A model generated the notes under the pieces. It was not told the DNA's origin. It worked only from the letters and a program-made list of their open reading frames with translations, and did not search any database. A stretch of DNA of 64,000 nt from Micromonospora sp. WMMD812 (GTDB taxonomy: Bacteria > Actinomycetota > Actinomycetes > Mycobacteriales > Micromonosporaceae), in assembly GCF_027497215.1 (NCBI RefSeq), contig NZ_CP114904.1:1860001-1924000 (forward strand), given 5' to 3'. The translations under genes and the position numbers were made by a program. This document shows positions 1-64,000 of the stretch, piece by piece. Position 1 is the stretch's first letter. Each line of letters opens with the position of its first letter.

Positions 1-1451
1 TCGACCACCAGGATCTTGCTCAGCCCTTCGCGGTAGCGCGCGGAGTAGGGCACCACGGCGGCGAGGGCGATGAACCTCCCGTCGGCCGACCAGGTGGGGC
101 GGCCGGGCTCGAAGGTCGCGGCGAAGACCGGCTGCACGGTGCCCGACCCGACCTCGACGGTGTAGAGCGCGCCGTTCTGGTCGAGGAACGCGAGGTGCCC
201 GCCGTCGGGCGACCAGGTCCCGGAGACGGCCGCGGCGTCCGGCAGGTTGGTGAGTTGCCGCTCCGCGCCGGTCCGCAGGTCGCGCACCCAGATGTCCAGC
301 TTGCCGCCCCGGTCGGTGGAGTAAGACAGGTACCGGCCGTCGGGGGACCAGGCCGGGTCGCACGTCCACCACTGGTCGCGGGTGAGCGGGCGGGGCGGCT
401 GCCCGATCGTCATGAGCTGGATGTCGTTGAGCGCCCGGAACGCCACCTGCCGGCCGTCCGGGGACAGCACCGGGCTGCCGATGCCGACCACCGGCCGGCG
501 GGCGGTCGAGTCGAAGTCCCGCCGGCGCTTGCGGTAGCGGGGGGTGGCCACGGTGACCGGGGCGACGAAGCCGATGTCGTGGCGGCGGTCGGCGTCGAGC
601 CGGCGACGGCGGATCCGGCCGTCCGCGGTGTAGACGAACTCGCGGTCGGAGCGCCAGGAGACCCGGAACGGGTACGCGTCCTCGCCGGTGACCAGGGCCG
701 CGTCGGAGCGCCACAGCTCGCTGCGGCCGTCCAGCAGCCGGTGGTAGACCAGGTCGCCGCCGTCGGGCGTCCACGCGGGGCTGTGCAGGACGGCGCCGGC
801 CGGGGCGGTCACCGCGGTGGTCCGGGCGCCGCTGGCCAGGTCGACCACGTCGATGCGGGTGTTGGCGACGACGAACGCGATCCGGGTGCCGTCCGGCGAC
901 CAGGCCGGCTCGTACTCCTCGACGGCGGTGTCCGCCACCGCGGTGATCTCGCCGCTGGCCAGGTCGAGCAGGTGGATGCCGTAGCTGCCGGTCCGGTCCG
1001 ACGAGAAGGCGAGGCGCCGCCCGTCCGGCGAGAAGCGCGGCTCCCGGTGGTCGTACGGGCCGCGGGTGAGTTGCCGCAGCCCGGACCCGTCGGGGCGGAT
1101 CAGCCACAGGTTGAAGGCACCGTCGCGGTAGGACTGGAAGGTGATCGTCGAGTTGTCCGGCGCCCACTCCGGCTGGGCGATGTCGTACAGGTCGCTGGTG
1201 AGCCGGCGGGCCGGGCCGCCGGAGGCCGGCAGCACCCACAGCACGCTGACCAGGTCCATCGCGATCATCCGGCCGTCCGGGGAGAGCTGGGCGGCGACGT
1301 CGGTGCCCTGCCGCAGCGGGACCCGCCGCTCGTCGGGTCGGCGGTCGTCGCCCGACGCCCGGGCCGGGTCCGCCGCCGCGATCCCGCTCCCCGCCAGTGC
1401 CGCCGCGCCGGCCGCTCCCGCCAGCAGATCCCGTCTCCGGACGCCCGTCAT
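1..1451 (-). CDS. Tat-exported PD40/TolB-type beta-propeller protein (3' end outside window)
   Basis: The reading frame starts with ATG at 1451, behind GGAGG, and stays open to the left edge, so only the N-terminal ~483 residues are visible. The start reads MTGVRRRDLLAGAAG: a twin-arginine signal with a hydrophobic stretch and an Ala-rich cleavage region, so it is probably exported folded. After it come repeated blades of the type SPDGRxIAF / WSPDGTRIAF, about seven or eight copies, the signature of PD40/WD40-like TolB propellers. In actinomycetes such N-terminal propellers are often fused to an amidohydrolase domain of ~450 aa. That second half would lie outside the window, so the enzymatic activity is unknown here. 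The gene stands alone, with a decayed regulator gene upstream. Confidence 0.85.
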   Translation of the reverse strand, partial: MTGVRRRDLLAGAAGAAALAGSGIAAADPARASGDDRRPDERRVPLRQGTDVAAQLSPDGRMIAMDLVSVLWVLPASGGPARRLTSDLYDIAQPEWAPDNSTITFQSYRDGAFNLWLIRPDGSGLRQLTRGPYDHREPRFSPDGRRLAFSSDRTGSYGIHLLDLASGEITAVADTAVEEYEPAWSPDGTRIAFVVANTRIDVVDLASGARTTAVTAPAGAVLHSPAWTPDGGDLVYHRLLDGRSELWRSDAALVTGEDAYPFRVSWRSDREFVYTADGRIRRRRLDADRRHDIGFVAPVTVATPRYRKRRRDFDSTARRPVVGIGSPVLSPDGRQVAFRALNDIQLMTIGQPPRPLTRDQWWTCDPAWSPDGRYLSYSTDRGGKLDIWVRDLRTGAERQLTNLPDAAAVSGTWSPDGGHLAFLDQNGALYTVEVGSGTVQPVFAATFEPGRPTWSADGRFIALAAVVPYSARYREGLSKILVV

Positions 1452-1632
1452 GATGCCTCCCCGTCGAAGCCACTGATCGAACAGCATTGATACTCGTCAG
1501 TGGGGTCGGTCCGGCGCAGCTCCTGGTCGGCGGCGAGCGGTCAGCGGCCGTGCGGCAGCGGCGACCGGCCGGTTGCGTACGGAAAGCGGTCGATGAAGTT
1601 TTCCTTCACCGGCCACCGGGCCGCCCCGGGCC

Positions 1633-1952
1633 GGCGTCGGCCCCACCACGCTCTACCGGCACTTCCCCACGAAGGAAGACCTGATCGAGGCCGTCCTCGA
1701 CGACCTCGTCACGGCGCCGGCGATCGCGCCGACGAACACGCCCAACGCCTCATCACCGCCGTCGTCGGCCCCGCCACCGACCGGCTACGGGAGGCCGGCG
1801 GCCTCCGCGCCGACATCACCGCCGAGGACATCGCCGCGTTCGTCCGCATGCCCCTCACCGCGTACCGGGACGAGGCCCGCGCGAAGGCCATCGAGGTCAT
1901 GCTCGACGGCCTGACCAGCCAGCCAGGGACCGATCCCGCCGGCCGGTCGTGA
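1633..1952 (+). pseudogene. decayed TetR-family regulator remnant
   Basis: The first part (about 1633-1722) encodes VGPTTLYRHFPTKEDLIEAV, the recognition helix and following segment of a TetR DNA-binding domain. The end of a TetR ligand-binding domain (ITAEDIAAFVRMPLTAYRDE...) lies in a different frame and stops at 1952. The middle of the regulator and the first HTH helix are missing, and no start with a ribosome binding site restores a full protein. I read this as a frameshifted, internally deleted gene. The longer overlapping frame from 1500 does not contain the HTH and is not an intact alternative. Confidence 0.6.
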
Positions 1953-2022
1953 GGCCGCCCGCCGCCGCGCACACCTCGCCGACGGGCCATCGACCGTCGC
2001 CGCCAGCGCCTACGCTTGCCGG

Positions 2023-2499
2023 ATGATCGTGCGTACCCGCTGGACCATGCCGCACCCGCCGGACGTGCTGTGGCCGGCGCTGTGCGATTCCCGCATCGAG
2101 CTGCAGCCCCGGTGCCCGGCGTTCTACCTGGGCACGCCCCGACCCACCGAGTGCCGCCTGCCGGACGGGCCCGGTGCGGTGGGCGCGGACCGGCAGTGCG
2201 TCTCGGAGCAGGGTGTGGTGCGGCAGCGGATCACCCAGTGGGAGCCGCCGGCGCGGCTGGCGTTCCACATGGAGTCGACCGACCTGGGTTTCCACCGGTT
2301 CGTGGACCATCTCGGGGACGTGTTCGACCTGACCCCGTCGGGTGGCGGCACGGTGGTGACCCGGACGACGACGGTGACGGTTCGCGGGTTCGGTCGCGCC
2401 GCGCTCTATCCGGCGTTGTTCGTCGGGTTGAAGTCGGTGCACCGCTTCGTGTTCCGCAACTGGCAGAAGATGGCGTTGTCGCCGCCCTCGGCAAACTGA
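2023..2499 (+). CDS. SRPBCC (polyketide cyclase/dehydrase-like) family protein
   Basis: 158 aa, the usual length for a START/Bet v1-like helix-grip protein. It opens with VRTRWTMPHPPDVLWPAL, the typical N-terminal strand and helix in which hydrophobic residues face a ligand cavity. The middle has alternating strands (VVRQRITQWEPPARLAFHM) and the C-terminus carries the long helix ending in FRNWQKMAL. Such proteins bind or transform hydrophobic ligands; no catalytic residue can be assigned. The ATG has no convincing ribosome binding site, so it may be read from a leaderless transcript. It converges with the SDR gene that ends at 2569. Confidence 0.75.
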   Translation: MIVRTRWTMPHPPDVLWPALCDSRIELQPRCPAFYLGTPRPTECRLPDGPGAVGADRQCVSEQGVVRQRITQWEPPARLAFHMESTDLGFHRFVDHLGDVFDLTPSGGGTVVTRTTTVTVRGFGRAALYPALFVGLKSVHRFVFRNWQKMALSPPSAN

Positions 2500-2568
2500 C
2501 CGGCGGCGGTCGTCGCCTTCTGGGTGGCGTGCCACTCCGCATGGTCGGCGCGCCGCCTCTGCGACAGG

Positions 2569-3327
2569 TCAGAGGTTGTAGCCGCCGGAGACCTCGATGT
2601 TCTGCGCGGTGATCCAGCGCCCCTCGTCGCCGACCAGCGCCGCGATCAGCAGGCCGATGTCGTCGGGTTCGCCCACCCGGCCCAGGGCCGTCTTCGCCGC
2701 GAGAGCCGGGATGACCTCGGGGAAGCGCGCGAAGGCGTTGTCCGCGAGGCGCGTACGGGTGGAACCGGGCGCGACGGAGTTGACCCGAATGCCACGCGTG
2801 CTGAACTCCTTCGCCATCGAGCGGGTCAGCGTCGTGAGGCCGCCCTTCATCGTCGCGTACGCGGAGTAGCCCGGCTCCAGGCCGGAGAGCAGCGCCGAGT
2901 TGCTGGTGACGTTGACGATGGCCCCACCGTCGACCATCAGCGGCAGCAGGGTCTGGGTCAGGAAGTACGGCCCCTTGAGCAGGACCCGCACGAACCTGTC
3001 AAACAAATCCTCGGAGGTGTCCTCGAACATCGACATCTGTGCGAACCCGGCGTTGTTGACCAGCGCGTCGAACGTGTCCCGCTGCCACGTGTCGCGCAGC
3101 GCCGCGACGACGGACTCCCGGAAGGCCGCGAAGGTGTCGGACCGGCCCAGCTCCAGCGGCAGCGCGACGGCCGTCCCGCCGTCCTTCTCGATGCGCGCCA
3201 CGGTGTCCAGCGCTCCGGACTCGTTGCTGCTGTAGGTCAGGATGACTCCTGCGCCACGGTCGGCGATCTGGGTGGCCGCGCTCTGCCCGATACCGGAGCT
3301 TCCGCCGGTGACGACTGCGATCCGCAT
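2569..3327 (-). CDS. SDR family NAD(P)-dependent oxidoreductase
   Basis: 252 aa classical short-chain dehydrogenase. The Rossmann motif TGGSSGIG is at residues 7-14, NNAG lies near residue 89, the catalytic Ser is in NVTSNSALLSG, and the Tyr/Lys pair is in YSAYATMKGG. The C-terminal VSGGYNL is typical of FabG-like members. The cofactor is probably NADP(H), judging from the basic context. The substrate cannot be told from sequence. The gene is separated from ltrA by about 150 bp and is likely a single transcription unit. Confidence 0.9.
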   Translation of the reverse strand: MRIAVVTGGSSGIGQSAATQIADRGAGVILTYSSNESGALDTVARIEKDGGTAVALPLELGRSDTFAAFRESVVAALRDTWQRDTFDALVNNAGFAQMSMFEDTSEDLFDRFVRVLLKGPYFLTQTLLPLMVDGGAIVNVTSNSALLSGLEPGYSAYATMKGGLTTLTRSMAKEFSTRGIRVNSVAPGSTRTRLADNAFARFPEVIPALAAKTALGRVGEPDDIGLLIAALVGDEGRWITAQNIEVSGGYNL

Positions 3328-3474
3328 GTGGTCCGCCTACCTGTTCGTTCGTGGAGCTTCCCGCGCTCCCCTGGGATGTGGACCATTCCATGGGACCACC
3401 GTGAGCAGGAGGATCGGTAGAACGATGCTCCTGGCCTCTTGCCTGATCCTCTCCCGGCCGCGAGCCGCCGTCCC

Positions 3475-4665
3475 TCACCTCGACGGGGTGGCCGGTTCCG
3501 GCTCGCGACCGCGCGCGCGGCGCAGGTCCGCGACGGCCACCCCGAGCAGCACCGCGGTCGCGGCGCCGGCGGTGGCCAACGGCGGCACGTGCCACAGTGC
3601 CGGGGCGAGCACCCCGAGCGCCACGAAGCCGGCGACCCGGGAGCGGGAGACGCGGCTGAACACCTGGAACTCGAGGGCGGCCCGCCCCGCCAGGAACAGC
3701 GCGGGGCCGCCGAGGATGGCGAGCAGCCACATCGGCTCGGGTGCGGCGAGGGGCTCGGAGACGCTCAACTCGTAGCCCACTCCGGACACGACGATGCCGA
3801 TGATCATCGCCAGGTGGCTGAACGCGACGGCGAAGCCGAGCCAGGACGGATTCGCCGCGCCACCGATGGCGTCGGTCAGCAACCGTCCGGCCCGCTGGAA
3901 ATAGACCTGCCAGAACAGCACGGTTCCGGCGAGCCCCAACGCGAAACCGGCCGTTTCCGGCAGGAGGAAGGAGCCGCCACTGAACGCCACGCCGATCGTG
4001 AAGATCATCTCCCCGAGCGCGATCAGCAGGAACTGCTGGTACCGCTCGGCCAGGTGGCCGGCCACGACCGGCTGGGAGGTGATCCGGTCGCGGCCCAACC
4101 GCGGAAGCGGGAAGCCCCACGTGGCACCGAGGTAGTCCAGCAACACGGCACAGACCCAGAGCACCGCGCGCAGTGACACGTCCGGCGCCAGCGCGCCCAC
4201 GATCCACAGTGGTCCGGAGAGGAGAGACCAGACCAGGGCTCGTGCCGCTGACCGGCCCTGTGGCCCGCGGGTCGCGAGCCCGTAGTACAGCACCCGAGCG
4301 ACCTGTCCGCCCACGTACGCCGTGGTGAACACGAGCGCCCGGTCGGTGAAACCCTGCGGCACGGCGACGGCCATCACCATGCTGCTGACCATCGTGATCA
4401 GCAGCACCACCCGAATGACCGGCAGCTCCGGGTCCATCCGGCTGGTCGACCAGACCGTGGTCGACCACATGTGCCAGAGCGCGAGAAGGATCAGCACCGT
4501 CACGCCGACGTCCGTGAAGGGCAGGTGCTCCTCTGCGGTGATGTCGTCGATCAGGCGTTGGGAGATCCGGGTCAGCGCGAACACGTACACGAGATCGACG
4601 AGCAGCTCGAGGAACGTCGGCCGTTCCGGGTTGGCGGCCCTGCGCAGGGCCTGGACCTCGGTCAT
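3475..4665 (-). CDS. ltrA: low temperature requirement protein A (LtrA family)
   Basis: 396 aa integral membrane protein with about ten hydrophobic segments. The start NPERPTFLELLVDLVYVFALT is the hallmark of LtrA, as are LGEMIFTIGVAFSG in the middle and WQVYFQRAGR later. LtrA was named from Listeria growth at low temperature; its biochemical role is not known. The start has GAGG about 10 bases upstream. It reads away from the lipoprotein gene at 4786 in the same direction but with a 120-bp gap, so co-transcription is possible, not certain. Confidence 0.9.
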   Translation of the reverse strand: MTEVQALRRAANPERPTFLELLVDLVYVFALTRISQRLIDDITAEEHLPFTDVGVTVLILLALWHMWSTTVWSTSRMDPELPVIRVVLLITMVSSMVMAVAVPQGFTDRALVFTTAYVGGQVARVLYYGLATRGPQGRSAARALVWSLLSGPLWIVGALAPDVSLRAVLWVCAVLLDYLGATWGFPLPRLGRDRITSQPVVAGHLAERYQQFLLIALGEMIFTIGVAFSGGSFLLPETAGFALGLAGTVLFWQVYFQRAGRLLTDAIGGAANPSWLGFAVAFSHLAMIIGIVVSGVGYELSVSEPLAAPEPMWLLAILGGPALFLAGRAALEFQVFSRVSRSRVAGFVALGVLAPALWHVPPLATAGAATAVLLGVAVADLRRARGREPEPATPSR

Positions 4666-4785
4666 CGGTCGGCCTCGTCCGCGGTCGGACCTCGCACCGC
4701 CACACGCCTCCTTCGCCCCGGTGATCCCACAGGGGTGAACGAGTCACTGGCCGGTCACGGCCCGGGAGGTTGGCGACGTCCGTGC

Positions 4786-5286
4786 CTAGTGGATGCCGTT
4801 CGTGTACGTCAGGGGCACGTCGGCGGCGGCGTTCCGGTCGACCGTCACCTGCCGCTCGGGCGTGAACCGGTAGCCGGGCACCGGCTCGCCCCGCACCAGG
4901 TACGTCCCCGGGTCCACCGGGACCGTCAGCCGGCCGTCCGGACCTGAGCTACCCCGGGCCACGAAATCCCTGCCGGTGGCGCGGATTTCGAACCCGGTGC
5001 CGGGCCGGGGCTTCGGGTCGCACCGCGGGTTCGGGCTGACGGGGGCCGGCGGGCACTGCTCGCCGAGTTGGGTGATGATGCGTAGGAGGCTTCGGCCGGC
5101 CGGCACGGTCGCCGGCGGGTCGCCGCCCGCGACGCGGGCCGGCGTGCTGCCGCCCGGGATGGTCGCCGGCGTCCTGGCGCCCGGTGTGCCGGTCGGGCGC
5201 GGGCCGTTGTCCGCGGGCGCGTCACACCCCGCCGCCAGCAGCAGGCCGGCCGCGACGACCGCCATGACGCTCCGTCGGATCGCCAT
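4786..5286 (-). CDS. secreted lipoprotein of unknown function
   Basis: 166 aa. The N-terminus MAIRRSVMAVVAAGLLLAAGC ends in a lipobox (LAAGC), predicting diacylglyceryl attachment at Cys20 or so. A low-complexity Pro/Thr/Gly linker follows, then a ~75-residue domain with SGPDGRLTVPVDPGTYLVRG, which resembles a Cna-B / transthyretin-like beta-sandwich (carboxypeptidase regulatory fold). Its role is probably structural or binding at the cell surface. GAGGT lies just before the ATG. I recognise no named family. Confidence 0.75.
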   Translation of the reverse strand: MAIRRSVMAVVAAGLLLAAGCDAPADNGPRPTGTPGARTPATIPGGSTPARVAGGDPPATVPAGRSLLRIITQLGEQCPPAPVSPNPRCDPKPRPGTGFEIRATGRDFVARGSSGPDGRLTVPVDPGTYLVRGEPVPGYRFTPERQVTVDRNAAADVPLTYTNGIH

Positions 5287-5352
5287 ACCTCGACTGTACG
5301 ACTCACACTGGGTGGCCGGCGGCGACGACCAGCGGGCGCGCGAGGCCGTGCC

Positions 5353-6909
5353 TCACCGGCCGCCGCGGCTGGCGTCCGTCAGCTGGGCGCCGGTCACCGG
5401 TGCGGGGAGAGCGCCGAGCAGGAACCGGTCCGGCCGCACCACCGTGACGGCGGGCCGTCGCGGCGCGGGCAGCGTGCCGTCGGGATCCTCGATGACCGTG
5501 CAGCCGGCTCCGACGGGCGTCTCCCCGGCCGGCACCGCGACCGCCAGGACGACTGCCCGCCGGTCCGCGATCCACGCGCGGGCGTCCGCGTCCAAGTGGT
5601 GGCGCGGGTCGCCGCCGTGTCCGATGACCGCCCAGCGGTTGCCGAGGAGGTCGTCGAGGCGGACCTCGCCGTCCGGCGTACGGACGCGGGCGTCGGGCAG
5701 CAGCCGGCCGGCCCCGGGATGGCGACCGGCAGCCCCCCGTGGAAGGCGCCGCGCGGGCTGGGCGCGCTCGGCGCGGCGACTGACGAACGCCTCCACGCCG
5801 GGCACCGCGCCGACGGTACGCAGCACCGCGCGCAGCACCCCCGACGCGACGCGGCTGCGGGTCTGCACGACCCGGCCGGCCCGCAGCGCCATCAGGGTGG
5901 TGGCGCGCACGTCGGGGCGCCGCTCCCGCTCGTACCCGTCGAGCAACGACTCGTCGTCGAGTCCCTGCGCGACCTGCGCGAGCCGCCAGGCGAGGCTCGC
6001 CGCGTCGCGGATGCCGCTGCCGAGGCCCTGCCCGACGAACGGCGGCATGGAGTGCGCGGCGTCCCCGGCCAGCAGCACCCGGCCCCGGCGCCACCGCGCG
6101 GCCTCCCGGGCGTGATACGTGAACACGGCGGCGCGGCGGACCTGGACGCGGTCGGGGTCCAGCCACGCCGCGATCAGCTCCCGGACGGTCGCCTCGTCGG
6201 CCATCCGCTCCGGGTCCTCCCCCGGCAGCAGCATCCACTCCCAGCGTCGGGCTCCCGGCCGCGACATCGTCACCAGGGGCCGACGCGGGTCCAGCACGAA
6301 CGACATCGTGGGCGGCGCGCCGGCGTCCCCACCGGTCGTGGCGTCGACGACGAGCCAGGGCTGGGGGAAGCTCACCCCCTCGTACGGCACGTCGAGCAGC
6401 CGACGGACGGTGCTCGACGCCCCGTCGCACCCGACGACCCACCCGGCGCTGATCCGGGTGCCGTCGTCGAAGGTGACCTCGACGTGGCCGTCGCCCTGCG
6501 CGATCGCCACCACGGACCGACCGGGACGCAGCTCCACACCCGGCAGCGCGGACAGCCCCGCCCGCAGCGCCGCCTCCAGTCCCGGCTGGTCGATCAGGGC
6601 GGGCTGCGGCGAGCCGGGGCCGGCATCGGGGACGTCGACCGTGAAGAGTGGCCGGTGGTCGGGCGCGAGCACCTGGGAGCGGCGTACGCCGACCGCCCAG
6701 CCGTCGGTGTCGGCGAGGCCCGGCACCTGGCGCAGGATCCGGGTGACCTCGGCGTCCAGGGTGGCGGCGCGGGGGCGGGGATACGGCTCCTCGTACCGCT
6801 CGACCACCACGACACGGGCGCCGTGCCGCCCGAGGAGCGCGGCCAGCACCCCGCCGACGGGTCCGCATCCGACGACGAGCACGTCGACGGTGTCGCCGTC
6901 GTCGTTCAT
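5353..6909 (-). CDS. FAD-dependent aromatic monooxygenase (PheA/TfdB class)
   Basis: 518 aa from the ATG at 6909, preferred over upstream starts because GGGGGAGCGGG directly precedes it. The FAD motif VLVVGCGPVGGVLAALLG sits at the N-terminus with VVERYEEPYPRPRA after it. The second FAD-contacting motif LLAGDAAHSMPPFVGQGLGS is typical of class A flavoprotein hydroxylases. The ~180-residue C-terminal part resembles the thioredoxin-like dimerisation domain of phenol hydroxylases. It should hydroxylate a phenolic or polyketide-like substrate with NAD(P)H and O2; the substrate is unknown. No pathway neighbours are present, so it may be a stand-alone detoxification enzyme. Confidence 0.88.
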   Translation of the reverse strand: MNDDGDTVDVLVVGCGPVGGVLAALLGRHGARVVVVERYEEPYPRPRAATLDAEVTRILRQVPGLADTDGWAVGVRRSQVLAPDHRPLFTVDVPDAGPGSPQPALIDQPGLEAALRAGLSALPGVELRPGRSVVAIAQGDGHVEVTFDDGTRISAGWVVGCDGASSTVRRLLDVPYEGVSFPQPWLVVDATTGGDAGAPPTMSFVLDPRRPLVTMSRPGARRWEWMLLPGEDPERMADEATVRELIAAWLDPDRVQVRRAAVFTYHAREAARWRRGRVLLAGDAAHSMPPFVGQGLGSGIRDAASLAWRLAQVAQGLDDESLLDGYERERRPDVRATTLMALRAGRVVQTRSRVASGVLRAVLRTVGAVPGVEAFVSRRAERAQPARRLPRGAAGRHPGAGRLLPDARVRTPDGEVRLDDLLGNRWAVIGHGGDPRHHLDADARAWIADRRAVVLAVAVPAGETPVGAGCTVIEDPDGTLPAPRRPAVTVVRPDRFLLGALPAPVTGAQLTDASRGGR

Positions 6910-7018
6910 CGCCCGCTCCCCCGATCCGCTCGGCCGTCCCGACGCGTCGACTCTCACCAACCTGCCGGCGCCGGGGTTACTGCTCCAGCATGATCGCCGC
7001 CCGGTGGCGTGGGCGCGG

Positions 7019-7723
7019 TCAGTCGCCCCGCACGCTGAACTCGTTGCCGTCGGGGTCGGCCAGCATGACGGCGCCGTCCGCGCCGACCTCGACCGAGGTG
7101 GCGCCGAGGGAGATCAGCCGGTCGACCTCCGCCTGCTGGTCGCCGGCGGCCGGGGCGAGCTCGAAGCGCTGCCGGTTCCGCCCCTTCTTCGGGGCTACGG
7201 GCGGGCCTCCCCACGCGACCTTCGTGCCGCCGCGCGGTGACTGGATCGCGGTCTCCTCATCCTGGTCCCACACCAGCGGCCAGCCCAGCGCCTCGCTCCA
7301 GAAGAGGCCGACCGCCCGGGTGCCGTCGCAGGCGAGTTCCCCGAGAGGACCGCAGCCGGCGAGGAAATTGTTGCCCGCCTCGATCACGCAGAACTCGTTG
7401 CCCTCGGGGTCGGCCAGGACGATGTGCTCCTCCTCGGGGAGCTGCCCGACGTCCAGGTGGCCGGCGCCGAGCTTCAGCGCCGTCGCCACCGTCTTCTCCT
7501 GGTCGTCGGGGGCGGTGCTGGTCAGGTGAAGGTGCAAGCGGTTCGGCCCCACCTTCTCCCCGGGGTTCGGAACGAACCGGAGGCCGGGCTGGGTGTCCCC
7601 GCCCGGCAGGAGCGGCCCACCGGCGTCCTCGACGATCTCCCGGCCGAGCAGGCCGGCCCAGAACTGCGCCAGACGAGCCGGGTCGTGCGCATCGAAGGTC
7701 ACCGTCAGCAGAGGCGAGAGCAT
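7019..7723 (-). CDS. two-domain VOC (glyoxalase/bleomycin-resistance fold) protein
   Basis: 234 aa from the ATG at 7723; the upstream in-frame start would add nine residues without a family match. Two tandem VOC modules are visible: residues 1-115 (VTFDAHDPARLAQFWAGLLG ... LADPEGNEFCVIE) and about 120-234 (AVGLFWSEALGWPLVW ... LADPDGNEFSVRG). The repeated DPxGNEF strand carries a metal-ligand-type Glu. The His expected in the first strand is partly replaced, so catalysis is uncertain and small-molecule binding is an alternative. It reads divergently from the methyltransferase gene. Confidence 0.82.
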   Translation of the reverse strand: MLSPLLTVTFDAHDPARLAQFWAGLLGREIVEDAGGPLLPGGDTQPGLRFVPNPGEKVGPNRLHLHLTSTAPDDQEKTVATALKLGAGHLDVGQLPEEEHIVLADPEGNEFCVIEAGNNFLAGCGPLGELACDGTRAVGLFWSEALGWPLVWDQDEETAIQSPRGGTKVAWGGPPVAPKKGRNRQRFELAPAAGDQQAEVDRLISLGATSVEVGADGAVMLADPDGNEFSVRGD

Positions 7724-7863
7724 CACCGCACGATAGACACGGGTCAGCACGACAACAAGGCGTTTTCGAGCGGGCCGAAGATACGGCGGGTGGCGCGGGG
7801 CGGGCGGCCGGCTCAGGCGAAAGACCGGGCGTCGACGGGGCGCATCGTGCCAGGATGCTCGGC

Positions 7864-8631
7864 ATGTCTGCTCGCGCGCTGAGCTTCGGACTGGTGGCGG
7901 AAGCCTACGAACGGTTCCGGCCGGGATATCCCGAGGAGCTTTTCGACCTGGTGATGACGTACGCCGGCCAACCCGTTCGATCTGCCCTCGAAATTGGCGC
8001 CGGGACCGGCAAGGCGACCCGACTGTTCGCCGGGCGCGGGATCACGGTCACCGCGACCGAGCCGGACGGAGCCATGCTCGCCGAGCTGCGTAAGCACGTG
8101 CCCGCGAACGTCGACCTTGTCCAGGCCGCGTACGAGGACCTGCGACCAGTATCGAGCTACCGGCTGGTCTATGCGGCGGCGGCGCTGCACTGGACGAACC
8201 CGCAGGGGCGGTGGTCGCGCATGGCCGCGCTCCTGGAGCCGGGTGGGATGTTCGCCTCGTTCGGCGGACCACTGCAGCTGGCCGACCCGGCTGTCGAGGA
8301 AGCGGTGCGCGCGGCCCGGGCACCGTTCCTGGACAGCGACGACGTTCCGTCTCCGGATGGGACGCCGCCGGAGCATGACATGCAATGGCCGGGCTCGGAG
8401 CTTCAACGGTCCGAGTGGTTCGCCGACGTCCAGCAGTCGGTGATCGAGCGGCGTCTGACGATGAGCGCCCGCGACTACGTCGGCCTTCTGTCGACCGTCT
8501 CGGCCTACCTCGAACTGCCGGCCGCCGCGCAGGAGCGGGTGTACGGCCGGATCCTGCGGGTCCTGCCGGAGACCGTCGAGGTCGCCGCCGACATCACCGC
8601 CCACCTCGCGCGTCGGACCCGCGAGCCATAG
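7864..8631 (+). CDS. class I SAM-dependent methyltransferase
   Basis: 255 aa. Motif I ALEIGAGTGKATRLFA near residue 42 is the SAM-binding loop, followed by VTATEPDGAM (acidic residue binding the ribose) and AAAALHW as motif III/IV. This fits the UbiE/COQ5-like methyltransferase_11 group. The substrate is unknown. ATG 7864 is chosen with AGGA 9-12 bases upstream; ATG 7855 is an alternative that adds three residues. The next gene starts 91 bp downstream on the same strand. Confidence 0.85.
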   Translation: MSARALSFGLVAEAYERFRPGYPEELFDLVMTYAGQPVRSALEIGAGTGKATRLFAGRGITVTATEPDGAMLAELRKHVPANVDLVQAAYEDLRPVSSYRLVYAAAALHWTNPQGRWSRMAALLEPGGMFASFGGPLQLADPAVEEAVRAARAPFLDSDDVPSPDGTPPEHDMQWPGSELQRSEWFADVQQSVIERRLTMSARDYVGLLSTVSAYLELPAAAQERVYGRILRVLPETVEVAADITAHLARRTREP

Positions 8632-8722
8632 CGCCCCCATGCGGGCTACGGCAGACAGCGAGCCGTTGGCTCCGGACGCGCCGGGTGCGAGACTGGCCTC
8701 CTTCCACCGAAGGGCTGGGGGT

Positions 8723-9682
8723 ATGCGGATGAGAGCGGTCGTGTACGACCGTTACGGGCCTCCGGACGTGTTGCGGATCGACAATGTGCCCACGCCGTCC
8801 CCCGCCGCCGGGCAGGTGCTCGTCAAGGTCGCGGCGACCTCGATCAATCTGAGCGACTGGGAGACCCTGCGCGGCTCGCCGCTGTACTCGCGCATCGGTG
8901 GGCTGCGCTCCCCAGCTCGCCGGATCCTCGGCTCGGACATCGCCGGATGGGTCGAGGCGGTCGGCCCGGCCGTCACCCGGTTCCATCCCGGTGACGAGGT
9001 GTACGGCGACAACCTCATGCTCAAGGGCGGCTTCGCCGAGTACGCGATCGCCCCTGAGTCGGTGCTGGCCCGCAAGCCCGCGGCGCTGACCTTCGCCGAG
9101 GCGTCGACGATTCCGCAGGCGGGCGTGATCGCGTGGCAGGGGACCGAGGGCGCCCGACCCGGGCAACGGGTCCTGATCAACGGGGCCGGCGGCGGCTCCG
9201 GTTCGTTCGCGATCCAGCTCGCCAAGCGACTCGGTGCCCGGGTGACCGGCGTCGACAACGCGGGCAAGCTCGACTTCATGCGGTCGGTCGGCGCGGACGA
9301 GGTGATCGACTACCGCAGCCAGGACTTCACCCGCGGCGGCCCGTACGAACTCATCCTCGATCTGGTCGCGCACCGGTCGGTGTTCGCCTACCGCCGGGCC
9401 CTGGCCACCGGTGGCCGCTACCGGTGCGTGGGCGGGTCGGTTCCGGCGCTGCTGCGCGTACTGACAGTCGGCTTCGTCGCCGGTCGGCTCACGCGCCGCC
9501 GGCTGGGCGTGCTCGCCGTCAGGGAGGGGCCGGCGCACTTCGCGCCGGTGGCCGATCTCTGCGTGGCGGGTGACCTCGGCATCCACATCGACCGCACCTT
9601 CACCCTCGACGAGGTGCCCGAGGCATTGGCGCACGTCGGCGAGGGACGCGCCCTCGGCAAGGTCGTCGTGACCGTGAGCTGA
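8723..9682 (+). CDS. zinc-independent NADP-dependent quinone-reductase-like alcohol dehydrogenase (MDR)
   Basis: 319 aa from ATG 8723, with GGGGGT just upstream; earlier in-frame codons lack family similarity. The N-terminal GroES-like domain starts MRMRAVVYDRYGPPDVLRI, and the nucleotide loop GAGGGSGSFAIQLAK lies near residue 152. The zinc-binding Cys and His residues of true alcohol dehydrogenases are absent, placing it with quinone oxidoreductases or enoyl reductases of the MDR superfamily. The substrate is not predictable. It converges with the SMP-30 gene that ends at 9783. Confidence 0.88.
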   Translation: MRMRAVVYDRYGPPDVLRIDNVPTPSPAAGQVLVKVAATSINLSDWETLRGSPLYSRIGGLRSPARRILGSDIAGWVEAVGPAVTRFHPGDEVYGDNLMLKGGFAEYAIAPESVLARKPAALTFAEASTIPQAGVIAWQGTEGARPGQRVLINGAGGGSGSFAIQLAKRLGARVTGVDNAGKLDFMRSVGADEVIDYRSQDFTRGGPYELILDLVAHRSVFAYRRALATGGRYRCVGGSVPALLRVLTVGFVAGRLTRRRLGVLAVREGPAHFAPVADLCVAGDLGIHIDRTFTLDEVPEALAHVGEGRALGKVVVTVS

Positions 9683-9782
9683 CCCCGCTTCGTTTCAATG
9701 CCCGGATGGACGCCGACGCGGTCGCGGTCGCGGTCGCGGCCACCCGGCCACTGCGCCCTGCCGGCGAGCAAGCCCTCTCAGC

Positions 9783-10664
9783 TCAGCGGCGGGCGCCGGC
9801 GCCCGGTGGCGGTCCGGTGTCCGCCGGCGCGACGGCGGCGAACCGGGCCGGCGGCAGGCCGGACACCCCGACGTCGGCCGTGAACACCGCTCCCGACAGG
9901 TCTGCGCCGTCCGACCGGGCGGTGGTCACGAACATCCGCCGCAACCCCGGGCCACCGAACGCCAGATTGCTGACCAGCGGGACCGGCAGTCGCAGCGCCC
10001 GGTCCGGCGCGAGGTCGGCGGTGTGCCGCACCAGCAGTCCGGATCCCCAGAGCGCCACCCACACCCCGCCGGCCGCGTCCACGGTGAGCCCGTCGGGGTG
10101 GTCGACCCGCACCGACGCGACCGGGCGGCCGTGTGCGTACGCGGTGACCGTGCCGGCGAACGTGTCGGCGTGGTAGAGGATGCTCCCGTCGGGGCTGGTG
10201 TCGACGCCGTTCGACGCGCCGATGCCGGCGGCGACCACGTGGTGGCGCAGGTCCGGCCCGACCGAGTGGAGGACGCCGCGGTGGGCGCGGGTGCGGTCGA
10301 TCGGCCCGACGTACAGGCGGCCGTCGCGCCCGCAGACCGCGTCGTTGAGCGCCAGGTCGGCGGGGCCGGGCAGGGTGAGCAGCGGGCGGAACGCGCCGTC
10401 GCCGGGGTCGAGGTCGCCGAGGTCGCGGCCGGAGATGCCGAGCCAGCCGCCGTCGGCGCGTGGCACGACAGCGCTGATCGGCCGGTCGCAGCGGGTGCCG
10501 TGGGCGGCGGCGCCGGCCGGGTCGACGGTCCAGAAGGTGCGGCCGGGAACGTCGACGAGGTGCAGCCGCCCGGTCGTGTCGTCCCAGACGGGGCTCTCAC
10601 CGAGCGTGCAGCGCACGTCGCCGAGCACCGCCCACTCGACGTCGTCGGGGGTCGTCACAGCCAT
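9783..10664 (-). CDS. SMP-30/gluconolactonase-family sugar lactonase
   Basis: 293 aa six-bladed propeller. The metal-site Glu is in LGESPVWDDTTGRLHLVDV, the Asn in LALNDAVCGRDGRLYVG, and the second Asn/Asp pair in ASNGVDTSPDGSILYHADT. These are the divalent-cation ligands of gluconolactonase/regucalcin-type enzymes, so it is likely active on a sugar lactone. It is last in the leftward operon; its start overlaps or lies next to the SDR stop (ATG 10664, or GTG 10658 in a GTGA overlap). The natural substrate would be the lactone made by the neighbouring SDR. Confidence 0.88.
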   Translation of the reverse strand: MAVTTPDDVEWAVLGDVRCTLGESPVWDDTTGRLHLVDVPGRTFWTVDPAGAAAHGTRCDRPISAVVPRADGGWLGISGRDLGDLDPGDGAFRPLLTLPGPADLALNDAVCGRDGRLYVGPIDRTRAHRGVLHSVGPDLRHHVVAAGIGASNGVDTSPDGSILYHADTFAGTVTAYAHGRPVASVRVDHPDGLTVDAAGGVWVALWGSGLLVRHTADLAPDRALRLPVPLVSNLAFGGPGLRRMFVTTARSDGADLSGAVFTADVGVSGLPPARFAAVAPADTGPPPGAGARR

Positions 10665-11377
10665 CGGGCCCGCAGGTCGGGGCGCAGCCACGCGGCGGGG
10701 GACGCGATGGACAGGCCGCCGTCCACCGGGAGCACGGCGCCGGTGACGAAGTCGGCGGCCGGGGAGGCGAGGAACGCCACCGCGGCGGCGACGTCCTCGG
10801 GCCGGCCGACGCGGCGCAGCGGGTAGCCCTCGGTCACGCCGGGCAGGTCGGCGTGGCCGATCATGCCGGGCGCGACCGCGTTGACCCGGACGCCGGCCGG
10901 CCCGTACTCGAGGGCGAGTTGGCGGACCAGCCCTTCGACGCCGGCCTTCGCGGCGGCGTAGCCGGGCAGGCCGGGCGCGGCGAGGGTCGCGTTGACCGAG
11001 CTGACCGCGACGACGGCCGCGCCGCGCGGCAGCAGCGGCAGCGCCGCCCGCAGCACGTAGAACATGGAGGAGAGGGTGGCGTCGAGGGCGATGCGCCACT
11101 GGGCGTCGGTGGTGCGGGTGGCGGGAGCGACCGGCATGACCGCGGCGGCGGGCACCACGACGTCGAGCCGGCCGAGGATGCGGTGCGCCTCGGCGACGGT
11201 GGCGGTGGCCGCGTCCGGGTCGGCGCAGTCGGCGACCAGTTCGGCGGTGAACGCGGGATCGGAGTGCGGGTCGAGGGAGACGCCGACGACCCGGTCACCG
11301 GCGTCGGTGAACGCGCGCCCGATCGCGGTGCCGATCGGTGAGGACGCGCCGACGACGAGCACGCCCCGGCCGCTCAT
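10655..11377 (-). CDS. SDR family oxidoreductase, probable sugar dehydrogenase
   Basis: 240 aa. It has a Rossmann loop VVGASSPIGTA, a catalytic Ser in SSVNATL, a Tyr/Lys pair in GYAAAKAG, and the usual C-terminal VLPVDGGLSI. The loop has Pro where most SDRs have Gly (SSPIG versus SSGIG), which is tolerated in the family. It lies between a DapA-type aldolase and a lactonase with 4-bp overlaps, so I infer it oxidises an aldose to an aldonolactone that the SMP-30 protein then opens. Confidence 0.87.
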   Translation of the reverse strand: MSGRGVLVVGASSPIGTAIGRAFTDAGDRVVGVSLDPHSDPAFTAELVADCADPDAATATVAEAHRILGRLDVVVPAAAVMPVAPATRTTDAQWRIALDATLSSMFYVLRAALPLLPRGAAVVAVSSVNATLAAPGLPGYAAAKAGVEGLVRQLALEYGPAGVRVNAVAPGMIGHADLPGVTEGYPLRRVGRPEDVAAAVAFLASPAADFVTGAVLPVDGGLSIASPAAWLRPDLRARWL

Positions 11378-12270
11378 CCGCCCAGCCCGAGGTCGGCGAG
11401 GATGGCGGTGAGCGAGTCGTGGCCGGCGGCGTCGAGCGGGCGGGCCGGTGAGCGGACGGTGGCGTCGGCGATCAGGCCGCGGCGTACGAGGACCTCCTTG
11501 TGCACGGCCCAGGCGATGCCCGGTTGCAGGCCGAAGAGGATCAGCGGCAGCAGGCGGCGGAACGCGGCGCGGGCGTCGGCGTGCCGGCCGGCGGTCCAGT
11601 CGGCGAGGACGGGTGCCAGCAGGTCGGGGAATTCGCAGGCGGGCATGGTGCCGACCGCGCCGCGGGCGTACTCCTCGAGGCTGAACTGGGCGTTCTGCCC
11701 ACCGAGGACGGCGAAGCTGTCGTCGGCGCGGGCGGCGACCACGGCGGCGACCTTCGGCGCGGTCGGCGGGGACTCAACCTTCACGGAGGTGACGCCGTCG
11801 AGCTTGCCGAGCTCGGCGATGAGCGCGGGCGCCATGGTGACGCCGGTGGCGCCGGGCGCGTCCTGGACCATGACCTCGACGCCGGCGGCCGAGGCCACGT
11901 CGCCGTAGAAGGTGAGCAGCTGGTCGGGGGTCGGTTTGACCATGAACGGGGGCAGCACCATGAGCGCGGTGGCGCCGCCGGCCACCGCGGCGTCGGCCTG
12001 TTCGATCGCGGTGACGGTGGACGTGCCGTTGACACCGGCCACCACCGGGACGGCGCCGGCGACCACCTCGGTCACCGTGGCGAGGATCCGCGTCCGCTCG
12101 TCGGTGGTGAGCGCGAAACCCTCGCTGGCCATGCCGAAGACCGCGACGCCGGTGACACCGCTGGCGAGTTGGAACTCGGTGAGCCGGCGCAGGCTGGACA
12201 GGTCGAGGGCGCCGTCGGGCCCGAACGGGGTGGCGAGGATCGGCACGAGGCCGTGCACGGTGTGGGGCAC
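11374..12270 (-). CDS. dihydrodipicolinate synthase-family (DapA-like) aldolase, 2-keto-3-deoxysugar acid type
   Basis: 298 aa TIM-barrel aldolase. The Schiff-base lysine is K164 in VTSVKVESPP. The Tyr of the YNVPxRTG motif that relays protons in DapA and NAL is replaced: QDAPGATG begins at residue 136. The GTTGE loop that binds the keto-acid carboxylate reads FGMASEG. It is therefore not lysine-pathway DapA but a divergent member. Between two acid-sugar enzymes, a 2-keto-3-deoxy acid aldolase or dehydratase is the best inference. It overlaps the SDR by 4 bp and abuts the enolase-family gene. Confidence 0.85.
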   Translation of the reverse strand: MPHTVHGLVPILATPFGPDGALDLSSLRRLTEFQLASGVTGVAVFGMASEGFALTTDERTRILATVTEVVAGAVPVVAGVNGTSTVTAIEQADAAVAGGATALMVLPPFMVKPTPDQLLTFYGDVASAAGVEVMVQDAPGATGVTMAPALIAELGKLDGVTSVKVESPPTAPKVAAVVAARADDSFAVLGGQNAQFSLEEYARGAVGTMPACEFPDLLAPVLADWTAGRHADARAAFRRLLPLILFGLQPGIAWAVHKEVLVRRGLIADATVRSPARPLDAAGHDSLTAILADLGLGG

Positions 12271-13431
12271 TCAGGACTCCTTGGCCAGGGCGTGGACCGT
12301 CTCGGCGTCGACGTCGACGCCGAGTCCGGGTCCCGCGGGCAGGTCGAACGCGGCCGGGTGCAGGGGCACCGGCCCGGTGAGGATGCGCGACCCGACCTCG
12401 GTGGAGGTCGGCTGGTACTCGAACGCGGCGAGGTCGGCGACCGCCGCGGCGACGTGCAGGCCGGCGGCGAGGGAGACGCCCAGGCCGACGGAGTGGTGGG
12501 GTGCGACGGGCAGGTGCCGGGCGGCGCACAGCTCGGCGATCGCCATCGCCTCGGTGATGCCGGTACGGGCCACGTCCGGCTGGGCGATCCGCAGCGCCCG
12601 CGCGTCGAGCCACTGCGCGAACTCGTACCGGTTGCGCAGGGTCTCCCCCACCGCGATCGGCACGGTGGCGCGGGCGGCGAGTTCGGCGTGGCCGGCGACG
12701 TCCTCCGGGGCGAGCGGCGCCTCCAGGAACCAGGCGCCCCGGTCGGCGAGGCCGCGGGCCAGGGCCACCGCCTCGTCCACCGCGTACGCCCAGTGCGCGT
12801 CGACGGCGATCCGCAGGTCGGGCGCGGCGTCGCGGACCGCGTCGACGGTGGCGAGGTCGGCGGCGACGCCGTTGCCGAGGTGCAGCTTGACGGCCGCGGC
12901 GCCGCGGTCGGCCCAGTCGCGGGCCAGCGCCGCCCGTTCCGGGTCGGTGGGGCGGGGCAGCCCGGAGACGTACGTGGGCAGCCGGGTGCGGAACGCGCCG
13001 CCGAGCAACTGGGCGACGCCGAGGCCGCTCAGCCGGCCGGCGAGGTCCCACAGCGCGATGTCGACGGCGGCGAGCGCGTCGGCCTGGTGGCCGACGAGGT
13101 GCCCGCGTTCACGCATCAGGTCACGTAGCCGGTGCCAGGCCGGGCGCGGCGCGGTGGCGTCCATGCCGACCAGCACCGGCGCGAGGAGCAGGTCGACGAT
13201 GGCGGCCGGCACCTCGGGCGCCACCGGGGCCAGCGCCTCCCCCCACCCGGTGGTGCCGTCCTCGGCGACCACCTCGACCAGCATCGTCTCGTACCGGGCG
13301 GAGTAGAGGCTGCGCCACGGCTCGCGGACCTCGTAGCCGCCGCCGATGACGCCGCCGTCCCGCTTCGGCCCCAGGTACGCCTCGTCGGCCTGGACCTTCA
13401 ACACGTGGGTGCGCACCTCGCGGACCCGCAT
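12271..13431 (-). CDS. enolase-superfamily acid-sugar dehydratase (mandelate racemase/muconate lactonizing type)
   Basis: 386 aa. ATG 13431 overlaps the upstream stop by one base (TGATG), which fixes the start; the apparent 1398-codon frame through here is only read-through of the antisense-side frame. The capping domain includes ETMLVEVVAEDGTTGWGEA. Barrel residues visible are Lys in AAVKLHLGN, the first metal ligand in VDAHWAY, Glu in LEAPL, Glu in VGETL and the base His in APHHSVG. The DxH signature with Lys and His on opposite sides matches acid-sugar dehydratases such as galactonate or rhamnonate dehydratase rather than muconate cycloisomerases. Confidence 0.87.
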   Translation of the reverse strand: MRVREVRTHVLKVQADEAYLGPKRDGGVIGGGYEVREPWRSLYSARYETMLVEVVAEDGTTGWGEALAPVAPEVPAAIVDLLLAPVLVGMDATAPRPAWHRLRDLMRERGHLVGHQADALAAVDIALWDLAGRLSGLGVAQLLGGAFRTRLPTYVSGLPRPTDPERAALARDWADRGAAAVKLHLGNGVAADLATVDAVRDAAPDLRIAVDAHWAYAVDEAVALARGLADRGAWFLEAPLAPEDVAGHAELAARATVPIAVGETLRNRYEFAQWLDARALRIAQPDVARTGITEAMAIAELCAARHLPVAPHHSVGLGVSLAAGLHVAAAVADLAAFEYQPTSTEVGSRILTGPVPLHPAAFDLPAGPGLGVDVDAETVHALAKES

Positions 13432-16400
13432 CACGCCTCCGTCCCGCAGGCCAGCCGCACCGGCCGGGACCGCCGGTCGCCGACCTGCACGACGTAGGTG
13501 AACGCGGCGGACACGTCGTCCACCGGCACGGTCCACTCGGTGGGCAGCACGTCGCGGTCGAGGTGCCGCCAGGTGGCGCCGTCGTCGAGCGACCAGTGCA
13601 GGGTGGCCGGTTCCCGGGTGGCCGCCTGCACGTGGGCGTGGTAGCGGCTGCCGTCCGGCTTGGGGATGAGGATGCCGCGGACCGCGCCGTCCGGCCCGTC
13701 GCCGAATTGGTGGGCGCCGACCGGCGCGGCGGCGCGGTGCAGTGGCACGTCGAGTGCGAGGCCGTACACGATGACCGCGGTGATGCCGTGCCCGGACACG
13801 TCGACGGTGAGCCGGTGGTCGACCACCACGGTCTCCTGCGGCGCGCCACGGTCGTGGATCACCGCGGCCCGGTACGGCTGGCCGGGGGCCATGGGCACGC
13901 GGGCCGGGTCGAGGGTGACGGTCACGGTGGTCGGGGTGGCCGCGGCGTTGGTGAGGCTCAGGCACAGCCGGTCCCCGCCGTCGGCGGCGATCCAGTTGAC
14001 CTGCTCGGTGTCCAGCCGCACCAGGCCCTTCGGCAGCCACAGCCAGACCCCGTCCTCGCCGTGGAACCGGCCGGGCGCGTGGCCGTGGACGCGGTAGGCG
14101 AACCAGACGTAGGTCTGCTCGAACACGCCGGGGAAGGAGATGGCGCCGCCGGAGCGGGTCTCGTGCTCGGCGACCAGGTAGTCGACGGTCATGCCGAGCT
14201 GGGCGGGGGCGTGGTGGTAGTAGATCGTGGTGTTCCCGAACGGCCCGGTGTACGGGAAGTCGGGGCGGAGGTGGTGCACGGTGAACTGCCGGTAGTAGTA
14301 GCCGGGGTAGTTGGTGAACCGGCCGACCAGCGCGTTGTGCGCGACGTCGCGCAGCAGGTCGTCGCCGCTGTGCGCGGCGAGCCGGAGCAGGAACGGCGCC
14401 CAGGCCGGGTTGAGGGTGAAGCCGTTGAACCGGTACGTGTTGACCGCCTCGATGCCCAACCCGGTCGGTGACACCTGCCAGGCGGGCACCTGCTCGTCCG
14501 GCACGTCGTCGGCGGGGTATTGGTACAGGGCGGCGGGGTCCCACCAACCGGTGAGTTCGATCTGCCGGTCGACGAACAGCGGCCGCTGCGGCACGGTCAC
14601 CGTGCCGTCGGGCACCGGTCGGGCGAACACCATGGTGACGAACCGTTTCGCCTCCCGGTACGCGGCGTCCAGGTAGCGGCGCCGGCCGGTCTCCTCGTAC
14701 ATCTCCAGCAGTTCGACCCAGGCGCGGCAGTAGTAGACGGCGAAGTCGTGCGGGTCGGCCTCGCCGCCGTACGGCTGGTCGAGTTCCTCGGCGACGTACC
14801 GGTCGGCGGCCTCCTCGGCCTGTTGCCGCAGCTTCGCGTCCCCGGTCATCCGGTACGCGGCCAGCGGCGCGCTGATCGGGGTGCGCTTGAGCCAGTAGTC
14901 CTGCGTGTCCAAGGCGGACAGCGCCAGGTCCCGCGCGGCGGTGAGCGCGCCCCGGGACAGTGTGTGCAGCGGGGCGAGGGCGGGCGCGCCGAACGGCGTG
15001 CCGCACAGCGCGTTCCTCGTCGGGTCGCCGTAGACGGTGGCGTCCTGGCGCGGCGTCCAGCCGTAGCCGTTGCGGGACAGGTGGAACTCGACCGTGGGCA
15101 GCGCGCGGCGCTCGTACAGCTCGTCGTCGCCGGTCAGCAGGTACGCGCCGAGCAGCACCGAGGTGGTGGTGGCCCGGACCGCCTGGTCGTTCTCGATGTC
15201 GATGAAGCCCTTGGCCCGACTCCACCAGCCGCTCGGTGAGCCCTGGTAGTCGACCCGGTCGTCGGCGGTCGGGCCGGCCTTCATCAGGTCGATGAGGTGG
15301 TGCACGGTGTCGGTGAGCGAGGCGTGGACGTTGCGCCGGTACGCCGTGTAGCCGTACTCGCCGCGCAGCAGGTCGCGGTAGGCGTCGTACAGGTCGGCGT
15401 GGGCGGCGTACACCCCGACGGTGAACCGGTACGGCTCGCCGGCGCGCCGGTCGGCCCGCCGGCCGTACTGCGGGGCGTAGAGGGTGGGCTGCACGGCGCC
15501 GTCGGGGGTGCGCAGGCTCATCCCGAACGGCTGGTCGTCGTCGCCGCGGGCCGACTCGTACTCGAACGGCAGCTCGGACGCGGGGGCGAACAGGCCGGTG
15601 GTGACCGGTCCGCGCTGCACCAGGCACATCGGCGCGAACAGCTCGTCGCGGCCGACGGACGCCGGCCCCCCGACCATCCGGGCGTGCCGCAGCGGCCCGC
15701 ACAGCACCTCGTCGACCTCGTCGTCCGGCGCGGCGGCGAACGCCCGGTAGGCGACCACGAACCGGCCGTCGACGCGCGGGACCAGCTCGATCGTCGCGCT
15801 CGGGTGCCGGCCGGCCAGCCGCCAGGTGACCGTGAGGGAGAACAGCTCGCCGTCGCCGTGCAGCCGCACCGCGTCCGGGCCGAGCGGCTCGACGGCGTCG
15901 AACCAGACGGGGTGCGCGTCGAGGGTCCGCTGCGGGTCGCGGCGGCTGCCGTTCTCGCCGTGCAGCACCACCCACCGTTCGCCGAGCGGTTCGCCGACGC
16001 GTTCCCAGCCGTGTCCGTCCCGGATCAGCAGGTGCGTGGCGTACCCGGACCGGTCGTCGCCCCGGACGGCCGTGACCTCCAGACGGTACGCGGCGCCCTC
16101 GACCGCGGTGAACGGCTGCACCAGCGCGGCGGCCGGGTCGGGGGCGGCGGAGGGGCGGCCGACGGCGGGGACGGCGCGGGGGCCGAGGTCGACCACCTCG
16201 ACCGGGGCGAACCCGGCGGCTGTCGCCACCGCCGTGACGCCGACGCCGCCGCCGTCGAGCGGATCGGGGTCGGTGACGGTCGTCGCGACGCGCCCGTCGA
16301 CCGCGACGGTGATCCGGCCGTCGGCGACGGTGACCTCGACGGGTAGCCACCGGTCGAAGTCGAAGGCGCAGATGTCGTCGGCGAGCAGTTCGTCGTGCCC

Positions 16401-16685
16401 GTCGGCGTGCCGCAGCACCGACAGGTACCGCACGCCGGTGCGCACCCGCAGCCGGATCGCGTACCACCGGTCGGGGTCGGCGTTGAGGCGTAGCTCGGCG
16501 GCGCTGACGTCGGCGCCGTGCCGTGGCTCCGGCAGCCGGAGCGCGGCGCGGACCGCGTAGTTGCCGGTCATCGCGGCCAGCGGTGTGCCCAGCAGGTGCC
16601 GTCCGCCGGGGTGACCACGACCGTCGAGTTCGACGGTGCGGTCGAAGGGCTGGCCGGCCCGCTCGTGTGCACGCTCAGATGTCAT
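13431..16685 (-). CDS. large (alpha/alpha)6-glycosidase-like protein of unknown specificity
   Basis: 1084 aa from ATG 16685, which lies at the divergent promoter; an upstream extension has no coding character. There is no signal peptide, so it is cytosolic. Residues ~1-150 look like a LamG-type jelly roll (RLRVRTGVRYLSVLRH, WLPVEVTVADGRITVAVDG). Residues ~430-900 are helix-rich with repeated Tyr/Trp motifs (GWWSRAKGFIDIENDQAVRA, YYCRAWVELLEMYEETG, NYPGYYYRQFTVHH), the look of a six-hairpin glycosidase or uronyl-hydrolase barrel. The C-terminal ~200 residues are beta-sandwich. I cannot place it in a named GH family. First gene of the leftward operon, it probably cleaves the imported oligosaccharide. 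Confidence 0.8.
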   Translation of the reverse strand: MTSERAHERAGQPFDRTVELDGRGHPGGRHLLGTPLAAMTGNYAVRAALRLPEPRHGADVSAAELRLNADPDRWYAIRLRVRTGVRYLSVLRHADGHDELLADDICAFDFDRWLPVEVTVADGRITVAVDGRVATTVTDPDPLDGGGVGVTAVATAAGFAPVEVVDLGPRAVPAVGRPSAAPDPAAALVQPFTAVEGAAYRLEVTAVRGDDRSGYATHLLIRDGHGWERVGEPLGERWVVLHGENGSRRDPQRTLDAHPVWFDAVEPLGPDAVRLHGDGELFSLTVTWRLAGRHPSATIELVPRVDGRFVVAYRAFAAAPDDEVDEVLCGPLRHARMVGGPASVGRDELFAPMCLVQRGPVTTGLFAPASELPFEYESARGDDDQPFGMSLRTPDGAVQPTLYAPQYGRRADRRAGEPYRFTVGVYAAHADLYDAYRDLLRGEYGYTAYRRNVHASLTDTVHHLIDLMKAGPTADDRVDYQGSPSGWWSRAKGFIDIENDQAVRATTTSVLLGAYLLTGDDELYERRALPTVEFHLSRNGYGWTPRQDATVYGDPTRNALCGTPFGAPALAPLHTLSRGALTAARDLALSALDTQDYWLKRTPISAPLAAYRMTGDAKLRQQAEEAADRYVAEELDQPYGGEADPHDFAVYYCRAWVELLEMYEETGRRRYLDAAYREAKRFVTMVFARPVPDGTVTVPQRPLFVDRQIELTGWWDPAALYQYPADDVPDEQVPAWQVSPTGLGIEAVNTYRFNGFTLNPAWAPFLLRLAAHSGDDLLRDVAHNALVGRFTNYPGYYYRQFTVHHLRPDFPYTGPFGNTTIYYHHAPAQLGMTVDYLVAEHETRSGGAISFPGVFEQTYVWFAYRVHGHAPGRFHGEDGVWLWLPKGLVRLDTEQVNWIAADGGDRLCLSLTNAAATPTTVTVTLDPARVPMAPGQPYRAAVIHDRGAPQETVVVDHRLTVDVSGHGITAVIVYGLALDVPLHRAAAPVGAHQFGDGPDGAVRGILIPKPDGSRYHAHVQAATREPATLHWSLDDGATWRHLDRDVLPTEWTVPVDDVSAAFTYVVQVGDRRSRPVRLACGTEA

Positions 16686-16800
16686 TGCGGCATCCACCAG
16701 AGACGTTTCTGCAACTCGTATGCAATCGGCGGTTGACACGATGCAACATGAGCGCCACTCTGACACAGCAATGGATGGCACGTCCAGAAGGAGATGCCGG
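16685..16800. promoter_or_regulatory. divergent promoter/operator region between glycosidase-like gene and IclR gene
   Basis: The gap between the two divergent starts contains three copies of TGCAA on the plus strand at 16710, 16721 and 16742, spaced 11 and 21 bases (one and two helical turns). TTGACA at 16733-16738 could be a rightward -35 box. TTGCGGCAT lies at 16685-16693, next to the leftward start, and recurs in two other promoters of this window. IclR proteins bind such repeats as tetramers, so this is the likely operator for the regulator encoded at 16801. Confidence 0.5.
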
Positions 16801-17607
16801 GTGGCGAGTGATCAGGGCACCAACCAGAGCGTCGAGAAGGCGGCCGCCGTGCTGAACGCCTTCCTCACCGGCCAGCCCGCGCTACGGGTCTCCGACGTCG
16901 CCCGCCACGCCGGCCTCGGCCAGTCCACCGCGTCCCGCCTGCTGGCCACGCTGGAAACCTGCGACCTCGTGCAACGCGACCAGGTCAGCGGCCTCTACCA
17001 GCTCGGCCCGGCGCTGATCACGATGGCCGGCGTCGCCCTCAACAACCACCCCGTGCACCGCGAGGCCCGCCAACGCGCGCAGACCCTCGCCGCCGAGCTC
17101 GGCCTCGGCGCCAACGTCGCCATCCGCAGCGGCGCCACGCTGTTCTACCTGTGCAACTTCGAGGGGACCCTGGCCCCCCGGTCCTTCGTCCTCATCGGCC
17201 AGCACAACCCGCTGCACGCGACCGGGCTCGGCAAGTGCCTGCTCATCGGCACCGACCCCGAGCAGCGCCGGGCCCTCCTGCCCGACCTGCCCGCCTACAC
17301 CCCGTCCACCATCACCGACCACGCCGCACTCGACGCGGCCGTCGAGCGGGCCACCCAGCGCCGCTACGCCACCGAGGTCGAGGAGCTGGCGCGCGGCCGG
17401 GCCTGCGTCGCCTCCCCGATCCTCGACCACACCGGCACCGTCTGCGCGGCCCTGTCGGTCTCCGGACCACTCTCCGCGATCGCCCTGGACACCCGGGAGG
17501 CTGAGCTGTCCCGCATGGTCATCGAAGTCGCCGACGCGATCAGCACCGGCCTGGGCTACCTCGGCCCCGCCGACCGCGTCCCCGCCCGCATGCAGGCCGT
17601 CCGATGA
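16801..17607 (+). CDS. IclR-family transcriptional regulator
   Basis: 268 aa from GTG 16801; AAGGAG lies 7 bases upstream, which decides against the longer open frame. The winged HTH spans residues ~8-75 (QSVEKAAAVLNAF ... GLGQSTASRLLATLE). The effector domain includes HATGLGKCLL and GRACVASPIL, diagnostic of IclR. It probably senses an acid-sugar intermediate and controls both arms of the locus. It is a close paralogue of the IclR protein encoded at 32050-32871, with long identical stretches such as NPLHATGLGK and ATEVEELA. Confidence 0.92.
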   Translation: MASDQGTNQSVEKAAAVLNAFLTGQPALRVSDVARHAGLGQSTASRLLATLETCDLVQRDQVSGLYQLGPALITMAGVALNNHPVHREARQRAQTLAAELGLGANVAIRSGATLFYLCNFEGTLAPRSFVLIGQHNPLHATGLGKCLLIGTDPEQRRALLPDLPAYTPSTITDHAALDAAVERATQRRYATEVEELARGRACVASPILDHTGTVCAALSVSGPLSAIALDTREAELSRMVIEVADAISTGLGYLGPADRVPARMQAVR

Positions 17608-17662
17608 GCGGCCGCAGCGAGCGCCGCCCGAGCGTGCCCAGCGAGCGCCGTCCGATGAGCGG
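17597..17662 (+). repeat. 51-bp-spaced direct repeat of the IclR gene's 3' end
   Basis: CCGTCCGATGAGCGG occurs at 17597-17611, where it contains the IclR stop codon, and again at 17648-17662. Between them CAGCGAGCGCCG(C/T)CCGA is repeated at 17615 and 17639. The block looks like a small tandem duplication in the spacer before the importer genes. No function is evident. Confidence 0.55.
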
Positions 17663-17689
17663 GCTCAGTGAGCGGAGCGGAGCACCGGC

Positions 17690-18637
17690 ATGAGCACCGA
17701 CACCGCCCGCCCGGACACCACCGGCCGCACCCCCGAATCCCCGCCGCCCGGCGCCCGCCCACCCCGCACCCTCGGCGACGGCGCCTTCGCCGTCCTGCTC
17801 ATGCTGCCCGCGCTGGCGATGCTCGCCGCGATCGTCGTCTACCCGCTGGTCGCGTCCCTGGTCACCGCGTTCTTCGAACAGAGCCTCGTCGAACCCGGCC
17901 GCACCTTCGTCGGCCTGCAGAACATCACCGACCTGCTCGGCGGTGACTTCTGGCGGTTGCTGCGGCAGACCCTGGTCTTCACCGTCGGCGCCACCATCGC
18001 CCCGTTCCTCGTCGGGCTGGCCCTCGCCCTGGCCCTGAACACCCGGATCCGCGGCCGAGCCACCCTACGCGGCCTGCTGCTCATCCCCTGGCTGGTGCCC
18101 AGCGTCGTGGTGTCGTTCCTCTGGATGTGGATCTTCAACGCCAACTACGGCCTGGCCAACGGCGCGCTGGAGGCGCTCGGCCTGATCGACTCCCCACAGG
18201 CGTGGCTCGCCGGGCCGGGCACCGCGATGACCGCCGTCATCGTCGCCAAGACCTGGGCCAGCTTCCCGTGGATCATGGTGATGCTGCTTGCCGGCCTGCA
18301 GACCGTACCCGTCGAACTGCACGAGGCCGCCGAGACCGACGGCGCCGGCGCCGTGCAGCGGTTCTTCGCCGTCACCCTGCCCCACCTGCGCGGCATCATC
18401 GGCATCGTCCTGCTGCTGGAACTGATCTGGAACTTCCAGCACTTCGACCTGATTTACGTCATGACCGGCGGCGGCCCCGCCGGCGCCACCGAAACGTTCG
18501 CCACCGCCGTCTACGAGACCGCTTTCCAGGGCTTCGACCTCGGCCGCGCCGGCGCGCTGGGCCTGCTCTGGATGGTGCTGCTGCTCGCCATGGTCGCGAT
18601 CTACGTCCGCCGGTCCGAGCGGGAGGGACAGCTGTGA
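17690..18637 (+). CDS. carbohydrate ABC transporter permease (MalF/UgpA type)
   Basis: 315 aa with a ~30-residue hydrophilic start and six membrane segments. The EAA loop that contacts the ATPase is in VELHEAAETDGAGAVQRFFAVTLPHLRG, the family signature. It pairs with the next permease, whose GTG start overlaps this stop codon (GTGA at 18634-18637). It belongs to the CUT1 group, which imports oligosaccharides, sugar alcohols and glycerophosphodiesters. No ATP-binding gene is present in this operon. Confidence 0.93.
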   Translation: MSTDTARPDTTGRTPESPPPGARPPRTLGDGAFAVLLMLPALAMLAAIVVYPLVASLVTAFFEQSLVEPGRTFVGLQNITDLLGGDFWRLLRQTLVFTVGATIAPFLVGLALALALNTRIRGRATLRGLLLIPWLVPSVVVSFLWMWIFNANYGLANGALEALGLIDSPQAWLAGPGTAMTAVIVAKTWASFPWIMVMLLAGLQTVPVELHEAAETDGAGAVQRFFAVTLPHLRGIIGIVLLLELIWNFQHFDLIYVMTGGGPAGATETFATAVYETAFQGFDLGRAGALGLLWMVLLLAMVAIYVRRSEREGQL

Positions 18638-19479
18638 GCAGACGCTCCGCACGAGACACCCGCGGCTCCCGCGCCGCCGCGTGGACCGCCGTCGTCATCC
18701 TCGGCGGGTTCGGTCTGCTGCCGGTCTACTGGATGCTCGCCACCGCGTTCACCCCGGCCCAACAGACCTTCCGCTACCCGCCGTCGTTCTTCCCGACCCA
18801 GCTCACCCTGGACAACTTCGCCCGGCTCGCCGACGAACCCGACCTGCTCCGCTACCTGGTCAACAGCCTGATCGTCTCCGTCGTCACCGCGGTCCTCAGC
18901 GTCGTCGTGTCCGCCTACATGGGCTACGCCTTCTCCAAGTTCCGCTTCCGCGGCCGGCGCAGCCTCATGTACTTCGTGCTGTCTTCGCAGATGTTCCCCC
19001 AGGCGCTGCTGCTGGTCACCCTCTACGCCCTGTTCAGCGCCTACCACCTGCTCGACACCTACACCGCGCTGGTGCTGTCGTTCACCACGTTCACGCTGCC
19101 GCTGTGCGTCTGGATGCTCAAGGGCTTCTTCGACACCATCCCCGACACCCTCGTCGAGGCGGCCCGGGTCGACGGCGCGTCCCGGCTGCGCACCATCCAC
19201 TCGGTCATCCTGCCGCTGTCGGCGCCCGGCCTCGTCGCCGCCGGGTTGTTCGCCTTCGTCCGCGGCTGGAACGACTTCATCTTCGCCCTCACCCTGGCCG
19301 GGCGCGAGAAGACGACACTGCCGCCCGGCCTGGTCAACGCCTTCCTCGGCGAGGCGACCGCGCAGTGGGCCGAACTCATGGCCGCGTCGCTGCTCGCGTC
19401 CCTGCCCGTCGTGGTCGCGTTCATCGCGCTGCAACGGTTCCTGGTCGGCGGCATCACCGCCGGCGCCATCAAGGGATAA
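18634..19479 (+). CDS. carbohydrate ABC transporter permease (MalG/UgpE type)
   Basis: 281 aa from GTG 18634, overlapping the previous stop. There are six membrane segments. The EAA loop DTLVEAARVDGASRLRTIHSV is intact and PVYWMLATAFTP near the start is typical of MalG-like subunits. It forms the heterodimeric channel with the preceding permease. The ATPase must come from elsewhere, as with the shared MsiK of streptomycetes or the subunit encoded at 52076 in this window. Confidence 0.93.
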   Translation: MSRRSARDTRGSRAAAWTAVVILGGFGLLPVYWMLATAFTPAQQTFRYPPSFFPTQLTLDNFARLADEPDLLRYLVNSLIVSVVTAVLSVVVSAYMGYAFSKFRFRGRRSLMYFVLSSQMFPQALLLVTLYALFSAYHLLDTYTALVLSFTTFTLPLCVWMLKGFFDTIPDTLVEAARVDGASRLRTIHSVILPLSAPGLVAAGLFAFVRGWNDFIFALTLAGREKTTLPPGLVNAFLGEATAQWAELMAASLLASLPVVVAFIALQRFLVGGITAGAIKG

Positions 19480-19505
19480 CCACCACCCGTCCCGGAGGTC
19501 CAGCA

Positions 19506-20789
19506 ATGAACAGCAACCTTTCCCGCAGGGACATGCTCCGCCTCGTCGGACTCGGCGCCGGCGCCCTCGGCCTGGGCGGCGTCGCCGCCTGCGCGCCGAG
19601 CGCGAGCGGTCCCGAGGAGGACACCGCCAAGTCCGCCACCAACTTCTCCTTCGCGTCCTGGAGCCTGGCCGACAACGCCTCCAAGGCCAAGATCGAGCAG
19701 CTGATGACCGGGTACGGCGGCAAGGCGGGCATCAGCGTCAACGGTGTGCCGCTGGCGTACAACACCTACCTCAACCAGCTCACCCTCCAGGTGCGCGGCG
19801 GGCAGTTCACCGGCGCCGCCCAGATGGACATCGCCTGGCTCGCCGGCCTCGCCGCGCTCGGCAAACTCCGCGACCTCGGCGACGTGGCCAAGGACGCCGG
19901 CTACACCGAGGCCGCCCTCACCTCCGGGCAGGTCGACGGCAAGCAGGTCGGCCTGCCCTGGACCACCGCCGCCATCGGCCTCATCGCCAACCGCGAGCTG
20001 ATGCAGAAGGCCGGCGTCACCGCGGCGCCCGCCACGATCGCCGACTTCGAGGCCGCGCTGCGAGCCCTCAAGGGCACCGGCGTGATTCCGTACGCCGCGT
20101 CCACCAAGGTCGCCCAGCTCAAGGACATCCTCATCTGGATGCAAACGTTCGGCAGCCCGCTGCTCGACGGCGACAAGGTCACCGTCGGCGACGACGCCAG
20201 CATCGAGGCGGTCACCTGGTACAAGAAGCTCTACGACGAGAAGCTCATCGCCCCGGACGTCGAGCGGGTCGACGCCCGCACCCTCTTCGCCCAGGGCAAG
20301 ACCGCCATCTACGACGACGCCATCGTCGGCCGCGACTTCGTCGTCAAGGGCTCCCCCGACAAGTCCCTCGCCGACAAGCTCGACCCGCTCGCCCGGCCGG
20401 TGAAGACCGCCGGCGACAAGCCCCGGGCCGTGCAGTGGGGCCACGCGGTCGTCGTGGTCGAGGGCGAGGGCGCCAACACGGCCACCGACTTCGCGAAGTG
20501 GCTGACCTCCGACGAGCAGACCGTCCTCGGCTACTTCAAGGACCTCTCCCTGCCGCCCACCACCACGAAGGCGCTCGGCTCGGAGCAGGTGAAGACCGAC
20601 GCGTTCACCTCGCAGTTCAGCGAGCGGATCACCGCCACCGCCACGCCCAACCCCTTCTGGAAGTACCCCCAGTACGCCCAGATGGAGACGGCCATCTCCG
20701 AGCAGGTCCAGGCCGTCCTGGTCGGCAAGAGCAAGCCCGCGGACGCGATGCGCGAGGCGGGCCAGGCGGTGCAGGCCCTCATCAAGTGA
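19506..20789 (+). CDS. ABC transporter extracellular sugar-binding lipoprotein
   Basis: 427 aa from ATG 19506, preceded by GGAGG. The N-terminus NLSRRDMLRLVGLGAGALG is a Tat signal followed by a lipobox ending at Cys (GVAAC), so it is a Tat-exported lipoprotein on the membrane's outer face. The mature part is a cluster B/CUT1 binding protein, with GLPWTTAAIGLIANRELMQKAG and LTSDEQTVLGYF as family landmarks. It delivers substrate to the two permeases upstream in the same operon; the ligand is probably a uronic-acid-containing oligosaccharide, inferred from neighbours. Confidence 0.92.
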   Translation: MNSNLSRRDMLRLVGLGAGALGLGGVAACAPSASGPEEDTAKSATNFSFASWSLADNASKAKIEQLMTGYGGKAGISVNGVPLAYNTYLNQLTLQVRGGQFTGAAQMDIAWLAGLAALGKLRDLGDVAKDAGYTEAALTSGQVDGKQVGLPWTTAAIGLIANRELMQKAGVTAAPATIADFEAALRALKGTGVIPYAASTKVAQLKDILIWMQTFGSPLLDGDKVTVGDDASIEAVTWYKKLYDEKLIAPDVERVDARTLFAQGKTAIYDDAIVGRDFVVKGSPDKSLADKLDPLARPVKTAGDKPRAVQWGHAVVVVEGEGANTATDFAKWLTSDEQTVLGYFKDLSLPPTTTKALGSEQVKTDAFTSQFSERITATATPNPFWKYPQYAQMETAISEQVQAVLVGKSKPADAMREAGQAVQALIK

Positions 20790-21751
20790 CCGACACCGCG
20801 TACGACACCCGGCTGGTGGCGGCGGTCGCCGACGCGACCGCCGCCACCGCGCCGCGGATCTGGGGCTTCGGCGTCGGCGGCACGCTCACCGCCCTGCTCC
20901 GGGCCGGCGACGCGCTGCACCGCCCCGACCTCACCCAGCGGGTGATCGACCTCGTCGCGCCCTCGCTGACCGCACCCCCGGACCCCACCGACCACCTCAT
21001 CGCGGTGGAGGCGCTGCTCCCCCTCGCCGCCCGGCGACCCGACCTCGACGTCACCGACGCCTGCCGGCGGTGGCTGGCCGCCGTCCGGCACGCCCGGCCG
21101 GCCCACCCGGGCGGCCCCCGCCTGCACCGCCCCGACCTGCCGCCCTGGTCGTCAACGGTCTGGGTCGACTGCATGCACACCGACGGGCCCGGGCTCGCCG
21201 CGCTGGGCCACCCCGACGAGGCCGTCGCCTACGCCACCGAGTACGCCGCCGCGTTGCAACTGCCCAGCGGCCTTTTCCAGCACGGCTACGACGCCGAGGC
21301 GGAACGCGGCAACGGCGTCGCCTGGGGCCGCGGGCAGGCCTGGGCGCTGATCGGCCTCACCGAGACGCTGGTCCACGCCCCCGACGACGGCCTCGCCCGC
21401 CGGCTCACCCGGCTGGTCGACGCGCTCGCCGCACACGAACGTGACGGCGAATGGTCGACGGTGGTCGACGACCCGGACGCACCGGTCGAGGCGAGCACGT
21501 CCGCGTACCTCGCGTGGGTGGTGCCGCACGCGATCGACGCCGGGCTGGTCGACCCCGCCCACCGGGCGATGGCCGACCGCGCCTGGCACGCCACCCTCCG
21601 CCGGCTCGACGCTGCGGCGCTCACCGTGTCCGAGGCGACCCCGGTCGGCGCCGCAAACGACTACCACCACCGTGCCCTCGGCGTCTTCCCCTGGGGCCAG
21701 GCCCCGGTGCTGCACGCCGTCCTGGACCGCACCAGCGAGGAGATCCGATGA
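20786..21751 (+). CDS. GH88/GH105-like unsaturated glucuronyl/rhamnogalacturonyl hydrolase
   Basis: 321 aa from GTG 20786 in a GTGA overlap with the preceding stop. It is an (alpha/alpha)6 barrel protein. The conserved Asp in STVWVDCMHTDGPGLAALG, LFQHGYDAEA and VAWGRGQAWALIGLTETL match GH88/105, which hydrate the enol bond of 4,5-unsaturated uronyl residues left by polysaccharide lyases. There is no signal peptide, so it works on imported fragments. Its presence suggests a lyase-generated pectin, ulvan or glycosaminoglycan-like substrate. Confidence 0.85.
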   Translation: MTDTAYDTRLVAAVADATAATAPRIWGFGVGGTLTALLRAGDALHRPDLTQRVIDLVAPSLTAPPDPTDHLIAVEALLPLAARRPDLDVTDACRRWLAAVRHARPAHPGGPRLHRPDLPPWSSTVWVDCMHTDGPGLAALGHPDEAVAYATEYAAALQLPSGLFQHGYDAEAERGNGVAWGRGQAWALIGLTETLVHAPDDGLARRLTRLVDALAAHERDGEWSTVVDDPDAPVEASTSAYLAWVVPHAIDAGLVDPAHRAMADRAWHATLRRLDAAALTVSEATPVGAANDYHHRALGVFPWGQAPVLHAVLDRTSEEIR

Positions 21752-22935
21752 AGGTCGTCGACGTCCGCACCTACGCGGTGCGCGCCAAGCCGGCGGAGAC
21801 CTACTGGGGCGCCCGGGCGTGGAGCGCCGACCACGGCAGCGCGCTGGTGGACTACCCGCCGATGGAGCGCCGCCGCTACGTCTACAGCGACACCATCGAC
21901 GCGGTGCTGGTCCGGGTCGAGACGGCCGACGGCGTGATCGGCTGGGGCGAGGCGAAGGCCCCGGTCGGCGCCCGGGCCACCGCCGCGATCATCGACGACC
22001 TGATCGCGCCGATCGCGGTCGGCTCTCGCCTGGACGAGATCGGCCGCACCTGGGACCGCGTCTACACCGGCATGCGGGTCCGCGGCCACGACAGCGGCTT
22101 CTGGCTGGAAGCCCTCGCCGGCCTCGACATCGCCCTCTGGGACGCCTTCGCCCGCACCCTCGACCAGCCACTGCACGCCCTGCTCGGCGGCCGCTACCGA
22201 GACACCCTGCGGCTCTACGCCTCCGGGGTGCCCGCCGCGCCCGCCGGCTCCGGGGCCGCCGGCCAAGCCGCCGTACGCCAGGAGGCGCAACGGCTGCGCG
22301 ACCTCGGCTACGACGCGGTCAAGGTGGCCATCGGCGCCCGGCCCGAGGACGACATCGCCTCCGTGCAGAGCGTCCGCGAGGTCTTCGGCGACCAGGCCGC
22401 CGTCTACGCCGACGCCGCCGGCCAGTACGAGGTGCCGCAGGCCCTGCGGGTCGGCCGCGCCCTCCAGGAGGCCGGCGTCGGGTTCTTCGAGATGCCGCTG
22501 CCGCCGGAGGACCTCGACGGGTACGCCACCCTCGCCGCGCGCCTTGACATCCCCCTCGCCCTGGACTCCCTGGCCACCCGGCACCGGGCGTTGGAGTTCC
22601 TCCGCGCCGGCGCCCTCCGCGTGCTGCAACCCGATGTCTGCCGGGCCGGCGGCATCACCGAGACCATGCGCATCGCCGCGCTCGCCGACGCGTTCGGCGC
22701 GCAAGCCACCCCGCACGTCAGCATCGGCTCCGCCATCCACTGGTACGCCAGCGTCCAGTGCGCCGCGGCGATGCCGAACTTCGCCGTGCTCGAACACTGG
22801 ATCGGCACCAACCCGCTGACCGCGGTCGCCCGGGACGCGGTCGCACCGGTCCGCGGACGCTGCGAGGTGCCGCGCGGCACCGGACTCGGCATCACCATCG
22901 ACGAGGACACCGTACGGGCGCTCACGGGCGACTGA
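21748..22935 (+). CDS. second enolase-superfamily enzyme (MR/MLE type), divergent metal site
   Basis: 395 aa, ATG 21748 overlapping the previous stop (ATGA). The capping domain has DAVLVRVETADGVIGWGEAK. Barrel residues are Lys in DAVKVAIG, Asp in YADAAGQY, Glu in FFEMPLP, Asp in LALDSLAT where Glu is usual, and His in ATPHVSIG. Both acid/base residues remain, so dehydratase or epimerase activity is plausible, but ligand two/three geometry differs from characterised sugar-acid dehydratases. It is last in the rightward operon and may act on the hydrolase product. Confidence 0.86.
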   Translation: MKVVDVRTYAVRAKPAETYWGARAWSADHGSALVDYPPMERRRYVYSDTIDAVLVRVETADGVIGWGEAKAPVGARATAAIIDDLIAPIAVGSRLDEIGRTWDRVYTGMRVRGHDSGFWLEALAGLDIALWDAFARTLDQPLHALLGGRYRDTLRLYASGVPAAPAGSGAAGQAAVRQEAQRLRDLGYDAVKVAIGARPEDDIASVQSVREVFGDQAAVYADAAGQYEVPQALRVGRALQEAGVGFFEMPLPPEDLDGYATLAARLDIPLALDSLATRHRALEFLRAGALRVLQPDVCRAGGITETMRIAALADAFGAQATPHVSIGSAIHWYASVQCAAAMPNFAVLEHWIGTNPLTAVARDAVAPVRGRCEVPRGTGLGITIDEDTVRALTGD

Positions 22936-23007
22936 CGAGAAAACGCGTTGCCGGCACGATCACCGCACACCTAACGTCTTTCGCAGCGAATCAAGAGGGA
23001 GCCGGAC

Positions 23008-23166
23008 ATGATGCGCCACCCGAACCACGAACCGCAGCAGCGGGTCTCGCTGCGCGGTGGAGGGTGCCTGGCCATCACGCCCGCCCTCGTCGGCAGCCTC
23101 CAGCTCGCGAGGTGGCGCGACCCGGCAGCCACCGCTGCATCAGGGTCAGTCCACAACCATCCATGA
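23008..23166 (+). CDS. hypothetical small protein (52 aa)
   Basis: The ATG at 23008 follows AGAGGGAG at the correct distance. It encodes a basic peptide (MMRHPNHEPQQRVSLRGGGC...) ending at TGA 23164-23166. No family is recognised. The stretch 22936-23240 otherwise holds only intergenic sequence, so this is the only coding candidate in it. Support is the ribosome binding site and nothing more. Confidence 0.35.
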   Translation: MMRHPNHEPQQRVSLRGGGCLAITPALVGSLQLARWRDPAATAASGSVHNHP

Positions 23167-23240
23167 TCGACGGTCGCTGCCCTCGTACGCACAACACATC
23201 GAACCGCAACTCAGCCAAGGTCAACATCCGCGCCGGAGTA

Positions 23241-23873
23241 TCAAAGGGTGGCGCTATCGCCGACGAGGATTCGCCTGTATTCCGTTGCGCCCTTGTACTC
23301 CATCCAGCCGTCGAAGTTCTCGTAGCCGACGTCCGCCGACAGTGCCCGGTCATGGATGGGGAACGCCCGCTCCGGGGCGATCGCCCGGGTCATGTCGATG
23401 GCCTCACGGTGCCTGCCCCAGGGCCCTGCGGCCGGTACGAGGAGGGTCGTCACCCGCTGGTGAGGTACGAAATATGAGTCGCCGGGGTGGTAGACACCCT
23501 CGATCACATAGCCGAGATTCACGCAGCCCGGCAGTCCGTCGTAGACCTCCGCGTGCTCGCCGCCGACCGCCGCCACGCGGAAGCCGCCGGCATTAAACTC
23601 GCCACCCGCCGCGACCACAATGACCGTCTCCGCCAATCCGCCCTCTTCAGCCAGTTTCCGAACCGGCTCCGGCGCGAAGAGTCGCACGGGACGAGAGCCC
23701 GACACCTCCACGATCCGCTTAAGGTCGAAATGGTCGTCGTGCTCGTGAGTCACCAGGATGTCGGTGACCCCGTCAAAAGCCTCCGGCTCGGTCCAGACGC
23801 CAGGATCGATGAGCAGTCGCCGCTCGGCGTCCTCAAGGCGGACACAGGCATGGGTGAACTTGACCAGTCGCAC
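23241..23873 (-). CDS. MBL-fold metallo-hydrolase (UlaG-like)
   Basis: 210 aa. The first strand and loop MRLVKFTHACVRLEDAERRLLIDPG are typical of the UlaG/ComA-like metallo-beta-lactamase branch. The metal motif THEHDDHFD is intact, and later ligands lie in GGEHAEVY and in the segment around HPGDSYFVP. Substrates in this branch include lactones and cyclic phosphodiesters; the specific one is unknown. The start is GTG 23873 with TAAGGAT upstream. A small ORF ends 9 bp before it. Base composition is less GC-rich than in neighbouring operons. Confidence 0.88.
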   Translation of the reverse strand: MRLVKFTHACVRLEDAERRLLIDPGVWTEPEAFDGVTDILVTHEHDDHFDLKRIVEVSGSRPVRLFAPEPVRKLAEEGGLAETVIVVAAGGEFNAGGFRVAAVGGEHAEVYDGLPGCVNLGYVIEGVYHPGDSYFVPHQRVTTLLVPAAGPWGRHREAIDMTRAIAPERAFPIHDRALSADVGYENFDGWMEYKGATEYRRILVGDSATL

Positions 23874-23882
23874 ATCCTTACC

Positions 23883-24014
23883 CTACGGCTCATCGGAACG
23901 CGGCCAAGCCCGGCGCTCCCGCCACACGGTTCGACGCGGCGTGGCATCCAGATCGTCGAACCCATCCGCCGCCGTACGGGCCCACTGCTCCGGTTCTTCC
24001 GCCGCCACCGTCAT
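23883..24014 (-). CDS. hypothetical small protein upstream of the metallo-hydrolase (43 aa)
   Basis: ATG 24014 to TAG 23883-23885. The peptide begins MTVAAEEPEQWARTAADGFD, is acidic then basic, and ends nine bases before the metallo-hydrolase start, so the two could be translated from one mRNA. Ser/Leu-poor, charged composition fits a real coding frame better than the alternatives in this stretch. No family is recognised. The remaining 24015-24177 shows nothing convincing. Confidence 0.4.
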   Translation of the reverse strand: MTVAAEEPEQWARTAADGFDDLDATPRRTVWRERRAWPRSDEP

Positions 24015-24177
24015 CAACCCCGAGCGATGACCCAGCCACCACGCCGGTCAACCCCAGCGAGCCATGATCAGGATTCCCGGCTGGAGTACTAGCTCACTGG
24101 CAGCAGCGCCCGCCCACGCCGAAGAGGCCGCTGGTCGGGTCCCAATATCGCCCACACACGTGGAAGTCCATTCCCAT

Positions 24178-24536
24178 TCATCGGGGCTGGCCTTCTTGCT
24201 GCCTATAGAGCGGACCAAGCGGGCCGATGTGCTCAAGGAGGCTGAAACGGGCATGTCCATCGGTGGGATGCACGGTGACGGCGACAGCGCTTCCGTCTTC
24301 GAATCGCAGCGTGAACACGGAACGAGGTCGCACAGGAATGCAAACCCGTCGCGGTCCTCATCCCTGTCGCTGACCAGGTTGCCGAGGGCATCCCAGCCGG
24401 CATCGCCGGCGGTAATCATGATGGCCACCTCGACGCTCCCGAACAGGGTGGAAGAGTTTGCCCACCAGTCCAGCCAGCAGCGGATCGGCGGGATCTCGTT
24501 CACCGTGCTGATGCTAAGGCGGGTCGACGCAACCAC
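24178..24536 (-). pseudogene. frameshifted hypothetical protein gene
   Basis: One frame from about 24536 encodes a plausible N-terminal half (NEIPPIRCWLDWWANSSTLF, then DALGNLVSDRDEDRDGFAFL). Another frame takes over near 24320 and encodes a plausible C-terminal half (VFTLRFEDGSAVAVTVHPTD, then HARFSLLEHIGPLGPLY) that stops at 24178. Each half reads like protein only in its own frame, so the gene has suffered an indel, or the assembly has one here. Joined, it would be ~115-120 aa. No family is recognised. A GTG at the NEIPP codon is the likelier real start. Confidence 0.5.
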
Positions 24537-24637
24537 CGCGCACGAGCACTCGGGGAGATCCCCACCGCGGCGTTTCTCGTTGCCTCATTGCGGAGTTGGG
24601 CGCACACCGCGAGCCGCAGCCGAGCGCCGGCTAAGAA

Positions 24638-24832
24638 TTAGTCCAGGTCGCCGCGCCTGGCGGCGATCCACGCCTCAACGTCCTCGGCAAGCCAGACGTT
24701 GCCCATCTGGAGCGTGGCCACAGGCTCGGGGAAATCACGACGGTTGGTGATCTGGTAGACGCGCTGTCGGGAGACGCCGCCGAGCATGGTCCGGATCTCG
24801 CCCGAACCTACCAACCGCAGCTTCTTGCCCAT
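24638..24832 (-). CDS. AlpA/excisionase-like helix-turn-helix DNA-binding protein
   Basis: About 64 aa from ATG 24832; a longer frame starts at 24865. The motif IRTMLGGVSRQRVYQITNRR followed by FPEPVATLQMGNVWLAEDVE is the winged MerR/AlpA-type HTH found in phage AlpA activators and Xis proteins of integrative elements. Immediately upstream is a 33-bp palindrome (24857-24889) that is a natural binding-site candidate. It stands next to a divergently read quartet of tiny genes, suggesting a remnant or minimal mobile element; no integrase is present in the window. Confidence 0.75.
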   Translation of the reverse strand: MGKKLRLVGSGEIRTMLGGVSRQRVYQITNRRDFPEPVATLQMGNVWLAEDVEAWIAARRGDLD

Positions 24833-24856
24833 GACGCCGACGCTAGGCACACGTAG

Positions 24857-24889
24857 ACTAGGCATGTATCAAGTTGATGGACGCCTAGT
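24857..24889. promoter_or_regulatory. nested 33-bp palindrome upstream of the HTH gene
   Basis: Outer arms ACTAGGC (24857-24863) and GCCTAGT (24883-24889) and the inner palindrome ATCAAGTTGAT (24868-24878) share the same centre, 24873. A further CTAGGCA half-site sits at 24843 and CTAGTC/GACTAG half-sites follow near 24900-24927. The symmetry and its place between divergent genes suggest an operator for the AlpA/Xis-like protein, or a recombination/replication site. Confidence 0.55.
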
Positions 24890-24980
24890 TATCCATCGCG
24901 CTAGTCGTATACCCTTAGCGCATGACTAGTCCTGCGAGGCTCCGACGCCCCGGAACGCTGCCAGGCCGAGGGAGGCAGTG

Positions 24981-25187
24981 ATGCGGGACAGGACGCCGCC
25001 GTGGCGACGAGTGTCCTACGACCAGTACCTCATCGCCGTCGCGATGACCCTGGCACGGCGACACCGCCCGGCATGGTCATGGCGGAAGTGGGCGTGGGTC
25101 TGTCGCTGTGGAACGGACCTGCCCTGTCGCAACCGACACCGCATCCCGATCAACCGGGGGCATTGGCCCGCCAGGGAGGAGCAGTGA
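24981..25187 (+). CDS. hypothetical small basic Cys-containing protein (68 aa)
   Basis: ATG 24981 (or the GTG just before it at 24978) follows GGGAGG. The protein is rich in Arg and Trp and carries VCRCGTDLPCRNRH, a possible small zinc-binding knuckle. It is the first of four overlapping tiny genes. No named family is recognised, although proteins of this kind (short, Trp/Cys-rich) are common in Micromonosporaceae next to mobile-element genes. Confidence 0.6.
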   Translation: MRDRTPPWRRVSYDQYLIAVAMTLARRHRPAWSWRKWAWVCRCGTDLPCRNRHRIPINRGHWPAREEQ

Positions 25188-25363
25188 CCAGCGAGGCGGA
25201 GCAGCGGATCCTGGTCGTACATCTGCCAGGGACGGACGGCCTCGGTAACGGTCGTCGGGCGTGGTGGGCGCGGCTGACGCCGTACCCGTGCTGGCAGGTG
25301 GACTGGGCGACCAGCCGGCAGGCGCGGGCCCTGACGGCGGCATTGCTCGGAGGCCGCGCATGA
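25184..25363 (+). CDS. hypothetical small protein (59 aa)
   Basis: GTG 25184 overlaps the previous stop (GTGA) and is preceded by GGGAGGAGCA. The sequence contains ARLTPYPCWQVDWATSRQAR. It is second in the overlapping quartet. Function unknown; tight translational coupling argues that all four are expressed together. Confidence 0.55.
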   Translation: MTSEAEQRILVVHLPGTDGLGNGRRAWWARLTPYPCWQVDWATSRQARALTAALLGGRA

Positions 25364-25578
25364 CCACGCACGGTCCGGTGCTGCCGATCTGGAGCTGCGG
25401 CGGCTGCGACGCCCCCTGGCCCTGTCGCACTCGTCAGCGTGAGCTGCGCGCGGAGTTCGACAACGCTCCGATATCCCTGGCTCTCTACCTGGGTGCCCAG
25501 TTGGTGCGCGCCTCCGAAGACCTGACCTGGGTCCCGGCGGGGGTGCTACATCGACGCTTCCTCGGCTGGCTGCGGTGA
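25360..25578 (+). CDS. hypothetical small protein with CxxC-type motif (72 aa)
   Basis: ATG 25360 overlaps the previous stop (ATGA). The N-terminal IWSCGGCDAPWPCRTRQREL has three Cys in a CxxCxxxxxC pattern that could bind zinc. It continues with a helix (RAEFDNAPISLALYLGAQL). I have seen this small-protein type repeatedly in Micromonosporaceae genomes, but no function is established. Confidence 0.6.
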   Translation: MTTHGPVLPIWSCGGCDAPWPCRTRQRELRAEFDNAPISLALYLGAQLVRASEDLTWVPAGVLHRRFLGWLR

Positions 25579-25748
25579 GCATCCTGCGGCCCGGCGACGA
25601 GAAGTTCCACTACCGCGACGGCTCTCACCGGTGGATTCCGCCGGACCCGGACTACGACCAGGAGGTCTGGGACGAACAGGTCCGGCAGCACAAGCAAGCC
25701 CACCTCAGGAACGAGCGCCCTAAGGTCCGCATCCAGCGCCTCGCATGA
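25575..25748 (+). CDS. hypothetical small charged protein (57 aa)
   Basis: GTG 25575 overlaps the previous stop (GTGA). The protein is highly charged and aromatic (KFHYRDGSHRWIPPDPDYDQ) with a basic C-terminus. It ends at TGA 25746-25748, just before the convergent NicO gene. It is the last member of the quartet. Function unknown. Confidence 0.55.
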   Translation: MSILRPGDEKFHYRDGSHRWIPPDPDYDQEVWDEQVRQHKQAHLRNERPKVRIQRLA

Positions 25749-25789
25749 CGCCAGCATTACAGGAGGTCGTTCCGGGGCACTGCCGAGGT

Positions 25790-27394
25790 TCAGAGCGCGG
25801 GGTCGACTATCGGGCCCAGTGCCCGCACTGTGAGTGCCACGCCGACTATGAGCACCAGCGAGGCGGTCAGGATCGGCGTGATCCGGGCCAGTCGGTCGGA
25901 CCAGATGCCGGATCGGCGGGCCAGCGCGGCGCCGAGGCGCCGGTGTAGGTGGACGACGAGCAGCCCGGCGGCGGTCAGGGTGGCGGCCATGCCGATTCCG
26001 TAGGCGATGACCAGCAACACGCCGAACCAGGTCCGGCCCAGGGCGATCGCGCCGAGGAGCACGACGAGCGCGGACGGGCTCGGTACCAGTCCACCGGCGA
26101 TGCCCATGCCGACGAGTCCCCGCCGCCGGATGGGCCCGGATCCGTGGCCGTGGTGGTGGCTGTCGTGGTGCGGATGATCGTGGCTGTGGCTGTGGCTGTG
26201 GCTGTGGCTGTGGCTGTGGCTGTGCGAGGCCTCGTGTGGCTCGGTCGAGTCGGGGGCGGGCGCGGCTGGCGTGTGGCGCGCCACCGCACCGGCTGGGACG
26301 ACCTGATGCGGGGTGCTGTGCGGCGCGGGCTGCGGCCGAGTCCGGCGTGCCGCCCAGGCGGACGTGAGCAGGCAGACGCCGATGGCGGCGACGACGGTGC
26401 CACTGACCACGCCGAGCCAGCCGAGCAGCGTCTCACCGGCGAGGCCGGCGACAGCGGTGAGCAGAAGCCCCACGACCAGGACGCCGGCGGTGTGGGTGGC
26501 GGTGACGGTGGCGCCGACGACGACTGCGTCGCGGTAGGTGCCCCGACGGCCGGCGATGTAGGCGGCCATCACGGTCTTGCCGTGCCCGGGCAGCGCGGCG
26601 TGCGCCGCCCCCAGCACGAGGGCGAGGAGGATGCCGAGCAGTCCCACCAGCGGGGTGAGCCGATCGGCGCCGGCCAGTTCCGTGAATCGGTCGCCGAACG
26701 CGCCCAGGGCGCGGGTCACGGGTCCGGCGATCGGGACGTCGATGCCGGCGCCGGCTGCGCCGGCTTCGCCGGGCCTGACGACCCGCAGGCTGACCTGTCG
26801 TTGATTGACTGGTGAGGCGAGCAGGTCGTTGGGGTAGCTCCGGAGTTCGTCGCTGATGGACACCGTCGGCACCGGCGACTGCGCGATGCCCACGTCGTGA
26901 CCGGTGGCGGTGATCTCGTGCCAGCCGATCCGGTCGGTGCGGAAGTCGTCGACGAGGCGGAGGGAGCCGGGTCGCCGGAGATTCACTGGCGTGGTGAGGC
27001 GGCACTCGGTGCGGGCGGTCTGCAGGCGGGCCACCCCGGGTTGGTAGGTGAACGTGCTGGCGACGACGCGCCAGGCCATGGTGCGGCCGTCGACGTCGAC
27101 GTGCAGCGCGTCCGCCAACTGGCGACAGGTGGCGGTGGCGTGGGCGGCCCGCTCGTCGTCGGACACCGTGCCGTCACGGTTGCCGTCGATGGCGGTCCGT
27201 TGTTGCAGGGTGGGGATCTCCGCCTCGTCCACCACCGCCAGGTCGTCCAACCGGTCTGGGTAGAGGTGCAGGCCGTGGTAGTGGTTGACGGTGAAGTTGC
27301 CCAGCGGGTGCGCGTGGGCCGGCGTGGGCACCGCGACGACGGCGAGCGCACCGGCGACCGCGCTGAGGATCGCGACGGCCCGGCGACGTGTCAT
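25790..27394 (-). CDS. NicO-family nickel/cobalt-type transporter with extracytoplasmic EF-hand domain
   Basis: 534 aa. A signal sequence (residues 1-29, ending AHAHP) is followed by a ~190-residue extracytoplasmic domain containing a textbook EF-hand loop at residues 70-81 (Asp70, Asn72, Asp74, Thr76, Ser78, Glu81). The membrane part has PGHGKTVMAAYIAGRRGTYR and VTATHTAGVLVVG, the NicO/RcnA metal-path motifs. A cytoplasmic loop holds a His-Ser run and DHPHHDSHHHGHG. It probably moves Ni, Co or another divalent metal. ATG 27394 overlaps the TPR gene stop (ATGA). Last gene of a four-gene operon. Confidence 0.85.
   Translation of the reverse strand: MTRRRAVAILSAVAGALAVVAVPTPAHAHPLGNFTVNHYHGLHLYPDRLDDLAVVDEAEIPTLQQRTAIDGNRDGTVSDDERAAHATATCRQLADALHVDVDGRTMAWRVVASTFTYQPGVARLQTARTECRLTTPVNLRRPGSLRLVDDFRTDRIGWHEITATGHDVGIAQSPVPTVSISDELRSYPNDLLASPVNQRQVSLRVVRPGEAGAAGAGIDVPIAGPVTRALGAFGDRFTELAGADRLTPLVGLLGILLALVLGAAHAALPGHGKTVMAAYIAGRRGTYRDAVVVGATVTATHTAGVLVVGLLLTAVAGLAGETLLGWLGVVSGTVVAAIGVCLLTSAWAARRTRPQPAPHSTPHQVVPAGAVARHTPAAPAPDSTEPHEASHSHSHSHSHSHSHSHDHPHHDSHHHGHGSGPIRRRGLVGMGIAGGLVPSPSALVVLLGAIALGRTWFGVLLVIAYGIGMAATLTAAGLLVVHLHRRLGAALARRSGIWSDRLARITPILTASLVLIVGVALTVRALGPIVDPAL
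26181..26224. repeat. 6-bp tandem repeat (TGGCTG)x7 inside the NicO gene
   Basis: About seven perfect TGGCTG units, coding on the minus strand for alternating Ser-His. Unit length is a multiple of three, so copy-number slippage changes the length of the histidine loop without a frameshift. Confidence 0.9.
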
Positions 27395-28764
27395 CGGCCA
27401 GCTCCGAGGGAGTCCAGGAGCTGCGTGGCCAGCGGCGCCTGCACGACGTCGAAATGCGGGTTGATCTCCAGGGCGGTGCGGAGGTCCTGCCGTGCCCGAT
27501 CGCGGTCGCCGAGGGCGTGGCGGATCACTCCCCGGTGGTAGTAGAAGGTCGCGTTGCGCCAACCGAGCCGGGTGGCCTCGATGGCGAAGTCCAGTGCCTC
27601 TGAGTCGCGGCCGTTGCGGTGCAGCGCCCAGGCGAGGGCGTCGGCGGCGAGCACGCTGCGTCGAGCCTTCCATTCCGTCTCCGCCTCGGCGAGCGCCGCG
27701 GCCGGCTCGCCGTGATCGGCGAGGTAGATCGCCGCTCCGAGGTGGTCGGCGACGCCGTTCTGCCCCTGCAACTGGCGTGCCGTATCGACCAGGTGGTACT
27801 GCTCTCGGGCCTGGTCCGGCCGGCCGGCGGCGGTCAGCGCGTCGCCGTACTCGGCCAGCAGTTCCGGCAGCGGCAGGGCCTGGACCACGCGGTCGTAGTC
27901 GGTGAGTGCGTCGGAGGTCTGCCCCATCGCGGCCTTCGCCTTGGCCCGACCCGCGTACAGGAGTCGGTAGTCGGGGTCGGCCTTGAGCCCCGCGTCGTAC
28001 TGGCGGAGCGCCTCGACCGGGTCGCCGGTGTTGAAGGCCAACTCACCCAGGTAGTAGCGGCAGAAGACGAGGTCCGCCGGGGTGACCGCACCCGCCATCG
28101 CGCGGTCCAGGGCGTCGCGCGCCGCGGTCACCTCGCCGCGCTGTTCGAAGTCGTACGAGGCGCGGGTGAAGGCGGACAGCCCGGGCTCGACGTCGAGCAT
28201 CCGCTGCAGCGCGGTGCGGGCGCCGTCGTAGTCGCCGAGCTGCGTGAGCGCGTCGACCAGCACCCCGTGCACGGCGCCCGCGTGCGGATTGGCCTTCTCG
28301 GCTCGGCGGCCCCAGTCCAGGGCGGCATGGAAGTCGTGCCGGGCGTTCGCCAGCGCACCCATCCCGGCCATCGCCTGCCAGTTGGTGCCGTCCTCCAGCT
28401 CGAGCGAACGCCTCAGCGCGCCCTCGGCCTTGGGATAGTAGGAGGGGTCCGCGGTGCCCCGCCCCTGCTGGACGTACGCGGAGCCGAGCCGGGCCCAGGT
28501 CGACCAGTCGGTGGGCAGCTGCCGCAGGCGCTGCTGAGCCGTCTCGATCACCTTGTCCAACGCGGCGCCGCTGACCTGGGGCTCGACGGGCGCGCCGTTG
28601 CCCGACACCGCCGGTCGGGTGGGCGGAGCATCGGGGGCCCGCGTGGTCACCACCGCGGTGCCGACCAGCAGGACGACGCCGGTCAGCAGCAGGACCGTGG
28701 CCATCCGCCTGGCGACTCGTGGGCGCATGGGCGGGCGCAGCGATCGGGCCGCGAAGCGGATCAT
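27391..28764 (-). CDS. membrane-anchored TPR protein
   Basis: 457 aa. One membrane segment (VLLLTGVVLLVGTAVV) lies near the N-terminus, followed by roughly nine tetratricopeptide-like helix pairs (for example WARLGSAYVQQG, LLYAGRAKAKAAMGQTSDAL, TFYYHRGVIRHALGDRDRAR). TPR arrays hold protein partners together. It overlaps both the sortase stop and the NicO start by 4 bp, so it is produced with them and may scaffold the surface system. Confidence 0.85.
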   Translation of the reverse strand: MIRFAARSLRPPMRPRVARRMATVLLLTGVVLLVGTAVVTTRAPDAPPTRPAVSGNGAPVEPQVSGAALDKVIETAQQRLRQLPTDWSTWARLGSAYVQQGRGTADPSYYPKAEGALRRSLELEDGTNWQAMAGMGALANARHDFHAALDWGRRAEKANPHAGAVHGVLVDALTQLGDYDGARTALQRMLDVEPGLSAFTRASYDFEQRGEVTAARDALDRAMAGAVTPADLVFCRYYLGELAFNTGDPVEALRQYDAGLKADPDYRLLYAGRAKAKAAMGQTSDALTDYDRVVQALPLPELLAEYGDALTAAGRPDQAREQYHLVDTARQLQGQNGVADHLGAAIYLADHGEPAAALAEAETEWKARRSVLAADALAWALHRNGRDSEALDFAIEATRLGWRNATFYYHRGVIRHALGDRDRARQDLRTALEINPHFDVVQAPLATQLLDSLGAGR

Positions 28765-29432
28765 GACGGGCCGCCGGCGAGGACGGCGAACGCGACCAGG
28801 TTGTCGCGGTAACTGGCCTCGCGCTGGTCGAACGTCCCGGTGCAGGTGATCAGCCGCAGTTCCGCGCGGCTGCTCGACGCGTAGACCTCGTCGGCGGGGA
28901 ATTGCGACTTGGGATACTCGGCGAGCCGGTAGACGGTGAACCGCCGGACCGTACTGTCGATGTCCCGGGTCTGGATGACGTCCCCGACCGCCAGTTCCGG
29001 CAGCCGGTAGAAGATCCCGGGGCCGGAGTCGGAATCGACGTGTCCGGCGATCACGGCGGGCGGTCCGCCGGCCTCACCGGGCATGGGACCGTTGGCGTAC
29101 CAGCCCGCCACCTGGTAGTCGGTCGGGACCGTCAGGGCGCCGTCCGGCTGGCGACTCAGGTCGACCAACGGCGTCCGCACGCCGATCGAGGCGATGGTCA
29201 GTTCGGCCGGTGGCGCGTGCGACCCGGTCGGGGCGCGCGGCGGGCCGGCCGGAATCTGCGGCATGCGCGCCGATCCTGCCGGCGGCGCGTCGGCCGCTGT
29301 CCGGGTGCGCCAGCCGGGTAGCCCGGCGACGGTGAGTACGAGCAGCGCGCCGGCCAGTGCGAACAGCATCGCCTGCGGGCGGGCCAGGGCGCGCACCACC
29401 AGCCGCCTGGGTGATCCTGATGCCTTGACCAT
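28761..29432 (-). CDS. class F sortase
   Basis: 223 aa from ATG 29432, chosen because GGGAGG lies 9 bases upstream; a GTG 21 bases earlier is the alternative. One N-terminal membrane segment precedes the sortase domain. Catalytic residues are visible: His131 in IAGHVDSDSG, Cys197 in LITCTGTFD and Arg209 in ASYRDN. Class F sortases of actinobacteria have poorly known substrates. The neighbouring DUF4331 protein has a C-terminal hydrophobic helix and Arg-rich tail but no LPxTG motif. Confidence 0.9.
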   Translation of the reverse strand: MVKASGSPRRLVVRALARPQAMLFALAGALLVLTVAGLPGWRTRTAADAPPAGSARMPQIPAGPPRAPTGSHAPPAELTIASIGVRTPLVDLSRQPDGALTVPTDYQVAGWYANGPMPGEAGGPPAVIAGHVDSDSGPGIFYRLPELAVGDVIQTRDIDSTVRRFTVYRLAEYPKSQFPADEVYASSSRAELRLITCTGTFDQREASYRDNLVAFAVLAGGPS

Positions 29433-29496
29433 CGAAGTCGGCCTCCCGTCCACGGTGGTGCGGCGCGACCGTCCGGCCGCGCCGCACCACCTGCTG

Positions 29497-31134
29497 TCAG
29501 TTCGTCGAGGCGGACGGACCGGGCGGGTCGGCCCGGTAGCGGCGGCGGGTCAGGAAGATGCCCGCGCCGAGGAACAGGGCAGCGCCGAGCCCGCCGGCGA
29601 GCCGGATCCAGCCGACGGGTCGGGGTGCGGTCCCACCCGCGCCCCCGGGAACTCCGCCGGACGGCATTCCGTCGACGTCGATCTGGTTCACCGCCACGTT
29701 GCTCGGCAGTGCGACGTACGGGAACGTGCGGCCGAACGGCACGTTGTTGGTGTTGACCTTGTCGCCGGCTGCGAGCGCCGGTACCAGTTGGCCGGTCTGC
29801 GCCGCACCCTCGAACACCTGCAGTTCGATGTCCAGCACGTCGTCGGCGAGCCGCCGTCCGTTCGGGAAGCCCTGCAGGTCGCCGGCGAGGACGCCGAGTC
29901 GGTTCGGGTTCGCCGTCACCGGCACGCTCATGTTCAGCCGCAGCTCCTCGGCCGGGACGAACTCCCTCGGGTCGACGTCGGCGTTGAGGATCTGCGAGTT
30001 GAGGTCGGCCTGGATCGGCGGGGTCGAACCGTCCAGCGTCGGCGCGTTCTTCGCGATCCCGGTCAGGAACACCTCCACGAGATCGTTGCGCGGGGTGGCC
30101 GGGGCCGGGATGTTGTAGATCTGCTGGATCACCTGCGGCAGTTCCGGCTTGAGGATCCGGTCCACCAGCGCCTGGTTCTTGGCGTCGTCTGCCGGAGTGC
30201 TGGCGTTGAACCCGTCCTTCTGGTTCGCCGCCGGCACGAGTTCGTTCACCAGCGGGTTGCCGAGGCGGGACACCTGCGCCTGACGGTCGTTGCCCTTGGG
30301 CGCGGTCATCTGCATGCCCTGCTTGGACGTCGCACTCCAGATCCCGACCACCGGATTGCGCTCGTCGTCGCCGTTGAGCGCGAGGTCAGATTTCGGCACC
30401 TGCAGCGCCACGGTCTGCACGTTGTACCCGGCCAGGGTGTCCTGCCCACGCTCGGAGAGGTTCGCCCCGTAGATCAGGTCGAAGACCCGCAGGTCCAGGA
30501 AGAACGGGTCCTCGGCCTGACCCGCGTAGGACTGCCCGCCACCCCGGACCGGGACCACGGCCTGATCACGCAGGCGCGCGTAGTTGGGCATCGACGCCGG
30601 TCCGACGTTCGACGGGGCGACCGGTGCGTCCTCCACCAGGACCCGGGAGTCCGTGCCCCTGATCTCCGTCAGGGTGTAGGTCTGCCGGAACAGCAGCGTG
30701 GGATCGTCGAGGTTGTTCACCACGCCGTTGTTGTAGAGGAACGTCGTGCCGTCACGGTTGTCGATCGTTTCGAACACCCATCGGTAGGTGACGTCCGCGA
30801 CGGCGTCCCCGTCGTTGTCGATGTTGATGTCGTGGTTGGCGTTCGTCTCGAAGAAGTAGAAGTTCGGACCACCGTTGGGTTCCTGGAACGGCAACCAGTT
30901 CGCGACCAGCGTCACGGTGTCCTGTTTGTCCGGACTGACGAACGCGTACACGTCGGTGTTGTCGACCTTCGGATCCCCGGAGATCAACGGCGCCTCGCGG
31001 TGACTCGACGCGTCGGCGACCTCCGTTGCCAGGCCCGCCCCACCCGTCGTGGCCACCAGGGCCAGGACGGCAGCGCCGGCGTAACTCGCCAGCGCGCCCG
31101 GCCCCGGTGATCGAAGTAACCTGCTCGTGTCCAC
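29497..31134 (-). CDS. DUF4331 domain-containing surface protein
   Basis: 545 aa from GTG 31134 with AAGGTGGGG upstream. A signal sequence ends before ADASSHREAPLISGDP, the diagnostic start of DUF4331. NIDNDGDAVAD resembles a calcium-binding loop. The C-terminus has a Gly/Pro spacer, a membrane helix (IRLAGGLGAALFLGAGIFL) and TRRRYR, so it is anchored in the membrane facing out. Function of DUF4331 is unknown. Codon 6 is the rare leucine codon TTA (31117-31119). First gene of the operon with sortase, TPR and NicO genes. Confidence 0.9.
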   Translation of the reverse strand: MDTSRLLRSPGPGALASYAGAAVLALVATTGGAGLATEVADASSHREAPLISGDPKVDNTDVYAFVSPDKQDTVTLVANWLPFQEPNGGPNFYFFETNANHDINIDNDGDAVADVTYRWVFETIDNRDGTTFLYNNGVVNNLDDPTLLFRQTYTLTEIRGTDSRVLVEDAPVAPSNVGPASMPNYARLRDQAVVPVRGGGQSYAGQAEDPFFLDLRVFDLIYGANLSERGQDTLAGYNVQTVALQVPKSDLALNGDDERNPVVGIWSATSKQGMQMTAPKGNDRQAQVSRLGNPLVNELVPAANQKDGFNASTPADDAKNQALVDRILKPELPQVIQQIYNIPAPATPRNDLVEVFLTGIAKNAPTLDGSTPPIQADLNSQILNADVDPREFVPAEELRLNMSVPVTANPNRLGVLAGDLQGFPNGRRLADDVLDIELQVFEGAAQTGQLVPALAAGDKVNTNNVPFGRTFPYVALPSNVAVNQIDVDGMPSGGVPGGAGGTAPRPVGWIRLAGGLGAALFLGAGIFLTRRRYRADPPGPSASTN

Positions 31135-31197
31135 TGCCCCACCTTCCCCGTGCGAGCGCCCTACGGTGCGCCCGTGCCCGTTCCCGATTGAACCGGC

Positions 31198-31249
31198 AAC
31201 CTGAGGGAAACCTGAGGAAAAGTCCGATAAACCTGATTCAAGGATCAGG
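31198..31249. promoter_or_regulatory. helically phased direct repeats upstream of the DUF4331 operon
   Basis: AACCTGA occurs at 31198, 31209 and 31230, spaced 11 and 21 bases, with the first two extended to AACCTGAGG. An inverted repeat CCTGAT / ATCAGG overlaps at 31232-31237 and 31244-31249. The array lies 64-115 bases upstream of the GTG at 31134. Repeats on an 11-bp pitch are typical of OmpR/PhoB-class response-regulator sites. The rest of 31135-31417 shows no gene. Confidence 0.5.
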
Positions 31250-31417
31250 GGGAGCTAGCATCGAGTTTGGCCTGGCCAACGATCGTTTGTCCCGATGGCG
31301 GCCGGCGAGAGATGCGTGTCGGGCGGCACGTCGGCGGTCCGCTGCCGCCCGTAACCGCTCACACGGGCGGCCGGGAGGCGGTCGCGCTGACCGCTCGCCG
31401 CGATCAACCCGCCGGCG

Positions 31418-32053
31418 TCACCCGGCCGGCCATGCCGCCGCGGCGGCCGCGTCCAGGAAGGTTCGGGCGCGGCGGCGCAGCGCCGGCCAGTCCCCGGCGG
31501 CGACCTCGGCCGCGTTGACCAGCGCGCTGCCGGCGCCGACCGCGACGGCCCCGGCCGCCGCCCACTGCGCCACCGACTCGGGGCTCACCCCACCCGTCGG
31601 GACCACCGGCACGTCCGGCAGCGGAGCGAGCAGTTCCCGGAGGTACGCGGGCCCGGCAAGGCTGGCCGGGAAGAGCTTGACCATCGTGGCCCCGCCGGAC
31701 CACGCCACGTCGATCTCGGTGGGGGTGTACGCGCCGCACACCACGGGCAGGTCGGCGGCCGCCGCCTCGGCGAGCACCTCGACGCGGGTGGTGGGCGTGA
31801 CGAGGAACTGCGCTCCGGCGTCCCGGGCGGCGGTGACGTCGGCGGGGGTGCGTACGCTGCCGGCGCCGACCGCGCACGTGCCGGCGAGATCGGCGCGCAG
31901 CGTGGCGACGGCGTCGAGCGCCCCGGGTGTGGTGAGGGTGACCTCGATGCTGTCCAGGCCGGCCTCGGCCAGCTCGTGGCCGGCGCGGACCACGGCGTCC
32001 GGGCTGGGCAGACGGACAATCGCCACCACCCGGCCGAGGTGTGGGCTGGTCAC
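31418..32053 (-). CDS. KDPG/KHG-type class I aldolase
   Basis: 211 aa, the usual Eda length. The Schiff-base lysine is K126 in ATMVKLFPAS, the catalytic Glu is E37 in SIEVTLTTPG, and the carboxylate-binding Arg lies in VTPTTRVEV. It cleaves 2-keto-3-deoxy-6-phosphogluconate (or the galactonate analogue) to pyruvate and glyceraldehyde 3-phosphate. Its start overlaps the IclR stop by 4 bp (ATGA), so both are made together, facing the kinase gene across a shared promoter. Confidence 0.92.
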   Translation of the reverse strand: MTSPHLGRVVAIVRLPSPDAVVRAGHELAEAGLDSIEVTLTTPGALDAVATLRADLAGTCAVGAGSVRTPADVTAARDAGAQFLVTPTTRVEVLAEAAAADLPVVCGAYTPTEIDVAWSGGATMVKLFPASLAGPAYLRELLAPLPDVPVVPTGGVSPESVAQWAAAGAVAVGAGSALVNAAEVAAGDWPALRRRARTFLDAAAAAAWPAG

Positions 32054-32871
32054 GACACCACCTCCGGTGCGCCGGCCTGGTGCGGCACGACGTGGGCCGG
32101 CCCGACGTAGCCGAGGTTGATGCTGACCGAGTCGGCCGCCTCGATCACCACCCGGACCAGCCCGGCCTCACGGTTGGGCAGGTCGATCGCGGAGAGCGGG
32201 CCGGACACCGACAGGGCGGCCACCACCGTGCCCGAGCCGTCCCGGATCGGGGCGGCCACGCAGGCCCGCCCGAGCGCCAGCTCCTCGACCTCGGTGGCGT
32301 AGCCCCGGCCGGCGGCGCGGGTGATCTCGTCGTCGAGCTGGTCGTGCGTCGTGACGGTGCGATGGGTGTACGCGTGCAGCGCGGCCGCCGGCAGCAGCGC
32401 GCGCCGTTCCTCGCCGGTCAGCCCGGTCAGGAGGGCCTTGCCGAGCCCGGTGGCGTGCAGCGGGTTGTACTGTCCGGCCAGGACGAACGGTCGGGGCGCC
32501 TGCCGGCCCTCGAAGTTGAGCAGGTAGAAGAGCCGGTCGCCGCGGCGTACCGCCACGTTGACGCCGAGGCCCAGCTCGGCGGCGAGGTCCTGGGCGGTCT
32601 GCCGGGCCTCGCGGTGCACGGGGTGGCTGTTGAGCACGGCACCGCCGAGCGAGACCATGTCGAGCCCGAGCCGGTAGAGGCCGCTGACCGGGTCGCGGTC
32701 GACGAAGCCCATGCCTTCGAGGGTGGCCAGCAACCGGGACGAGGTGGAGAGACCCAGGCCGGTGGCCTTGGCCACGTCGGAGACGCGCAGCTCGGTGCGC
32801 CCTGCGGCGAGCGCCCGCAACACGGTCAGCGCCCGCTCCACGCTCTGGTTACTGCCCGGCTCCGCCGCCAT
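32050..32871 (-). CDS. kdgR: IclR-family transcriptional regulator, paralogue of the one at 16801
   Basis: 273 aa. HTH residues ~10-77 (NQSVERALTVLRAL ... GLGLSTSSRLLATLE); effector domain with HATGLGKALLTG and ALGRACVAAPI. Kinase, aldolase and IclR together match KdgR systems that sense 2-keto-3-deoxygluconate; the symbol is given by context. It is very similar along its length to the regulator at 16801-17607, so the two may share ligands or sites. It reads divergently from the kinase. Confidence 0.88.
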   Translation of the reverse strand: MAAEPGSNQSVERALTVLRALAAGRTELRVSDVAKATGLGLSTSSRLLATLEGMGFVDRDPVSGLYRLGLDMVSLGGAVLNSHPVHREARQTAQDLAAELGLGVNVAVRRGDRLFYLLNFEGRQAPRPFVLAGQYNPLHATGLGKALLTGLTGEERRALLPAAALHAYTHRTVTTHDQLDDEITRAAGRGYATEVEELALGRACVAAPIRDGSGTVVAALSVSGPLSAIDLPNREAGLVRVVIEAADSVSINLGYVGPAHVVPHQAGAPEVVS

Positions 32872-32890
32872 GCCGACCTCTCTGGAACAC

Positions 32891-32934
32891 GCTTGCGGGA
32901 TGTGGCAACTTATTCTGCACTATGCACGACGTTG
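32891..32934. promoter_or_regulatory. candidate IclR operator between regulator and kinase
   Basis: Features in the 76-85 bp divergent gap are GCTTGCGGGATGTG at 32891-32904, extended to a TTGC...GCAA inverted repeat, and TGCAC at 32916 and 32923 forming TGCACTATGCA. TTGACC at 32931-32936 could be a rightward -35 element. GCTTGCGGCATGTG, 13 of 14 identical to the first element, recurs upstream of the GH9-like gene at 37070-37083. Confidence 0.45.
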
Positions 32935-32956
32935 ACCATGGTATGGGGTGGGACGG

Positions 32957-33952
32957 ATGACGCGGGACGGGCACGGCACGCCGGGGCTGGACGTCGTCGG
33001 GCTGGGCGAGGCGATGGCGCTGTTCCAGCCACCACCCGGGCACCTGCTCGCCGACACGGCCACCGTGGAGGTACACGTCGCCGGCGCCGAGTTGAACCTG
33101 TGCACGGCGGTCGCCCGGCTCGGCGTCCGCGCCGGCTTCTGCAGCCGCGTCGGCGCGGACCCACTCGGCACCCGAGTGCTCGCCGCGGCGCGGTCGGCAG
33201 GTGTGGACACCTCACTGGTGACCGTCGACCCCGCCCACCCGACCGGCCTCTACCTCAAGGACGTCCGGCCCGACGGGCAACGACGGGTGCACTACTACCG
33301 GGCCGGCTCGGCCGCCGCGCACCTCGACCCCTCCGACGCGGCCCGGCTGCTCGCCGCACGCCCCCGGCTGGTCGCCGTCTCCGGCATCACCCTCGCGCTG
33401 GGCCCCGGCCCCCGGGCAGCGGTGGAGGCGGTGCTGAAGGCCGCGCGTCCCGCCGGTGTCACCGTGGCCCTGGATCCCAACCTGCGGCCCGCCCTCGGCG
33501 ACGTCGACCGGCAGGCCGCCGACGTGCGGGCCCTGCTGCCGTATGTGGACGTGCTGCTGCTCGGCACCGACGAGGCCGGGCCGGTGCTCGGTGTGCGCGA
33601 CCCGGACGACGCGGCCGAGGTGTTCGCCGCCGCGTCCGCCGCCGGAGTGGCCGAGACGGTGCTGAAGGCCGGCGCGCACGGCTGCTACCACGCCGGCCCC
33701 GACGGCGCGGCGGTGCACCTGCCGAGCGCGGCGACCACGGTGGTGGACCCGGTCGGTGCCGGGGACGCCTTCGCCGGCGGCTACCTGGCCGGCCGGCTGC
33801 GCGGCGCCCCCGCGGCGGCCGCGGCCGGCCTCGGCAGCGCCCTCGCCGCCGGGGTGGTCGCCGCGCCCGGCGACACCACCGGTCTGCCCGACAGCGCCAC
33901 CGCCGCCAGCCTGCTGGGGCGGGCCCTGGATGGCCGGCGTGCGGCCGGCTGA
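32957..33952 (+). CDS. kdgK: PfkB-family sugar kinase, probable 2-keto-3-deoxygluconate kinase
   Basis: 331 aa from ATG 32957 (GTG 32948 is an alternative), behind a GGGGTGGGACGG purine run. The ribokinase fold start DVVGLGEAMALFQPP, the sugar-binding GAELNLCTAVARLG and the anion hole with catalytic Asp in DPVGAGDAFAGGYLAGRL are all present. LKDVRPDGQRRVHYYRAGSA resembles KDG kinases specifically. With the divergent KDPG aldolase it would complete the phosphorylative route from 2-keto-3-deoxy acids to pyruvate and triose phosphate. Confidence 0.88.
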   Translation: MTRDGHGTPGLDVVGLGEAMALFQPPPGHLLADTATVEVHVAGAELNLCTAVARLGVRAGFCSRVGADPLGTRVLAAARSAGVDTSLVTVDPAHPTGLYLKDVRPDGQRRVHYYRAGSAAAHLDPSDAARLLAARPRLVAVSGITLALGPGPRAAVEAVLKAARPAGVTVALDPNLRPALGDVDRQAADVRALLPYVDVLLLGTDEAGPVLGVRDPDDAAEVFAAASAAGVAETVLKAGAHGCYHAGPDGAAVHLPSAATTVVDPVGAGDAFAGGYLAGRLRGAPAAAAAGLGSALAAGVVAAPGDTTGLPDSATAASLLGRALDGRRAAG

Positions 33953-33973
33953 CGCGCACCGGAAAGCTGGCGC

Positions 33974-34054
33974 GACCCGGGCCCGCCCGTCGCCCGGGTC
34001 CGGGTCACTACCAGCGGCGAGGCGGTGCCGGACGGCGTGACCGCCCGGCACCGC
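33974..34054. terminator. two stem-loops between convergent kinase and GH9-like genes
   Basis: GACCCGGGC (33974-33982) pairs with GCCCGGGTC (33992-34000) across a 9-base loop, and GCGGTGCCGG (34022-34031) pairs with CCGGCACCGC (34045-34054). There are no T-runs, as is usual for high-GC actinomycete terminators. They sit between two convergent genes, so bidirectional termination is likely. Confidence 0.55.
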
Positions 34055-34061
34055 GCCCGGT

Positions 34062-36944
34062 TCAGGCGTCCGGGCCGGCCTGGTCGACCAGGTCGACTCC
34101 GCCACCGCCAGCGAGAACGTCCTGGTCGGCGCCGCCGTGGAGCCGGTCGTCGCCCGGCCCGCCGACCACGACGTCCCGGCCCGGGCCGCCGAGCAGGGTG
34201 CCCTTGCCGGGGCCGCCGACCAGCCGGTCGTCCCCCGCGCCGCCGCAGATCACGTCGTCGCCGCCGAGGCCGACGAGGACGTCCGGGCCGCCCCGGCCGA
34301 CGATGACGTCGGCCCCGGCCGTGCCGACCAGCCGGTCCGGCCCGTCGGTGCCGACGATCGTCGGCGCCCGGCCGGCGCAGAGCGGCGCGGTCACGGTCAC
34401 GGTGGCCTCGTGGGCGAAGTAGCCCAGGCCGTAGGAGACGGTGACGGTGTCGCCGAGCGCGGCGCCGAGCGCGGCCAGGTCCAGCTCGGCGGTGTACGTG
34501 GTGGCGTTCGGCCCGTCCTGCACCGCGACCAGCCGCCGCGGCGCGTCCTCGCCGACGCGGACCTGGAGGTCGGCCCGGTCCAGCGCCGTCGGGTCGAGGT
34601 TCAGTGGCGCGGTCAGCCGGATCGTGGCCCGGCCGGCCTCGGGTACCCGCTGCACCGCCGCGCCGGCGGCGTCGACCACCCGCACCGTGGTGGCGTCGAC
34701 GGCGCGCCAGGCCAGCGCCTCGTTCCAGGCGGTGTTGAACGTGACCCACCCCTCCGAGTGGCCGACGTTGCCGACGGTCGGGTTGAACGGGTAGTGGGCG
34801 TTCTTGGGGCTGCCGTCGAGCACCCCGCGGCTGCCCTGGAGGCGGCCGGCGCCGCCCTGGAACTCGGAGAACCAGCCGCGTTCCACGCCCTCGAAGCCCC
34901 ACTGCGGTGTCGGGCCCCGGTAGGACGCGTGCCGGCCGGTGGGGTTGCGGCCGAAGATGTTGTCGACGTGCGCGACCGCGATCTGCCGCAGCCGCGCGGC
35001 GAGGGGGTCGGCGCCGAGCGCCTCGGCCGCGGCGAGGGCCGGGGCGGCGAAGCCGGCGACGTTTCCGGTCTCGTTCGGGTCGCTGGCCGAGCCGCCGCCG
35101 GTGAAGGGCGGGATGGTCCACCGGTCGGCGGAGTAGCGGCGGAAGTCCCACAGGTTGTCGGAGCGCTGGGTGACCACCTCGGCCCAGTCGCGGATGAAGT
35201 CCCGGGTGCCGGGCGGCGCCTGGTCGGGGTGCTGCCGCAGCAGCCGGGCGAGGCCGGTGATCAGGTGGTACTCGCCCTGCCGCTGCCCCTTGGTGACGGT
35301 GGGGTCGGCGACGTCGAGGTGGTCGACCAGCCAGGCGGCCTGGGCGTGCGCGGCGGCCAGGTACCGGTCGGCGTCGGCGCGGCCCTCCCGCTGGGCGACC
35401 TCGTACATCATCACGTTCGGCCAGACCGAGTGCCCGGGCGGCAGTTCGCCCTTGGCGCTGCCGACCTGGGTGTAGACCTGCAGCAGGTCGGCGGTGTGCG
35501 GGGTGGTGTCGTACCAGGCGAAGCGGTCCTTGGCCGGGTCGTCCCAGATCGGGAAGAGGTAGTCGCGGGCCCGCTCGTAGACGCTGCGGGGGATGTGGTC
35601 GGCGAGGTAGGGGTAGGCGTAGAGGAACGCCGCGAGTTGTTCCTTGAGCAGCGTGTGGTTGACCCTCCCGCCCAGGTAGACCTCGACGGCCCAGTGGATC
35701 AGCCGGACGATCTCCGGGGTGTCCGGCGCCAGTTGAACGGGCAGCCCGACGTACCGGGCGTCGGGGTCGGTGATCTGGTCGAACGCCGACGGGTTGGCCA
35801 GGTACAGGTCGATCAGCGAGGGCAGTTCGAAGGACATCTGGTGCGAGTCGCGCCAGCCCACGCCGAGGTAACAGTTCTGCGTGTCGGTGCCGCCGTAGGT
35901 CATCCGGCTGAAGTCGCCGTAGTAGCAGCGGACGTCGGTCATGAACTGCACCGCCCTGCGGTACGAGACGCGCTCGATCCAGTCCGCGCCGAGGCCGAAC
36001 GGCACCGACCGGCCGGTCCCGGCCGCCCCCCGCACCTCCACGGTGTACGGTCCCGGCTCCGCCGGGTCGAACCCGGTGAAGTCGCCGACCTGGCCACCGA
36101 CGGTGCCCTCGTGGCGGACGACGCCGCCCGCGTCGAGCACCTGGAACCGGTCGCCGTCCTCGGCCCGGGGCGCGGTGAACCGCTTGGCCTGACCGACGTT
36201 GTAGCCGCTCTGGTTCACCAGGACCGGCTGGTCGTCGTCGGGCTCGCCCGGCCCGGTCCAGGAGCAGCCGGTGGCGGTGGTGGGATGGTCGGCGGGGACC
36301 GAGGCGAGCGCGGTGACCGCGACGGCGGCGAAGGACGCCTGGGCGTGGTAGACGCCGAGCGCGATGGTGCCGCCGGCCGGGGGCGCGTCGACGACGGCCA
36401 CCGGTTGCGCGTCGATCTCCACCACGGTGATGTCGTTCGCCCGGCGGATAACGAGGTCGTGCCACTCGGCCTGACGCAGCGGGGCCGCGCCGCGGCACAC
36501 GTTCTTCGTGAGCGGGCGGGCGACCTGCACCGCCGACCAGCCGGCGAGCTGCGCGGCCAGGTTGTTCTGGGTGACGGCGTACGGCTCGCGGAAGTCGGTC
36601 AGCACCGACACGGCCGGCGAGTCGCTGGTCGCGTCGACCCGGACCCGGGTACGCAGCTCGTACGCGGCGGGCAGCCCGACGGGGGTCACCGGGGTGATGT
36701 AGCGGCCGGCGGACTGGGTGCGGGTGTCGATCGAGACGGCGGGGAACTCGGCATTGCTCGCGGTCCACTCGGTGAGCGACCCGGTGAGCGCCCGCCACCG
36801 GCTCAGCCCGGTGGCGAAGTCGTCGGCGAACAGGTGCGGGTCCGCTGCGGCGGAGGCGGCGGGCGGGGTCAGGGACAACGCCGTGGTCGCGGTCAGGACC
36901 GTCGCCAGGGCCAGGACGGCCCAGCGGCCGAGAGGTGGGGTCAC
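34062..36944 (-). CDS. secreted GH9-like (alpha/alpha)6 enzyme with C-terminal RTX-type repeats
   Basis: 960 aa from GTG 36944; AAGGAGG 6 bases upstream decides this start, giving a clean signal peptide ending ASAA. Domains are an N-terminal jelly-roll carbohydrate-binding-like region (~30-220), an Ig-like CelD_N segment beginning VLVNQSGYNVGQAKRF, a long helical barrel (~330-800) and C-terminal Gly-Asp nonapeptide repeats (GGDDVICGGAGDDRLVGG) that bind calcium. The DAGD motif of GH9 cellulases is absent; the corresponding place reads LGVGWRDSHQM. Specificity is therefore uncertain. Probably extracellular depolymerase of the uronate pathway. Confidence 0.85.
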   Translation of the reverse strand: MTPPLGRWAVLALATVLTATTALSLTPPAASAAADPHLFADDFATGLSRWRALTGSLTEWTASNAEFPAVSIDTRTQSAGRYITPVTPVGLPAAYELRTRVRVDATSDSPAVSVLTDFREPYAVTQNNLAAQLAGWSAVQVARPLTKNVCRGAAPLRQAEWHDLVIRRANDITVVEIDAQPVAVVDAPPAGGTIALGVYHAQASFAAVAVTALASVPADHPTTATGCSWTGPGEPDDDQPVLVNQSGYNVGQAKRFTAPRAEDGDRFQVLDAGGVVRHEGTVGGQVGDFTGFDPAEPGPYTVEVRGAAGTGRSVPFGLGADWIERVSYRRAVQFMTDVRCYYGDFSRMTYGGTDTQNCYLGVGWRDSHQMSFELPSLIDLYLANPSAFDQITDPDARYVGLPVQLAPDTPEIVRLIHWAVEVYLGGRVNHTLLKEQLAAFLYAYPYLADHIPRSVYERARDYLFPIWDDPAKDRFAWYDTTPHTADLLQVYTQVGSAKGELPPGHSVWPNVMMYEVAQREGRADADRYLAAAHAQAAWLVDHLDVADPTVTKGQRQGEYHLITGLARLLRQHPDQAPPGTRDFIRDWAEVVTQRSDNLWDFRRYSADRWTIPPFTGGGSASDPNETGNVAGFAAPALAAAEALGADPLAARLRQIAVAHVDNIFGRNPTGRHASYRGPTPQWGFEGVERGWFSEFQGGAGRLQGSRGVLDGSPKNAHYPFNPTVGNVGHSEGWVTFNTAWNEALAWRAVDATTVRVVDAAGAAVQRVPEAGRATIRLTAPLNLDPTALDRADLQVRVGEDAPRRLVAVQDGPNATTYTAELDLAALGAALGDTVTVSYGLGYFAHEATVTVTAPLCAGRAPTIVGTDGPDRLVGTAGADVIVGRGGPDVLVGLGGDDVICGGAGDDRLVGGPGKGTLLGGPGRDVVVGGPGDDRLHGGADQDVLAGGGGVDLVDQAGPDA

Positions 36945-37069
36945 CACGAACCTCCTTGTCAGCTCCTGCGCCGACGGCTCCGCTGGAGGGTCGGGCATGC
37001 GCCGGGTGAACCAGTGCGCGGGTGTGCTGCTGCAGAGTCACCGAGCAAGCTGGTCCATCTTGGAGATCT

Positions 37070-37083
37070 GCTTGCGGCATGTG
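37070..37083 (+). promoter_or_regulatory. TTGCGG-type element upstream of the GH9-like gene
   Basis: GCTTGCGGCATGTG differs by one base from GCTTGCGGGATGTG in the kdgK/IclR promoter, and shares TTGCGGCAT with the promoter at 16685. It lies ~130 bases upstream of the GTG at 36944, with TTGCAC at 37101 nearby. Suggests control by the same IclR proteins. The remainder of 36945-37157 has no gene. Confidence 0.4.
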
Positions 37084-37157
37084 CGACGGTAATGCTCGTG
37101 TTGCACGTAGTCAATCGTTGCGTCACGCGGTGCTGCCCACCGTGGACGGTCGACTGG

Positions 37158-38498
37158 TCAGTACGTGCCGCCGGGGGCCACCTGGGCCGCGACCCGGTCG
37201 TGCAGCGCGGTGAGCGCCGGGCTGACGGTGGTGGCGAGCGGTTCCGGATCGATCAGCCGGCGCGCCGCCTCCGGCAGCCAGCCGAGCTCGCCGTCGAACC
37301 GGCGGCGCGCGGCGCGTACGGCCTCGGCCGGGTCGGCCGGTTCCAGGCGGCGACCGTCGCGCATCACCGGTACGAGCAGCGGCCGGCGGCCGTCCGGCGG
37401 GGGCTCGTCGCGGAGGCCGACCACGTCGCCGCTCGCTCCGTCCGGGTCGCGGAAGACCTGTTTGGGTCCGGGGAGGGTGGCCTTGCCCGGGGAGAGCTTG
37501 AGCACCGGGCGGTCGCCGACGGCCACCAGCTTGTACGCGCTGTCCAGCGACGGCGCGTCGTAGGAGACGCCCATCTTGGTGCCCACCCCGTACCCGTCGA
37601 TCGGCGCGCCCGCCGCGACGAGGCCGGCGATGACGTCCTCGTCCAGGCTGCCGCTCGCCACGATCTGCGCCTGGGTGAGGCCGGCGTCGTCCAGGATCGC
37701 CCGGGTCTCGCGGGCCAGGGCGGCGAGGTCGCCGGAGTCGAGCCGGACGCCGAGCGGCCCGGTCAGGCCCAGCTCGGTGATCACGTCGACGGCGGCCCGT
37801 ACGCCGGCCGGGGTGTCGTAGGTGTCCACGAGGAAGATCGGGTTCGTCGGGAAGTCGGCGGCGAACGCCCGGAACGCGGCACGCTCGTCGGGGAACGCCT
37901 CGACGTACGAGTGGGCCATCGTGCCGGAGGGCTGCAGGCCGTAGCGCCGGGCGGCCTCGACGTCGCTGGTCGCCAGGAAGCCGGCGATGGCCGAGGCCCG
38001 GGCCACGCCGGCACCGGCCTCGATGCCGTGCGTACGGCGGAACGCGAAGTCGATCAGCTGCGCGTCCCCGGCGGCGAGCCGGCAGCGGGCGGCCTTGGTG
38101 GCCACCGTGGTGTGGAAGGTGATCAGGTTGAGCACCCCGGTCTCCACCAGCTGCGCCTCGGCGATCGGCGCGGTGATCTCCAGCAGCGGTTCGTCGGCGA
38201 AGACCACCCGGCCCTCCGGGACGGCCCAGACGTCGCCGGTGAACCGGAGCGTGGCCAGCGCGGTCAGGGTCGGCTGGTCGAAGCCGACGGCGTCGCGCAG
38301 GTAGGCGAGGTCGGCCGGGTCGAACGCGAAGTCCTCCAGGAACGTCAGGGCCTCGTCCAGCCCGGCGGCGACCAGGAAGCCGCGCCGCGGTGGCAGCCGG
38401 CGGGCGAACAGGCTGAACGTCGCCCGCCCCGTCATCCCGCGGCGCAGGTAGCTGGCCGCCATCCGCAGCTCGTACAGGTCGGTCCGCAGTCCGGTCAT
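37158..38498 (-). CDS. pncB: nicotinate phosphoribosyltransferase
   Basis: 446 aa from ATG 38498 behind GGAGGTGAG; a 53-residue upstream extension in the open frame is not supported. The start TGLRTDLYELRMAASYLRRG is typical, as are IDFAFRRTHGIEAG (active-site loop), VRLDSGDL and DGYGVGTKMGVSYDAPSL (phosphoribosyl-binding). It makes nicotinate mononucleotide from nicotinate and PRPP with ATP in NAD salvage. A stand-alone gene with its own promoter region. Confidence 0.95.
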   Translation of the reverse strand: MTGLRTDLYELRMAASYLRRGMTGRATFSLFARRLPPRRGFLVAAGLDEALTFLEDFAFDPADLAYLRDAVGFDQPTLTALATLRFTGDVWAVPEGRVVFADEPLLEITAPIAEAQLVETGVLNLITFHTTVATKAARCRLAAGDAQLIDFAFRRTHGIEAGAGVARASAIAGFLATSDVEAARRYGLQPSGTMAHSYVEAFPDERAAFRAFAADFPTNPIFLVDTYDTPAGVRAAVDVITELGLTGPLGVRLDSGDLAALARETRAILDDAGLTQAQIVASGSLDEDVIAGLVAAGAPIDGYGVGTKMGVSYDAPSLDSAYKLVAVGDRPVLKLSPGKATLPGPKQVFRDPDGASGDVVGLRDEPPPDGRRPLLVPVMRDGRRLEPADPAEAVRAARRRFDGELGWLPEAARRLIDPEPLATTVSPALTALHDRVAAQVAPGGTY

Positions 38499-38803
38499 CT
38501 CACCTCCTCGGCCACGGCACCACTGTGGTGGATGCCGCGCGGGAATGTGCGGGAAACGGGAGATCCCGGGCGGCCGTCGCGCCGCACACGCCCGCGAGGC
38601 GACGGACCGCCGGGCGACCGCCGTGGCTACGCCCGGGTAGACGGTTGTCCCGGTCAACGTCTAGCAGCATGATCGTTCTGTGCCGTGGTGTCCCGGGTAC
38701 CCGGGTTGCGGCCCGCACCGTCGCCAGCGGCGAACACGTGAGAGGACCGCAGCGGGGTACCTGACGGGGTGACGGTCCGACGAGGAGCCGACGGGAGATT
38801 CGC
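38499..38803. promoter_or_regulatory. divergent control region of pncB and PucR-family gene
   Basis: No gene is seen in these 305 bases. The perfect 14-bp palindrome CCCGGGTACCCGGG occupies 38692-38705, about 100 bases upstream of the PucR-family start, and could be an operator. GGGAG precedes the start at 38804 and GGAGG precedes pncB. No riboswitch-like structure is recognised. Confidence 0.4.
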
Positions 38804-40030
38804 ATGCAGGGTGAGTTGCAACGCCTTGTGGACGCTCTCGCCGCCTACGCGGGCCGGCCCGCGCTGATCGAGGACCGACGCCAGCGGGTGGTGGTCTACA
38901 GCGAGCACACCGGGTTGATGGACGACGTGCGCAGGGCGTCGATCCTGCGGCGGCAGACCACCCCGGAGGTGATCGCGTGGTTCCGCAAGACGGGAATCAC
39001 GGAGGCTCGCGCGCCGGTGCGGACACCCGCGTCGGAGGAGCTGGATCTGTTGCCGCGGGTCTGCGTGCCGATCCGGCACCAGGATCTGCTGCTGGGGTTC
39101 GTCTGGTTCATCGACCCGGACGGCACCATGGCGGACGCGGACATCGCCGCGACCGGCCTGATGAGCGAGCTGTCGCTGGCGCTCTACCGGGAGAATCTCC
39201 TCGGCGAGCTGGCCTGGAACCGGGAGACCGAGGCGGCCCGGACGCTGCTCTCCGCCGACGAGACCACCCGTGCGCAGTCGATGCGGACGCTGCGCGAGGC
39301 CGGCATGATCGCCGGTGACGGCCCGGCCACCGCTCTCGTCGCGCACCTCGTGACCTCGGGTGGCGACCCGCCCGACGAGGTCGCGCGCCTCGCACTCGAA
39401 CAGGCGCTGGTCACCACTCGGCGGTGGATCGGCACGCGGGAGGCGTTGCACCTGGTCCGCGACGACCACGGGGTCCTGCTGCTCTGCGGGCGGGGCGGCG
39501 GGCGTCCGTCGCCCGAGGTCGCCGCGAAGCTCCTCGACGACAACCTGCGGCAGGCGACGCGCGGGCTCGGCGCGGTCGAGCGCACGGTGGTCGGGATCGG
39601 GCAGACCCGGCCGGGGCTCGCCGAGGCGTTCGGGTCGTACGGGGAGGCGGTGCAGTCCGCCCGGGTCGGCGTCCGGCTGCCGGCGCTCGGCCCCGTCGTG
39701 TCGTGGCCGGGGCTGGGCATCTACCGAGTGCTGTCGCGGTTGGAGGGTCGGCACCTGGACATGGCCGACGTGCATCCCGGCTTGGAGCGGCTGCTGCGGG
39801 AGCAGCCGAATCCGGTGCTGTTGCAGACGCTGGAGCGTTACCTGGATCTGGCCGGCAACGCTCACGCGACCGCCGAGCAGCTTCGGCTGCACCGCACGAC
39901 CCTCTACTACCGGTTGCAGCGCGTCGAAGAGCTGGCCGAGACAGATCTCAAGGACGGCAACGAGCGGCTCTGCCTGCACCTGGCGTTGAAGCTGGGCCGG
40001 CTGACCGGCGCGTACCGGCCGGAGGAGTGA
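38804..40030 (+). CDS. PucR/CdaR-family transcriptional regulator
   Basis: 408 aa. The N-terminal ~150 residues look like a GAF/PAS-type sensor (RPALIEDRRQRVVVYSEHTG ... LLGFVWFIDPDG), followed by a GGDEF-like middle region. The C-terminal HTH is clear: LAGNAHATAEQLRLHRTTLY then YRLQRVEEL, the HTH_30 of PucR proteins. Its targets are unknown; neighbouring candidates are pncB and the secreted peptidase. It converges with the peptidase gene. Confidence 0.9.
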   Translation: MQGELQRLVDALAAYAGRPALIEDRRQRVVVYSEHTGLMDDVRRASILRRQTTPEVIAWFRKTGITEARAPVRTPASEELDLLPRVCVPIRHQDLLLGFVWFIDPDGTMADADIAATGLMSELSLALYRENLLGELAWNRETEAARTLLSADETTRAQSMRTLREAGMIAGDGPATALVAHLVTSGGDPPDEVARLALEQALVTTRRWIGTREALHLVRDDHGVLLLCGRGGGRPSPEVAAKLLDDNLRQATRGLGAVERTVVGIGQTRPGLAEAFGSYGEAVQSARVGVRLPALGPVVSWPGLGIYRVLSRLEGRHLDMADVHPGLERLLREQPNPVLLQTLERYLDLAGNAHATAEQLRLHRTTLYYRLQRVEELAETDLKDGNERLCLHLALKLGRLTGAYRPEE

Positions 40031-40072
40031 CGCGAGCCGCACCGCTGGCGAGGTCGGCGGACGGGTGCCCAT

Positions 40073-40110
40073 GGCGGGCGGGACGCCCGGAAGCGCCCCG
40101 CCCGCCCGCC
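40073..40110. terminator. GC-rich stem-loop between convergent genes
   Basis: GGCGGGCGGG (40073-40082) pairs perfectly with CCCGCCCGCC (40101-40110), located between the PucR-family stop at 40030 and the peptidase stop at 40112. No T-tract. Likely serves the rightward gene and possibly both. Confidence 0.5.
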
Positions 40111-40111
40111 G

Positions 40112-42025
40112 TCACAGACCGGCTCGCACGGCCGCCGAACGGCCGCCGACGATCGGCAGCTCGATGCGGCTGCTGTCGAAGTGGACGGTGATCTCGGCCT
40201 GGTTCTGCTTGGCCCGGCTGCTGTAGCCCGAGTACGAGCCGAGCAGGACCACACCGACCTGGTTGCCGGCCGCGAAGACGTAGTCCTCGGGGAGCAGCGG
40301 CACCTCGACCGAATTCTTCTTGCCGGGGACCAGCGGCGTCGTCACGGACAGCGACTTCAGGTTCTGGCCGTCGAGGATGCCCTTGGTCACCAGCTCCTGC
40401 GGGTCGCTGGCCACGGTCTTCTCGGTCTGCCGGTAACAGGCGTTCTCGGCGAAGCCACCCCAGGTGGCCTGCTCGCCCCAGCAGTCCTCCTCGGTGAGCG
40501 TCCGGATGCCGTCACCGGCGGTGCTGAACCGGGGCCGGGTGCCGTAGTCCACCAGCAGACCGGCGAAGCTGGTGTCCTCGCCGTTGACCGAGGCCTTGAT
40601 CCGCACGATCGGGGTGCCCGAGATGTGCAGCGGCGCCTTCAGCGGCTCGGACAGGAACACGAGGCGGTTCGCGGTGTTCGCCTGCGGGTCCGACGGGTGC
40701 CGGATCGCGGTGGTCTGGCTCATCGTCGGGGTGTCCTGGAACGTCCGGGACTCCTTGCCGGGGCTCGGGCGAACCGACAGCGCGCCGGCCGCGCCCTCGG
40801 CGCCGGGCCGCAGCCACACGTCGGTCGTCCGGGTGCCCGGAACCGGCCAGCTGCGCTGGGTCTCCCAGACGTCCGGCGCCCGCTCGATGTCCGCCATCGG
40901 CTCGGCCATGATGCCGTTCTTCACACCCTGCAGCCAGTAGTCGAACCAGCGGTGCAGGGTGTCCACCCACTCGCCCCGACGGAAGTCGAACGGGTCGACG
41001 TGGCCGGTGCCGGTCATCCAGAGCTTGCGGGGCACGTGGTGCTTCGCGAGCGCGTCCCACCACTTGCTGAAGTGGTCCGGCCGGACGTTGTTGTCGTTGA
41101 TGCCGTGGACCACGAAGACGCTGGCCCGCACCCGCTTCGCGTCCGGGACGTAGTCCCGTTCGGCCCAGAAGTCGTTGTAGTCGCCGGTGACGTCGTCGCC
41201 GTCCACCCCCAACTGCGCGCGCACCGGCGCGCAGTGCTCTCGCCGCTCCGGGTTGGTGACGGTGTTGGAGAGGCTGCCGGAGTAGTTGTTCGCCCGGGTG
41301 ACCAGACCGTTGCTGCGCGAGTAGTCGTACCAGCTGGAGATCGCCGAGATCGGCACGATCGTGCTGAGGCCCTTCACGCCGGTCGCGGCGGCCGCGTTGG
41401 CGAGGGTGCCGTCGTACGACTTGCCGATCATGCCGGTCTTGCCGTTGTGCCAGGTGGCGACGACCCGCTGCCCGGCGGCGTTGGTGCCGGCCCGGCGGCC
41501 GTTGAGCCAGTCGATGGCGGTCGGCGCGCTGATGTTGTCGGCGCGGCCACCGGTGACCGGGCAGCCGGTCGAGTTGTTGGTGCCGATCATGTCCAGCAGG
41601 ACCACCGCGTAGCCGCGCGGGACGAAGTAGTTGTCGTAGAACAGCGGCCACTGGTCGTTCAGGCCGTCGCCGTCGAGGTCGCCCTTGCACTCGCCCTCGT
41701 TGCCGCGGCAGACCGTCGAGTAGTACGGGCTGGCGTCCATGATCACCGGCACGCGGAGGCCCCGGTCGCTGGCCTTGGGCCGGATGATGTCCATGGCCAC
41801 GACGTCGCGCCCGCCGTCGGCGTCCGTGTCGACGTCGGAGGTGACGAACACCCGCTCGCGGATCGCGTCGGCATATCCGAACACCGGTTGGGTCACACCG
41901 TTCTGGATGACCGGCCGGAGACGCTCCGCGACCGGCTGCGCCGTCGCGGTCGCCGCCGGCAGGCCGACGGCGGCGGCCACCACGACCACCACCGACGCTC
42001 GCCACCAGCTCCTCGTGGTTCGCAT
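40112..42025 (-). CDS. secreted Xaa-Pro dipeptidyl-peptidase (S15 family)
   Basis: 637 aa from ATG 42025, behind GGGGAGGAG. A signal peptide (residues 1-30, VVVVVAAAVGLPAATATAQ) implies export. Catalytic residues of S15 serine peptidases are visible: Ser203 in MIGKSYDGTLAN, Asp in VHGINDNNVRPDHF and His in MTGTGHVDPFDF. The C-terminal jelly-roll domain starts near DVWLRPGAEG. It removes X-Pro dipeptides from peptide N-termini outside the cell. Length fits actinobacterial members. Confidence 0.92.
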   Translation of the reverse strand: MRTTRSWWRASVVVVVAAAVGLPAATATAQPVAERLRPVIQNGVTQPVFGYADAIRERVFVTSDVDTDADGGRDVVAMDIIRPKASDRGLRVPVIMDASPYYSTVCRGNEGECKGDLDGDGLNDQWPLFYDNYFVPRGYAVVLLDMIGTNNSTGCPVTGGRADNISAPTAIDWLNGRRAGTNAAGQRVVATWHNGKTGMIGKSYDGTLANAAAATGVKGLSTIVPISAISSWYDYSRSNGLVTRANNYSGSLSNTVTNPERREHCAPVRAQLGVDGDDVTGDYNDFWAERDYVPDAKRVRASVFVVHGINDNNVRPDHFSKWWDALAKHHVPRKLWMTGTGHVDPFDFRRGEWVDTLHRWFDYWLQGVKNGIMAEPMADIERAPDVWETQRSWPVPGTRTTDVWLRPGAEGAAGALSVRPSPGKESRTFQDTPTMSQTTAIRHPSDPQANTANRLVFLSEPLKAPLHISGTPIVRIKASVNGEDTSFAGLLVDYGTRPRFSTAGDGIRTLTEEDCWGEQATWGGFAENACYRQTEKTVASDPQELVTKGILDGQNLKSLSVTTPLVPGKKNSVEVPLLPEDYVFAAGNQVGVVLLGSYSGYSSRAKQNQAEITVHFDSSRIELPIVGGRSAAVRAGL

Positions 42026-42265
42026 CGTGCTCCTCCCCTTGTCCGGCACCGGACGCGGTCGCGCGTCCCGACAGGGACGGCGGGCCGCCGGTGCGGCGGT
42101 TGCCTCGCACCCTAGGAACCGGTGCGCGGCCGGTCATCGGACAGTTGCGGGAGGTGATCGCGATCGACTCCTACGTATGTCGCATGTGGCCGAGGGTGTC
42201 CCGCCGGACGGCATCCGCCGTCTCGCGGACGGTCGGGTGTCCGTCCTCGCGAATACGATCTCGGG

Positions 42266-43105
42266 ATGGGGATCTTCACGAGTGACGACGGCACGCGGCT
42301 CGGCTATCACCGGACCGGTGAGGGCGCACCGCTGGTCTGCCTGCCCGGCGGGCCGATGCTCGCCTCGGACTACCTCGGCGACCTGGGAGGGCTGTCGGCG
42401 CACCGGTCGTTGGTGCTGCTGGACCCGCGCGGGGCCGGAGCGTCGGCGGTCCCGGCGGACCCGGCGAGCTACCGGTGCGACCGGCAGGTCTCCGACGTCG
42501 AAGCCCTGCGCGTGCACCTCGGGCTCACCCACCTCGACCTGGTCGCGCACTCGGCCGGCGCGTCGCTCGCCCTCCTGTACGCCGCCCGGCACCCCGACCG
42601 CGTCGGTCGGCTCGCCCTGGTCACTCCCAGCCCACGGCCGGTCGGCCTGGAGATCTCCGACCTGGATCGTCGGGAACTCGCCGAACTGCGCCGGGACGAG
42701 CCCTGGTTCCCGGACGCCTCCGCGGCGTTCGAGCGGATCTGGTCCGGCGACGCGACGGAGGCCGACTGGGACGCGATCGAACCGTTCAGCCACGGCCGGT
42801 GGGACGCGGCCCGCCAGGCGTACTGCGCCCGGATGGCGAGCGATCGGAACGGGGACGCGGCACGGGTCTACTACTCCCCCGGCGCGTTCGAGCCGGACGC
42901 GGTCCGGTCCGCCGTGGCCCACCTTCCGGCACCGGTCCTGCTCCTCGCCGGCGGGCTAGACGTCGGGCTTCCTCCGAAGCGCGCCGCCGAGTACGCCGGC
43001 CTGTTCCCCCGCGCCGAACTGGCCGTGCAGCCGGGCGCCGGGCACTTCCCCTGGCTCGACGATCCGGAGTCGTTCGTGGCGACGATGGCCGGGTTCCTGC
43101 GCTGA
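42266..43105 (+). CDS. alpha/beta hydrolase, proline iminopeptidase-like
   Basis: 279 aa. Oxyanion region VCLPGGPMLASDYLGDL resembles the GGPG motif of proline iminopeptidases. The nucleophile is Ser in LVAHSAGASLALLYAARHPD, the acid is Asp in AGGLDVGLPP and the base is His in GAGHFPWLDDPE. A role in trimming Pro peptides together with the divergent X-Pro peptidase is possible but inferred only from neighbourhood. The 240-bp divergent gap to the peptidase shows no clear operator. Confidence 0.87.
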   Translation: MGIFTSDDGTRLGYHRTGEGAPLVCLPGGPMLASDYLGDLGGLSAHRSLVLLDPRGAGASAVPADPASYRCDRQVSDVEALRVHLGLTHLDLVAHSAGASLALLYAARHPDRVGRLALVTPSPRPVGLEISDLDRRELAELRRDEPWFPDASAAFERIWSGDATEADWDAIEPFSHGRWDAARQAYCARMASDRNGDAARVYYSPGAFEPDAVRSAVAHLPAPVLLLAGGLDVGLPPKRAAEYAGLFPRAELAVQPGAGHFPWLDDPESFVATMAGFLR

Positions 43106-43192
43106 TCCGTCCGGGCACGCCGTCACCTGGTTACCGACCTCGGCCCGCCCGTGATCCGGGCCGTTTCCGCACCCGCACCGGCGGGCCGGGAG

Positions 43193-45037
43193 TCAGGCCG
43201 GGCGAAGACGGGTGTGCCGGGCTTTGCGCCCCTCCTCATAACCGGCCCGGGCCGCCCGCGCCGCCGCGGTCGTGGAGACCTCGGCGACCGGCACGTCCCA
43301 CCAGGCGCCGCCGTCGGGGCCGGCCTCGAACCGGTCGGTCCGCACGTGCACAACGGTGGTCCGCGACGCCGCCCTCGCCGTCTCCAGCGCCGCGCGCAGC
43401 TCCGCCGTCGTCGACACCCGGATCAGGTCCGCGCCGAGGCTCGCCGCGTTGGCCCCCAGGTCGACCGGCAGCGGTGCCCCGGCGCGGTCCTCGTACGCGG
43501 TGCCGAGCCGCTGCGCGCCGACGCTCTCCGACAGCCGGCCGATCGAGGCGAACCCGTCGTTGTCGACCAGCACGACGACCAGCTTCACCCCGTCGGCCAC
43601 CGCGGTGGCGAGCTCGCTCGGCAGCATCAGGTACGACCCGTCACCGACCAGCACGAACACCTCGCGGTCCGGCGCGGCCAGCTTCACCCCGAGGCCGCCG
43701 GGGATCTCGTAGCCCATGCACGAGTAGCCGTACTCGACGTGGTAGCTCTTCGGGTCGGCGCTGCGCCACAGCCGGTGCAGGTCACCGGGCATCGACCCGG
43801 CCGCGCAGACCACCACGTCGCGCGGGCCGGCGGCGTCGTTGACCGCGCCGATCACCGCGGTCTGGGTGGGCCGCGCGTCCGGCGCCGCGTGCCGGGCCCG
43901 CTCGGCCACCACCGCCCAGCGTCCGATCAGGTCGGAAACCTCCGCACGGTACGCCGGCACGGTCGACCAGCCGGCACACGCGGCGTCGAGCGCGGCGAGG
44001 CCTTCCCGCGCGTCCGCGACGAGCGGCGTCCCGGACAGCTTCGCCCCGTCGAAGCCGCTGATGGTGAGGTTGACGAAGCGGGCACCCTCTCGGAAGAGGG
44101 TGCCGGACGCCGTGGTGAAGTCGCTGTAGCGGGTGCCCACCCCGATCACCACGTCCGCGCCGGCCGCGACCTCGTTCGCCGCGCTCGTGCCGGTAACCCC
44201 GACCGCGCCGAGCGCCAGCGGGTGGTCGTGCGGCAGCGCGCCGGTGCCGGCCTGGGTCTGCGCCACCGGCACCCCGTGCGTCTCGGCGAACCGGCGCAGC
44301 GCGTCGCCCGCGCCGCTGTAGATCACCCCGCCCCCGGCGACCAGCAGCGGCCGCCGCGCCGCGGTGACCACCCGGGCGGCCCGGTCCACGGCCGCCGAGT
44401 CCGGACGCGGGCGCGGCACGTGCCAGACCCGGTCGGCGAACAGCTCCGCCGGCCAGTCGTACGCCTCGGCCTGCACGTCCTGCGGAAGGGCGAGGGTGAC
44501 CGCGCCGGTCTCGACCGGGTCGGTCAGGACCCGCATGGCGGCCAGCAGCGCCGCCGGCAGTTGCTCCGGCCGGTTGATCCGGTCCCAGTACCGGGACACC
44601 GGCCGGAGCGCGTCGGTGACGCTCACGTCGTACGAGCGCGGGTCCTCCAGCTCCTGGAGCACCGGGTTGGCCACCCGGGTGGCGAAGATGTCACCGGGCA
44701 GCAGCAGCACCGGCAGCCGGTTGATGGTCGCCCCGGCCGCGCCGGTGACCAGGTTCGTCGCGCCGGGGCCGATCGAGGTGGTGCAGGCCAGCGTGCTCAT
44801 CCGGTCGGTCATCCGGGCGTACGCGGCGGCGGTGTGCACCATGCCCTGCTCGGTGCGGCACAGGTGGTACGGCAGGTCGACCTCGGCACTGGCCAGGGCC
44901 TCGCCGATCCCGGCGACGTTGCCGTGGCCGAAGATGCCGAAGCAGGCGGGGATCAGCCGGTGGCGCACCCCGTCGCGCTCGGACCACTGCCGGGCCAGGA
45001 ACGTCACCAGCGCCTGCGCCACCGTCAGCCGCGGCAT
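43193..45037 (-). CDS. iolD: 3D-(3,5/4)-trihydroxycyclohexane-1,2-dione hydrolase
   Basis: 614 aa TPP enzyme. ATG 45037 is preferred over the GTG three bases earlier because GGGAGG is better spaced; it overlaps the iolB stop by one base. The N-terminal PYR domain, central domain and C-terminal TPP motif GDGSYLMLPSELATAV with VDNDGFASIGRLSESVG are complete, and GFASIGxLSxSxG is specific to IolD. It opens the ring of the diketone made from inosose to give 5-deoxyglucuronate. Last gene of the leftward iolC-J-B-D operon. Confidence 0.94.
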   Translation of the reverse strand: MPRLTVAQALVTFLARQWSERDGVRHRLIPACFGIFGHGNVAGIGEALASAEVDLPYHLCRTEQGMVHTAAAYARMTDRMSTLACTTSIGPGATNLVTGAAGATINRLPVLLLPGDIFATRVANPVLQELEDPRSYDVSVTDALRPVSRYWDRINRPEQLPAALLAAMRVLTDPVETGAVTLALPQDVQAEAYDWPAELFADRVWHVPRPRPDSAAVDRAARVVTAARRPLLVAGGGVIYSGAGDALRRFAETHGVPVAQTQAGTGALPHDHPLALGAVGVTGTSAANEVAAGADVVIGVGTRYSDFTTASGTLFREGARFVNLTISGFDGAKLSGTPLVADAREGLAALDAACAGWSTVPAYRAEVSDLIGRWAVVAERARHAAPDARPTQTAVIGAVNDAAGPRDVVVCAAGSMPGDLHRLWRSADPKSYHVEYGYSCMGYEIPGGLGVKLAAPDREVFVLVGDGSYLMLPSELATAVADGVKLVVVLVDNDGFASIGRLSESVGAQRLGTAYEDRAGAPLPVDLGANAASLGADLIRVSTTAELRAALETARAASRTTVVHVRTDRFEAGPDGGAWWDVPVAEVSTTAAARAARAGYEEGRKARHTRLRPA

Positions 45038-45939
45038 CACGCCTCCCGGGTCGTCGGGCCGGTCAAGGGCAGCCGCGGGTCGACGACCTGGTCGACCCAG
45101 CTCGCCCGGATCCAGCCGTGCCGCGGATCGTCCACACAGGCCATGGTGCGGTTCCGCCCGGGCCCGGCCAGCACGTTGAGGTAGTAGAGGTGGTAGCCGG
45201 GCGCGGCCATCGACGGCCCGTGGTAGCCGTGCGGGACCAGCACCACGTCCCCGCCGCGCACCTCGGCGAGCACGTCGATGGGCCGCCGGTCGATGCCGTA
45301 GACCCGCTGGTAGCCGACCGGGCCGGTCTCGTCGCCGGGCGCGCCGCCGGCCACCTCGAAGTAGTAGATCTCCTCCAGCTCCGCCTCGACCCGCCCGTCG
45401 TCGTGGACCCGGTCCTCCTCGTGCTTGTGCGGCGGGTACGACGACCAGTTGCCGCCGGGGGTCAGCACCTCGACGGCGACGAGGCGGTCACAGTCGAAGG
45501 CGTCCGGGGCGCAGAAGTTGTTGACCTGGCGGCTGGCCGGTCCGGCGCCGCGCAGCTCGACCGGCACGTCCCGGGCGGCGCCGTAGCGGGGCGAGAGTCG
45601 GCGGGTCGCCCGGGCCGAGGGCAGGGCGAACCGTCCCTCCCCCTCGATCGTGGCGGTGGCGTCGCGGGGCAGGTAGGCGAAGTCGGTGACCGCGGCGAAC
45701 ACCGACGCCCGTCCGGTCAACGCGAGCGACAACCCGTCGCAGTGCACGGTCGCGGCGCCGGCCAGCGGCAGGACCAGCATCTCCTCCGCTGCGGTGTGGA
45801 CGGTGACGGTGCCGCCCGGCGGCAGGGTGAGCACCCGCAGGCCCGCGTACGTCCAGCCGGCCCGCTCCGGAGTGACCTCCAACGCCCAGGGCGCCCGGGC
45901 GGTGCTGCCCCACGCCAGGTGGGCGTCCGGCGTCCTCAC
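45037..45939 (-). CDS. iolB: 5-deoxy-glucuronate isomerase
   Basis: 300 aa bicupin. The metal motif YPPHKHEEDR, EEIYYFEV and HGYHGPSMAAPGYHLYYLN are characteristic of IolB. It converts 5-deoxyglucuronate to 2-deoxy-5-keto-gluconate. The GTG start overlaps the upstream stop (GTGA), so it is co-translated with the IolJ-like aldolase gene and with iolD. Confidence 0.95.
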   Translation of the reverse strand: MRTPDAHLAWGSTARAPWALEVTPERAGWTYAGLRVLTLPPGGTVTVHTAAEEMLVLPLAGAATVHCDGLSLALTGRASVFAAVTDFAYLPRDATATIEGEGRFALPSARATRRLSPRYGAARDVPVELRGAGPASRQVNNFCAPDAFDCDRLVAVEVLTPGGNWSSYPPHKHEEDRVHDDGRVEAELEEIYYFEVAGGAPGDETGPVGYQRVYGIDRRPIDVLAEVRGGDVVLVPHGYHGPSMAAPGYHLYYLNVLAGPGRNRTMACVDDPRHGWIRASWVDQVVDPRLPLTGPTTREA

Positions 45940-46823
45940 GCGTCCTGCCCGGTGGGGAGCAGCGAGCCGGCCACGTCGACGGCGGCGGCCACGTCGTCGT
46001 CCGGCGGGTAGAGCAGCGCCCGGCCGACCACCAGTCCGCGTACGCCGGGCAGCCGCAGCGCCCGCTGCCAGCGGGCGTACACCACGTCGGGGGCCTCGAC
46101 CGGGTCACCGCCGAGCAGCAGGACCGGCAGGGTGGTGGCCGCCATCACCCGCTCCATCTCGTCGATGGCCGGCAGCTTCAACCAGGTGTACGCGGAGGTC
46201 GCGCCGAGCGCCTGGCCGACGCTGACGCCCTTGATGACGGCCTCGGGACGCAGGTCGGCGTGCACCCGGCCGTCGGTGCGCGCCACCCACAGCGGCTCCA
46301 CCAGGGCGACCGTGCGGTGCGCGGCGAGGGAGGTGACCGCCCGGGCGCAGGCCTGCAGCGTCGGGGCGGTGCCCGGGTCGTCCGGGTCGATGCGGCAGAG
46401 CATCTTGCCGCCGTCGTAGCGCATGGCGGCGATGCTGTCGGCGTCGTACGCGGTGAACCGGTCGTCGAGTTCGAAGGTCGCCCCGGACAGCCCACCCCGG
46501 TTCATCGACCCGATCGCCAGCCGGTCCTCCAGCGCGCCGAGCAGCAGCAGGTCCTCCAGGACGTCGGGGGTGCCGAGCACCCCGTCGACGCCGGGCCGGG
46601 ACAGCGCCAGGCGCAGCCGGTCGAGCAGGTCGGCGCGCCCGGCCATGGCCATCGGCCGGTCCCGGACGCCGAGGGCGCCGCGGGCCGGATGGTCGGCGGC
46701 GATGATGAACAGGGGTCGCCCGTGGTCCGGCCAGGGCCGGCGGGTGCGGCCGGCGGCCGCCTCCGCGATCGCCTGTGGCCGGTGCGCGCGGGTGAGGGTC
46801 AGCGCGTCGTACTCGGTGCTCAC
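45936..46823 (-). CDS. Cgl0159-type (beta/alpha)8 aldolase, IolJ-equivalent
   Basis: 295 aa TIM barrel protein in the place where iolJ lies in other inositol operons. Landmarks are FIIAADHPARGALGV, the lysine in DAVIKGVSVGQALGATS-type context (VIKGVSVGQ) and TLPVLLLGGDPVEAPDVVY. Class I aldolase chemistry on 2-deoxy-5-keto-gluconate-6-phosphate, giving dihydroxyacetone phosphate and malonate semialdehyde, is inferred from context. The GTG start overlaps the iolC stop and follows GGGAGGAG. Confidence 0.88.
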   Translation of the reverse strand: MSTEYDALTLTRAHRPQAIAEAAAGRTRRPWPDHGRPLFIIAADHPARGALGVRDRPMAMAGRADLLDRLRLALSRPGVDGVLGTPDVLEDLLLLGALEDRLAIGSMNRGGLSGATFELDDRFTAYDADSIAAMRYDGGKMLCRIDPDDPGTAPTLQACARAVTSLAAHRTVALVEPLWVARTDGRVHADLRPEAVIKGVSVGQALGATSAYTWLKLPAIDEMERVMAATTLPVLLLGGDPVEAPDVVYARWQRALRLPGVRGLVVGRALLYPPDDDVAAAVDVAGSLLPTGQDA

Positions 46824-47800
46824 CGGTTTTCTCCTCCCGCGGCAGCGGTCGACGGTGGTTCCGGTTGGACGGCGCGGAGCAGCGCCAGGGTCTCGGCGTG
46901 GTCCGGCATGGCGGCCGAGCAGGCCAGGCGGGAGGCGACGATCGCGCCGGCGGCGTTGGCGAAGCGCAGCGTGCGCTCCAGCGGCCAGTCGCGCAGCAGC
47001 CCCAGGCAGAGCGCGCCGCCGAACGCGTCGCCGGCGCCGAGCCCGTTGACCACGTCGACCGGCACCGGCGGCACCCGGACGGTCTCGGTGGCGGTGCGGG
47101 CGAGCACCCCGTCCGGCCCGAGCTTCACCACCGCCAGCCGGGGCCCACGGTCGAGCAGCAGCCCGGCGGCCCGCTCGGGATCGCGGGTGCCGACGGCGAC
47201 CTCCACCTCGTCGAGGTTGCCGACGGTCACGGTGACCTGCGGCAGCACCTCGGCGATCGCCGCCGTCGCCTCGGCCGCGTCGGGCCAGAACATCGGCCGG
47301 TAGTCCAGGTCCAGCACGGTGTGCGGCCGCCCGGCGCGGACCTCAAGCGCGGCGGTGTGCGCGTTCCGGCTCGGCTGCTGGCACAGCCCGGTGCCGGTGA
47401 GCCAGAAGATCCGGGCGGCCGCGATCGCGTCGCCGTCCAGTTCCTCGGGCCGGATCTGCAGGTCCGGGGCGGTCGGGGTGCGGTAGAACCAGAGCGGGAA
47501 GTGGTCCGGCGGGAAGATCTCGCAGAAGGTGATCGGGGTGGGCAGCCCCTCGACCGGGCGGACCTGGCTGTCGTCGACGCCGAACTCGCGCAGCGCCCGG
47601 TGCACGTACGCGGCGAACGCATCGGCCCCGGTGCGGGTGATCACGCCGGAACGCAGTCCCTGCCGGCTGGCCGCGACGGCCACATTGGTCGGGCTCCCGC
47701 CGAGGAAGCGGCCGAACGTCTCGACGTCGGCCAGCGCGGTGCCGACCTGCAACGGATAGATGTCCACCCCGACCCGGCCGATGGTGAGCACATCCAGCAT
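46820..47800 (-). CDS. iolC: 5-dehydro-2-deoxygluconokinase
   Basis: 326 aa PfkB kinase. LDVLTIGRVGVDIYPLQVGT at the N-terminus is nearly invariant in IolC, GGSPTNVAVAASR is the sugar-binding segment and NGLGAGDAFGGALCLGLL holds the anion hole and catalytic Asp. It phosphorylates 2-deoxy-5-keto-gluconate. GAAGGAC precedes the ATG. First gene of the leftward operon, with a palindromic operator candidate 89-98 bases upstream. Confidence 0.95.
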   Translation of the reverse strand: MLDVLTIGRVGVDIYPLQVGTALADVETFGRFLGGSPTNVAVAASRQGLRSGVITRTGADAFAAYVHRALREFGVDDSQVRPVEGLPTPITFCEIFPPDHFPLWFYRTPTAPDLQIRPEELDGDAIAAARIFWLTGTGLCQQPSRNAHTAALEVRAGRPHTVLDLDYRPMFWPDAAEATAAIAEVLPQVTVTVGNLDEVEVAVGTRDPERAAGLLLDRGPRLAVVKLGPDGVLARTATETVRVPPVPVDVVNGLGAGDAFGGALCLGLLRDWPLERTLRFANAAGAIVASRLACSAAMPDHAETLALLRAVQPEPPSTAAAGGENR

Positions 47801-47888
47801 GCGACGTCCTTCGTCCCGGCCGGCGTGGACGTACCTGCCAGCGCTGTCCCTGATTGGTAACAGTGCCGCGTGAGTTGTGTCAATGTGT

Positions 47889-47898
47889 TGTCATGACA
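47889..47898. promoter_or_regulatory. palindromic operator TGTCATGACA, iolC/GntR promoter
   Basis: A perfect 10-bp palindrome between the divergent iolC and GntR-regulator genes. The same ten bases occur at 48776-48785 in front of the importer operon. Identical palindromes flanking a GntR-family gene are the expected signature of its operator. Confidence 0.7.
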
Positions 47899-47987
47899 TC
47901 TGCCCTCTGCGCTGGGTGACCACTTCGGTACAGTGGCGCCCATCGTCGCGCGCCCTGCGACTCCGCGCGTCCCCCCGAGGAGGTGCC

Positions 47988-48725
47988 GTGCCCGGCCCCG
48001 AGATCGCGGTCGACCGGAGCAGCCCGGTCCCGCTCTACTTCCAGGTCGCCGAGCAGTTCGCGGCGGCGATCCAGCGCGGCGAGCTGGCGCCGGGTGACCG
48101 GCTGGACAGCGAGTTGCAGCTCGCCGACCGGCTCGGGCTGTCCCGCCCGACCGTCCGGCAGGCCATCCAACACCTGGTCGACAAGGGGTTGATCATCCGC
48201 CGCCGCGGGGTGGGCACCCAGGTGGTGCGCGGCGAGGTCCGCCGGTCGGTGGAGCTGACCAGCCTCCACGACGACCTGCTGCGCGCCGGCCAGCGACCGT
48301 CCACCTCGGTGCTGGAACTGGCCACCGCACCCTGCCCGGCCGGCGTCGCCGACGCGCTCGGCGTGCCCGTGGGCAGCGAGGTCTGGCACCTGCGCCGGTT
48401 GCGCTTCTCCGACGGCGACCCGCTCGCGGTGATGGAGAACTGGCTCCCGGCCGACCTGGTCCGGCTCAGCCTCGACGCCCTGCAGGCGAACGGCCTGTAC
48501 GCGATCCTGCGCGCCAGCGGCATGCGGATCCGCGGCGCGCACCAGCGGATCGGGGCGCGGGCCGCGAGCACGGTGGAGGCCCAGATGCTCGGCGAGCGGC
48601 GAGGCGCGCCGCTGCTCACCCTGACCCGCACCGCGTACGACGACCGGGGGCGCTACGTCGAGCACGGCGCGCACATCTACCGGGGCAGCCGCTACTCGCT
48701 GGAGGTCACGGTCGCGGAGCGGTGA
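47988..48725 (+). CDS. GntR-family (HutC subfamily) regulator of the inositol locus
   Basis: 245 aa from GTG 47988 with GAGGAGG upstream; the longer open frame from 47877 runs through the promoter and is rejected. The winged HTH covers residues ~17-80 (YFQVAEQFAAAIQRGELAPG ... LSRPTVRQAIQHLVDKGLI). A UTRA ligand domain follows (~100-240), ending RYSLEVTVAE. HutC-type proteins usually repress until a pathway metabolite binds. Twin TGTCATGACA sites place it over both arms of the locus. Confidence 0.92.
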   Translation: MPGPEIAVDRSSPVPLYFQVAEQFAAAIQRGELAPGDRLDSELQLADRLGLSRPTVRQAIQHLVDKGLIIRRRGVGTQVVRGEVRRSVELTSLHDDLLRAGQRPSTSVLELATAPCPAGVADALGVPVGSEVWHLRRLRFSDGDPLAVMENWLPADLVRLSLDALQANGLYAILRASGMRIRGAHQRIGARAASTVEAQMLGERRGAPLLTLTRTAYDDRGRYVEHGAHIYRGSRYSLEVTVAER

Positions 48726-48775
48726 CGGTGGATGTTTCGCGCTCATTTCAGTGACAGGTATTTACGTCGTCAGGC

Positions 48776-48785
48776 TGTCATGACA
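48776..48785. promoter_or_regulatory. palindromic operator TGTCATGACA, importer operon promoter
   Basis: Second perfect copy of the palindrome, 93-103 bases upstream of the binding-protein start at 48879. GTGACAGGTATTTACG just upstream contains a related half-site (TGACA). Nothing coding is seen in 48726-48878. Confidence 0.7.
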
Positions 48786-48878
48786 TTGTGGCCGCTAGCA
48801 CCGCCGGGCGAGTGACCTGCGGCCGGCGGGCGACCCGCGAGTCTCTTCGAAGTCTCTCCTTGCGAAGGGAAACAGCCC

Positions 48879-50276
48879 ATGTCAGCCAAGCCGAGACACG
48901 CAGCGGGCGTGCTCGCCGCGTTCACCGCCGTCGCCCTCGCCGCCACGGCGTGCGGTGACTCGTCCGAGCCCGCCGGCAAGGACGCCAAGAACATCACCCT
49001 CACCATCGCCGCCAACTCGATCGTCGGCGGCAAGAGCTCCGCCGGCGCGGAGTGGATCGAAAAGTGGGTCATCCCCCGGTTCGTCGAGGCCCAGAAGGCC
49101 AAGGGTGTCACCGCCAAGGTGACGTTCGTGCCCAGCGGCGTCGACGACGAGCAGTACAAGACCAAGCAGGCCCTCGACCTGCGGTCCAAGAGCGGCGCCG
49201 ACGTCATCGCGCTGGACGGCATCTGGGTCGGCGAGTTCGTCCAGGCCGGCTACCTCAAGCCGCTGTCCGACGTGGCCGGCTCCGAGGTGGACTCCTGGGA
49301 GGGCTGGTCGCAGATCCCGGAGACCGTGCAGGGCCTCGGCTCGTTCGAGAACAAGCGGTACGGCATCCCGCTCGGCACCGACGGCCGGGTCCTCTACTAC
49401 AACAAGAAGCTGTTCGCCCAGGCCGGCCTGCCCGCCGACTGGCAGCCGAAGAGCTGGCAGGAGATCCTCGACGCCGGCGCCAAGCTCAAGGCGCTGCCCG
49501 GGGTGACCCCGATCCAGATCAACGCCGGCACGGCGATGGGCGAGGCCACCTCGATGCAGGGCGCGTTGCCGCTGCTGGTCGGCGCCGGCGGCGAGATCTA
49601 CAAGGACGGCAAGTGGGCCGGGGCCAGCCAGCCGGTCAAGGACGTGCTCGACTTCTACACGAAGATCTACGGCGGCGGCCTGGGCGACCCGAAGCTCCAG
49701 CAGGAGGCGAAGGGCCGGGACAAGTCGTTCGCCGAGTTCGCCGCCGGCAAGATCGGCATTCTCGGCGAGGGCGACTACTTCTGGCGCAGCGTCGTCAACC
49801 CCGGCAGCGGCATCGCCAAGATGGCCGACCGGGACACCACCGTCGGCTACGCCATGATCCCCGCCAAGCAGCCGGGCGCCGGCATCCGCGGGCAGGACTT
49901 CGTGAGCATGTCCGGCGGCGGCGTACGGGTGCTCAACCCCAACTCCAAGTTCCCCGCCCAGGCGTGGGAACTGCTGTCGTTCATGCACTCCGCCGAGGCG
50001 GTCAAGGCCGAACTCGCCGGTGAGAAGCGGATCACCGCGCGGACGGACGTCAACAAGGAGGTCCTCGCGGGCGACCCGATGCTGAGCTTCATCACCGAGA
50101 AGGTGCTGCCGGTCACCGCGTACCGGCCGCCGCTCGCGGTCTACCCGCAGGTGTCCGTCGCGCTCCAGGAGGCCACCGCGGACGCGGCCGGCGGAAAGAG
50201 CGTCGACGAGGCGGCCAGCGCGTACCAGAAGAAGGTCGAAGGGATCGTCGGTGGCGCAGGCAACGTCACCTCCTGA
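48879..50276 (+). CDS. ABC transporter extracellular substrate-binding lipoprotein
   Basis: 465 aa. Sec signal with lipobox (VALAATAC, Cys about residue 25), then a cluster B binding protein of the CUT1 group. GIPLGTDGRVLYYNKKLFAQ and SFMHSAEAVKAELAG are family landmarks. GAAGGGAAACAGCCC precedes the ATG. It feeds the permease pair encoded next; substrate inferred from locus content to be an inositol glycan or glycerophosphodiester, not shown by sequence. Confidence 0.92.
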   Translation: MSAKPRHAAGVLAAFTAVALAATACGDSSEPAGKDAKNITLTIAANSIVGGKSSAGAEWIEKWVIPRFVEAQKAKGVTAKVTFVPSGVDDEQYKTKQALDLRSKSGADVIALDGIWVGEFVQAGYLKPLSDVAGSEVDSWEGWSQIPETVQGLGSFENKRYGIPLGTDGRVLYYNKKLFAQAGLPADWQPKSWQEILDAGAKLKALPGVTPIQINAGTAMGEATSMQGALPLLVGAGGEIYKDGKWAGASQPVKDVLDFYTKIYGGGLGDPKLQQEAKGRDKSFAEFAAGKIGILGEGDYFWRSVVNPGSGIAKMADRDTTVGYAMIPAKQPGAGIRGQDFVSMSGGGVRVLNPNSKFPAQAWELLSFMHSAEAVKAELAGEKRITARTDVNKEVLAGDPMLSFITEKVLPVTAYRPPLAVYPQVSVALQEATADAAGGKSVDEAASAYQKKVEGIVGGAGNVTS

Positions 50277-51198
50277 CCAGGTGGTGAAGGGAGCGCGCCC
50301 GGCGACGGGCGCCTCCCCCGCCCCCGACGCCGCCGGGCTCGGCCGGGCCCGGGCCACCGGGTTCGTCGTGCCCGGCATGGTGCTGATCCTGCTCTTCCTC
50401 GTGGTCCCGGCCGTCTGGACGATCTACCTCGGCGTCACCAACTACCGGCTGACCGGCCTGGCCGCCGCCAACCCGGAAATCGTCGGGCTGGACAACTACA
50501 CCCAGGCGCTGGGCGACGAGCGGTTCCGCAACTCCCTGCTGCTGACCCTCCAGTTCGTGCTCGGCTCGGCGGTCATCGGCCAGGCCGGGCTGGGCTTCGC
50601 CATCGCGTACGCGCTACGCGACCGCCGGGGTCCGCTGCGCCGGCTGGTCGAGGGGCTGGTCCTGCTCTCCTGGATCCTGCCCAGCTCGGTGGTGGCGTTC
50701 CTCTGGATCGCCCTGCTCGACCGGGACGGCGGCACGCTCAACACGCTGCTCGGCATCCCCGGCACCGCCTGGCTGCTCGACCACCCGATGCTGTCGATCA
50801 TCATCTTCAACACCTGGCGCGGCACCGCGTTCTCGATGATGCTCTACGCCGCCGCCCTGGAGAACGTGCCCCGCTCGCACCTGGAGACCGCCCGGCTCGC
50901 CGGCGCGTCCACCTGGCAGCAGCTCCGCGACGTGGTCTTCCCCCGCATCCGTGGGCACGTGCTCACCAACCTGCTGCTGATCAGCCTCTGGACGTTCAAC
51001 GACTTCGCGCCGTTCCTCATCACCGCGGGCGGTCCCGAGCAGCGCTCGGAGATCCTGCCGGTCTACGTCTACAAGGTCGCGCTCTCCGGCGGCGAACTCG
51101 GCTTCGGCGCGGCCATCTCGTTCGTCATGCTGCTGATCAACCTGGTCATCGCCCTGGTCTACCTGCGGATGCTGGGCCGGCGGAAGGAGACGGCATGA
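50251..51198 (+). CDS. ABC sugar transporter permease (MalF/UgpA type)
   Basis: 315 aa from GTG 50251, overlapping the binding-protein gene by 26 bases. Six membrane segments follow a ~30-residue hydrophilic start. The EAA loop appears as ENVPRSHLETARLAGASTWQQLRDVVFPRIRG. It pairs with the permease that begins at 51195 (ATGA overlap). Confidence 0.92.
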   Translation: MAQATSPPDQVVKGARPATGASPAPDAAGLGRARATGFVVPGMVLILLFLVVPAVWTIYLGVTNYRLTGLAAANPEIVGLDNYTQALGDERFRNSLLLTLQFVLGSAVIGQAGLGFAIAYALRDRRGPLRRLVEGLVLLSWILPSSVVAFLWIALLDRDGGTLNTLLGIPGTAWLLDHPMLSIIIFNTWRGTAFSMMLYAAALENVPRSHLETARLAGASTWQQLRDVVFPRIRGHVLTNLLLISLWTFNDFAPFLITAGGPEQRSEILPVYVYKVALSGGELGFGAAISFVMLLINLVIALVYLRMLGRRKETA

Positions 51199-52076
51199 CG
51201 GCGACCGCCACCGCACCGCCGGCCCGGACCGAGCCGGCGGCCGACGGTCCGCGCATCGCGGTCCGGCACGTGCTCGCCGGGATCGCGCGGTACGTCTTCC
51301 TCTGCGCCGTCCTCGGGTTCTTCGCCCTGCCGCTGCTCTGGCTGGCCACCGCCCCGTTCGACGACACCCCGACGATCACCGCGTCGCTGCCGCAGTTCAC
51401 CCTGGACAACTTCCGGGCCCTGCTCGACAACCCGTACGCGCTCAGCTCACTGCTCAACTCGGTCTACCTGGCCGTCGGCACCGCCGCGCTGGTGGTGACG
51501 TTCGCGGCGCTGGCCGCGTACGCGCTCAGCCGGGTCCGGGTGCCGGGCCGCGACGCGCTGCTCTACGGGCTGCTGCTGCTCTCCTCGATCGTCACCGGCA
51601 CCGCCACCATGGTGCCGCTGTTCGAGCTGGCCGACCGGCTGCACCTGATCGACTCCCGGCTCGGCGTCATCCTGATCCTCAGCGGCGGCCTGCTGCCCGC
51701 GGCGATCTTCATCCTGAAGGACTTCATGGACGCCACCCCGACGTCCTACGAGGAGTCCGCCCGGGTCTTCGGCGCCAGCCCGCTGCAGATCATGCGGCAC
51801 ATCGTGGTGCCGCTGGTGCGTCCCGGGCTGGCGACCGTCGGGGTGTGGGCGGTGGCCAACGTCTGGGGCAACTTCCTGGTGCCGTACCTGCTGCTGCGCG
51901 GGCCGGACAAGGCCCCCGCCGCGGTGATCATGTACACCCTCTACACCGAGGGCGGCCAGGCCGACCTGCGGCTGCTCTCCACGTTCTCACTGCTCTACTC
52001 GCTGCCGGTGGCGCTCATGTTCGTCTTCGTCAGCAGCCGGTACGGATTCCGCTTCCACGGAGGGATCAAGCGCTGA
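51195..52076 (+). CDS. ABC sugar transporter permease (MalG/UgpE type)
   Basis: 293 aa, six membrane segments, EAA loop TSYEESARVFGASPLQIMRHIV. Its start overlaps the previous stop, and its own stop overlaps the ATPase start by one base (TGATG at 52074-52078). This gives a strict subunit order of binding protein, MalF, MalG and ATPase. Confidence 0.92.
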   Translation: MTATATAPPARTEPAADGPRIAVRHVLAGIARYVFLCAVLGFFALPLLWLATAPFDDTPTITASLPQFTLDNFRALLDNPYALSSLLNSVYLAVGTAALVVTFAALAAYALSRVRVPGRDALLYGLLLLSSIVTGTATMVPLFELADRLHLIDSRLGVILILSGGLLPAAIFILKDFMDATPTSYEESARVFGASPLQIMRHIVVPLVRPGLATVGVWAVANVWGNFLVPYLLLRGPDKAPAAVIMYTLYTEGGQADLRLLSTFSLLYSLPVALMFVFVSSRYGFRFHGGIKR

Positions 52077-53254
52077 TGTCCGCCATCGCCATGCGCGCGC
52101 TGACCAAGGTCTACCCCAACGGGGTACGCGCCCTGGACGCCCTCGACCTGGAGATCGCCGACGGCGAGTTCTTCGCCCTGCTCGGCCCGTCCGGCTGCGG
52201 CAAGACCACCCTGCTGCGCACCATCGCCGGGCTGGAACTCGCCTCCGGCGGCAGCGTGCACATCGGTGACCGCGAGGTCACCAACCTGCCGCCCGGAAAA
52301 CGGGACGTGGCGATGGTCTTCCAGGACTACGCCCTCTACCCGCACATGACCGTGCGGGACAACATCGCCTACCCGTTGCGGATCAAGAAGGTGGACCGGC
52401 GCAGCCGCGGCGAGAAGGCCGCCGAGACCGCCGACGAGCTGGGCCTGTCCGCGCTGCTGGACCGCCGCCCCGGCCAGCTCTCCGGCGGCCAGCAGCAGCG
52501 CGTCGCGCTCGCCCGCGCGATGGCCTGTCACCCGCAGGTCTTCCTCCTCGACGAGCCGCTGTCCAACCTGGACGCCCGGCTCCGGCTGGAGGCCCGGACG
52601 TTCCTCAAGCGGCTGCAGCGCGAACTCGGCGTGACCACCGTCTTCGTCACCCACGACCAGGCCGAGGCCCTCGCCCTGGCCGACCGGATCGCCGTCATGG
52701 AGGGCGGCCGGATCCGCCAGGTCGGCACGCCCACCGAGGTGTTCCGCCGCCCGGCGAACACGTTCGTCGCCGGGTTCATCGGCTCCACCCCGATGAACCT
52801 CATCGACGCCGAGGCCCGCGACGGCGAGCTGGCCGTCGCCGGCGCCCGGCTGCCGGCGCCGGAGGGCGTCCCGCTCACCGACGGCGAGAAGCTGGTCTAC
52901 GGAGTACGCCCCGAGTACCTCGACTACTCGGCCGAACCGGTCCCGGGCGCCCTGCACGGGCAGGTCGTCGTGGTGGAGAACCTGGGCAGCTTCTCGCTGG
53001 TCTCGCTCGACCTGACCACCGGCGGGCCGACCGACGGCGCGCCGGGCGGATCAGCCGACGACCCACATGTCGACACCCGCGCCTCCGGCGCCAGCGTCCA
53101 GGTCGTCGTGCCCGAGGGCCGAGAACCGGAGCCGGGTGACACCGGCTGGGTGGTGCCCCGGCCGGGCCGGTCACTGCTCTACCGGGACGGGGAGCTGCTC
53201 GCCACCGCGCCGGCGCCGGTCGTCCCCGCCGCCCGGACCGGCGCGGAGCGCTGA
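52076..53254 (+). CDS. ABC transporter ATP-binding subunit (UgpC/MsmK type)
   Basis: 392 aa. Walker [14 protein letters not shown]-loop [15 protein letters not shown], signature [15 protein letters not shown], Walker [17 protein letters not shown] and switch His [13 protein letters not shown] are all intact. The C-terminal ~150 residues form the OB-fold/MOD domain of sugar importers. It carries an unusual Gly/Asp-rich insert near residues 320-345 ([20 protein letters not shown]). It could also energise the ATPase-less importer at 17690-20789. Confidence 0.94.
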
Positions 53255-53256
53255 CC

Positions 53257-54465
53257 ATGGCGGTGCACCGGGGCCGATGGACCCTCCCCGACCGCGCCGA
53301 CAGCGTCCTGCGCGCCCTGCCGGTCACCGTGCCGCCCGGCACCGCCGCCCTCACCGTACGGCTGGCGTACCCCCGGACGGCCGGGGTGCTCGACCTCGGC
53401 TGCGTCGGGCCGGACGGCTTCCGCGGCTGGTCCGGCGGCGCCCGCGACGAGTACACCGTCTCCGCCGACTGGGCCACCCCCGGCTACCTGCCCGGCGAGC
53501 TGGAACCCGGCGAGTGGCAGGTGCTGCTCCGGCTGCACCGCATCCCACCCGACGGGCTCGACTACGAGGTCACCGCCACCACCGCCACCACCGTCCCGCC
53601 GGCACCGGCCGAACCGGCGGCCCCGCCCCGCCCCGACCGTCCGCCCCGCCGGGCACTGCCCGAGGTGGACGGCCGCCGCTGGATCGCCGGTGACCTGCAC
53701 GCGCACACGGTGCACAGCGACGGCAGCGGCACCATCGACGAGCTGGCCGCCCTCGCCGCCGGTCGCGGCCTGGACTTCCTCGCCGTCACCGACCACAACA
53801 CGGTCAGCCACCACCCCTGGCTGCCCGCCGCCTCGACCCGGTACGGCATCACGCTGATCCCCGGGCAGGAGGTGACCACCGACCGGGGCCACGCCAACGT
53901 GTTCGGCCCGGTCGGCTGGGTCGACTTCCGCCGGCCGCCGGACGAGTGGCTCGCCGCCGCCGAGCGCGACGGGGGGCTGATGTCGGTCAACCACCCGCTC
54001 GGCGGCGACTGCGCCTGGCGGCAGCCGCTCACCACCCGCACCCGGCTCGCCGAGGTCTGGCACTCCGGCTGGTGGGACCGCACCTGGGGCGCCCCCCTCG
54101 CCTGGGCGCAGGCGTGGCGGCCGGACGTCGTACCGGTCGGGGGCAGCGACTACCACCGCCCCGGCGCCGACGCCCTGCCCGGCTCCCCCACCACCTGGCT
54201 GCTGGTCGACGACGACCGGCCGGCGCAGACCGCGGTGCTCGACGCGCTGCGCGCCGGCCGTACCGCCATCTCGGCCGACCCCGACGGGCCGCTGCTGCTC
54301 CGCCTCGGCGACGAACTGCTGGCGCTCGACGCGGACGGCGCGCTGCTGGGCTACCCCGACGGCCGCCACCGCGTCGTCCACGGCGACCGGTGCCGGCTCC
54401 CCGCCGGCGACGGCCTGCACGTCCTGGAGTCCCACCGCATGGAGGTGATCGCACTGTGCAGCTGA
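53257..54465 (+). CDS. PHP-domain metallohydrolase (CehA/McbA family), probable phosphoesterase
   Basis: 402 aa. Residues 1-135 form a beta-sandwich-like N-terminal region. The PHP domain follows, with metal motifs GDLHAHTVHSDG, AVTDHNTVSHH, PGQEVTTDRGHANVF, SVNHPLGGD and VGGSDYH. PHP enzymes of this branch cleave phosphoesters or related bonds with two or three metals. No signal peptide, so it acts in the cytosol on the imported compound. It begins 2 bp after the ATPase stop. Carbaryl-type ester hydrolysis, as in CehA, is an alternative. Confidence 0.85.
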   Translation: MAVHRGRWTLPDRADSVLRALPVTVPPGTAALTVRLAYPRTAGVLDLGCVGPDGFRGWSGGARDEYTVSADWATPGYLPGELEPGEWQVLLRLHRIPPDGLDYEVTATTATTVPPAPAEPAAPPRPDRPPRRALPEVDGRRWIAGDLHAHTVHSDGSGTIDELAALAAGRGLDFLAVTDHNTVSHHPWLPAASTRYGITLIPGQEVTTDRGHANVFGPVGWVDFRRPPDEWLAAAERDGGLMSVNHPLGGDCAWRQPLTTRTRLAEVWHSGWWDRTWGAPLAWAQAWRPDVVPVGGSDYHRPGADALPGSPTTWLLVDDDRPAQTAVLDALRAGRTAISADPDGPLLLRLGDELLALDADGALLGYPDGRHRVVHGDRCRLPAGDGLHVLESHRMEVIALCS

Positions 54466-55367
54466 CTGGACGAACCCGGGTGGCCGGCGCGCCCGTGAAC
54501 CACGGCATCTACCAGCCGGACGACACCGAACTGGGCCCCGACGACCTGCTCACGGCCCTGGCCCGGGACGGCTACGACGGGATCGACTCCGGGCCGATCG
54601 GCTACCTCGGCACCGGAGACACCCTGGTCCACCGGCTGACCGGCGCCGGCATCGGTCTCGCCGGCGGCTGGGTCGACCTGCGCTACGGCGATCCGGACGG
54701 CTTCGCCGCGGACCTCGCCCAACTCGACGCGGCGCTCGACGTCTTCACCGCCCTCCCGGCGGACGACCCGCGCTTCGCGCCCCGCCCCACCCTCGCCTGC
54801 CCCGGGAACCCGGCCCGGATGGACCGGCCCGGCATCCCCACCGACCTCGGCGCGGCGCTGCCGGCCGCCGACTGGCCCGACTTCGCCGCCCGCGTGCAGC
54901 AGGCCGCCGACCGCTGCCGGGACCGCGGCCTGGAGCCGGTGTTCCACTACCACCTCGGCACCGACGTGGAGACCGAGGCCGAGGCCGACCGGCTGCTGGA
55001 ACTCACCGACATCGCGGTCTGCCTGGACACCGGGCACCTGCTGCTCGCCGGCGGCGACCCGGTCGCGGCGGTACGCCGGTGGGCCGGCCGGATCGGCCAG
55101 GTGCACCTCAAGGACGCCGACCTGGCCGTCCACGAACGGGTCCGGGCGGCCGGCGGCGGCCTCACCGAAGTCGTGGCCGCCGGCGGGTTCTGCCCGCTCG
55201 GCACCGGCGACGTCGACTTCGCCGGGGTGTTCGCCGGCCTCGACGCGATCGGCTACACCGGCTGGCTGATCATCGAACAGGACGCGCCGGCGCGGGGGCG
55301 GGATCTCGACCGCACCCGCGCCGACCAGACCGCCAACCGGCGCTGGCTCCAGGAGGCGCTGCGATGA
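54456..55367 (+). CDS. IolE-like sugar isomerase/inosose dehydratase (xylose isomerase-like TIM barrel)
   Basis: 303 aa from GTG 54456, with GGAGGTGATC upstream and a 10-base overlap with the preceding gene. FHYHLGTDVETEAEADRLLE, VCLDTGHLLLAGGDP, QVHLKDADLAVHERV, FCPLGTGDVDFAGV and GWLIIEQD closely match the C-terminal two thirds of IolE inosose dehydratases, including the metal-binding Glu, Asp, His and Glu positions. An inosose dehydratase or a related epimerase is likely, which would bridge to IolD of the divergent operon. Confidence 0.85.
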   Translation: MQLTGRTRVAGAPVNHGIYQPDDTELGPDDLLTALARDGYDGIDSGPIGYLGTGDTLVHRLTGAGIGLAGGWVDLRYGDPDGFAADLAQLDAALDVFTALPADDPRFAPRPTLACPGNPARMDRPGIPTDLGAALPAADWPDFAARVQQAADRCRDRGLEPVFHYHLGTDVETEAEADRLLELTDIAVCLDTGHLLLAGGDPVAAVRRWAGRIGQVHLKDADLAVHERVRAAGGGLTEVVAAGGFCPLGTGDVDFAGVFAGLDAIGYTGWLIIEQDAPARGRDLDRTRADQTANRRWLQEALR

Positions 55368-56512
55368 CCGAGCCGGGCAAGCGGATCCGCATCGCGGTGG
55401 CCGGGCTCGGCATCATCGCCCGTACGGTGCACCTGCCGCTGCTGCAACGCCGCGGCGACCTGTTCGACGTCGTCGCCCTCGGCGACCTCTCCCCCACCCG
55501 GGTCGCCGACCTCGGCCGCCGGTACGGCGTCGAACCGGGCCGCCGGTACACCGACGCCGCCGCCATGGTGGCCGACGGCGGGTACGACGCCGTCCTGCTC
55601 GCCACCTCCGGCTCCCACGGCGACCTCGCCGCGCAGGCCCTGCGCGCCGGCGTGCCGGTGCTCTCCGAGAAGCCACTCGCCTACACCCTCGCCGAGACGG
55701 ACCGGCTCACCGACCTCGCCGGCGGAAGCCCGGCGCTGATGGTCGGCTACATGAAGCAGTACGACCCGGCGGTCGCCGAGGCCGCCCGGCTGCTCGACGA
55801 ACTCGGCGGCCCGGAACGGGTGCACGCGGTGGAGGTGACCGTGCTGCACGCCGGCGGCGACCGGCAACTGGCGTTCGCCAACCTGCCGCCGGCCCCCGGC
55901 GACGTGCCGTCCGCCGAGGCGGCCCGGCTGCGCGCCGCCGACAACGCGCTGCTGGACGCGGCGGTGGGTGGCGACCCGGGCGCCCGCACGCTCTACCAGA
56001 TCCTGATCAACAGCGTCTGCCACGACCTGAGCCTGCTGCGACTGTTCACCGGCGCGCCGTCGACCGTGGACCACGTGGCGACCTGGCCGGTGGCACCGGA
56101 GCTGCCGGCCGAGCCGTCGGTGGAGGTCAGCGGCCGGCTGCCGGGCGGCGCCCGGTACGGCATCCGCTGGCTCAACCTGCCCGACTACCCGGCCTACCGG
56201 GAGACGGTGACCCTGCACCACGCCCGCGGCTCGCTGGACCTGGTCTTCCCGTCGCCGTACCTGCTCAACGCGCCCACCACCCTGACCGTGGTGGACACGC
56301 ACGGCGGCGGCGAGCGGCGGGCCGTGTTCCGGTCGGTCACCGAGGCGTTCGAGCAGGAACTGGTCGCCTTCCACGCGATGGTCACCGCCGGGACGGCGCC
56401 GTTGACCGGGATCGCCGAGGGCGCGGCCGACATTCGGACCAGTCAACAGGTGGTACGCCGCCACGGCGAACTGACCGGCGCGGCGATCGGCGGAGAGGCG
56501 GCGGGCCGATGA
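55364..56512 (+). CDS. Gfo/Idh/MocA-family dehydrogenase, possible inositol dehydrogenase
   Basis: 382 aa, ATG 55364 overlapping the previous stop (ATGA). The Rossmann segment IRIAVAGLGIIARTVHLPLL, the substrate-orienting EKP motif in VLSEKPLAYTLAE and the C-terminal beta-sheet domain are typical. Family members oxidise inositols or sugars with NAD, or mediate redox steps in glycoside cleavage. Next to an IolE-like gene, an IolG-like role (inositol to inosose) is the simplest inference. It overlaps the mannosidase start by 4 bp. Confidence 0.86.
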   Translation: MTEPGKRIRIAVAGLGIIARTVHLPLLQRRGDLFDVVALGDLSPTRVADLGRRYGVEPGRRYTDAAAMVADGGYDAVLLATSGSHGDLAAQALRAGVPVLSEKPLAYTLAETDRLTDLAGGSPALMVGYMKQYDPAVAEAARLLDELGGPERVHAVEVTVLHAGGDRQLAFANLPPAPGDVPSAEAARLRAADNALLDAAVGGDPGARTLYQILINSVCHDLSLLRLFTGAPSTVDHVATWPVAPELPAEPSVEVSGRLPGGARYGIRWLNLPDYPAYRETVTLHHARGSLDLVFPSPYLLNAPTTLTVVDTHGGGERRAVFRSVTEAFEQELVAFHAMVTAGTAPLTGIAEGAADIRTSQQVVRRHGELTGAAIGGEAAGR

Positions 56513-59253
56513 CACGACCGACCGAGATCATCGTGGTGCCACACACCCACTGGGACCGCGAGTGGTACGAGCCGTTCCAGCGGTTCCGGTTGCGGCTGGT
56601 GGCCCTGCTCGACGACGTGTTCGAGCGGATGGCACGCGACGAGCGGCAGCGGTTCACCCTGGACGGGCAGCTCGCCGCGGTCGACGACTACCTGGAGGTC
56701 CGCCCCGAACGGCGGGAACAGGTGATCGCCCTGGTCCGAGCCGGGCGGCTCGCCGTCGGCCCGTGGCAGATCCTGCTCGACGAGTTCCTCTGCTCGGGCG
56801 AGAACATCGTCCGCAACCTGGAACGCGGCCTCACCCGCAGCGCCGACCTGGGCGGCCCCATGCCGGTCGGCTACCTCCCCGACATGTTCGGTCACATCGC
56901 ACAGATGCCGCAGATCCTCACCGGGGCCGGGCTGGCGCACGCCTGCGTGTTCCGCGGCGTCCCGGACCGGGTCCGCACGCACGCGTTCGCCTGGCAGGCC
57001 CCCGACGGCACCACCGTCCGCACCGAGTACCTGCCCGGCGGGTACGGCAACGCGGCCGGTCTGATGGACGACGCCGCGCTGGTCACCCGCCGCGCCGCCG
57101 ACCTCGCCGACCGGCTCACCGCGTGGCGCCCCGAGGACAGCACGTCCCCGATCCTCGCCATGTACGGCACCGACCACGCCGCGCCGGCGCCGAACGCCCC
57201 CGACCTGCTCGCCGCGGCGGACGTCGACGGCGTACGGCTGCGCCTCGGCACCCTCGCCGAGTACTTCGCCACCCAGCCGACCACGGTCGACGGGCTGCCC
57301 ACCGTCGCCGGCGAGCTGCGCTCGCACGTGCGGGCCAACATCCTGCCCGGCGTCATCTCCGTCCGCGCCCACCTCAAGCAGGCGATGGGCCTGGCGGAAC
57401 GGCGGGTCGAACGGTACGCCGAGCCGCTCGCCGCGCTCTTCCACGACCCGTCCGTGCAGCGTTTCCTGGACATGGCGTGGACCCGGCTGATCGACGCCAG
57501 CTGCCACGACTCTGTGACCGGCTGCGGCTGCGACGAGACCGCCGAGCAGGTGGCCGCCCGCCTCGCCGAGGCCGACCAGCTCGGCCGGGCGGTCTGCGAC
57601 CTGGTCGGCGCCCGGCTGTCCGCCGCCGTGCCCCGCGACGGCTATCTGCTGTTCAACCCCAGCCCGGTCCCCCGCACCGCCCTGGTCCGCCTCGACGTGG
57701 CGGCGCCCGGCGACACGGTGGCGCTGGCCGGGGCGGACGGCCAGCCCCTGCCGGCGCAGGTTCTCGACCGCGCCCGGACGCTGCTCGCCGACGAGGTGGT
57801 GCCGGCCGCCGACCTGCCGGCGGTGCTCACCCGCGTGCACGGCCGGGAACTCTACGGCCAGGAGGTCACCCGCTGGTCGGTGTCGCCGGCCGACGCCACC
57901 CTCACCTTCGAGGTGGCCCGGCACGGCGACCCCGCCTTCGACGTGGAGGACGTCCGCCTGGCGCTCGCCGACGCCGCCCAGCCGGACCGCTGGCGGGTCC
58001 GCATCCTGGCCGCGCCCCGCGCCACCGTCGCCGCGTTGGTCGACGTCCCCGCGCTCGGCCACGCCGCGGTGCGTCCGTCGTCCGCCACCGCCGGGCAGCC
58101 CACCGGGGCGGCCGCGGTGGTGGACGACCGGAGCCTGGACAACGGCCTGCTCCGGGTCGACGTGGCCGAGGACGGCACGCTGCGGCTGTCCACCCCGGAC
58201 GGGATCGCCGTGGACGGCGTCGGGCGGATCGTCGACGGCGGCGACGTGGGCGACAGCTACAACTACGCCCCGCCGGCCGCGGACGAGCTGGTCGACAAGC
58301 CGCGGGCGGTCCGCGTCGTGCCGCGCCACCGCGGCCCGCTGGTCGCCGTGGTCGACGTGGTCCGCGAGTACCGCTGGCCGGTGGCGGCCGACGTCGACGC
58401 GGGATCCCGGGCGGTGGACCGGGAGGCGATCGTGGTGACGACGCGGGTCGAGCTGCGCGCCGGCGAGCGGTTCGTCCGGCTGCGGGTGGAGTTCGACAAC
58501 CGCTGCGACGACCACCGGGTGCGGCTGCATCTGCCGCTGCCCGCGCCGGCCTCCGCGTCGTACGCCGAGGGCCAGTTCGCGGTCGTGGAGCGCGGGTTGA
58601 CCGCCGAGGGCGGGGGCGGCGAGGTGCCGCTGCCCACGTTCCCGGCGTCCGGGTTCGTCGCCGCCGGCGCGGCGGCGGGCTCGCTCGCGGTGCTGCTCAC
58701 CCAGCCCACCGAGTACGAGCTGACCGACGGCGGGCGGGAGCTGGCCGTCACCGTGCTGCGGTCGATCGGCATGCTGTCGCGCAACCGGCACGCGCTGCGC
58801 GACGAACCCGCCGGCCCGCAGCTGCCCACCCCGTTGGCGCAGTGCCGCGGTGAGCGCAGCGTCGAGCTGGCGGTGCTGCCGTTCCGTGGCGAGTGGCACG
58901 CCGGGGGTGTGGCCGAGGCTGCCGAGAGCTACCGGCACGAGCTGCTGGCGTTCCCCGGCACGGCGGACCCGTCGGTCGCCCTGCCGGCGCCGGTCACCGG
59001 GCTGACGGTGGCCGGGTCGGGGGTGGCGCTGACCAGCGTCCGGGACCGGGACGGCCGCACGGAGGTGCGGATGGTGGCCGAGACGCCGGACACCACCACC
59101 GCCGTGCTCGGGGCGGGCCGGCCGGTACGCGGGGCGCGCCGGGCGGACCTGCTGGGCCGGCCGGGCGAGCGGCTGGACGTCGACGCCGACGGGCTGCTCC
59201 GGCTGCCGCTGCGCTCCTGGGAGATCGCCACGGTGCAGCTCGACCTGGCCTGA
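56509..59253 (+). CDS. GH38 alpha-mannosidase
   Basis: 914 aa, cytosolic (no signal). Zinc-site motif VVPHTHWDREWY at residues 9-20, nucleophile Asp125 in GYLPDMFGH, and SCHDSVTGCGCDE for the later zinc His/Asp region. The C-terminal half is the beta-rich GH38 domain with VRLRVEFDNRCDDHRVRLHL. It should cleave alpha-mannosyl residues from an imported glycoside. ATG 56509 overlaps the preceding stop (ATGA), so it is the last gene of the rightward inositol-locus operon. Confidence 0.93.
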   Translation: MTRPTEIIVVPHTHWDREWYEPFQRFRLRLVALLDDVFERMARDERQRFTLDGQLAAVDDYLEVRPERREQVIALVRAGRLAVGPWQILLDEFLCSGENIVRNLERGLTRSADLGGPMPVGYLPDMFGHIAQMPQILTGAGLAHACVFRGVPDRVRTHAFAWQAPDGTTVRTEYLPGGYGNAAGLMDDAALVTRRAADLADRLTAWRPEDSTSPILAMYGTDHAAPAPNAPDLLAAADVDGVRLRLGTLAEYFATQPTTVDGLPTVAGELRSHVRANILPGVISVRAHLKQAMGLAERRVERYAEPLAALFHDPSVQRFLDMAWTRLIDASCHDSVTGCGCDETAEQVAARLAEADQLGRAVCDLVGARLSAAVPRDGYLLFNPSPVPRTALVRLDVAAPGDTVALAGADGQPLPAQVLDRARTLLADEVVPAADLPAVLTRVHGRELYGQEVTRWSVSPADATLTFEVARHGDPAFDVEDVRLALADAAQPDRWRVRILAAPRATVAALVDVPALGHAAVRPSSATAGQPTGAAAVVDDRSLDNGLLRVDVAEDGTLRLSTPDGIAVDGVGRIVDGGDVGDSYNYAPPAADELVDKPRAVRVVPRHRGPLVAVVDVVREYRWPVAADVDAGSRAVDREAIVVTTRVELRAGERFVRLRVEFDNRCDDHRVRLHLPLPAPASASYAEGQFAVVERGLTAEGGGGEVPLPTFPASGFVAAGAAAGSLAVLLTQPTEYELTDGGRELAVTVLRSIGMLSRNRHALRDEPAGPQLPTPLAQCRGERSVELAVLPFRGEWHAGGVAEAAESYRHELLAFPGTADPSVALPAPVTGLTVAGSGVALTSVRDRDGRTEVRMVAETPDTTTAVLGAGRPVRGARRADLLGRPGERLDVDADGLLRLPLRSWEIATVQLDLA

Positions 59254-59261
59254 GCCGGAAT

Positions 59262-59294
59262 GCCCGCGCCGGTGCCGAGCGCACCGGCGCGGGC
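59262..59294. terminator. perfect 14-bp stem terminator after the mannosidase gene
   Basis: GCCCGCGCCGGTGC (59262-59275) and its exact complement GCACCGGCGCGGGC (59281-59294) enclose a 5-base loop, 8 bases after the mannosidase stop. No T-tract follows. The rest of the convergent gap to 59419 holds CGGCCA/CCGGCCAC micro-repeats (about 59384-59411) and no gene. Confidence 0.75.
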
Positions 59295-59419
59295 GTACGG
59301 GCGCGCGCGTGCACGAAGCCGGCCGGCCGTGGCCGGCCAGGCGGTCCGGCCCGCCCCGCTGCCCGACTGGTCGGGTCCACCGGCCATCGGCCACCGGCCA
59401 CCGGCCATTGGCAGCGGCG

Positions 59420-61423
59420 TCACCGTTCGCCGCGGCGCGCCACCCGGCGGTTGACCGCCAGCAGGTACTCCTTGCGGTCGGTCGGGTTGTGGTCCCACCG
59501 GGGCCGCGACGGCGGCTCGCCCCGGACCGGCCGGTGGTGGTCGAAGGTGGCCTCGAAGATCGCCTCACCGCGGGTCAGCGCGGGCAGCCGGCGCTCCACC
59601 GCGTGCACCCGCCGTGCCGGGACCACCCCCTCCACCACCGACGACCGCCCCACGGCCAGGGTCGAGTGGGGCACCGCCTCCAGCCCGGCCAGCACCGGCA
59701 GTACCGCGGCCAGGACGTCGGTCGGCACCTCCAGCCGGAACCGGTGCACCGGCTCCTCCACCCGCGTTCCGGCGTGCGTCAGGGCGTCGATCAGCACCAG
59801 AGGCGTGAGGTTGCGGAAGTCCCCGGCGGTGCTGGACATGCTCTTGTCGAACGTGCCGTGTGAGTGGCTCTGCCTCGCCCAGTACCCGGAGTGGGTCATC
59901 GTGACCGCGCAGTCGAGCACCTGCCAGCCGTGCAGCCCCTGGCGCAGCGTCGACCGTACGGTCTCCTCCACCGCCGTGAAGAAGGCCGGCGGCATCGAGC
60001 CGAGCTCGACACCCAGCCGAAACGTGATCCCGCCGCCGGGTTCGCCGGGCGCCACCCGCAACCCGACGGTGGCCAGGAACGGGTTGGGCGCGACGCCGAT
60101 CAGCTCGACCGCCGCGCCGGCGCCGACCAGCCGCTCGACGTAGACGGCCGTCGTCTCGCGGAAGCCGACAGCCAGTCCGTACTCCTCGGCGAGCGTCGCC
60201 TGGATGACCTCCTTCTGCACCTCCCCGTACAGGGAGACGCTGATGTCGCCCCGGACCGCGTCCCGCCGCACGTTGATCAACGGGTCCTGCTCGGCCAGCT
60301 CGCTGAGCGCGGTGTAGAGGGCCCCCTGATCGGTCCGCCGCTCCGGGACGACGACGGTCTCCAGGCTGGGCGACGCGAAGTGCCGGTTCCCGGCCGTCCC
60401 GTGCCGCACCGCCCCGACCGGATCACCGATCCGGACGTCGCCGAGACCGCGCAGCAGCGCGATCCGGCCGGCGGCGACGGCGTCGGCGCGCACCCTCGAT
60501 CCGAGGTCGAACACCTCGATCCCGGTCACCGTGGTGACCCGCCCACCGACGGCGAGCCGGTCCCGCAGCCGCACCGTGCCGCCGAACATCCGGACGTACG
60601 CGAGCTTCTCGCCGGACGGGCCGCGCTCGACCTTGAACACGGTGCCGGAGGCCGGGCCGTCCGCGCCCGACCCACCCGTCGGCAGCAGCGTGGTGAGGCC
60701 ATCGACGAGCGCCGCCACCCCGGCGCCGGTGATGGCCGAGCCGGCGTAGACCGGGTGCACCAGCGCCCGCCGGCTCTGCGCCGCAAGCGCGGCGCGCAGC
60801 CGACGGCCGGTCAGCCGCCGCTCGTCCGCGACGTACTCCGCCAGCAGCCGGTCGTCGCCCGCGGTGAGCCGGTCGAGCAACTGCCGGGTGAACCCCGGGT
60901 CGCCGTCGGCGTGCGGGACGAAGCACGCGTCGGCGGTGCCGGCGGCGCGCACGGCACCGGTCGCCACCACCGACGGGGCGAGCCGGTCGGCGATGTCGCG
61001 CAGCACCCGCTCCGGGTCCGCGCCGGCCCGGTCGATCTTGTTGATGAAGATCAGGGTCGGCAGGCGCAGGCGCTGGAGCGTCCGCATCAGCACCCGGGTC
61101 TGCGCCTGCACGCCCTCGACGGCGGAGACCACGAGCACCACGCCGTCGAGCAGGTCGAGGACCCGTTCCACCTCGGCGATGAAGTCCGGGTGGCCGGGTG
61201 TGTCGATGAGGTTGACCGTGACGCCGTCGACGACGAAGGACACGACGGCGGAGCGGATGGTGATCCCGCGCTGCCGCTCCAGGGCCAGCGTGTCGGTGCG
61301 GGTCGTCCCGTCGTCCACGCTGCCGACCTCGTCGGTCACGCCGACGGTGTGCAGCAGGCGTTCGGTCAGGCTGGTCTTGCCGGCGTCAACATGCGCCAGG
61401 ATCCCGACGTTGAGAGTTGTCAC
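59420..61423 (-). CDS. TetM/OtrA-type ribosomal protection GTPase (tetracycline resistance family)
   Basis: 667 aa from GTG 61423. EF-G-like: G1 AHVDAGKTS (residues 10-18), DTPGHPDF (74-81) and NKID (128-131). The C-terminal segment SMSSTAGDFRNLTPLVLIDAL is the hallmark separating ribosomal protection proteins from EF-G. Such proteins dislodge tetracyclines from the 30S subunit with GTP; actinomycete homologues (OtrA type) can be intrinsic, not acquired. Whether this one protects is not provable from sequence. A candidate leader ORF overlaps its start. It lies 145 bp downstream of helR, same strand. Confidence 0.9.
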   Translation of the reverse strand: MTTLNVGILAHVDAGKTSLTERLLHTVGVTDEVGSVDDGTTRTDTLALERQRGITIRSAVVSFVVDGVTVNLIDTPGHPDFIAEVERVLDLLDGVVLVVSAVEGVQAQTRVLMRTLQRLRLPTLIFINKIDRAGADPERVLRDIADRLAPSVVATGAVRAAGTADACFVPHADGDPGFTRQLLDRLTAGDDRLLAEYVADERRLTGRRLRAALAAQSRRALVHPVYAGSAITGAGVAALVDGLTTLLPTGGSGADGPASGTVFKVERGPSGEKLAYVRMFGGTVRLRDRLAVGGRVTTVTGIEVFDLGSRVRADAVAAGRIALLRGLGDVRIGDPVGAVRHGTAGNRHFASPSLETVVVPERRTDQGALYTALSELAEQDPLINVRRDAVRGDISVSLYGEVQKEVIQATLAEEYGLAVGFRETTAVYVERLVGAGAAVELIGVAPNPFLATVGLRVAPGEPGGGITFRLGVELGSMPPAFFTAVEETVRSTLRQGLHGWQVLDCAVTMTHSGYWARQSHSHGTFDKSMSSTAGDFRNLTPLVLIDALTHAGTRVEEPVHRFRLEVPTDVLAAVLPVLAGLEAVPHSTLAVGRSSVVEGVVPARRVHAVERRLPALTRGEAIFEATFDHHRPVRGEPPSRPRWDHNPTDRKEYLLAVNRRVARRGER

Positions 61424-61487
61424 GAAGCGTCATGTCCTTCGGGTCGATGAGCGTTCCCAGGTGGTTGGACATGAACGCAGCGCGCAT
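61386..61487 (-). CDS. candidate leader peptide ORF overlapping the ribosomal protection gene
   Basis: ATG 61487, preceded by GAGAGGAACC, encodes 33 residues (MRAAFMSNHLGTLIDPKDMT...DPGAC) and stops at 61386-61388, 38 bases inside the resistance gene in another frame. The main gene's own ribosome binding site (GAAGGAC) lies within this ORF, so leader translation would affect access to the main start. Leader-controlled expression is common for ribosome-targeting resistance genes; here it is inferred from layout. Confidence 0.45.
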   Translation of the reverse strand: MRAAFMSNHLGTLIDPKDMTLRDNSQRRDPGAC

Positions 61488-61568
61488 CTCGGTTCCTCTC
61501 TGTTCGGGAGTGCGGTGTCCCACCCAGTCGACCAGCGCGTCCTGATGTGGGCAACCGATTAACAGCCC

Positions 61569-63743
61569 TCAGGCGGTCGTGAGGATGACCAGTTGCCGGG
61601 TCGCGCGGGTCATCGCGACGTAGCGGTCGACCGCACCTTCGATGCCGCTGCCGAACGCCTCCGGGTCGACGAGGACGACCAGGTCGAACTCGAGCCCCTT
61701 CGCCAGCTCCGGGGTCAGCGACCGGACGCGGGGCCGCTCCTCGAAGGTGGGGTCGCCGATGACGCAGGCGGTCCCCTCGGCGTGCGCGGCGAGCCAGGCG
61801 TCGAGGATCGCACCCAGCTCGGACGCGGCTCCGTGGGCGACGGGGACGCCGCCGCTGCGGATGGAGGTCGGCACGTTGGCGTCCGGGAGCGCGGCCCGGA
61901 TCACCGGCTCGGCCTCCGCCATGACCTCTTCCGGCGTCCGGTAGTTGATGCTCAGGGCGGCCAGGCTGATCCGGTCGAGCCCGATCCGCTCGAGCCGAGC
62001 CTGCCACGACTCGGTGAACCCGTGCCTGGCCTGGGCGCGGTCTCCGACGATGGTGAAGCTCCGGGACGGGCAGCGGAGCAACAGCATCTGCCACTCCGCG
62101 TCGGTCAGCTCCTGGGCCTCGTCCACGACGATGTGCGCGAACGGGCCGGCGAGCAGGTCCGGGTCGGCGAGGGGCAGCGCCGACTCGTCGACCAGGGCAT
62201 CCTGAAGATCCAGTTGGCGCAGGCTCGACAGCACACCTTCGCCGTCGTCATAGGTGTGGGCCTCGATCAGTTCGTCGACGACCGTGGCCCTGCGCGCGCG
62301 TTCGGCGGCGAGCGTGGCCTCGTGCCGACGCTTCCGCTCGGACGCCTCCGCGTCGCCGAGTCGCTGCCGTGCCGCGTCCAGGAGCGGCAGATCGGACACC
62401 GTCCAGGCCCGGGCGTCGCCGCGCTGCAGCTTCCGGACCTCGTCCGTGCTGAGCCAGGGGGCGCACTTCCGCAGGTAGGCGGGTACCGACCACAGGTCTC
62501 CGACGAGGTCGGCCGCGTCGAGCATCGGCCAGGCACGGTGGAGGGTCGCGCGCAGCTCCCGGTTCCGCTGCAGCGAACCGCGGACCAGGTCCTCCGGCTC
62601 GTCGCCGTCGTACTTGTCCACCAGGATCGTGAGCAACTCCTCCCAGACCTCGTCGCGCGCCTCGTTGTGCGGGGTGCCGGGGCCCGGCGCCTCGAATGCC
62701 TCGGCCCAGTCGTCGGCGCTCAGCCAGAGGTCGGAGTCGTCGGTGGTGACCGTCATCCCCTTGGCCGGCGGCTCCTCATAGAACCGGACGGCCGCCTCGA
62801 TGGCCTTGACCAGGTCCGCGGACGACTTCAGGCGGGCCACCTCCGGGTCGGTCTCCACGGTCGCCGCCGCTCCCTCGGGGACGAGATCCCGCAGGGTGCA
62901 GGTCTGCACGTCCTCCTCGCCGAGGCTGGGGAGGACGTCGGCGACGTACGCCAGGTAGGGCTGGTGCGGACCGACGAACAGCACGCCGCCCCTGCGGTGA
63001 CCGAGGCGAGGGTCGGCGTAGAGGAGGTAGGCGGTGCGGTGCAGGGCGACGACGGTCTTCCCCGTGCCCGGACCGCCGTCGACGACGAGCGCGCCGCTCG
63101 ATCCGGCACGGATGATCGCGTCCTGGTCGGCCTGGATCGTGCCGAGCACGTCCCGCATCCGGTTCGACCGGCTGCCGCCCAGACTGGCGATGAAGGCGGA
63201 CTGGTCGTCGAGCGCTGCGGCGTGCCCCTCGAACCCGTCGGGGGTGAACACCTCGTCCCAGTAGTCGGTGATCCGGCCCTGGGTCCAGCGATACCTGCGG
63301 CGGCTCGCCAGACCCATCGGGTTGGCGTGGGTCGCGCCGAAGAACGGCTCGGCCGCGGGAGAGCGCCAGTCGAGCAGCAGCCGACGACCCGCGCTGTCGG
63401 TGAGGCCACGTCGACCGATGTACACGGGCTCGGGGTTGTCCGCGCTGACCATGTGCCCGAGGCACAGGTCCAACCCGAAACGACCCAGGAGGCGCAGGCG
63501 AGCGGTGAGCCGGCGGACCTCCTGGTCCCGGTCCACCGCCCGGCGGCCGGCGCCGCCGGGCGCCCTGCGCTCGGCGTCGAGGCGGGCGGACAGGTCGGCG
63601 GACGCCTGGTCGAGACTCGCCGCCATGGCCGCGAAGTGCCGCTGGTCGCCGGCGATCAGCGCCGGGTCGGCCTTGGCAGAGAGGTGTTCGGGAAGGTCGA
63701 ACACGTCGGCGGTCGGTTCGGCATCTCCGCCCAACCCATTCAT
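61569..63743 (-). CDS. helR: RNA polymerase recycling motor ATPase HelR
   Basis: 724 aa from ATG 63743; GTG 63761, behind GGGGGA, is an alternative. Earlier in-frame codons overlap the upstream operator and are rejected. HelD/UvrD-like SF1 motor: coiled N-terminal arm (DPALIAGDQRHFAAMAAS...), Walker A GGPGTGKTVVALHR (about residues 223-236), DEAQELTD as motif II, SINYRTPEEV and the C-terminal YVAMTRATRQLVILT. HelR binds RNA polymerase and displaces rifamycins. Length and the FDLPEHLSAKADP start match that subgroup. A 19-bp RAE lies upstream. Confidence 0.92.
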   Translation of the reverse strand: MNGLGGDAEPTADVFDLPEHLSAKADPALIAGDQRHFAAMAASLDQASADLSARLDAERRAPGGAGRRAVDRDQEVRRLTARLRLLGRFGLDLCLGHMVSADNPEPVYIGRRGLTDSAGRRLLLDWRSPAAEPFFGATHANPMGLASRRRYRWTQGRITDYWDEVFTPDGFEGHAAALDDQSAFIASLGGSRSNRMRDVLGTIQADQDAIIRAGSSGALVVDGGPGTGKTVVALHRTAYLLYADPRLGHRRGGVLFVGPHQPYLAYVADVLPSLGEEDVQTCTLRDLVPEGAAATVETDPEVARLKSSADLVKAIEAAVRFYEEPPAKGMTVTTDDSDLWLSADDWAEAFEAPGPGTPHNEARDEVWEELLTILVDKYDGDEPEDLVRGSLQRNRELRATLHRAWPMLDAADLVGDLWSVPAYLRKCAPWLSTDEVRKLQRGDARAWTVSDLPLLDAARQRLGDAEASERKRRHEATLAAERARRATVVDELIEAHTYDDGEGVLSSLRQLDLQDALVDESALPLADPDLLAGPFAHIVVDEAQELTDAEWQMLLLRCPSRSFTIVGDRAQARHGFTESWQARLERIGLDRISLAALSINYRTPEEVMAEAEPVIRAALPDANVPTSIRSGGVPVAHGAASELGAILDAWLAAHAEGTACVIGDPTFEERPRVRSLTPELAKGLEFDLVVLVDPEAFGSGIEGAVDRYVAMTRATRQLVILTTA

Positions 63744-63822
63744 CGTCAAGCCCACACGCACTTCGCAATTCCCCCGATTCCACAGGTTCCTGACCTCGGT
63801 CAGCGATTCTGCGGCACGACCC

Positions 63823-63841
63823 GGGTCTTGCGGCAAGCCCC
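63823..63841. promoter_or_regulatory. rifamycin-associated element (RAE)-like inverted repeat upstream of helR
   Basis: GGGTCTTGCGGCAAGCCCC: two 9-base arms (63823-63831 and 63833-63841) with one mismatch around a central G. The known RAE is a 19-bp inverted repeat with a CTTGC/GCAAG core found before rifamycin-response genes, including helR. It sits 80 bases upstream of the helR ATG. The TATACC on the minus strand at 63849-63854 could be part of the promoter. No gene is seen from 63860 to the window end. Confidence 0.8.
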
Positions 63842-64000
63842 CCAGTGCGGTATAGCTTGAAAATGGAGGGAGCGGATTCTCCCCCTCCCCTTGATCGTCC
63901 GCTCGACGGACAACCTCCTCGCGAAGCTGGCGGCACGCCGCTCTGGCCGGCCCGCGGTCCGATGGGCACCCCGGGCCGGCCGCCGTCGGACGGTCAGCGG

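Follow-up and report, generated by a model that had tools for sequence, protein, structure and literature searches.

A candidate regulon for uptake and catabolism of mannosylated inositol phospho-conjugates in Micromonospora sp. WMMD812

The genome of Micromonospora sp. WMMD812, a single contig of 7.13 Mb, contains a block in which genes of inositol catabolism face an ABC importer, a PHP-type hydrolase and an alpha-mannosidase. Do these genes form one catabolic system, and which substrate would feed it? The block occupies positions 43193..59253 of the window, i.e. of the whole 64,000-nucleotide stretch analysed here, for which the initial annotation proposed scavenging of mannosyl-inositols of the phosphatidylinositol mannoside (PIM) type. 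From this proposal, the co-regulation of the two halves, the tie to inositol and the tie to alpha-mannosidase were upheld, while PIM stays a hypothetical substrate. We rate slightly above even the reading that the block is a regulon for uptake and catabolism of an alpha-mannosylated inositol phospho-conjugate, whatever its source.

Gene content of the locus

The block consists of two divergent operons, with iolD at its left end and the GH38 gene at its right end, and profile matches to NCBIfam and Pfam confirmed the gene content and coordinates assigned earlier, except for one gene. The leftward operon (minus strand) includes iolC for 5-dehydro-2-deoxygluconokinase (46820..47800; TIGR04382, 370 bits, cut-off 300), an aldolase gene (45936..46823), iolB for 5-deoxy-glucuronate isomerase (45037..45939; TIGR04378, 292 bits, cut-off 205) and iolD for 3D-(3,5/4)-trihydroxycyclohexane-1,2-dione hydrolase (43193..45040; TIGR04377, 878 bits, cut-off 715). 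iolD, iolB and iolC all exceed the NCBIfam equivalog cut-offs, and the genome has no other iolD at E<=1e-100. The aldolase gene, previously called iolJ-like, belongs instead to the Cgl0159-like family (PF22649, 409 bits, cut-off 27; no NCBIfam match at 1e-5), and we infer its pathway role from the gene position.

The rightward genes (plus strand) start with a GntR/UTRA regulator, the presumed repressor (47988..48725; PF00392 and PF07702), for which the start codon was picked by eye, the longest frame beginning at 47877. It is followed by the importer: a substrate-binding protein, SBP (48879..50276; SBP_bac_1, 108 bits), judged by eye to be a lipoprotein (lipobox LAATAC), two permeases (50251..51198 and 51195..52076; both PF00528) and an ATPase (52076..53254; PF00005). 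UgpC is the best model for the ATPase, and three Ugp models stay below their cut-offs (UgpC 388 vs 432 bits, UgpA for the first permease 86 vs 335, UgpB 27 vs 411). Downstream are a PHP metallohydrolase of the CehA/McbA type with an N-terminal beta-sandwich (53257..54465; NF038032, 137.5 bits, cut-off 80), an IolE-type TIM barrel, the presumed 2-keto-myo-inositol dehydratase (54495..55367; AP_endonuc_2; start codon by eye), a Gfo/Idh/MocA protein, the presumed inositol dehydrogenase (55364..56512; PF01408), and a GH38 alpha-mannosidase (56509..59253; PF01074, Glyco_hydro_38N, 117 bits, cut-off 25).

Outside the block, the minus strand carries a gene for a member of the X-Pro dipeptidyl-peptidase (S15) family, close to the far end of the iol operon (40112-42049). 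Just past the GH38 gene, the same strand encodes an EF-G-like protein (59420-61423) for which the Otr(A)-type tetracycline ribosomal-protection model is the nearest, though below its cut-off (703 vs 900 bits), and the adjoining gene encodes a HelR-type RNA polymerase recycling ATPase (61569-63836; 1288 bits, cut-off 750). Additional conserved neighbours in related loci were rejected by eye, among the matches listed, as shadow frames or lineage flanks, the latter represented by pabBC, sthA-like and ROK-kinase-like genes in Actinomadura and by agmatinase-like genes in Nonomuraea.

The two inositol-related proteins of the rightward operon diverge from their canonical counterparts. The TIM barrel, described initially as IolE-like, does group with IolE by sequence, tree (quick, midpoint-rooted, with several long branches) and fold, as a separate clade, but it scores below the iolE cut-off (140 vs 290 bits), which was exceeded in none of the 52 genomes searched (0/30 and 0/22). 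Its sequence places it in what appears to be a distinct IolE clade, usually replacing canonical IolE. The Gfo/Idh/MocA gene is present as annotated, but its product is not a canonical IolG (57 vs 355 bits). No IolG above 355 bits was found in the 18 genomes searched, and the model is perhaps too stringent for these genomes; in G047 and G056, members of the same genus devoid of PHP and iolD, the iolG-like matches are better than in PHP-bearing genomes. Moreover, G144 and G322 possess an iolD-linked IolE-like protein besides the operon TIM barrel, and loci L253 and L254 keep Gfo/Idh while the TIM barrel is absent; because of these cases, the TIM barrel and Gfo/Idh protein may have another job. 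An unlinked region of the WMMD812 genome (L206, G000:C1:7012000-7026000) combines Gfo/Idh-like proteins with an ABC permease and a TIM barrel of weak IolE similarity; it may represent a further route for a cyclitol or a keto-sugar.

A Gfo/Idh protein and an AP_endonuc_2 TIM barrel are also found together in 3-keto-glycoside routes, and such a route was named at the outset as an alternative: the pair would open a mannoside by oxidation/elimination, and the inositol genes would be incidental. This agrees with the presence of the gene pair and with the 3-keto-glycoside-type hydratase 8ro4 being the third PDB sequence match of the TIM barrel. However, IolE matches outrank the keto-glycoside lyase/hydratase-type enzymes both by sequence and by fold, which disfavours this explanation and leads us to consider it very unlikely. 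Under the reading that we prefer, catabolism of a mannosylated inositol conjugate, the divergent TIM barrel and Gfo/Idh protein of the second operon seem to take the IolE and IolG jobs.

Shared operator and association with inositol catabolism

Each of the divergent promoter regions contains one copy of the palindrome TGTCATGACA, located between iolC and the GntR gene (47889..47898) and in the importer promoter region (48776..48785); one further copy exists genome-wide. In 80 related loci (the best 80 of the 280 relatives found; 1.62 Mb) we counted 73 exact copies, with 0.2 expected from base composition. Each of the 73 precedes the SBP gene or iolC by no more than 400 bases: the palindrome precedes the SBP start in 44 of 67 loci and iolC in 37 of 41. 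At 40 of the 73 sites the word TTTACG begins exactly 16 bases ahead of the palindrome, and if it represents the -35 box, TGTCATGACA would cover the spacer and the -10 region. Judged from these sequences, both divergent operons are furnished with one and the same conserved operator and form one regulon, in line with the initial view of both halves as a single co-regulated system.

Among the related loci, those of Actinomadura, Streptomyces and Sphaerisporangium contain no exact copy of the operator and therefore their regulator presumably differs; many of them, among the matches listed, retain a TTTACG-like word. The operator is also absent from the distal iol cluster of G163, which has its own GntR gene. 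As a means of finding a wider regulon the palindrome was discarded: the extra copies, including the third one of the WMMD812 genome (L003) and those in G163, G201, G202 and G203, lie more than ~2 kb from any iol gene. The 13.2 Mb genome of N. jabiensis (G204) contains eight copies, two of them at the importer-PHP/iol locus. An Rfam scan of the window yielded no family at gathering scores.

The tie to inositol catabolism proved real in two surveys, which overlap in that at least three loci come from sampled genomes (G084, G098 and G163). In the 80 loci, iolD is located within 10 kb of the PHP gene in 43 and elsewhere in the genome for 34 of the other 37 (33 above the cut-off), giving 77/80 in total; some of the ATPases called in this neighbourhood survey are non-orthologous. 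A genome survey, suggested in the initial annotation, was performed on 394 Actinomycetes genomes drawn evenly across the class (PHP at E<=1e-80, iolD at E<=1e-100), and it placed PHP with iolD above chance: iolD is present in 41/42 PHP-bearing genomes vs 121/352 PHP-less ones (one-sided Fisher 1.4e-16, computed without tree correction). By genus, the proportions are 17/17 with PHP and 44/120 without it; apart from this genus-level table, our co-occurrence counts treat genomes regardless of phylogeny. The reverse pattern, in which PHP and GH38 would as a rule occur without inositol genes, was looked for and was not seen in the 80 loci or the 394 genomes.

The same tendency is evident at lower ranks. 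Within Micromonospora, iolD is found in 5/5 PHP-bearing genomes vs 1/18 PHP-less ones. Within the order, with PHP defined at >=51% identity, the corresponding values are 11/12 and 58/188; the less similar PHP proteins (~39-48% identity, in 13 of the 25 genomes with a match) were treated as another subfamily, and if they are included, iolD is present in 19/25 genomes of the order. A PHP protein is also encoded by Micromonospora inositola (P0027), the species name of which points to inositol. Importer-PHP genes without an iolD match occur in G157, G426, two Streptomyces genomes (G209 and G228) and the draft of Plantactinospora alkalitolerans (G207).

The gene order varies considerably. PHP lies within 40 kb of iolD in 21 of the 40 genomes having both positions, a count leaving out two of the 42, G426 (no iolD) and G430 (iolD position not listed). 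Micromonospora and Nonomuraea exhibit the divergent iol/importer arrangement, in Streptomyces hoynatensis (L125) the iol genes are downstream, several f34 genomes have the TIM barrel, Gfo/Idh and GH38 genes placed between iolD and PHP, and f51 has a single compact cluster; in L087, L116 and L123, PHP adjoins iolC and the importer was not found. The genes have been rearranged repeatedly yet are still close, which argues for a functional connection. One could suppose that the iol operon merely touches an unrelated mannoside operon by chance, as the importer-PHP-GH38 unit of Actinomadura, where seen, has no adjacent iol genes. This is hardly credible given the common operator TGTCATGACA, which the 80 loci carry at no other place, the co-occurrence of PHP and iolD even when unlinked, and the repeated appearance of different arrangements.

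Mannose, phosphate and the nature of the substrate

The mannose link is provided by the GH38 protein, in which the motifs HTHWDREWY, YLPDMFGH and SCHDSVTGC align with the S. pyogenes GH38 enzyme 2wyh. Its match to the GH38 middle domain PF09261 (20.1 bits) is below the cut-off of 31.1; the alignment with 2wyh still spans this region. The proposed tie between alpha-mannosidase and PHP holds: GH38 is encoded near PHP in 78 of the 80 loci, and in the 394-genome set a GH38 orthologue occurs in 34 genomes (34 of 35 after removal of G028, a part-length match of 225 bits), 30 of which also have PHP, the four exceptions being G253, G387, G435 and G444.

This tie is not absolute, since 12 of the 42 PHP genomes have no GH38 orthologue, and in L244 (a 1.8 Mb genome) the importer, PHP and Gfo/Idh genes face the iol operon across a GntR gene with no GH38 present. 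Because of these cases, the substrate does not always include mannose, and the plain reading of the gene content would be a common core of inositol and a PHP-sensitive bond, with alpha-mannose as a frequent addition.

Several loci deviate in their mannosidase genes. L244 and L245, from genomes of 1.8 and 1.4 Mb with a GC of 0.47, both retain the importer and PHP and are devoid of GH38. Another kind of GH38 adjoins the importer-PHP unit in L039, L041 and L246 and, as recognised by tblastn at 25%, in L040. L041 (G157; 4360-7452) comes from a genome of the same bacterial family as WMMD812 that has no iolD, and its 1031-aa GH38 has all four GH38 Pfam domains; this unit may serve another mannoside. 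In the Streptomyces loci L084 and L136, importer-PHP genes have no GH38 nearby and no iolD in the genome, which may reflect either a different function or decay.

The PHP protein matches PF02811 (32 bits, cut-off 26.4), and eight residues, which we take to be the PHP metal ligands, are invariant in 38 sequences. In the structure model (pLDDT 87.6), the closest structures to the PHP domain are 3e38, 2anu and 3e0f, each of which bears the title of a predicted or putative phosphoesterase; the N-terminal beta-sandwich resembles subtilase, collagenase and p24/GOLD domains. We presume the protein to be an inositol phospho(di)esterase, bearing in mind that similarity in fold does not prove what an enzyme does. 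The remote PDB matches of SBP include UspB and UgpB, and the affinity of the ATPase to UgpC, though below the cut-off, weakly favours a phosphorylated cargo.

The PHP enzyme might instead cut another bond (ester, carbamate or similar) in a non-phosphorylated inositol glycoside. This is suggested by the family model NF038032, named for CehA/McbA, enzymes with carbamate-hydrolase activity, CehA being a carbaryl hydrolase. We find this option rather unlikely on two indirect arguments: the solved structures nearest in fold are nucleases or bear the title of PHP phosphoesterases, and the importer ATPase is nearest UgpC. The family itself is large (at least 4864 relatives at E<=1e-30), and the 120 relatives examined among the matches listed have generic names or none, many being called CehA/McbA in public records.

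Which phosphorylated mannosyl-inositols, then, would be available in nature? Many actinobacteria other than mycobacteria have phospholipids of inositol and mannose among their main envelope lipids. For mycobacteria, the same is described in PMC8035080 and PMC3229680; in PIM2, the inositol is alpha-mannosylated at O-2 and O-6 and bears a glycerophosphodiester (PMC3229680). Mannose, inositol and phosphate are all present in the fungal mannosyl-inositol-phosphoceramides MIPC and M(IP)2C, members of a lipid series said to constitute 5-10% of fungal membrane phospholipids (PMC12942302). The gene set suggests that inositol lipids bearing mannose supply their head groups as food, the likely natural sources being actinobacterial PIMs or fungal mannosyl-inositol-phosphoceramides. 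On di-myo-inositol-phosphate-type solutes as a source, the open-access literature offered nothing specific among the matches listed.

Two rivals are narrower versions of this best explanation and overlap with it. Firstly, the same machinery may serve soil actinomycetes feeding on fungi, with the MIPC/M(IP)2C head group as the substrate. The gene content fits such lipids equally well; on the other side, no secreted sphingolipid-cleaving enzyme was recognised by eye among the neighbour families listed, and we see this narrower reading as a rather unlikely one. Secondly, the importer may recover head groups of the cell's own PIMs shed in envelope turnover. The composition of PIM2 suits this idea, and a 2021 review notes that there is little information on remodelling and recycling of PIM, LM and LAM (PMC8035080). 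Own-PIM recycling is quite unlikely in our opinion, because the PHP gene is patchy within Micromonospora (5/23 genomes sampled) and the products enter full carbon catabolism rather than reuse.

Proposed pathway and comparison with known systems

Returning to the broader reading, uptake and catabolism of an alpha-mannosylated inositol phospho-conjugate from any source, we suggest the following sequence of events. The GntR/UTRA protein would repress both operons until an intermediate binds to it, the operator TGTCATGACA overlapping the importer promoter. The lipoprotein SBP and the ABC importer would take up the intact conjugate, e.g. glycerophospho-inositol mannoside or mannosyl-inositol phosphate; no signal peptide was recognised by eye in GH38 or PHP, and therefore lipid cleavage would presumably take place outside the cell, before import of the still intact conjugate. 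In the cytoplasm, the PHP enzyme would strip the phosphate or phosphodiester and GH38 the alpha-mannose. Released myo-inositol would be oxidised by the Gfo/Idh protein, the resulting ketone dehydrated by the IolE-type TIM barrel, and the ring opened and split by IolD, IolB, IolC and the Cgl0159-type aldolase. A more far-reaching proposal, which we put forward tentatively and at somewhat less than even confidence, is that a pathway for PIM/MIPC head groups is widespread in actinobacteria and involves a PHP phosphodiesterase of a new, inositol-specific type, a GH38 specific for mannosyl-inositols, a second IolG/IolE pair of non-canonical kind and one dedicated repressor.

For every step in the breakdown of the head group, the locus offers a candidate gene; its operator and inducer can be tested, and its PHP protein is an assay target for a large family. 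If the substrate is fungal, the locus would define a trophic link of soil actinomycetes to fungi. Among the matches listed, the open-access literature contained no title or abstract opening describing such a locus; one of these matches, a 2023 preprint, deals with the mycobacterial hydrolase LamH, which releases capsular arabinomannan (PMC10634837). Comparison is possible with four known systems.

Like the CehA/McbA metallohydrolases, the PHP protein exceeds the cut-off of their domain model; unlike them, it has a modelled N-terminal beta-sandwich and sits with an importer, GH38 and inositol genes. The GH38 protein shares the N-domain and motifs with mannosylglycerate hydrolase (PRK09819 type) and bacterial GH38 enzymes, but differs from the former in its score (354 bits vs the model cut-off of 1138).

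In the UgpBAEC-UgpQ system of E. coli, glycerophosphodiester uptake combines an importer with a phosphodiesterase. The locus resembles it in having an ABC importer, with an ATPase nearest UgpC, next to a putative phosphodiesterase gene, and differs in that the PHP enzyme would replace UgpQ and inositol genes are attached.

A parallel to the leftward operon is provided by bacterial myo-inositol clusters, in which iolD, iolB and iolC likewise occur with an aldolase gene in one operon; the strings "mannosi", "php" and "abc transporter" are all absent from the main text of a large survey of such clusters (PMC9430895). Unlike these clusters, the locus has its divergent TIM barrel and Gfo/Idh genes in a second operon together with the importer, PHP and GH38; like them, it possesses candidates for oxidation, dehydration and ring opening of inositol.
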